NCBI GenBank assembly: GCA_003695725.1
Contig: RFHX01000125.1
Coordinates: 1-17,834 of the forward strand
Origin: J061 sp003695725 [NCBI: Candidatus Schekmanbacteria bacterium]
GTDB taxonomy: Bacteria > Schekmanbacteria > GWA2-38-11
Length of the DNA: 17,834 nt
Reading direction: 5' to 3'
Part shown: positions 1 through 17,834 of the stretch, piece by piece
How positions within the stretch are numbered: the stretch's first letter is position 1
Layout: each line of letters begins with the position of its first letter
Position numbers and translations under genes: made by a program
Notes under the pieces: generated by a model
What the model saw: the letters and a program-made list of their open reading frames with translations, nothing else
The model's database searches: none
What the model was told of the DNA's origin: nothing

Positions 1-530
1 ATTCTCATCCATATAAAGAATTCTATATACTTGAAAACAATAATCCTCACCCTCGCACACTATTGATTCCAAAGGCAATATATTTCAAAAATGATGAAAA
101 AATACTTGATTATATGAAAAGCAAGGATTTTGATTTTGAAAAAGAAATTCTTCTTGTTAAGGACTCATCAAAAAACAAGGAAAATAGCGGTAATAATTTT
201 AAAATTTCATCAAATATAGGGAAAGCAGAAATCGTCGAATATAAACCCAACATGGTCAAAATTATGGCATTTACAAAAGAATCTGCCTATCTGCTTTTAT
301 GCGATACTTGGTTTGAGGGATGGGAAGCGTCAATTGACGGTAAGAAGACAGATGTTATAAGAGGTGATTATAATTTCAGGGCAGTTTACCTTCCTTCAGG
401 GAAACATCAGGTAATCTTTTCATTTACACATCCTGGATTTTATATTGGAATCATAACTTCATTTTTAAGCTTTTCACTAATCATCGCCCTTAATTTATTT
501 TTCAAAAAAGATGCTGATCATAAAAAATGA
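1..530 (+). CDS. YfhO-family membrane protein, C-terminal fragment (5' end outside window)
   Basis: The reading frame is open to the left edge of the window (first whole codon at position 3), so this is the 3' part of a longer gene; the TTG at 63 is internal and not a start. The visible part matches the extracytoplasmic end of YfhO-like multi-spanning membrane proteins. It has a 'PRTLLIPKA' stretch, then a beta-rich segment with 'CDTWFEGWEASIDGKK', 'YNFRAVYLPSGKHQVIF', and a final hydrophobic helix (about the last 30 residues) ending in a short lysine-rich tail. YfhO relatives are GT-C-fold membrane proteins linked to glycosylation of cell-surface polymers; the substrate cannot be told here. 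The stop codon overlaps the tlyA start (ATGA, 527-530), so the two are probably co-transcribed. Family assignment rests only on the C-terminal region. Confidence 0.75.
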   Translation, partial: SHPYKEFYILENNNPHPRTLLIPKAIYFKNDEKILDYMKSKDFDFEKEILLVKDSSKNKENSGNNFKISSNIGKAEIVEYKPNMVKIMAFTKESAYLLLCDTWFEGWEASIDGKKTDVIRGDYNFRAVYLPSGKHQVIFSFTHPGFYIGIITSFLSFSLIIALNLFFKKDADHKK

Positions 531-1351
531 CCGGAAAGAAAAAAGGAAAAGTACGAATTGATTCCCTTTTAACTGAAAGAGAATTCACAGAATCAAGAAA
601 TTCTGCGAAAGCCCTAATTATGGCAGGAGTTGTATTTGTAAACGGCAAACGAATCGATAAAGCAGGCGCCCTCGTCAATCCTTCAGCTGAAATCACAATC
701 AAAGGCAATCCCTGCCCATATGTAAGCAGAGGTGGGCTAAAGCTGGAAGGAGTCTTGGATGAATTCAAATTGAGCGTAAAAGATAAAATTGCCGTTGATA
801 TTGGTGCTTCAACAGGAGGTTTTACAGACTGCCTATTGCAAAGAGGCGTAAAAAAGGTTTATGCTATCGATACAGGATACGGACAACTTCACTGGAAACT
901 AAGAAATGATAACAGAGTAATAAATCTTGAAAAAATAAATGCACGATATCTTACGGAAGATATTATCCCTGAAAAGGCAGATTTAATAACAATAGATGTC
1001 TCTTTTATTTCAATTAAAAAAATCATACCTTCATCTTTAAAACTTATTAAAGAAAATGGTATTGTCATTGCATTGATAAAGCCCCAATTCGAAATAGGCA
1101 AAGGGATGGTTGATAAAGGTGGAGTGATAAAATCATTGGAAAAGCATAAAATAGTGCTCAAAGATATCGTTGATTTTATTTCTCAGTTGGAAGTCGATAT
1201 CTTGGGACTTACTATATCCAAAATTAAAGGCCAGCAGGGTAATGTTGAGTTTTTTATTCTTCTTAAAAACAGCCAAAAGGAGTTGAAGAAAAAAAAGTTT
1301 GAATTGCTTATAAATAATGTTTTGCTAAAACTCAATGACAAGAGGGTTTGA
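527..1351 (+). CDS. tlyA: TlyA family rRNA 2'-O-methyltransferase / hemolysin-like protein
   Basis: This 274-residue protein has the usual TlyA length and layout. An S4 RNA-binding domain (about residues 9-62, including 'SRNSAKALIMAGVVFVNGK') is followed by an FtsJ/RrmJ-like Rossmann methyltransferase. Recognisable motifs are 'YVSRGGLKL' (65-73), the SAM-binding loop 'DIGASTGGFT' (91-100), 'DVSFISI' (157-163), 'LIKPQFE' (183-189) and the terminal 'GNVEFF' (239-244). In characterised members TlyA methylates the 2'-hydroxyl of cytidines in 16S and sometimes 23S rRNA, using S-adenosylmethionine. It starts inside the stop codon of the upstream membrane-protein gene (ATGA overlap), with no clear Shine-Dalgarno, so translational coupling is likely. 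The lysine-rich tail after residue 250 is less conserved. It converges with the sigma-54 activator gene, with 10 bases between the two stop codons and no recognisable terminator. Confidence 0.93.
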   Translation: MTGKKKGKVRIDSLLTEREFTESRNSAKALIMAGVVFVNGKRIDKAGALVNPSAEITIKGNPCPYVSRGGLKLEGVLDEFKLSVKDKIAVDIGASTGGFTDCLLQRGVKKVYAIDTGYGQLHWKLRNDNRVINLEKINARYLTEDIIPEKADLITIDVSFISIKKIIPSSLKLIKENGIVIALIKPQFEIGKGMVDKGGVIKSLEKHKIVLKDIVDFISQLEVDILGLTISKIKGQQGNVEFFILLKNSQKELKKKKFELLINNVLLKLNDKRV

Positions 1352-1361
1352 ACCTTTTCTT

Positions 1362-2735
1362 TTATCTCAATCCATCTTTTCTCATCTTCTCTAAAAGTGT
1401 AGTCCTGTTTAATTTCAGAAGAGATGCCGCTTTGCTTCTTACTCCATTGGCTTTTTCAAGTGCTTGCTTGATAAGGCTTTGTTCCATCTCCTTTAACACT
1501 TTATTCAAATCAATGCCTTCATCTGGAAGGACAAGAGGAAATTCCTTTTTCTTATCATCTGACTTTACCACTTGGGGAGGGAGATGTTTAGGTGTAATCA
1601 GTTTCCCATCTGATAGAGTTACGGCTCTTTCAATAGCATTTTCAAGCTCTCTCACATTTCCTGTCCACTCATAAGCGCATAAAAGATCGAGGGCTTCCTT
1701 TGTAACTTTCTTCTCCTCTTTTCCCATCTCTTTACAAATCCTTTTAAGAAAAAAATTGACGAGGAGGGGGATATCTTCCTTTCTTTCTCGTAATGGCGGA
1801 AGAAAAATTGTTATTACATTAAGGCGGTAGTAAAGATCTTCACGGAACAAGCCCTCTTTTACTCTTTTTTCCAAATCTGCATTTGTAGCAGAAATGACCC
1901 GAACATCTATCTTAATTTTTCTGTTTTCACCTATCTTTTCTATCTCTTTTTGTTGGAGCGCCCTTAAAATTTTTACCTGTAACTCTGGATCCATATTGCC
2001 TATTTCATCGAGAAAGATTGTACCACGATGTGCTAATTCAAACTTTCCCTTTCTGTCAGATGAAGCTCCTGTAAAAGCGCCTTTCGTATGGCCAAAAAAT
2101 TCACTTTCCAAAAGATCCTTTGGAATAGCACTGCAATTTACAGTCACAAAGGGATAATTTCTCCTTTCACTATTGAAATGTATTGCCCTTGCAACAAGCT
2201 CCTTCCCTGTGCCGCTTTCACCTCTAATCAACACTGTGCTGTCAGTTTCAGCAACTTTTTCTATCATTTTATAAATGCCTTGCATCTTCTCCGATGTACC
2301 CACTATTTCTTCAAACTTTATTTTACCTCGTAGCTGTTTTTTCAATTCCCTATTTTCAGTGACAAGATTTTTTTCTCTAAGTGCTTTCTTTATGACAAGG
2401 CGCACTTCATCTATATTCAATGGCTTGGATAGATAGTCATATGCCCCTGCCTTCATAGCTTCTATCGCTGATTCAACAGAAGCAAAAGCAGTAAGAAGAA
2501 TAACAATGATATCTGAATCAAGGGCTTTTGCTTTTTTCATTACTGCAAGCCCGTCAAAATCGGGAAGTTTTAAATCAGTGAGGAGAAGTGAAAATTTTTG
2601 TTCCTTCAAAAGCTTTATAGCAGACCTTCCGTTTTCTGCAGTCGTTATGCTATAGCCTTCTTCTTCTAAAATAGTAGCAAGGGATATTCTGCAGCTTTCG
2701 TCATCTTCGACAAGAAGGATATTTTCAGAGACCAT
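1362..2735 (-). CDS. NtrC-family sigma-54-dependent response regulator
   Basis: The 457-residue protein has the three canonical NtrC-type parts. The receiver (1-120) has acidic pocket D11/D12, phosphoacceptor D54 in 'LLLTDLKLPDFDG', T82 and K104. The AAA+ domain (about 144-370) has Walker A 'GESGTGKE' (172-179), the sigma-54 contact loop GAFTGA (219-224) and Walker B 'GTIFLDEIG' with D243/E244. A Fis-type helix-turn-helix occupies about 417-457 ('KAASLLKLNRTTLLEKM'). All catalytic and sigma-54-contact residues are intact, so it should be an active enhancer-binding ATPase controlled by phosphorylation. It lies downstream of the secretin gene with its own near-consensus sigma-70 promoter in the 120-base gap. 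PilR-like proteins of this class activate pilin genes in other bacteria, so control of this cluster is plausible, but I found no convincing sigma-54 promoter. No hybrid or NtrB-like kinase is adjacent; the nearest kinase is at the far end of the cluster. Confidence 0.95.
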   Translation of the reverse strand: MVSENILLVEDDESCRISLATILEEEGYSITTAENGRSAIKLLKEQKFSLLLTDLKLPDFDGLAVMKKAKALDSDIIVILLTAFASVESAIEAMKAGAYDYLSKPLNIDEVRLVIKKALREKNLVTENRELKKQLRGKIKFEEIVGTSEKMQGIYKMIEKVAETDSTVLIRGESGTGKELVARAIHFNSERRNYPFVTVNCSAIPKDLLESEFFGHTKGAFTGASSDRKGKFELAHRGTIFLDEIGNMDPELQVKILRALQQKEIEKIGENRKIKIDVRVISATNADLEKRVKEGLFREDLYYRLNVITIFLPPLRERKEDIPLLVNFFLKRICKEMGKEEKKVTKEALDLLCAYEWTGNVRELENAIERAVTLSDGKLITPKHLPPQVVKSDDKKKEFPLVLPDEGIDLNKVLKEMEQSLIKQALEKANGVRSKAASLLKLNRTTLLEKMRKDGLR

Positions 2736-2789
2736 TTCTCTATTAAGTTAATATTCAAATTATTGCTAAAAAAGAAATACGGCAGATGT

Positions 2790-2817
2790 ATTATAGAAGA
2801 GAAGGCAAATATTTCAA
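2790..2817 (-). promoter_or_regulatory. Sigma-70-type promoter for the NtrC-family gene
   Basis: On the minus strand a TTGAAA -35 box (2812-2817, five of six consensus bases) is followed after 16 bases by a perfect TATAAT -10 box (2790-2795). It lies in the 120-base gap between the secretin stop and the activator start, leaving a leader of roughly 45-50 bases. The regulator can therefore be expressed independently of the secretion cluster, although read-through from the secretin is also possible because no terminator is visible in the gap. Confidence 0.7.
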
Positions 2818-2855
2818 GAAGAAATAAAAGGAGATAGTTAAATAAGTATTTACAA

Positions 2856-4199
2856 TTATTCGCCTCTTTCAGACTTTTTGATTTTTTCCCTTTTAATCTT
2901 TTCTATTTCATCATCAAGGCGTGAGGACTCGCGCATATATTTCTCTTTTTCTAAATCTGCTGCCATAACAGGCGAGGCTTCCTGTCTAACAATATGAGGT
3001 GTTATAAAGACAATTATTTCAGATTTAATATTCTGTACCTTTGTAAATCTAAAAATATATCCAAGAAGAGGAATACTGCCAAGAAAAGGAATCTGATTTC
3101 TTGTTTCTTCTCTCTTATTGTTGATGAGTCCACCAATAACAATCGTACCACCGTCCTTCACTATAATATTTGTTGTAGCTTCAGTAGTCCTTTTTGACGG
3201 AAGCCCCAATACTACTTCACCATCACTTACTTCAGGATGGACTTCCATCGTGATGAAATTATCATTTGCAATTTTAGGCGTTATAACAAGCTTTGTGCCC
3301 ACATCGAGAAATTCAACTGATTCAGTGGTAACCTGATTTATAGTCGTAGTCACTCTATAACCCAGTTGTGAACCTATTATTATCGATGCCTCTTTACCAT
3401 CAATGGCAAGAAGTTTTGGAGATGCAATGGTTTTGACATTCGATTTCTCCGTAAGAGCTTTAAGGACAAGGTCGAAATTGTCTTTATCAAGCACATAGGA
3501 AAATCCTTCCGTCAATTTGGTAAATCCTTCAACTTTAAAAACATCATCTTTGCCTATCGATTCCCAGTCAACACCAAAAGAATCTTGGTTGTTTAGACGT
3601 GCTTCAAGAATTTTCGCTTCTATCATCACTTGTCTTGGTGCAGTATCAATCTTCTTTACGAGAGCGTCTATTGTCTTGATGTTTGAAGGTAAATCTTCAA
3701 CGATTATTGATTTTTCTTCCTTGCTTATTACAGCTTTACCATATGATGTAAGCATCTTTTCTATGAGATTATAGGTTTCCTCTGTATCAGCATGGTCTAT
3801 TTTATAAAATCTAATCTCTTTATCTAAAATATTAGATGACATCTCTTTGCCGATTTCACCGCCATAAACAAAAACAATATTTCCTTTCTGCGCATATGAA
3901 TAACCATTTGCTTTCACAACGGCATCAAGGGCTTCCTTGAAAGTTACATCATAAAGATTAACTGATACATTTCCCTTCACCGATTTTTCGGCTACTATGT
4001 TGACTCGTCTTTTCTTGGAAAGAATTTGAAGGACATCGGCAATAGGCACATTGCTGACATTGATAGTAATAAGATCTTCATCACTTTTTAATGCAGATTC
4101 TTCACTAAAAAGAACATTTTTCTTCAATTCCTCGGAAAATGCCATGAATGAAAAAATAATGAAAAAGGAAACTGCTATTATGGATATCCTTTTAGCCAT
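2856..4199 (-). CDS. gspD: Short secretin (GspD/PilQ family outer-membrane channel)
   Basis: This 447-residue protein starts with a Sec signal peptide (about 1-22). It then shows an STN/N0-type domain (45-95, 'NVSNVPIADVLQILSKK'), one N1/secretin_N-like domain (about 125-186, 'YKIDHADTEETYNLIEKML') and the C-terminal secretin domain (about 190-405). The secretin domain carries the hallmark 'VGTKLVITPKI' (300-310), 'DGGTIVIGGLI' (349-359) and 'PFLGSIPLLGYIFRF' (371-385). It should form the multimeric outer-membrane pore. GspD and PilQ proteins are usually around 600-750 residues; here the extra N-domains are missing, there are no AMIN domains, and the C-terminus is a charged, probably helical tail (406-447) in place of an obvious pilotin-binding S-domain. 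A Shine-Dalgarno-like AGGA lies about 7 bases before the ATG. The gene follows the GspC/PilP-like gene by 8 bases, the usual partner order. Confidence 0.93.
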   Translation of the reverse strand: MAKRISIIAVSFFIIFSFMAFSEELKKNVLFSEESALKSDEDLITINVSNVPIADVLQILSKKRRVNIVAEKSVKGNVSVNLYDVTFKEALDAVVKANGYSYAQKGNIVFVYGGEIGKEMSSNILDKEIRFYKIDHADTEETYNLIEKMLTSYGKAVISKEEKSIIVEDLPSNIKTIDALVKKIDTAPRQVMIEAKILEARLNNQDSFGVDWESIGKDDVFKVEGFTKLTEGFSYVLDKDNFDLVLKALTEKSNVKTIASPKLLAIDGKEASIIIGSQLGYRVTTTINQVTTESVEFLDVGTKLVITPKIANDNFITMEVHPEVSDGEVVLGLPSKRTTEATTNIIVKDGGTIVIGGLINNKREETRNQIPFLGSIPLLGYIFRFTKVQNIKSEIIVFITPHIVRQEASPVMAADLEKEKYMRESSRLDDEIEKIKREKIKKSERGE

Positions 4200-4207
4200 T
4201 ACATATC

Positions 4208-4732
4208 CTAATCATTTAATTTTATTGAATAAACTTTATTTGCCTCCTCAATCATTACTTCATCAGTGCTAATTGAAACTACCCTGCATCCTTGTATTTC
4301 ACCACCCTCTTCTACAACCTTGTCATTTATAATCGAATATTTTACATCTCCATCTATTACGATTCCCTGCAGTTTGAGATTGTCCAAATTTCTTTCAGCA
4401 TTTTTTCCCGTATTATTCGACAAACTATATCTATCGCCATAACTATCAGATATCATTAGATAATTGAGCGCCTCTTTATTGGAAAATGGATCTCTCTCAA
4501 GAGGAAGAATCTTTTTCTCATTTGAGGTAGGAGTTTTGTATCCCTTATTATTCTGCATCTTCTCTTCAGATTTCACTTCATAATGTTCTTCTATCTTTGG
4601 CAACTTCTCAGCAGTCTTCACTGCTTCAGCTACATTCTTATTACTCTTTATCCTCATAATCCCCAATGGAATAATTCCAAAAACAATTACTGTTATCAAA
4701 AAATACTTCGTACTTTTATTTATCTGAGACAT
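4208..4732 (-). CDS. GspC/PilP-like inner-membrane protein linking platform to secretin
   Basis: The 174-residue protein has one N-terminal membrane helix (about 9-26), then a long low-complexity hydrophilic linker rich in Lys, Glu and Asn (about 28-115). It ends in a compact beta-rich domain of about 55 residues beginning 'LKLQGIVIDGDVKYSIIND'. That layout (anchor, flexible linker, small HR/PilP beta-domain beginning with an 'LxGI' strand) is shared by GspC of type II secretion and PilP of type IV pili, which contact the N-domains of the secretin. PilP is normally a lipoprotein, but no lipobox cysteine is seen here, so topology favours GspC. There is no PDZ domain. It sits between pilO (3-base gap) and the secretin gene (8-base gap), exactly where PilP/GspC is expected. 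The assignment rests on architecture and position more than on strong sequence identity. Confidence 0.72.
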   Translation of the reverse strand: MSQINKSTKYFLITVIVFGIIPLGIMRIKSNKNVAEAVKTAEKLPKIEEHYEVKSEEKMQNNKGYKTPTSNEKKILPLERDPFSNKEALNYLMISDSYGDRYSLSNNTGKNAERNLDNLKLQGIVIDGDVKYSIINDKVVEEGGEIQGCRVVSISTDEVMIEEANKVYSIKLND

Positions 4733-4735
4733 TTC

Positions 4736-5272
4736 CTAATTTCCTTTACCTGCTGTGAACACTTTTAGATTTATTTTTACATTGCACTGATTTGTCTCAT
4801 CATTTAGTCTTTCTATTTCGACTGATTCGATTCTATTCAGTCGTGGAATTTCATTTAGATAATGGATAAATTTGTATGTTTCTTCATAACTTGCCTCTGC
4901 TTTTAAAGTTACTGGCACTTCATTATAAAGCTCTTTTTCTCTTATCTTATGCGGTTCAATTGAAGAAATTAAAAATCCTGATTTTCTTTCAATTCTTTCT
5001 AACTGCCTTATGAAATCATCAATCTTAATATTCTGAGGTAATCTCTCCTCATAAAGAGCCAGTTTTTGTCTTAATTTTTTCATTCCCATCTTCATTGAAG
5101 CAAGCTGCTCTTCTGCGGCTTCTTTTCTCAAAACCTCCTCATTTATCTTTTTTTTGCTTTCCATTATTTCAGCAATTTCTTTATAACGAGATGAATAGAA
5201 GAAGAGGCAAATGAAGATTATGATTATCGTACCTGTCAAAAAGGGAATATCTTTTTTGCAAAATCCTTTCAT
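4736..5272 (-). CDS. pilO: PilO/GspM-like assembly platform protein
   Basis: This 178-residue bitopic protein has a short cytoplasmic start, a membrane helix (about 11-27), a charged coiled-coil segment (about 32-80) and a periplasmic ferredoxin-like domain (about 85-178). The latter includes 'KIDDFIRQLERIERKSGFLI' and 'YEETYKFIHYLNEIPRLNRI'; the second stretch is typical of PilO ('...F...L..LPRIV.I'). PilO and GspM dimerise with PilN/GspL and help anchor the assembly machine in the inner membrane. The gene starts 3 bases after pilN stops and ends 3 bases before the GspC/PilP-like gene, a tightly packed translational arrangement. Confidence 0.85.
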   Translation of the reverse strand: MKGFCKKDIPFLTGTIIIIFICLFFYSSRYKEIAEIMESKKKINEEVLRKEAAEEQLASMKMGMKKLRQKLALYEERLPQNIKIDDFIRQLERIERKSGFLISSIEPHKIREKELYNEVPVTLKAEASYEETYKFIHYLNEIPRLNRIESVEIERLNDETNQCNVKINLKVFTAGKGN

Positions 5273-5275
5273 AAA

Positions 5276-5923
5276 TTAAAGCTCACATTTTAATTTAAAA
5301 TGAACAGCAACAAATTCTTTTTTCATCTCCCTTTCTGCCTTCTCAAGAATAATCCGTTTGAAAATTCCTTCTTCATCAAGATTTTTCATAAAATCGGCAA
5401 TATCAAGATTAGAAAAGCAATAACCTTCAATTTTAATAATATAATCATAATCACTCTTGGTATATTTATCTGACAAAGAAGAGAAGAAACCGCCTGTGGC
5501 TTTAATAATATCTTTTGTTGGACGATTTTTCCCTTCGGATTTATCCTGCTCGAAATCCGAATTAGCTACCGACAAATTTTCAAGCCATATTCGTTCGCCC
5601 ATATTTTCTGCTATAGTATAAAAAATGGATGCCCAAGAGATATTCTTCTCAAGAGATGACAATGCGCTTTCTTTTTCTTTTAAACTTTTTTGTTCATCAA
5701 TGAGTTTTTGAAGTTCAGATTCTGTTTCTTTAAGTTTCTCCTCAACATTACTTTTTTCCAAAATCTTAAACCTTTCTCTTTGTATTTTGACTTCGAGATT
5801 TAAATATAATGGCAGGTAAAGAATCAAAAAAATTGATATTACTGTGAACCAGAATCGATATCTTCTTCTTTTTTCATTTCTTGATATTTCTTCTAAAGGA
5901 AGAAAATTGACTTCTCTTTTCAC
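5276..5923 (-). CDS. pilN: PilN-like inner-membrane platform protein (GTG start)
   Basis: The 215-residue protein begins with a short cytoplasmic peptide containing 'EVNFLP' (residues 4-9), equivalent to the 'INLLP' motif with which PilN binds the groove of PilM. A membrane helix (about 24-42), a coiled-coil (about 45-95) and a periplasmic domain with 'ERIWLENLSV' follow; the last is typical of Fimbrial_PilN proteins ('P..vWL..l'). The start is GTG, overlapping the pilM stop (GTGA, 5920-5923) and preceded by a good AGAGGTGA ribosome site, which supports this start over later codons. It is about 20-30 residues longer than many PilN proteins because of a charged insertion near residues 115-140 ('EQDKSEGKNRPTK'). 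Together with PilM it replaces the single GspL protein of classical type II systems. Confidence 0.87.
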   Translation of the reverse strand: MKREVNFLPLEEISRNEKRRRYRFWFTVISIFLILYLPLYLNLEVKIQRERFKILEKSNVEEKLKETESELQKLIDEQKSLKEKESALSSLEKNISWASIFYTIAENMGERIWLENLSVANSDFEQDKSEGKNRPTKDIIKATGGFFSSLSDKYTKSDYDYIIKIEGYCFSNLDIADFMKNLDEEGIFKRIILEKAEREMKKEFVAVHFKLKCEL

Positions 5924-7014
5924 GATTCTTCACCTCTCAAAGCAAGTCCATAAGCAACAGCAAATTCAGTTAACTTTCTTTCACCTTTATCGCTGCTGTT
6001 ATTTTCTTCATTGGGGCACCAAATACTTACATCGATCTGAAACCTTTGATGAAAATATTGTGACAAATTCTTGATTTTGGCACCTCCACCGCATAAGATA
6101 AAACTCGAAGGCTTTACTCCCCGTAATTCTGCACTGCAATATCTGAATATCTCTTCAATCCCTGATGAAAGCTTTTCTAAATCATCTTTGATTATATCCT
6201 TAATCAATGATGGAATATCATTTTCTCTAATTGCTTCTATATCATTTAAAAAAGAAAGGGATGTGGATTTCTCACCTATTCCGTAGTCAAACAAGTATCT
6301 TTGAGAATCTTCATTGGAAACTTCAAGTTCCTTTTCAATTGATTTCACAAAATGATTACTGCCTACTGGAATTGTCCTGTGTAAAACAAAATTATCGTTA
6401 TTATATACAACTGCCCTACTTTTATTGAATCCGATATCTATGACAGCCAACGGCGATTTTTCCCTCTTCCCTATCTTTTTAATAGCTCTAAAAAGAGCAA
6501 AGGGTAGTAAATCTACTGCGACACAATTGAGCTTTGCCTCTTTCAACACATTAATATAATTTTGCACTACGCGTTTCCTTGCTGACATCATCAAAATCTT
6601 TCTTCTCTTCCCGCCTCCAAATGCTGTTTCTCCCATATCTATATAATCAACTACTGCCTCTTCTTTGGGATAAGGCAAAGAAGAAATTTCTTTTTCAAGA
6701 ATTTGCTCTATAGATTTTTCTTCATCAGAATCCAAAATCAATTGACGGAAATCTACATCATGGGAAGGAAGAGAAATGACAGCATCTTTTCCAACAAATT
6801 TTTCTTTTTTCAAGACTTCCTTTATATAGGGCTTAAATATTATTATTCTTTCCTCTTCTGAATTCACTGATATCTCTTCCTTGATTTTAGCATCTGCATA
6901 AACAATCTTTTCTTTATCGCCCTTCTTTAAAATCTGAGAAACTTTAAGCGATGTTGTCCCCATATCAATACCAATGGGGGAATGCTTTAATTTCCTGAAA
7001 AAATATCCTGACAT
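5920..7014 (-). CDS. pilM: PilM-like actin-fold assembly platform protein
   Basis: This 364-residue cytoplasmic protein has the actin/FtsA-like ATPase fold of PilM. It shows a phosphate-1 motif 'GIDMGTTSLKV' (15-25), an SHS2-type insertion region (about 75-165, with 'AVISLPSHDVDFRQLIL' and 'EKEISSLPYPKEE'), phosphate-2 'VIDIGFNKSRAVVY' (191-204) and the adenosine motif 'ILCGGGAKIKNL' (306-317). PilM binds the cytoplasmic tip of PilN and couples the platform to the assembly ATPase. The frame can be extended by one codon to a TTG at 7017, but the ATG at 7014 lies 4 bases after an AGGGAG ribosome site (7019-7024), so I use ATG. It follows the NHL-minor-pilin gene by a few bases (the ribosome site touches the preceding stop codon) and overlaps pilN by four bases. 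Confidence 0.92.
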   Translation of the reverse strand: MSGYFFRKLKHSPIGIDMGTTSLKVSQILKKGDKEKIVYADAKIKEEISVNSEEERIIIFKPYIKEVLKKEKFVGKDAVISLPSHDVDFRQLILDSDEEKSIEQILEKEISSLPYPKEEAVVDYIDMGETAFGGGKRRKILMMSARKRVVQNYINVLKEAKLNCVAVDLLPFALFRAIKKIGKREKSPLAVIDIGFNKSRAVVYNNDNFVLHRTIPVGSNHFVKSIEKELEVSNEDSQRYLFDYGIGEKSTSLSFLNDIEAIRENDIPSLIKDIIKDDLEKLSSGIEEIFRYCSAELRGVKPSSFILCGGGAKIKNLSQYFHQRFQIDVSIWCPNEENNSSDKGERKLTEFAVAYGLALRGEES

Positions 7015-7018
7015 CAAT

Positions 7019-7024
7019 CTCCCT
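7019..7024 (-). promoter_or_regulatory. Ribosome binding site of pilM, decides start
   Basis: AGGGAG on the minus strand lies 4 bases upstream of ATG 7014 and only 1 base upstream of the alternative TTG 7017. It therefore favours the ATG. It abuts the TAA stop (7024-7026) of the preceding minor-pilin gene, suggesting translational coupling. Confidence 0.6.
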
Positions 7025-8412
7025 TAATTTATGGTAATTACCCTTATTCTATTGTTTGCTGTATCAACTATAAAAATGCTCCCTTCATTGTTGCCATCAA
7101 GGGTATGAGGTGAGGAAAATTTGGCATATTTAGGAGGACCTCCATCTCCTGCAAATCCTCCATGAGTAGGTATGCCCGCATAGGTTGAAATAATTCCTGT
7201 GGTAGGGTCAACAACTCTAATGCATTGATTTCCTGTATCTGCAATAAGCATATATCCCTCACTGCTAAACCATATCCCTGATGGTGTTTTTATTTTAGCC
7301 GCAACTGCCGGACCTCCATCTCCTGAATAACCGCCACTGCCGATGCCTGCCACTGTAGTAATAATACCCGTAGTTAAATCGACTTTTCTTATCCTATTAT
7401 TAGAAGAATCAGCAATATATAGGTTTCCAGTCGAATCAAGAGCAATTCCTGAAGGGTCCTTAAGCTTTGCAGATATTGCAGGCCCTCCATCTCCTGAATA
7501 ACCGGCATTGCCTGTGCCTGCTATAGTATCTATAATTCCAGTTACCGCATCTATCTTTTTTATCTTGTCATTTTGAATATCTGCAAAATAGATATTCCCT
7601 GCTGAATCAAGGATTATATCGACAGGTTGGTCAATTTTTGCCAATGTTGCCACCTCTCCGTCATCATCGCCAGGACTTCCTGTGCCTGCTATGGTTGTTA
7701 TAATCCCTGAAGAATCTACCTTTCTAATGCGATGATTCATTGTGTCACAGATGTATATATTACCTGAATTATCAACATATACACCTTCGACTTTATTGAG
7801 CATTGCTGAAACTGCTGGAATACCATCTCCGTTGTAACCGGCTGTGCCTGTACCTGCCACAGTTACTATTTTTCCAGTCGTCTTTGAAACCATTCTTACC
7901 CGATGCTGTTTTTGCACAGCAATATAAATATTGCCTGCCAAATCACATGAAACATCTGTTGGCGTATCCAATCCTGCATCGACTGCAGGAATTCCTTCGC
8001 CATTGTAGGTGTTGCTGCCATTTCCAGCATATGTCTTTATTATCCATCGTATGTATGCATGAGTAATTATCTCCGACGATGCACCATTGAATATGCCAGT
8101 TGCCTTAATAAAAACAGATTCATTGTAAAGAGCTTTATTTATCGTATACTTAAAACTTCCTTCTTCAAAATTCTCGGTAAAGACAATGCCATTGTTGGCA
8201 TCGGCAAAGAATGGTTTTCTGAGCATTAACCACAGAGCTTTTCTAAGTCCTGCTTCAGCATAATAATATGATTTTGATGCATCTTCCAAAGATTCTTGTG
8301 ATTCCGACTCCATTGTGCTTATGTAAACATAACTCATAGATAGCAGAGAAATCGTAAGAAGCATAATCAGAAGCGCTGCATATGCAATTCCTCTGTCATT
8401 GTTAATCTTCAT
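7024..8412 (-). CDS. gspK: GspK/PilX-type minor pilin fused to a six-bladed NHL beta-propeller
   Basis: This 462-residue protein has two parts. Residues 1-123 look like a PilX/GspK-type minor pilin: a short basic leader ending in 'DRG' (cleavage expected after G8), a hydrophobic helix (9-32) lacking Glu at +5 as is usual for GspK, and the PilX_N-like 'SYYYAEAGLRKALW' (48-61). Residues 127-462 are six successive NHL repeats of 53-57 residues, each with the pattern 'T.AG.G..GY.GDGGPA..A....P.G...D..GN.YIAD..N.RIR'. Six units are the number needed to close an NHL propeller, and the strand at 121-129 can pair with the last blade. In GspHIJK tip complexes GspK caps the filament, so the propeller would be displayed at the tip. 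It overlaps gspJ by four bases (ATGA) and is followed closely by pilM. The classical GspK alpha-domain is absent. The ligand is unknown; NHL propellers bind proteins, peptides or carbohydrates. Confidence 0.9.
   Translation of the reverse strand: MKINNDRGIAYAALLIMLLTISLLSMSYVYISTMESESQESLEDASKSYYYAEAGLRKALWLMLRKPFFADANNGIVFTENFEEGSFKYTINKALYNESVFIKATGIFNGASSEIITHAYIRWIIKTYAGNGSNTYNGEGIPAVDAGLDTPTDVSCDLAGNIYIAVQKQHRVRMVSKTTGKIVTVAGTGTAGYNGDGIPAVSAMLNKVEGVYVDNSGNIYICDTMNHRIRKVDSSGIITTIAGTGSPGDDDGEVATLAKIDQPVDIILDSAGNIYFADIQNDKIKKIDAVTGIIDTIAGTGNAGYSGDGGPAISAKLKDPSGIALDSTGNLYIADSSNNRIRKVDLTTGIITTVAGIGSGGYSGDGGPAVAAKIKTPSGIWFSSEGYMLIADTGNQCIRVVDPTTGIISTYAGIPTHGGFAGDGGPPKYAKFSSPHTLDGNNEGSIFIVDTANNRIRVITIN
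7027..8034 (-). repeat. Six tandem NHL repeats (about 160-171 bases each)
   Basis: Within the minor-pilin gene, six degenerate in-frame repeats encode the propeller blades at 7864-8034, 7696-7863, 7528-7695, 7357-7527, 7186-7356 and 7027-7185. The recurring motif is 'AGTG..GYSGDGGPA' followed by 'GN.YIAD..N.RIRKVD'. Blades 4 and 5 are the closest to each other and to the family consensus. Blade 3 has an acidic 'GDDDGE' loop in place of 'GYSGDGG'. Blade 6 is shorter and ends the protein. Confidence 0.9.
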
Positions 8413-9305
8413 CTATTTCTTTCTCCATCCTTCTCTTCGAGATTTCGTGGATAAACCTGTTCGAAGAAATTTAGGACATTCCCTTTCTTATCTTTAACCT
8501 GCATTTTTATGACTAAAAGCGGTTCTCCCTGCAAAAGAGGCTGATAGCTCACATTAAAGCCTTGAACTCCTGATGCAATTTCCCTTGTGATTACATCTGC
8601 TGTAATAGAATCAATTTTCTTTTCTATAAGCGTATTATTATTCGAATCTATGTAATATATGAGTGGATCAGGAGGATCTTCATCCTGATTTCCATCTTCG
8701 TCATCGTCAGCAGGAACACCTTCGTCAATGTTTCCATCGTCGTCATCGTCGAAAAGATATATGCCTGAAAAGCCGTCTTCATTCATATCTGCCGATAAGT
8801 CCTCGTCTATAAAGCCGTCTCCATCATCATCAACACCATTACATTGCTCTTCATTTACAGCTCCTTGCTCATCATCATTCTTTAAATTTCTTTCATCTAT
8901 CAAACCATTTCCATTATCATCATATAGTATAATCCCAGATTCACCATCAGATGTCATATCCTCTCCTACATCTTCATCTATTCTTCCGTCTCCATCATTG
9001 TCGATACCTGCAGATATTGCAAGAATGTCTCTGTTCCTATTTGAAGGGGTTAAACCTCCTGTAGGAATTAAAAGGAATTTGCTTTTTCTTATGTTAGAAA
9101 CGATTATCTCCATAGCATATGCTGCGCGGCGAAAGAGATAATTCTCCTCTTGATATTCTGTATAAGCGTCAATGGATGAAATAAAAAGTGCTGAAGCCGT
9201 CAAGGCAAAGATAGAAATGATAGTTATGCTTATTATAAGCTCAAGAAGAGTAAGCCCTTTTTTTGATTCAACTGTTGATCTATAATAGCAGCCATTTCTT
9301 TCCAA
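8409..9305 (-). CDS. gspJ: GspJ-like minor pilin with duplicated aspartate-rich calcium-loop block
   Basis: The 298-residue prepilin has a class-III cleavage site 'ESKKG|LTLLE' (cut after G17, Glu at +5 = E22) and a hydrophobic helix to about residue 45. The region 46-98 and the C-terminal beta strands (about 215-285: 'LIYYIDSNNNTLIEKK', 'IASGVQGFNVSYQPL') match GspJ/PilW-type minor pilins. Between them lies a highly acidic insertion (100-214) made of two copies of a 53-residue unit (100-152 and 157-209, 29 of 53 positions identical). The insertion contains dockerin/EF-like D-x-D-x-D-G loops such as 'DNDGDGRIDED', 'DDNGNGLIDE', 'DDDGDGFIDED' and 'DDDDDGNIDE'. The start is a TTG at 9305, supported by GAGGGA six bases upstream; no ATG or GTG lies in frame before the cleavage site. 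Gene order H-I-J-K supports the GspJ role. Calcium binding is inferred from the motifs. Confidence 0.88.
   Translation of the reverse strand: MERNGCYYRSTVESKKGLTLLELIISITIISIFALTASALFISSIDAYTEYQEENYLFRRAAYAMEIIVSNIRKSKFLLIPTGGLTPSNRNRDILAISAGIDNDGDGRIDEDVGEDMTSDGESGIILYDDNGNGLIDERNLKNDDEQGAVNEEQCNGVDDDGDGFIDEDLSADMNEDGFSGIYLFDDDDDGNIDEGVPADDDEDGNQDEDPPDPLIYYIDSNNNTLIEKKIDSITADVITREIASGVQGFNVSYQPLLQGEPLLVIKMQVKDKKGNVLNFFEQVYPRNLEEKDGERNR
8679..9008 (-). repeat. Tandem duplication encoding two 53-residue acidic calcium-loop units
   Basis: Unit A is encoded at 8850-9008 and unit B at 8679-8837, separated by four codons. Each unit has the order 'G(I/V)D.DGDG.IDED', 'DM..DG.SGI.L', 'D....G.IDE' and a terminal 'DDE.G..(N/D)E'. 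By my own alignment 29 of 53 residues are identical without gaps. Part of unit B (about 8695-8755) is a near-trinucleotide run of GAC/GAT/GAA codons. Confidence 0.85.
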
Positions 9306-9311
9306 AAAAAA

Positions 9312-9317
9312 TCCCTC
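9312..9317 (-). promoter_or_regulatory. Ribosome binding site supporting the TTG start of gspJ
   Basis: GAGGGA on the minus strand is followed by six T bases and then TTG (9303-9305). There is no in-frame ATG or GTG between it and the prepilin cleavage site, so this site fixes an unusual TTG start. The site overlaps the TGA stop of gspI. Confidence 0.6.
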
Positions 9318-9699
9318 ACCGTTTCATTGTAACAAGGTTTTTTGAATCGATTACTATCGACTGTAGTTTTATACTATCAACAGTTACAATAACTTTACGG
9401 GCGTCATTTTCAGGTATAGAGTCTCCGTCTAAATCGCAGGGGAGGACACTCCAAGTCCTTGTAATTACTTCTCCTTGGATTGACACTGTATCTGTCCCGC
9501 TTGTAAGGTTGGAAAAATCGACAGCATTGATAACCTCCATCATCCCTCTTGCATAGCTAAGCTTTTCCATCTCTTTACGCGCCTCATCAGACGATTTAAA
9601 TCCCATAGAAAAGGCATAAGATATGGATAAAGCAACAATGGCAAGTATAGTAATGGAAAGAAGTGATTCAAGAAGGGTAAAACCGCTTTTTTTTTTCAT
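9316..9699 (-). CDS. gspI: GspI/PilV-like minor pilin
   Basis: This 127-residue prepilin is the usual GspI size. The leader 'MKKKSG' is cut before 'FTLLE' (after G6, Glu at +5 = E11), followed by a hydrophobic helix to about residue 30 and a small globular domain. 'FKSSDEARKEMEKLSYARGMMEVI' continues the helix, and then a beta domain ends in 'ARKVIVTVDSI', the typical GspI/PilV strand. Residues 89-99 ('DLDGDSIPEND') form a single acidic loop like those in the neighbouring GspJ. A run of ten A bases lies immediately after the ATG (Lys codons 2-4), so the reading frame there is prone to slippage. It sits 19 bases after gspH and 10 bases before gspJ. In type II systems GspI nucleates the I-J-K tip complex. 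Confidence 0.86.
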   Translation of the reverse strand: MKKKSGFTLLESLLSITILAIVALSISYAFSMGFKSSDEARKEMEKLSYARGMMEVINAVDFSNLTSGTDTVSIQGEVITRTWSVLPCDLDGDSIPENDARKVIVTVDSIKLQSIVIDSKNLVTMKR

Positions 9700-9718
9700 A
9701 ATCTCAATTCAAAAAAGA

Positions 9719-10201
9719 TTACTGAATTTTTATATTGCCCGTTGAAACATCGATAATGATTACTTTCTTTTTTCCGCCATATCGAATTTCAATAATGCCT
9801 CCATTTACTGTACCATCAGGATTGAAATTTAAAGAGTTTCCACCTCCGTTAATTACAACTTGATATAAATCGACATCTTCAAGATTAAATTTATCAGTAA
9901 ATGTAATAAGAAAATCATCTTTTCGGAGAGGATGTTTTATATAAGCGCCCTCTTGCTCAAGTGAATATCTGTTGTTCGCAGAATCAAAAACAACATTAAC
10001 TATTTTGCCTGTTTTTAATGCATAGCTTCTTGCATAATTGATATCTGATGCAATCCTCCTTGCAGCTGAATCTAAAGAAAAGTTGGTCGAAGAATCATCT
10101 AAAAAAGCAATGCCTGCTCCTACAATGATGGCAATAATCGTAATTACAAGAATTATTTCAATTAATGTAAACCCTTTAATCTTTCTATCTCTCTGTGCCA
10201 T
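9719..10201 (-). CDS. gspH: GspH/FimT-like minor pilin
   Basis: The 160-residue prepilin has leader 'MAQRDRKIKG' cut before 'FTLIE' (after G10, Glu at +5 = E15). A hydrophobic helix with 'IIVGAGIAFL' follows, then the GspH signature 'AARRIASDINYARSYALKTG' (positions about 46-65) and a beta-rich domain with 'VVFDSANNRYSL'. The end 'NFNPDGTVNGGIIEIRYGGKK' (about 125-145) is the well-known FimT/GspH 'F.pdG' strand. GspH sits at the base of the tip complex and joins it to the major pilin. It is the first gene after the intrinsic terminator that follows gspG, so its transcription depends on read-through or on an unproven promoter in the 10202-10345 gap. The Shine-Dalgarno is weak. Confidence 0.92.
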   Translation of the reverse strand: MAQRDRKIKGFTLIEIILVITIIAIIVGAGIAFLDDSSTNFSLDSAARRIASDINYARSYALKTGKIVNVVFDSANNRYSLEQEGAYIKHPLRKDDFLITFTDKFNLEDVDLYQVVINGGGNSLNFNPDGTVNGGIIEIRYGGKKKVIIIDVSTGNIKIQ

Positions 10202-10345
10202 TTAAGATTTTCCAATGCAAAAAGATGAAAAATCAATGAGTTATCGTTAAAGATTTTCTGCATTTTAAGGAATATGATTTCTGGAAAATTTGGATATCAA
10301 CAAAGAGTATATTTCACTTTCATTTAACATCATAGAACAAAGGGC
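10202..10345. promoter_or_regulatory. Intergenic region between pilin terminator and gspH, possible promoter
   Basis: No gene is seen here. On the minus strand TTGATA (5 of 6 to the -35 consensus) lies 18 bases before CATATT (4 of 6 to the -10), ending within the central part of the gap (about 10269-10298). This is a weak sigma-70 match in AT-rich DNA and could be chance. No sigma-54 -24/-12 element was found. A promoter is expected on logic, because the strong terminator would otherwise limit the eight downstream genes. Confidence 0.25.
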
Positions 10346-10384
10346 AAAAAAAAAAGAGGGACTTTTTTGAAAGCCCCTCTTTTT
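10346..10384 (-). terminator. Intrinsic terminator after the major pilin gene
   Basis: On the minus strand a 10-base-pair stem (AAAAAGAGGG with CCCTCTTTTT, 10375-10384 and 10351-10360) extends inward through CTTT/AAAG. It is followed by a run of ten U (10346-10355 as A on the + strand). It begins 10 bases after the gspG stop codon. The loop is about 4-6 bases. This is the only convincing rho-independent terminator in the window and it lies inside the assembly cluster. Confidence 0.88.
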
Positions 10385-10394
10385 GGCATATCTT

Positions 10395-10925
10395 TTACCA
10401 AGTATCGTAGCCCGAACTGTTGGCAATAAATTGTCCTGTCACTGAACTATATTTCCACCCTTTTGTAGGATTTGCATCAGCGGAAATCGCCGAAGCAGAA
10501 GTTGTTACATTAACCCCATCTTTAGCAGCTGAAGCGGTCGATTCAGCAAGCTGATTCTCAGGAATTCTATCTCTAAGATAAGGTCCATAAGGATAATTTG
10601 CTCTATCAAGAGTAGGCGATGTTTTCCCATTTTTATCAGAATATAAAGTAAGCTGAGCAACAAAAGATGCTTCAGGATCTGCAGGGGCTCCGCTTCCTGT
10701 GGTATGTTCAACGGCACCCGGATAAGTGCTGTTATGCTCATGATAATAACGCTCGATTGCCCCTCTGATTGTGGCTAAGTCGCCTTTCAAAGTTGATTCT
10801 CTTGCATCCTTCGATGCATCTGTAAATTGAGGAATTGCAAGAGCAGCCAAGATTCCAAGGACGATTACCACAAGCAGAAGCTCAATCAGGGTAAATCCTT
10901 CTTTTCTTTTCAGATGTTGTATCAT
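10395..10925 (-). CDS. gspG: Major pilin / pseudopilin (GspG-like)
   Basis: The 176-residue prepilin has leader 'MIQHLKRKEG' cut before 'FTLIELLLVVIVLGILAAL' (after G10, Glu at +5 = E15). The helix continues as 'AIPQFTDASKDARESTLKGD', a stretch shared by GspG-type and many environmental PilA-type pilins. The globular part has 'IERYYHEHNSTYPG', 'YPYGPYLRDRIPEN' and the C-terminal 'GWKYSSVTGQFIAN'. Between the last two is an Ala/Ser/Thr-rich stretch (about 128-152), a possible surface loop. The classical calcium loop of GspG is not obvious. Expression should be high: a full AAGGAGGT ribosome site lies 7 bases before the ATG, and a strong terminator follows the stop. The gene is 37 bases downstream of gspF. 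Whether the product builds a short pseudopilus or a surface pilus cannot be settled from sequence. Confidence 0.9.
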   Translation of the reverse strand: MIQHLKRKEGFTLIELLLVVIVLGILAALAIPQFTDASKDARESTLKGDLATIRGAIERYYHEHNSTYPGAVEHTTGSGAPADPEASFVAQLTLYSDKNGKTSPTLDRANYPYGPYLRDRIPENQLAESTASAAKDGVNVTTSASAISADANPTKGWKYSSVTGQFIANSSGYDTW

Positions 10926-10932
10926 ACTTTCT

Positions 10933-10940
10933 ACCTCCTT
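10933..10940 (-). promoter_or_regulatory. Strong Shine-Dalgarno of the major pilin gene
   Basis: AAGGAGGT on the minus strand ends 7 bases before the gspG ATG (10923-10925). It is the best ribosome binding site in the window; most neighbouring genes have weak sites or rely on overlaps. This fits a high-copy structural subunit. Confidence 0.85.
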
Positions 10941-10962
10941 GTAATTAGTTTTCTTGATGATT

Positions 10963-12084
10963 TCATCTTCCTATTGTGGAAGACATCTTAAATATGGGAA
11001 GTATAATCGATACTGCTATAAATCCCACAATAGCGCCCATTAAAACTATTAATGTCGGTTCAATCAAAGTCGTTATCCTTTTAATTGTCCTTTCGGTTTC
11101 TTCGTCATAAAAGTCAGCCATCCTTGACATAACTTTTCCCAGAGCGCCAGATTCTTCACCAACTACAACCATTTGTCGGACAGAAGGAGGCATAAGTTTA
11201 GAATTTTCATAAGAGAGGGACAATTTTTTTCCATTTTTGACATTATCTTCCATTTCATTCATAAAGTCATAAAAGGGTTTATTGTCCATTGTGCTTTTTG
11301 TAACCTCTATAGTCTCAAGAAGAGGAATGCCGGCATCGAGCAATACACCCATCAATCTCATCATTCGTGCTATATAAACATTCGTAAATAATCGTCCTAC
11401 AATGGGAAATTGAAGCTTCAAAGAATCGATATATGACCTGAATTCATCCTTTTGAAGAAGATAATAGCCTGCACAAAGAAGTATCAATAGAAATGTGAGA
11501 ATAAAAAACCAATAATTATTCAGCAAATATGACAGTTCAAGAAGTATTTTCGTAGGTGTTGGAAGAAGGTCTTCATTGCCTTGGAAAATTTTCACGAATC
11601 TTGGCAACACAAAGGATAAAACAAATATAACAACACCGAAGCAAAAAAGGAGAAGAATAAAGGGATATGTTGTGGCTGATTTTAAATTCGAAACCATCTT
11701 CTCCCAGCTTTCTTGAAAAGCTGCAAGCCGCTTTAGCATTTCATTTAAAACGCCTCCGCTTTCACCAACTTTTATCATACTGACAAACAAAGGAGAAAAA
11801 CAGGAGGGATGTTTTTTCATTGCGCTGGAAAGCCGCTGTCCTTCTTCAACATCTGATATGATTTCCTTCAATGTTTTTTTCAATTCTTCATTTTCCATTT
11901 CCTCTGAAATTGCTTTAAGTGAAGGCACAAGTCCGCTATCCATCTCAAGCATCAGGTGAAGTTGATTTGTAAATAAGATAAGCTCCTTTAAGGTTACCTT
12001 TTTCCGTTTGAAGTCCGTATTCAATACCTTTTCAAAAAAAACCTTTAACGCCGGAAGTGATAATATATTTTCTTCTGTTTTCAT
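10963..12084 (-). CDS. gspF: GspF/PilC inner-membrane platform protein
   Basis: This 373-residue protein has the two tandem T2SSF domains expected of GspF/PilC. The first (about 32-158) contains 'FTNQLHLMLEMDSGLVPSLK' and 'SMIKVGESGGVLNEML'. The second (about 235-362) contains 'RMMRLMGVLLDAGIPLLETI' and 'MVVVGEESGALGKVMSRMA'. Three membrane segments are visible, near 141-165, 192-212 and 340-364. The protein sits in the middle of the inner-membrane platform and transmits ATPase movement to pilin subunits. It is slightly shorter than typical family members (about 400) because of a reduced N-terminal cytoplasmic extension. The gene starts 15 bases after gspE with a poor ribosome site and precedes the major pilin. 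Confidence 0.95.
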   Translation of the reverse strand: MKTEENILSLPALKVFFEKVLNTDFKRKKVTLKELILFTNQLHLMLEMDSGLVPSLKAISEEMENEELKKTLKEIISDVEEGQRLSSAMKKHPSCFSPLFVSMIKVGESGGVLNEMLKRLAAFQESWEKMVSNLKSATTYPFILLLFCFGVVIFVLSFVLPRFVKIFQGNEDLLPTPTKILLELSYLLNNYWFFILTFLLILLCAGYYLLQKDEFRSYIDSLKLQFPIVGRLFTNVYIARMMRLMGVLLDAGIPLLETIEVTKSTMDNKPFYDFMNEMEDNVKNGKKLSLSYENSKLMPPSVRQMVVVGEESGALGKVMSRMADFYDEETERTIKRITTLIEPTLIVLMGAIVGFIAVSIILPIFKMSSTIGR

Positions 12085-12099
12085 TGTCTTATCTAATTT

Positions 12100-13830
12100 T
12101 TAACTTGCTCTTTTTAAAACTGTTTCGTCCTCTTCCGCATAAATTACCCTAGTTACCTCCTCCAAAGAGGTAATGCGCTCTCTTATCAATCTTAAACCTT
12201 CTTCTCTAAGACTTTTAAATCCCGATTTCTTTCTTAAAGCAATCAATTCGTCAATTGTTGGATTTCTTGCAATCAAAGCTCTTGCCTCCTCAGAGACTTC
12301 AAAAAGCTCATATATTCCTATCCTTCCCTTAAAACCTGAATCAAAACATTCAGGACATCCTTTGCCTTTTACCAAGGTTGCATGCTCGGTATTATCCCAT
12401 CCAATTCTGTCGAGCAATGCTTTAGAGGGGATATATGTTGTCTTGCAGCTTGGACAAACCTTTCTCACAAGCCGCTGGGCAACAGAGCCAATAACAGCCG
12501 ATGCGACAAGATATGGTTCAATATCCATCTCAAGAAGTCTTGTAATCGCACCACAGCTGTCATTGGTGTGTAAAGTAGATATAACGAGATGTCCTGTTAA
12601 AGCCGCTTGAATAGCTACTTCAGCTGTCTCCCTGTCCCTAATTTCTCCAACCATAATAATATCAGGATCGAGGCGAAGGACAGATTTTAATATCTTTGCA
12701 AATGTCAATCCTATTTTTTCATTCACTTGAATCTGGTTCACTATTTCAAATTGGAACTCCACTGGGTCCTCAATTGTAATAAAGTTCTTTTCAAGAGTAA
12801 GAAGATGGTTTATGGCGGCATATAATGTTGTAGTTTTCCCGCTTCCTGTTGGTCCTGTTACAAGAATAAGCCCGTTGCTGCGCTTCAACATATTTTTGAA
12901 AGCCGTGCCAACTTCAAGAGGGAATCCCAATTTATCTAAATTAAATTCAATACTGTTTTTATCAAGAATTCTCATAACAATTGCCTCACCGCTTATCGTA
13001 GGCATTGAAGAAACTCTTAGATCCACATCCTTGCCATCTGATAAGATATGTATACGTCCCTCCTGAGGCAGTCTTCTCTCAGCAATGTCAAGTTTAGCCA
13101 TAACTTTTACTCTTGAAATTATAGCTGGAAGAATCTCCTTTTTACTGCTCATAACTTCATGCATAATACCATCAATTCTGTATCGTACTCTAAATTTATC
13201 AATATCCGGCTCAATATGAATATCACTTGCTCCATCGCGAATGGCATTCATTATGATGAGGTTAACTAAATTTATTACAGGACTTCCTTCGGCAAGCTCC
13301 CTAAGCTCCTCTTTCTCCTTATCATCACCTTCTTCAACAACTTGAACATCGATCTCTTCCAATGAATCAAGGAAGTGTTCTTTTGAAACATTATCTGAGT
13401 AATATTCTTCAATAAAATTCTGTATGTCTGAAACACGGCAAAGGACGGGGAGAACTTTGCAGTTTGTCGTTTTTTCAATATCCTCAATCACATAAACGGC
13501 ATAGGGGTCAGTCATTGCAAGAGTCAATTCGTTTCGCACCTTGAACATTGGAATAACTTGATAAAGCATCGCCTTTTCTTTAGGGACAATATTTACAATT
13601 TTTGGGTCTATAAGCCCTGTTCTCAGCCATACATGAGGAATCCCTGACTGCTCGCTTAAAATCTCCGTTAGACGCTCATTCGTTATAAAATTCATATCTA
13701 CCAGTATCTGGCCAAGCCGTAGTCCGCTTTGTCTTTGTTTTGCAAGCGCCTGATTAAGTTGGTCAGGAGAGATGATACCCTGTGATACAAGCATATCACC
13801 CAGCATCGATTCTTTCCTTTTTGGCTTCAT
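12100..13830 (-). CDS. gspE: GspE/PilB assembly ATPase with N-terminal MshEN-like domain
   Basis: The 576-residue ATPase starts with an MshEN-type region (about 7-63). This has two copies of the 'LG..LV..G......L...L..Q' motif (10-32 and 39-61), linked to a second N-terminal subdomain (to about 145). The C-terminal motor has Walker A 'GPTGSGKT' (326-333), the Asp box 'ITIEDPVEF' (351-359), the Walker B segment 'DPDIIMVGEIRD' (388-399) and the His box 'LTGHLVISTLHTND' (411-424). A tetracysteine zinc site is formed by C459/C462 and C492/C495. These features make it an assembly (PilB/GspE) and not a retraction (PilT) ATPase. MshEN domains bind cyclic di-GMP in characterised proteins. Here motif 1 has Met where MshE has Arg before LG, and motif 2 has Asn for the mid-motif Gly, so binding is uncertain. 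Its ATG overlaps the STAS gene stop by four bases. Confidence 0.96.
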   Translation of the reverse strand: MKPKRKESMLGDMLVSQGIISPDQLNQALAKQRQSGLRLGQILVDMNFITNERLTEILSEQSGIPHVWLRTGLIDPKIVNIVPKEKAMLYQVIPMFKVRNELTLAMTDPYAVYVIEDIEKTTNCKVLPVLCRVSDIQNFIEEYYSDNVSKEHFLDSLEEIDVQVVEEGDDKEKEELRELAEGSPVINLVNLIIMNAIRDGASDIHIEPDIDKFRVRYRIDGIMHEVMSSKKEILPAIISRVKVMAKLDIAERRLPQEGRIHILSDGKDVDLRVSSMPTISGEAIVMRILDKNSIEFNLDKLGFPLEVGTAFKNMLKRSNGLILVTGPTGSGKTTTLYAAINHLLTLEKNFITIEDPVEFQFEIVNQIQVNEKIGLTFAKILKSVLRLDPDIIMVGEIRDRETAEVAIQAALTGHLVISTLHTNDSCGAITRLLEMDIEPYLVASAVIGSVAQRLVRKVCPSCKTTYIPSKALLDRIGWDNTEHATLVKGKGCPECFDSGFKGRIGIYELFEVSEEARALIARNPTIDELIALRKKSGFKSLREEGLRLIRERITSLEEVTRVIYAEEDETVLKRAS

Positions 13831-14177
13831 ATGAAACTCCGTTTTGCACTTTCTATATCAGAATAAATATCAAGCTGAGTAGCCAACCTTGTTGTACGAA
13901 AAATATCTTCACAGATATGACTAGGATTTGCTATCTTGAGTGCAGCTCCTCTTTTTTGGCTCTCTTCAATCAAATCAAGAATCACTTCCAGACCTTTGCT
14001 TTCAATGAAATTAACAGAATTCATTTCAAGAACAATTTTGTCATAACCTTCATCAAAAGCATTCATAACTGCTTGTCTCAAACTTTCAACAACTTCATTT
14101 GCTATAGCCTCATCTATCCAGAGAATAAGATATTGGCCATGAATACTTTTCTTGATTACATTTTTAATTTCCGCCAT
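13827..14177 (-). CDS. STAS-domain protein (anti-sigma factor antagonist-like)
   Basis: The 116-residue protein is a single STAS domain like SpoIIAA/RsbV. It has an N-terminal beta strand 'YLILWIDEAI', helix 'ANEVVESLRQAVMNAFDEG', strand 'DKIVLEMNSVNFI' and the signature 'IESKGLEVILDLI'. S60 lies at the place of the phosphorylatable serine of SpoIIAA ('DSSG'), with the usual Asp replaced by Glu and the second Ser by Lys. Such proteins work by partner switching with a serine kinase and phosphatase. No RsbW-type kinase or PP2C phosphatase is in the window. The four-base overlap (ATGA) with gspE suggests coupled translation and hence a role tied to the assembly ATPase or its regulation, but the partner is unknown. 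It starts 30 bases after the HD-GYP gene. Confidence 0.85.
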   Translation of the reverse strand: MAEIKNVIKKSIHGQYLILWIDEAIANEVVESLRQAVMNAFDEGYDKIVLEMNSVNFIESKGLEVILDLIEESQKRGAALKIANPSHICEDIFRTTRLATQLDIYSDIESAKRSFI

Positions 14178-14207
14178 AAATTTACATTATCCAGTTAAAG
14201 TAAGAAG

Positions 14208-15773
14208 TTAGTGCACATCGCTGAATTTCAATTCTTTTCTATTGATTCCACTAAGCACATTGTTCAAATTCTTGAAAAAAATATCGACTATATGCGAGTC
14301 AAGTTGAGACCCCGATGATCTTTTTATTTCTTCAAGTATTTCATTAAGGGACAATCTTTTTCTATAAGGCCGATCGCTATTAAGAGCATCAAAGGTATCA
14401 GCAACAGCAATTATTCTTGATATCAAAGGAATCTCTTCTCCTTTGAGTCCATTAGGATATCCTTTCCCGTCTATCCTTTCATGGTGATGAAGTATTCCTT
14501 TAGCTACATTTTTAAATTCAACAATATGTGATATAAGGTTGGCACCAACTATGGGGTGTGTTTTGATTATCTCATATTCCTCTTTTGTTAACTTTCCCGG
14601 TTTTTTTACAATTTCGCTTGGAATATTGATTTTTCCAAGATCATGAATAATCGATGCCCACTTGAGGTCAAACATTGCATCTTTTCCAAGATTCATTGCT
14701 TTGCCAATATGAATCGATATTTCATAAACTCTTTTTGAATGCCCTTCAGTATAATCATCTTTACTTTCAATTATATTCAAAAGCATTCGAATAATGTTAA
14801 ATAATAAATTTTGTATTTGTTGATAGAGCTCTCCATTCTTAATTACATTTGCCATACTCTTTGCAATTGTTTCCAGAAGTTTCAGATGGTCATTTAGAAA
14901 AAAATCTTCTGAGCTCTTTTTGAAGAAATTCAATGTGCCAAAATTTTTCGTACCGCTCATAATGGGAATGACCAACACATTCATATCTTCAGAAGAAAAA
15001 CCCCTTAAATTACTATATTTGCCTAATTGGTTGATTATTAAAGGTAGAGATTTATCACCTCTCATTTTATCAATTTCTTTGCATATCTTTTTTAACTTTG
15101 TTTCTTTTATAATTTCTTCAATATGCGCCAATGGATTATTCAAATAGATGACTTGATTCTCAACTCCCTTTGTATTCCAAACAACAAAATGCGGATTTAT
15201 TAGTTCGATTGATTTCCTGACTATGTATTCAATTGATTCATCTTTTGAATTGTTCATATCAATATTGTCTGCAATATCATATATTAAGGAAAGTTCTTCA
15301 AATTTGAGGGAAAGGTCTTCTGTAAGGTTTTGGACTTCATAATTCTGATATATATTCTCAGCTATCAAGTTGGACATTGTCTGCACAAATGCAAAAATTC
15401 TTTTCCTTTCCTCCAGAGATGATTTTTTGCCAAACTTCAGTGCACAAAAAACCCCTATTTTGCTCCCTTTTAAACTTTCAAAGGATGTCAGATAGATATT
15501 TGCTGAAGTTTCACTTTTAAAATAAAAAAATCTTTTTTTATTTTTTACCAAAACTTCCTTTGCAAGATGCTGAATTTTACATTTGATGCTTTTTGCCGAG
15601 AAGTCATCTATTTTTTTCTCTTCGAAGGATTTGGGAAACTTATCAAGAAGGAATTCTCCGTTGTTGTCCAAGAGGATTATATGGAGGTCTGCAAAAGAAA
15701 AAATATTTTTACATAAGATATCGATTTTGGATAAAACATAACTCTTTTTGAAAAAATCTCTAATTTCAGGCAT
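14208..15773 (-). CDS. GAF plus HD-GYP cyclic-di-GMP phosphodiesterase
   Basis: This 521-residue soluble protein has three parts. Residues 1-150 are a putative sensory domain that I cannot name with confidence (GAF- or PocR-like appearance, 'LHIILLDNNGEFLLDKFP'). A GAF domain (about 160-315) contains 'NVLVIPIMSGTKNFGTLNFF'. A C-terminal HD-GYP domain (about 325-510) has the full metal-ligand set: H345 in 'GHSKRV', H377/D378 in 'IIHDLGKINIP', H406, H430/H431 in 'HHHERIDGKGYP', and D459 in 'VADTFDAL'. The GYP signature 'DGKGYP' (435-440) is intact, so hydrolysis of cyclic di-GMP is expected. The gene follows the receiver gene by 9 bases and precedes the STAS gene. The pairing of a cyclic-di-GMP hydrolase with an MshEN-containing assembly ATPase in one cluster suggests that the two act in one circuit. 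Confidence 0.93.
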   Translation of the reverse strand: MPEIRDFFKKSYVLSKIDILCKNIFSFADLHIILLDNNGEFLLDKFPKSFEEKKIDDFSAKSIKCKIQHLAKEVLVKNKKRFFYFKSETSANIYLTSFESLKGSKIGVFCALKFGKKSSLEERKRIFAFVQTMSNLIAENIYQNYEVQNLTEDLSLKFEELSLIYDIADNIDMNNSKDESIEYIVRKSIELINPHFVVWNTKGVENQVIYLNNPLAHIEEIIKETKLKKICKEIDKMRGDKSLPLIINQLGKYSNLRGFSSEDMNVLVIPIMSGTKNFGTLNFFKKSSEDFFLNDHLKLLETIAKSMANVIKNGELYQQIQNLLFNIIRMLLNIIESKDDYTEGHSKRVYEISIHIGKAMNLGKDAMFDLKWASIIHDLGKINIPSEIVKKPGKLTKEEYEIIKTHPIVGANLISHIVEFKNVAKGILHHHERIDGKGYPNGLKGEEIPLISRIIAVADTFDALNSDRPYRKRLSLNEILEEIKRSSGSQLDSHIVDIFFKNLNNVLSGINRKELKFSDVH

Positions 15774-15782
15774 ATATCATTC

Positions 15783-16190
15783 TCAAATTTGAGAACCTTC
15801 TATCTTTTTTTCATCTGAAAAATAGTCCATTACAACCGACAGAAGATAACGAGGACTGAATGGTTTAGGAACGAAGATAGTGTCCTTTATTGATTCAATT
15901 TCTTTCTTCTCAGACATAGATGTGAGAGAAGCATAAGAAGAAAGCATTATAAGAAGAAAATCTCTTTCTTTCTTAATCTCTTTACATTCTCTACATAGTT
16001 CAAATCCTGTCATTTCAGGCATCTTATTGTCAGTTATTACAACATTTGGTTTTTCTTTCTTAATCAACTCTAAAGCTTCTCTGCCATTCTGAGCTGTAAT
16101 TACTGAAAAGCCGCTCTTTTTAAACTTTAGTTCAAGGACATTCAATATGGATACCTCATCATCAGCAATCAAAAGCTTTTTTTGTTTCAT
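15783..16190 (-). CDS. Single-domain response regulator (CheY-like receiver)
   Basis: The 135-residue protein is a stand-alone receiver with D10/D11, phosphoacceptor D54 in 'VVITDNKMPEMTGFELC', Ser in 'MLSSYAS' at the Thr/Ser switch and Lys in 'VPKPFSPRYLL'. It has no output domain; the C-terminal 15 residues are only a charged tail. Its start codon overlaps the kinase stop codon (16187-16190), so the two are surely partners. The loop 'SEKKEIESIKDTIF' between the switch strand and the Lys strand is longer than usual. It could act on the adjacent HD-GYP protein, on GspE, or as a relay or sink to the NtrC-type regulator at the other end of the cluster. Confidence 0.93.
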   Translation of the reverse strand: MKQKKLLIADDEVSILNVLELKFKKSGFSVITAQNGREALELIKKEKPNVVITDNKMPEMTGFELCRECKEIKKERDFLLIMLSSYASLTSMSEKKEIESIKDTIFVPKPFSPRYLLSVVMDYFSDEKKIEGSQI

Positions 16191-17707
16191 ATTTTTTTCC
16201 TTTTAATAAAACTTTCTCCCCGTACCTTAGGTAAGGTAATTTTAAATGAGCTTCCTTCGCCTATTTTACTTTCCACAAAAATTTCGCCTCCATGAAGATA
16301 TACTATCTGCTTTACTACTGACAATCCCAAGCCATGTCCTGTACAGGCTCGTACTTCCTTGCGGTTTGAACGATAAAATTTCTCAAATATGTGAGGTAAA
16401 TCTTCCTCGGCAATGCCTATACCTGTGTCTCTTATTGTGATTACTACATTGTTTTCATTTTCTTCACCTTCAATAAAAATTGAGCCTCCCCTTTGCGTAT
16501 ATTTTATTGCATTACCGGCAATATTATTGATTGCCATCTGAATAAGACGCTTGTCTAACTCAACAGATGCTGATAGCTTTTCGGGAATGTCCTTATAGAG
16601 TTTAATCCCTTTCTTAGCCGCTTGTGGCTCAATCATCAAATAGGCATCCTCTAAAAGCTTTTTAAGTTTAACTTGAGACTTTTCAATTACCGTACTTCCA
16701 ACTTCTATTTTGGAAATATTTAGAAGGTTGTTTATCAAATCACCCAGTCTATCAACCTCATCGATTATACTGTTTAAAAATTCAATCCTCATATCCTTGT
16801 CTTCAACTTCATCGTCAAGTATCATCTCTGCTTTTGCTTTGATCGATGTCAATGGTGTCCTTAATTCATGGGAAACACTCGATACAAAATCATTTCTCAT
16901 CTGATCAGCCATTGCTTGTTGAGTATTATCTATTAAAATCAAAGCTTTACCTAAGGCTTTGTTATTATCATTCCTGACAGTTTCATATACAGCTTTGAAG
17001 ACTCGCTCATTCTTAAGCCCATTATCAGACAAAAAGATGTCATACTTGATTTCTCTCTTTTCAGAATTTCTTTTTTCCTTTAAAAAATTTACTACTCCAT
17101 CATATTTTTCCAATACATCGACAATATTCTTGCCGCAGTTATCCTTTCTCGAAATACGAAAAAGGCTCTCAGCATAACTGTTGATATAGAGAATATTTCC
17201 TGACAAATTCGTTACAATCAAGGCTTCAGGCAGACAATCGAGGACAGACTGAAGTTTTTTCCTCTCATATTTCATCAAAGTTAAAGCCGTTTCAAGCTCC
17301 TTTTTATCCCCTACAAGCTTAGTTTTTGTTTCGTTGAAAGTTGATAGAGCTTCATTAATGCGCTCAACGAGAATGTCTATTTCCTCACCACTGGAGGTAT
17401 TGGCAGTAGAGGTAACCCGATTTTCAAAAGAATTAACTTTTTTTAAGTTATTATGTAAATTCTTTATTGGCTTGATTATATTTTGAAAGAAATAATATTG
17501 AATAAATGAAAGTGCTGAAACGAGCAAAAGCACTAAAACAATATCCTTGAGATATACAATTCGCTCATTGTCCTTGTAGGCATTAAATGTCATTACAATT
17601 AATGTAATCAATGTAATTACAAGTAAAGAAAGAATAATAATCTTCCCCCTTTTTCCCATATAGGAAAATAATGGAATCTCCTTCAAAGTCTTGGCTTCAT
17701 TCTGCAT
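16187..17707 (-). CDS. Membrane sensor histidine kinase with PAS domain
   Basis: The 506-residue kinase has two membrane helices (about 21-43 and 53-75) with only about ten residues between them, so there is no extracytoplasmic sensor domain. A HAMP-like linker and coiled-coil (about 76-150), a PAS domain (about 151-262, 'EALIVTNLSGNILYINSYAE'), a HisKA domain with phosphoacceptor H280 in 'SSVSHELRTPLTS' and a HATPase_c domain follow. The last has the N box (N395/N399 in 'INNIAGNAIKYT'), the G1 box 'DTGIG' (427-431), 'FEKFYR' and the G2 box 'GHGLG' (457-461). All catalytic boxes are intact. The PAS domain and membrane helices are the likely sensing elements. Upstream is 127 bases of non-coding sequence to the window edge, so this may be the first gene of the transcript. 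The ribosome site is weak ('GCGGATAT'). Confidence 0.95.
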   Translation of the reverse strand: MQNEAKTLKEIPLFSYMGKRGKIIILSLLVITLITLIVMTFNAYKDNERIVYLKDIVLVLLLVSALSFIQYYFFQNIIKPIKNLHNNLKKVNSFENRVTSTANTSSGEEIDILVERINEALSTFNETKTKLVGDKKELETALTLMKYERKKLQSVLDCLPEALIVTNLSGNILYINSYAESLFRISRKDNCGKNIVDVLEKYDGVVNFLKEKRNSEKREIKYDIFLSDNGLKNERVFKAVYETVRNDNNKALGKALILIDNTQQAMADQMRNDFVSSVSHELRTPLTSIKAKAEMILDDEVEDKDMRIEFLNSIIDEVDRLGDLINNLLNISKIEVGSTVIEKSQVKLKKLLEDAYLMIEPQAAKKGIKLYKDIPEKLSASVELDKRLIQMAINNIAGNAIKYTQRGGSIFIEGEENENNVVITIRDTGIGIAEEDLPHIFEKFYRSNRKEVRACTGHGLGLSVVKQIVYLHGGEIFVESKIGEGSSFKITLPKVRGESFIKRKKI

Positions 17708-17834
17708 ATATCCGCACCATTTATAGTTGGAAAAAGATGATTTCTATTTCGTCACAATCAGGGAAGGTATTAATTTTTTATCTTAAAAAATTTTACTCAT
17801 CGAAGAATTCAAAGAACTATTTTCTGCCAAAGAA

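What the first reader, a model, noticed from the sequence alone, without database searches (positions are those of the whole stretch)
7024..8412. Minor pilin carrying a complete six-bladed NHL beta-propeller at the GspK position
Seen in the sequence: a PilX/GspK-like leader, helix and 'YYAEAG' motif continue in one uninterrupted frame into exactly six NHL repeats that run to the C-terminus. Known: GspK caps the pseudopilus tip, and PilY1 places an unrelated beta-propeller at type IV pilus tips. Inference: this is a PilY1-like solution built by direct fusion, giving a filament tip with an adhesin or substrate-recognition propeller in place of the GspK alpha-domain. If the system is a type II secretion machine, the propeller could select or push cargo.
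Basis: partly seen in the sequence, partly recalled or inferred. Interest (0 to 1): 0.8.

Follow-up and report, generated by a model that had tools for sequence, protein, structure and literature searches.

The report
Pilus tip protein with swappable head
A bacterial pilus subunit carries a complete six-bladed propeller as its outer head, and distant bacteria with the same gene cluster carry unrelated heads (mostly sugar-binding-like) at the same place, so this looks like a filament whose tip can be re-equipped by swapping one domain.

Summary
Residues 1-122 are a PilX-like pilin module without Glu5; residues 124-462 are six NHL repeats. A predicted model gives a confident propeller that aligns over its whole length to six-bladed Pizza6. 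The gene sits in the cluster HK-RR-HDGYP-STAS-GspE-F-G-H-I-J-[this]-PilM-N-O-P?-secretin.

Eight further genomes share this chassis, all with a GspJ bearing DxDxDG repeats. In all nine the pilin module is conserved, but the distal module changes at one boundary: NHL in two, CBM96/DNRLRE-like in six, solenoid-like in one. Between classes pilin modules align (hhalign 97.8-99.2%); distal modules do not (0.0-0.2%).

It is not GspK: the genome has a GspK elsewhere, and the propeller follows a finished pilin sheet. PilY1 was not detected in this genome.

Best reading: a modular pilin capping a c-di-GMP-linked type IV filament and presenting an exchangeable binding head. Grafted pilins are known (Raynaud 2021); my searches found no description of the NHL head or the conserved swap slot. 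Tip location and function are inferred.

The parts
7024..8412 (-). Modular minor pilin, PilX-like module + six-bladed NHL propeller (462 aa)
8389..8412 (-). Prepilin leader MKINNDRG; next residues IAYAA, i.e. Ala at +5 instead of Glu (residues 1-8; cleavage site inferred)
8047..8388 (-). Pilin module, residues 9-122: alpha1 (model helices 5-25, 39-65) and four strands 76-120
8248..8265 (-). YYAEAG motif, residues 50-55
7027..8043 (-). Six NHL blades, residues 124-462; strand 123-129 probably closes blade 6
8409..9305 (-). GspJ-like minor pilin with DxDxDG Asp-rich repeats (residues about 102-211), conserved in the nine clusters
9316..9699 (-). GspI/PilV-like minor pilin (N_methyl above cut-off; equivalog scores below cut-off)
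9719..10201 (-). GspH-like minor pilin (PF12019 1.5e-9)
10395..10925 (-). Major pilin, GspG-like
10963..12084 (-). Platform protein GspF/PilC
12100..13830 (-). Extension ATPase GspE/PilB with MshEN / c-di-GMP-binding motif domain
13827..14177 (-). STAS-domain protein
14208..15773 (-). GAF-like region + HD_5 domain (HD-GYP type), probable c-di-GMP phosphodiesterase
15783..16190 (-). Response regulator receiver (named from its sequence; relatives)
16187..17707 (-). PAS histidine kinase
5920..7017 (-). PilM
5276..5923 (-). PilN
4736..5272 (-). PilO
4208..4732 (-). PilP position; no family match above cut-off
2856..4199 (-). Secretin (PilQ 235 bits, GspD 183 bits, both below cut-off)

Best explanation
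This is a modular minor pilin that caps a type IV filament and carries its binding head. A prepilin peptidase removes the leader (inferred; the site is visible). The small pilin module joins the GspH-I-J complex that starts the filament and, lacking Glu5, sits at the very top (inferred). Its C-terminal six-bladed NHL propeller projects beyond the tip through the secretin and binds a surface, polysaccharide or protein partner (inferred). The chassis (GspE-J, PilM-N-O, secretin; in five of the nine with HK-RR-HDGYP-STAS upstream) is conserved across distant bacteria, while the head behind the same pilin module is exchanged: NHL, CBM96/DNRLRE-like or solenoid-like (shown by sequence). The neighbouring GspJ has conserved DxDxDG repeats that probably bind calcium and stiffen the tip (inferred). 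MshEN, STAS and HD-GYP parts suggest c-di-GMP control of extension (inferred from domains).
For: Fusion and fold. Same fusion between gspJ and pilM in G364. Conserved chassis in nine genomes. Exchange of the head at one boundary: pilin modules align between classes (hhalign 99.2, 98.6, 97.8%), distal modules do not (0.2, 0.0, 0.1%); G364's pilin module (NHL head) is closest by BLAST to G361's (CBM96 head; 39%, 3e-14). Heads: CBM96 above cut-off in G361, G388, G389, G396; Disaggr_repeat above cut-off in G389, G390, G396; G267 by 51-59% identity to the other three of its family. No Glu at +5 in any of 9 slot proteins; Glu5 in all 9 GspJ (for G361's GspJ the script picked the wrong Gly and I read it by eye). 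A tip complex capped by a subunit lacking Glu5 is stated in PMC10191384 (passages). Pilins with grafted binding modules: PMC8179133 (section 9). PilY1 not detected in 9 of 11 genomes tested, this one included. PilT-family ATPases over cut-off in all 7 genomes tested, so retraction is possible. MshEN and c-di-GMP motif.
Against: No binding, localisation or assembly data. PilX_N matches are all below Pfam's cut-off, and G267 gave none at E<=0.1. The window's pilin module is the most diverged: its best BLAST to another member is 3e-5, and G000-G364 is not reported at E<=10, although the full-length alignment of the two does run into the pilin module. G361 and G396 heads also match TGFb_propeptide above cut-off, so the head's family name is not unique. 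Two of the nine genomes (G364, G361) do have PilY1 elsewhere. No ligand is predicted; NHL-type propellers also occur in enzymes (recalled). N. meningitidis PilX lies along the filament, not at the tip (PMC10191384). PilT and a GspK in this genome lie on other contigs, so which machine uses PilT is unknown. GspJ calcium binding is read from sequence; its single-sequence model failed (pLDDT 41).
Confidence: 0.6

Rival explanations
1. Secretion machine: the propeller sits on a short pseudopilus tip and recognises or pushes exported proteins, as proposed by the first reader.
For: Pilin set is GspG/H/I/J-like, and the platform protein scores best as GspF. PMC10191384 (passage) says HIJK interacts with secreted effectors in T2SS.
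Against: PilM-N-O and a secretin scoring higher as PilQ than GspD. This genome keeps a separate gspGHIJK with its own GspK. Carbohydrate-binding-like heads in six relatives fit surface binding better than cargo selection.
Confidence: 0.2
2. The propeller is an enzyme (lactonase-, lyase- or esterase-like) displayed on the filament.
For: Matches of this protein to SGL (3.8e-8, above cut-off) and Phytase-like (1.4e-4, below cut-off).
Against: Those matches lie within the NHL repeats and are far weaker than NHL/TEN_NHL. Heads in the same slot elsewhere are mostly of a binding type. Catalytic residues were not tested.
Confidence: 0.1
3. A structural plug: the bulky domain only caps the filament or limits its length, with no ligand.
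For: All heads are bulky (about 190-355 aa by my cut points) and unrelated between classes. PMC6211770 (passage) describes XcpX/GspK as considered to control pseudopilus length.
Against: Six of nine heads belong to a carbohydrate-binding-like class, more than a mere plug would need.
Confidence: 0.08
4. Artefact: two genes joined by sequencing or assembly error.
For: The closest genomes G001-G003 did not show the fusion in the loci examined; not all their NHL matches were fetched.
Against: Open frame, ATGA overlap with gspJ, flanked by pilus genes on both sides, and the same fusion in unrelated G364.
Confidence: 0.01

Closest known systems
Modular type IV pilins (S. sanguinis PilB with vWA, PilC with lectin; Raynaud 2021, PMC8179133; I saw passages and section 9)
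   Same: [quoted passage not shown] proposed to be tip-exposed
   Different: Head is an NHL propeller, not among the domains named in section 9 (its Dataset S1 was not readable here). N_methyl (PF07963), the Pfam form (recalled) of the IPR012902 used in that survey, did not match this protein, so it may have been missed there. Here the same slot has different heads in a conserved gene cluster.
PilC/PilY1 tip adhesin (PF05567)
   Same: Beta-propeller proposed at a type IV pilus tip
   Different: PilY1 is not a pilin and is a separate protein held by minor pilins; PF05567 does not match P0001 and was not found in this genome
GspK / XcpX (PF03934)
   Same: Encoded after J; lacks Glu5; large extra domain
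   Different: No T2SSK match; extra domain follows the pilin sheet instead of being inserted; the genome has its own GspK elsewhere
Teneurin-like NHL propellers (PDB 9ifo, 9pt5; fold also SOQ1 7djm, NHLRC2 6g7w)
   Same: Best sequence hit (4e-76) and best fold match (Z 43.4, rmsd 2.1, 335 residues, 45% identity)
   Different: There the propeller is part of a large teneurin-type protein of YD-repeat origin (abstracts in a search listing, PMC5851990 and PMC6425310), not a pilin
Stand-alone NHL protein of a Verrucomicrobia MAG (L061, VHCW01000109.1)
   Same: Six repeats by eye, best segment 42% identical, ends at about the equivalent residue
   Different: No pilin module

Membership tests
Modular type IV pilin | Class III (prepilin) leader and hydrophobic alpha1 | tested here: met
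   MKINNDRG|IAYAALLIMLL; but N_methyl not matched and PilX_N only below cut-off; cleavage not tested
Modular type IV pilin | Extra C-terminal domain not specific to pili | tested here: met
   NHL/TEN_NHL above cut-off, ring in model
Modular type IV pilin | Incorporated in the filament with a direct role of the module | not testable with these tools
   Needs experiment
NHL six-bladed propeller | Six NHL repeats forming a closed ring | tested here: met
   250 of 251 residues of Pizza6 aligned, rmsd 1.6; a prediction, not a structure
GspK (T2SSK) | T2SSK family domains (PF03934, PF21687) | tested here: not met
   No match; both match the genome's own GspK (L227)
GspK (T2SSK) | No Glu5, encoded after gspJ | tested here: met
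PilY1 | PF05567 propeller | tested here: not met
   No PF05567 match; none in genome G000
Type IVa pilus machine | PilM-N-O-P, PilQ, PilB, PilC set | tested here: inconclusive
   PilM, PilN, PilO and secretin by Pfam above cut-off, ATPase and platform present; PilP position unmatched; NCBIfam PilB, PilQ and PilM all below cut-off
Type IVa pilus machine | PilT retraction ATPase | tested here: inconclusive
   Two over cut-off in the genome (C130) but not in this cluster
Type II secretion system | GspK, GspC, GspL/M and GspD equivalogs | tested here: inconclusive
   T2SSK absent from the slot; GspD 183 bits vs cut-off 351, GspC_delta 15 bits; T2SSM_b 18.5 bits, below cut-off, on the PilO protein

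The most novel reading that the evidence does not exclude
A distinct class of type IV filament spread over several deep bacterial lineages, defined by a calcium-repeat GspJ collar and a tip pilin whose head is a plug-in cassette: NHL propeller, CBM96-like sugar binder or solenoid are exchanged at one fixed junction while the rest of the machine is conserved, doing the job of PilY1, mostly in genomes where PilY1 is not found. NHL heads may have been captured more than once: a third pilin-NHL fusion lies in a different cluster (G358).
Probability: 0.4. Interest if true: 0.75.

Novelty: new variant of a known kind. Interest (0 to 1): 0.62.

Why it matters
It turns the idea that pilins gain functions by grafting domains into a comparison within one conserved gene cluster: same machine, same pilin module, different heads. 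That makes head specificity, and the question of how a folded propeller is presented at a filament tip, directly testable. It also suggests how lineages without a detectable PilY1 could equip their pili, and supplies a natural junction between pilin and head.

Tried and rejected
GspK membership: rejected. Literature: a search with NHL, pilin and propeller terms gave 14 papers holding at least 4 of 5 terms; PilX + NHL repeat + pilus gave 0; NHL repeat + pilin gave 5. Passages of two of those five were looked at (PMC10599522; PMC9769857): a gene list and a figure legend, no fusion; for the other three only the listing was seen. 'modular pilins' + 'minor pilins' gave 6, of which PMC8179133 (passages and section 9) and PMC10191384 (passages) were read. 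DNRLRE + pilin gave 2, listing only. 'modular pilin' + 'tip adhesin' + 'type IV' gave 0. GspJ + calcium terms gave 2, one read in passages (PMC6211770).

Common origin of the NHL heads: not resolved. Against 15 other NHL domains that I chose, the window's NHL is closest to G364's (48%, 296 bits, next 234), but tree supports near it are 50-88 and the panel is not exhaustive. The isolated pilin modules of G000 and G364 do not match by BLAST, which would fit separate captures.

GspJ structure (single sequence): pLDDT 41, not used. Viral contigs gave no relative with P0001 and one NHL protein with A1 (L234), used only as a row for folding and in one repeat count. G088 has a weaker GspJ hit and a pilin after it, but no PilM match in its 19-kb stretch, so it was not counted. 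Shorter GspJ hits (for example G254, profile 20-216) were not followed up, except G001, G361:C53 and G347, which lacked the cluster. Screen for pilin-NHL fusions: 3 of 386 genomes (window, G364, G358) is a lower bound. The match list was truncated, and I judged N-termini by eye in loci L001-L034 and L084-L108, L111-L148 and L150-L178, printing only ORFs of 150 aa or more with six or more NHL-like motifs.

Full report
What is there. The minus-strand frame 8412-7024 encodes 462 residues without a stop. Residues 1-8 are a prepilin-type leader ending in Gly, followed by a hydrophobic helix and YYAEAG at 50-55. Position +5 after the Gly is Ala, not Glu. Six repeats of 55-59 residues (limits set by eye) fill 124-462; all 15 pairs of repeats score z 6.4-16.2 against shuffles. 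Pfam finds TEN_NHL and NHL above cut-off, and PilX_N only below cut-off. A model built from a three-row alignment (window, L061, L234) has mean pLDDT 82.7, with most propeller residues above 90; four pilin strands end at 120, one strand 123-129 follows, then six blades. Pizza6 (six-bladed, recalled) aligns to 122-461 over 250 of 251 residues, rmsd 1.6, and the best match of all is the teneurin-like protein 9ifo (Z 43.4) (also first in Foldseek). I infer that strand 123-129 closes blade 6.

Why it is not an artefact. The start overlaps the gspJ stop by four bases and pilM follows at once, so the propeller is enclosed by pilus genes. An unrelated genome (G364) has the same order gspJ, pilin-NHL, pilM. 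A stand-alone relative with six repeats by eye, from a Verrucomicrobia MAG (L061), suggests that the propeller is a complete domain by itself. G+C is about 0.41 over the propeller against 0.31-0.35 over pilN-pilM, but gspG is also about 0.41, so this is no evidence of foreign origin.

The system. The cluster reads HK, RR, GAF-HDGYP, STAS, GspE with MshEN, GspF, GspG, GspH, GspI, GspJ, this pilin, PilM, PilN, PilO, an unmatched PilP-position protein, and a secretin. The 10 proteins scanned reach no machine equivalog or subfamily cut-off of type IV pili or type II secretion; the secretin scores higher as PilQ, the platform protein as GspF. The same genome has a separate gspGHIJK cluster with a GspK above cut-off, another pilM-to-secretin cluster on C100, two PilT-family genes over cut-off on another contig, and no PilY1 detected.

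Relatives. A two-row profile of GspJ (window and G364) hit 37 of 386 genomes at E<=1e-6; six hits including the window cover 85% or more of the profile: G000, G364, G274, G267, G361, G088. G088 has a different neighbourhood and was dropped. A five-row profile then hit 4 of 9 genomes in the phylum of G267, 2 of 8 in that of G361 and 1 of 8 in that of G274, the query genomes counted; G364's phylum (5 genomes) was searched only with its NHL pilin. That gives nine clusters. HK-RR-HDGYP-STAS-E-F also precede the pilins in G267, G388, G389 and G390. G364 has STAS-E-F at the same place; I did not look further upstream. G361 and G396 are cut by contig ends in gspG and gspF, and G274 shows only gspI onwards next to unrelated genes. 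PilP was matched at E<=1e-2 only in G364 and G396, although a frame of similar size sits there in several others.

The exchange. In all nine clusters one pilin without Glu5 lies between gspJ and pilM (in G390 the exact cleavage Gly is ambiguous, with no Glu either way). PilX_N is reported, below cut-off, for 8 of 9. Cutting each protein where its pilin sheet ends, the pilin modules of the NHL, CBM96-like and solenoid-like groups align to each other (hhalign 99.2, 98.6, 97.8%), while the distal modules do not (0.2, 0.0, 0.1%). The cut points were set by me from alignments and domain starts, and the solenoid-like group is one sequence. Heads: NHL in G000 and G364; CBM96 above cut-off in G361, G388, G389, G396; Disaggr_repeat above cut-off in G389, G390, G396; TGFb_propeptide above cut-off in G361 and G396; G267 has no head match above cut-off but is 51-59% identical to its three family members in the head; G274 has only a weak pAdhesive_15 match (0.0077). 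A third pilin-NHL fusion, in G358, follows a gspGHIJ-like set whose J lacks the repeats, with no pilM match in the 15 kb read. An unrooted tree of the machine places G000, G364, G274 and the two CBM96-like groups, with supports 72-100; three head classes mean at least two changes.

GspJ. Its centre carries DxDxDG-type segments in all nine, two to four strict copies each. Calcium binding is the ordinary reading of such motifs (recalled) and was not tested. In P. aeruginosa calcium sites of the tip are in XcpX/GspK (passages of PMC6211770), so here the calcium-binding part may have moved to J.

Interpretation. PMC10191384 (passages) states that tip complexes are capped by a subunit lacking Glu5 and that modular pilins carry adhesive domains; PMC8179133 (passages and section 9) counts 264 architectures, found by the N-terminal IPR012902 signature. 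I therefore read this protein as the cap of the filament and the propeller as its binding head. The sugar-binding-like heads of six relatives make surface or polysaccharide binding more likely than cargo selection. MshEN, STAS and HD-GYP parts suggest c-di-GMP control. Tip location, ligand, calcium and control are inferences.

Novelty. Grafted pilins are known, so this is a new variant: an NHL head, and a conserved slot with exchanged heads. I found no paper describing either in the searches, judged mostly from listings; the library lacks most subscription journals and I could not read the supplementary list of Raynaud 2021.

Noticed in passing
window 8673-9002 (GspJ, 8409-9305): Asp-rich DxDxDG repeats inside the GspJ-like minor pilin, conserved in nine distant clusters; probably calcium-binding and a good marker of this filament class.
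   Followed up: partly
window 12100-17707: MshEN in the ATPase plus STAS, HD-GYP, receiver and histidine kinase genes: a regulatory block shared with G267, G388, G389 and G390, suggesting c-di-GMP control of the filament.
   Followed up: partly
L110:6359-8404 (G358): A third pilin-NHL fusion (682 aa) in a different pilin cluster, with an extra region between pilin and propeller.
   Followed up: partly
L054:4300-6009 and L055:7202-10201 (same-order genomes G002, G003): Other PilX-like pilins with long C-terminal regions; the L055 frame holds masked stretches and a second leader-like segment inside.
   Followed up: no
window 4208-4732: The protein at the PilP position matches no family above cut-off.
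   Followed up: no
L227 (G000:C265): A separate gspGHIJK cluster with a GspK above cut-off in the window's own genome.
   Followed up: yes
window 7027-8043: G+C about 0.41 over the propeller against 0.31-0.35 over pilN-pilM, though gspG is similar.
   Followed up: no
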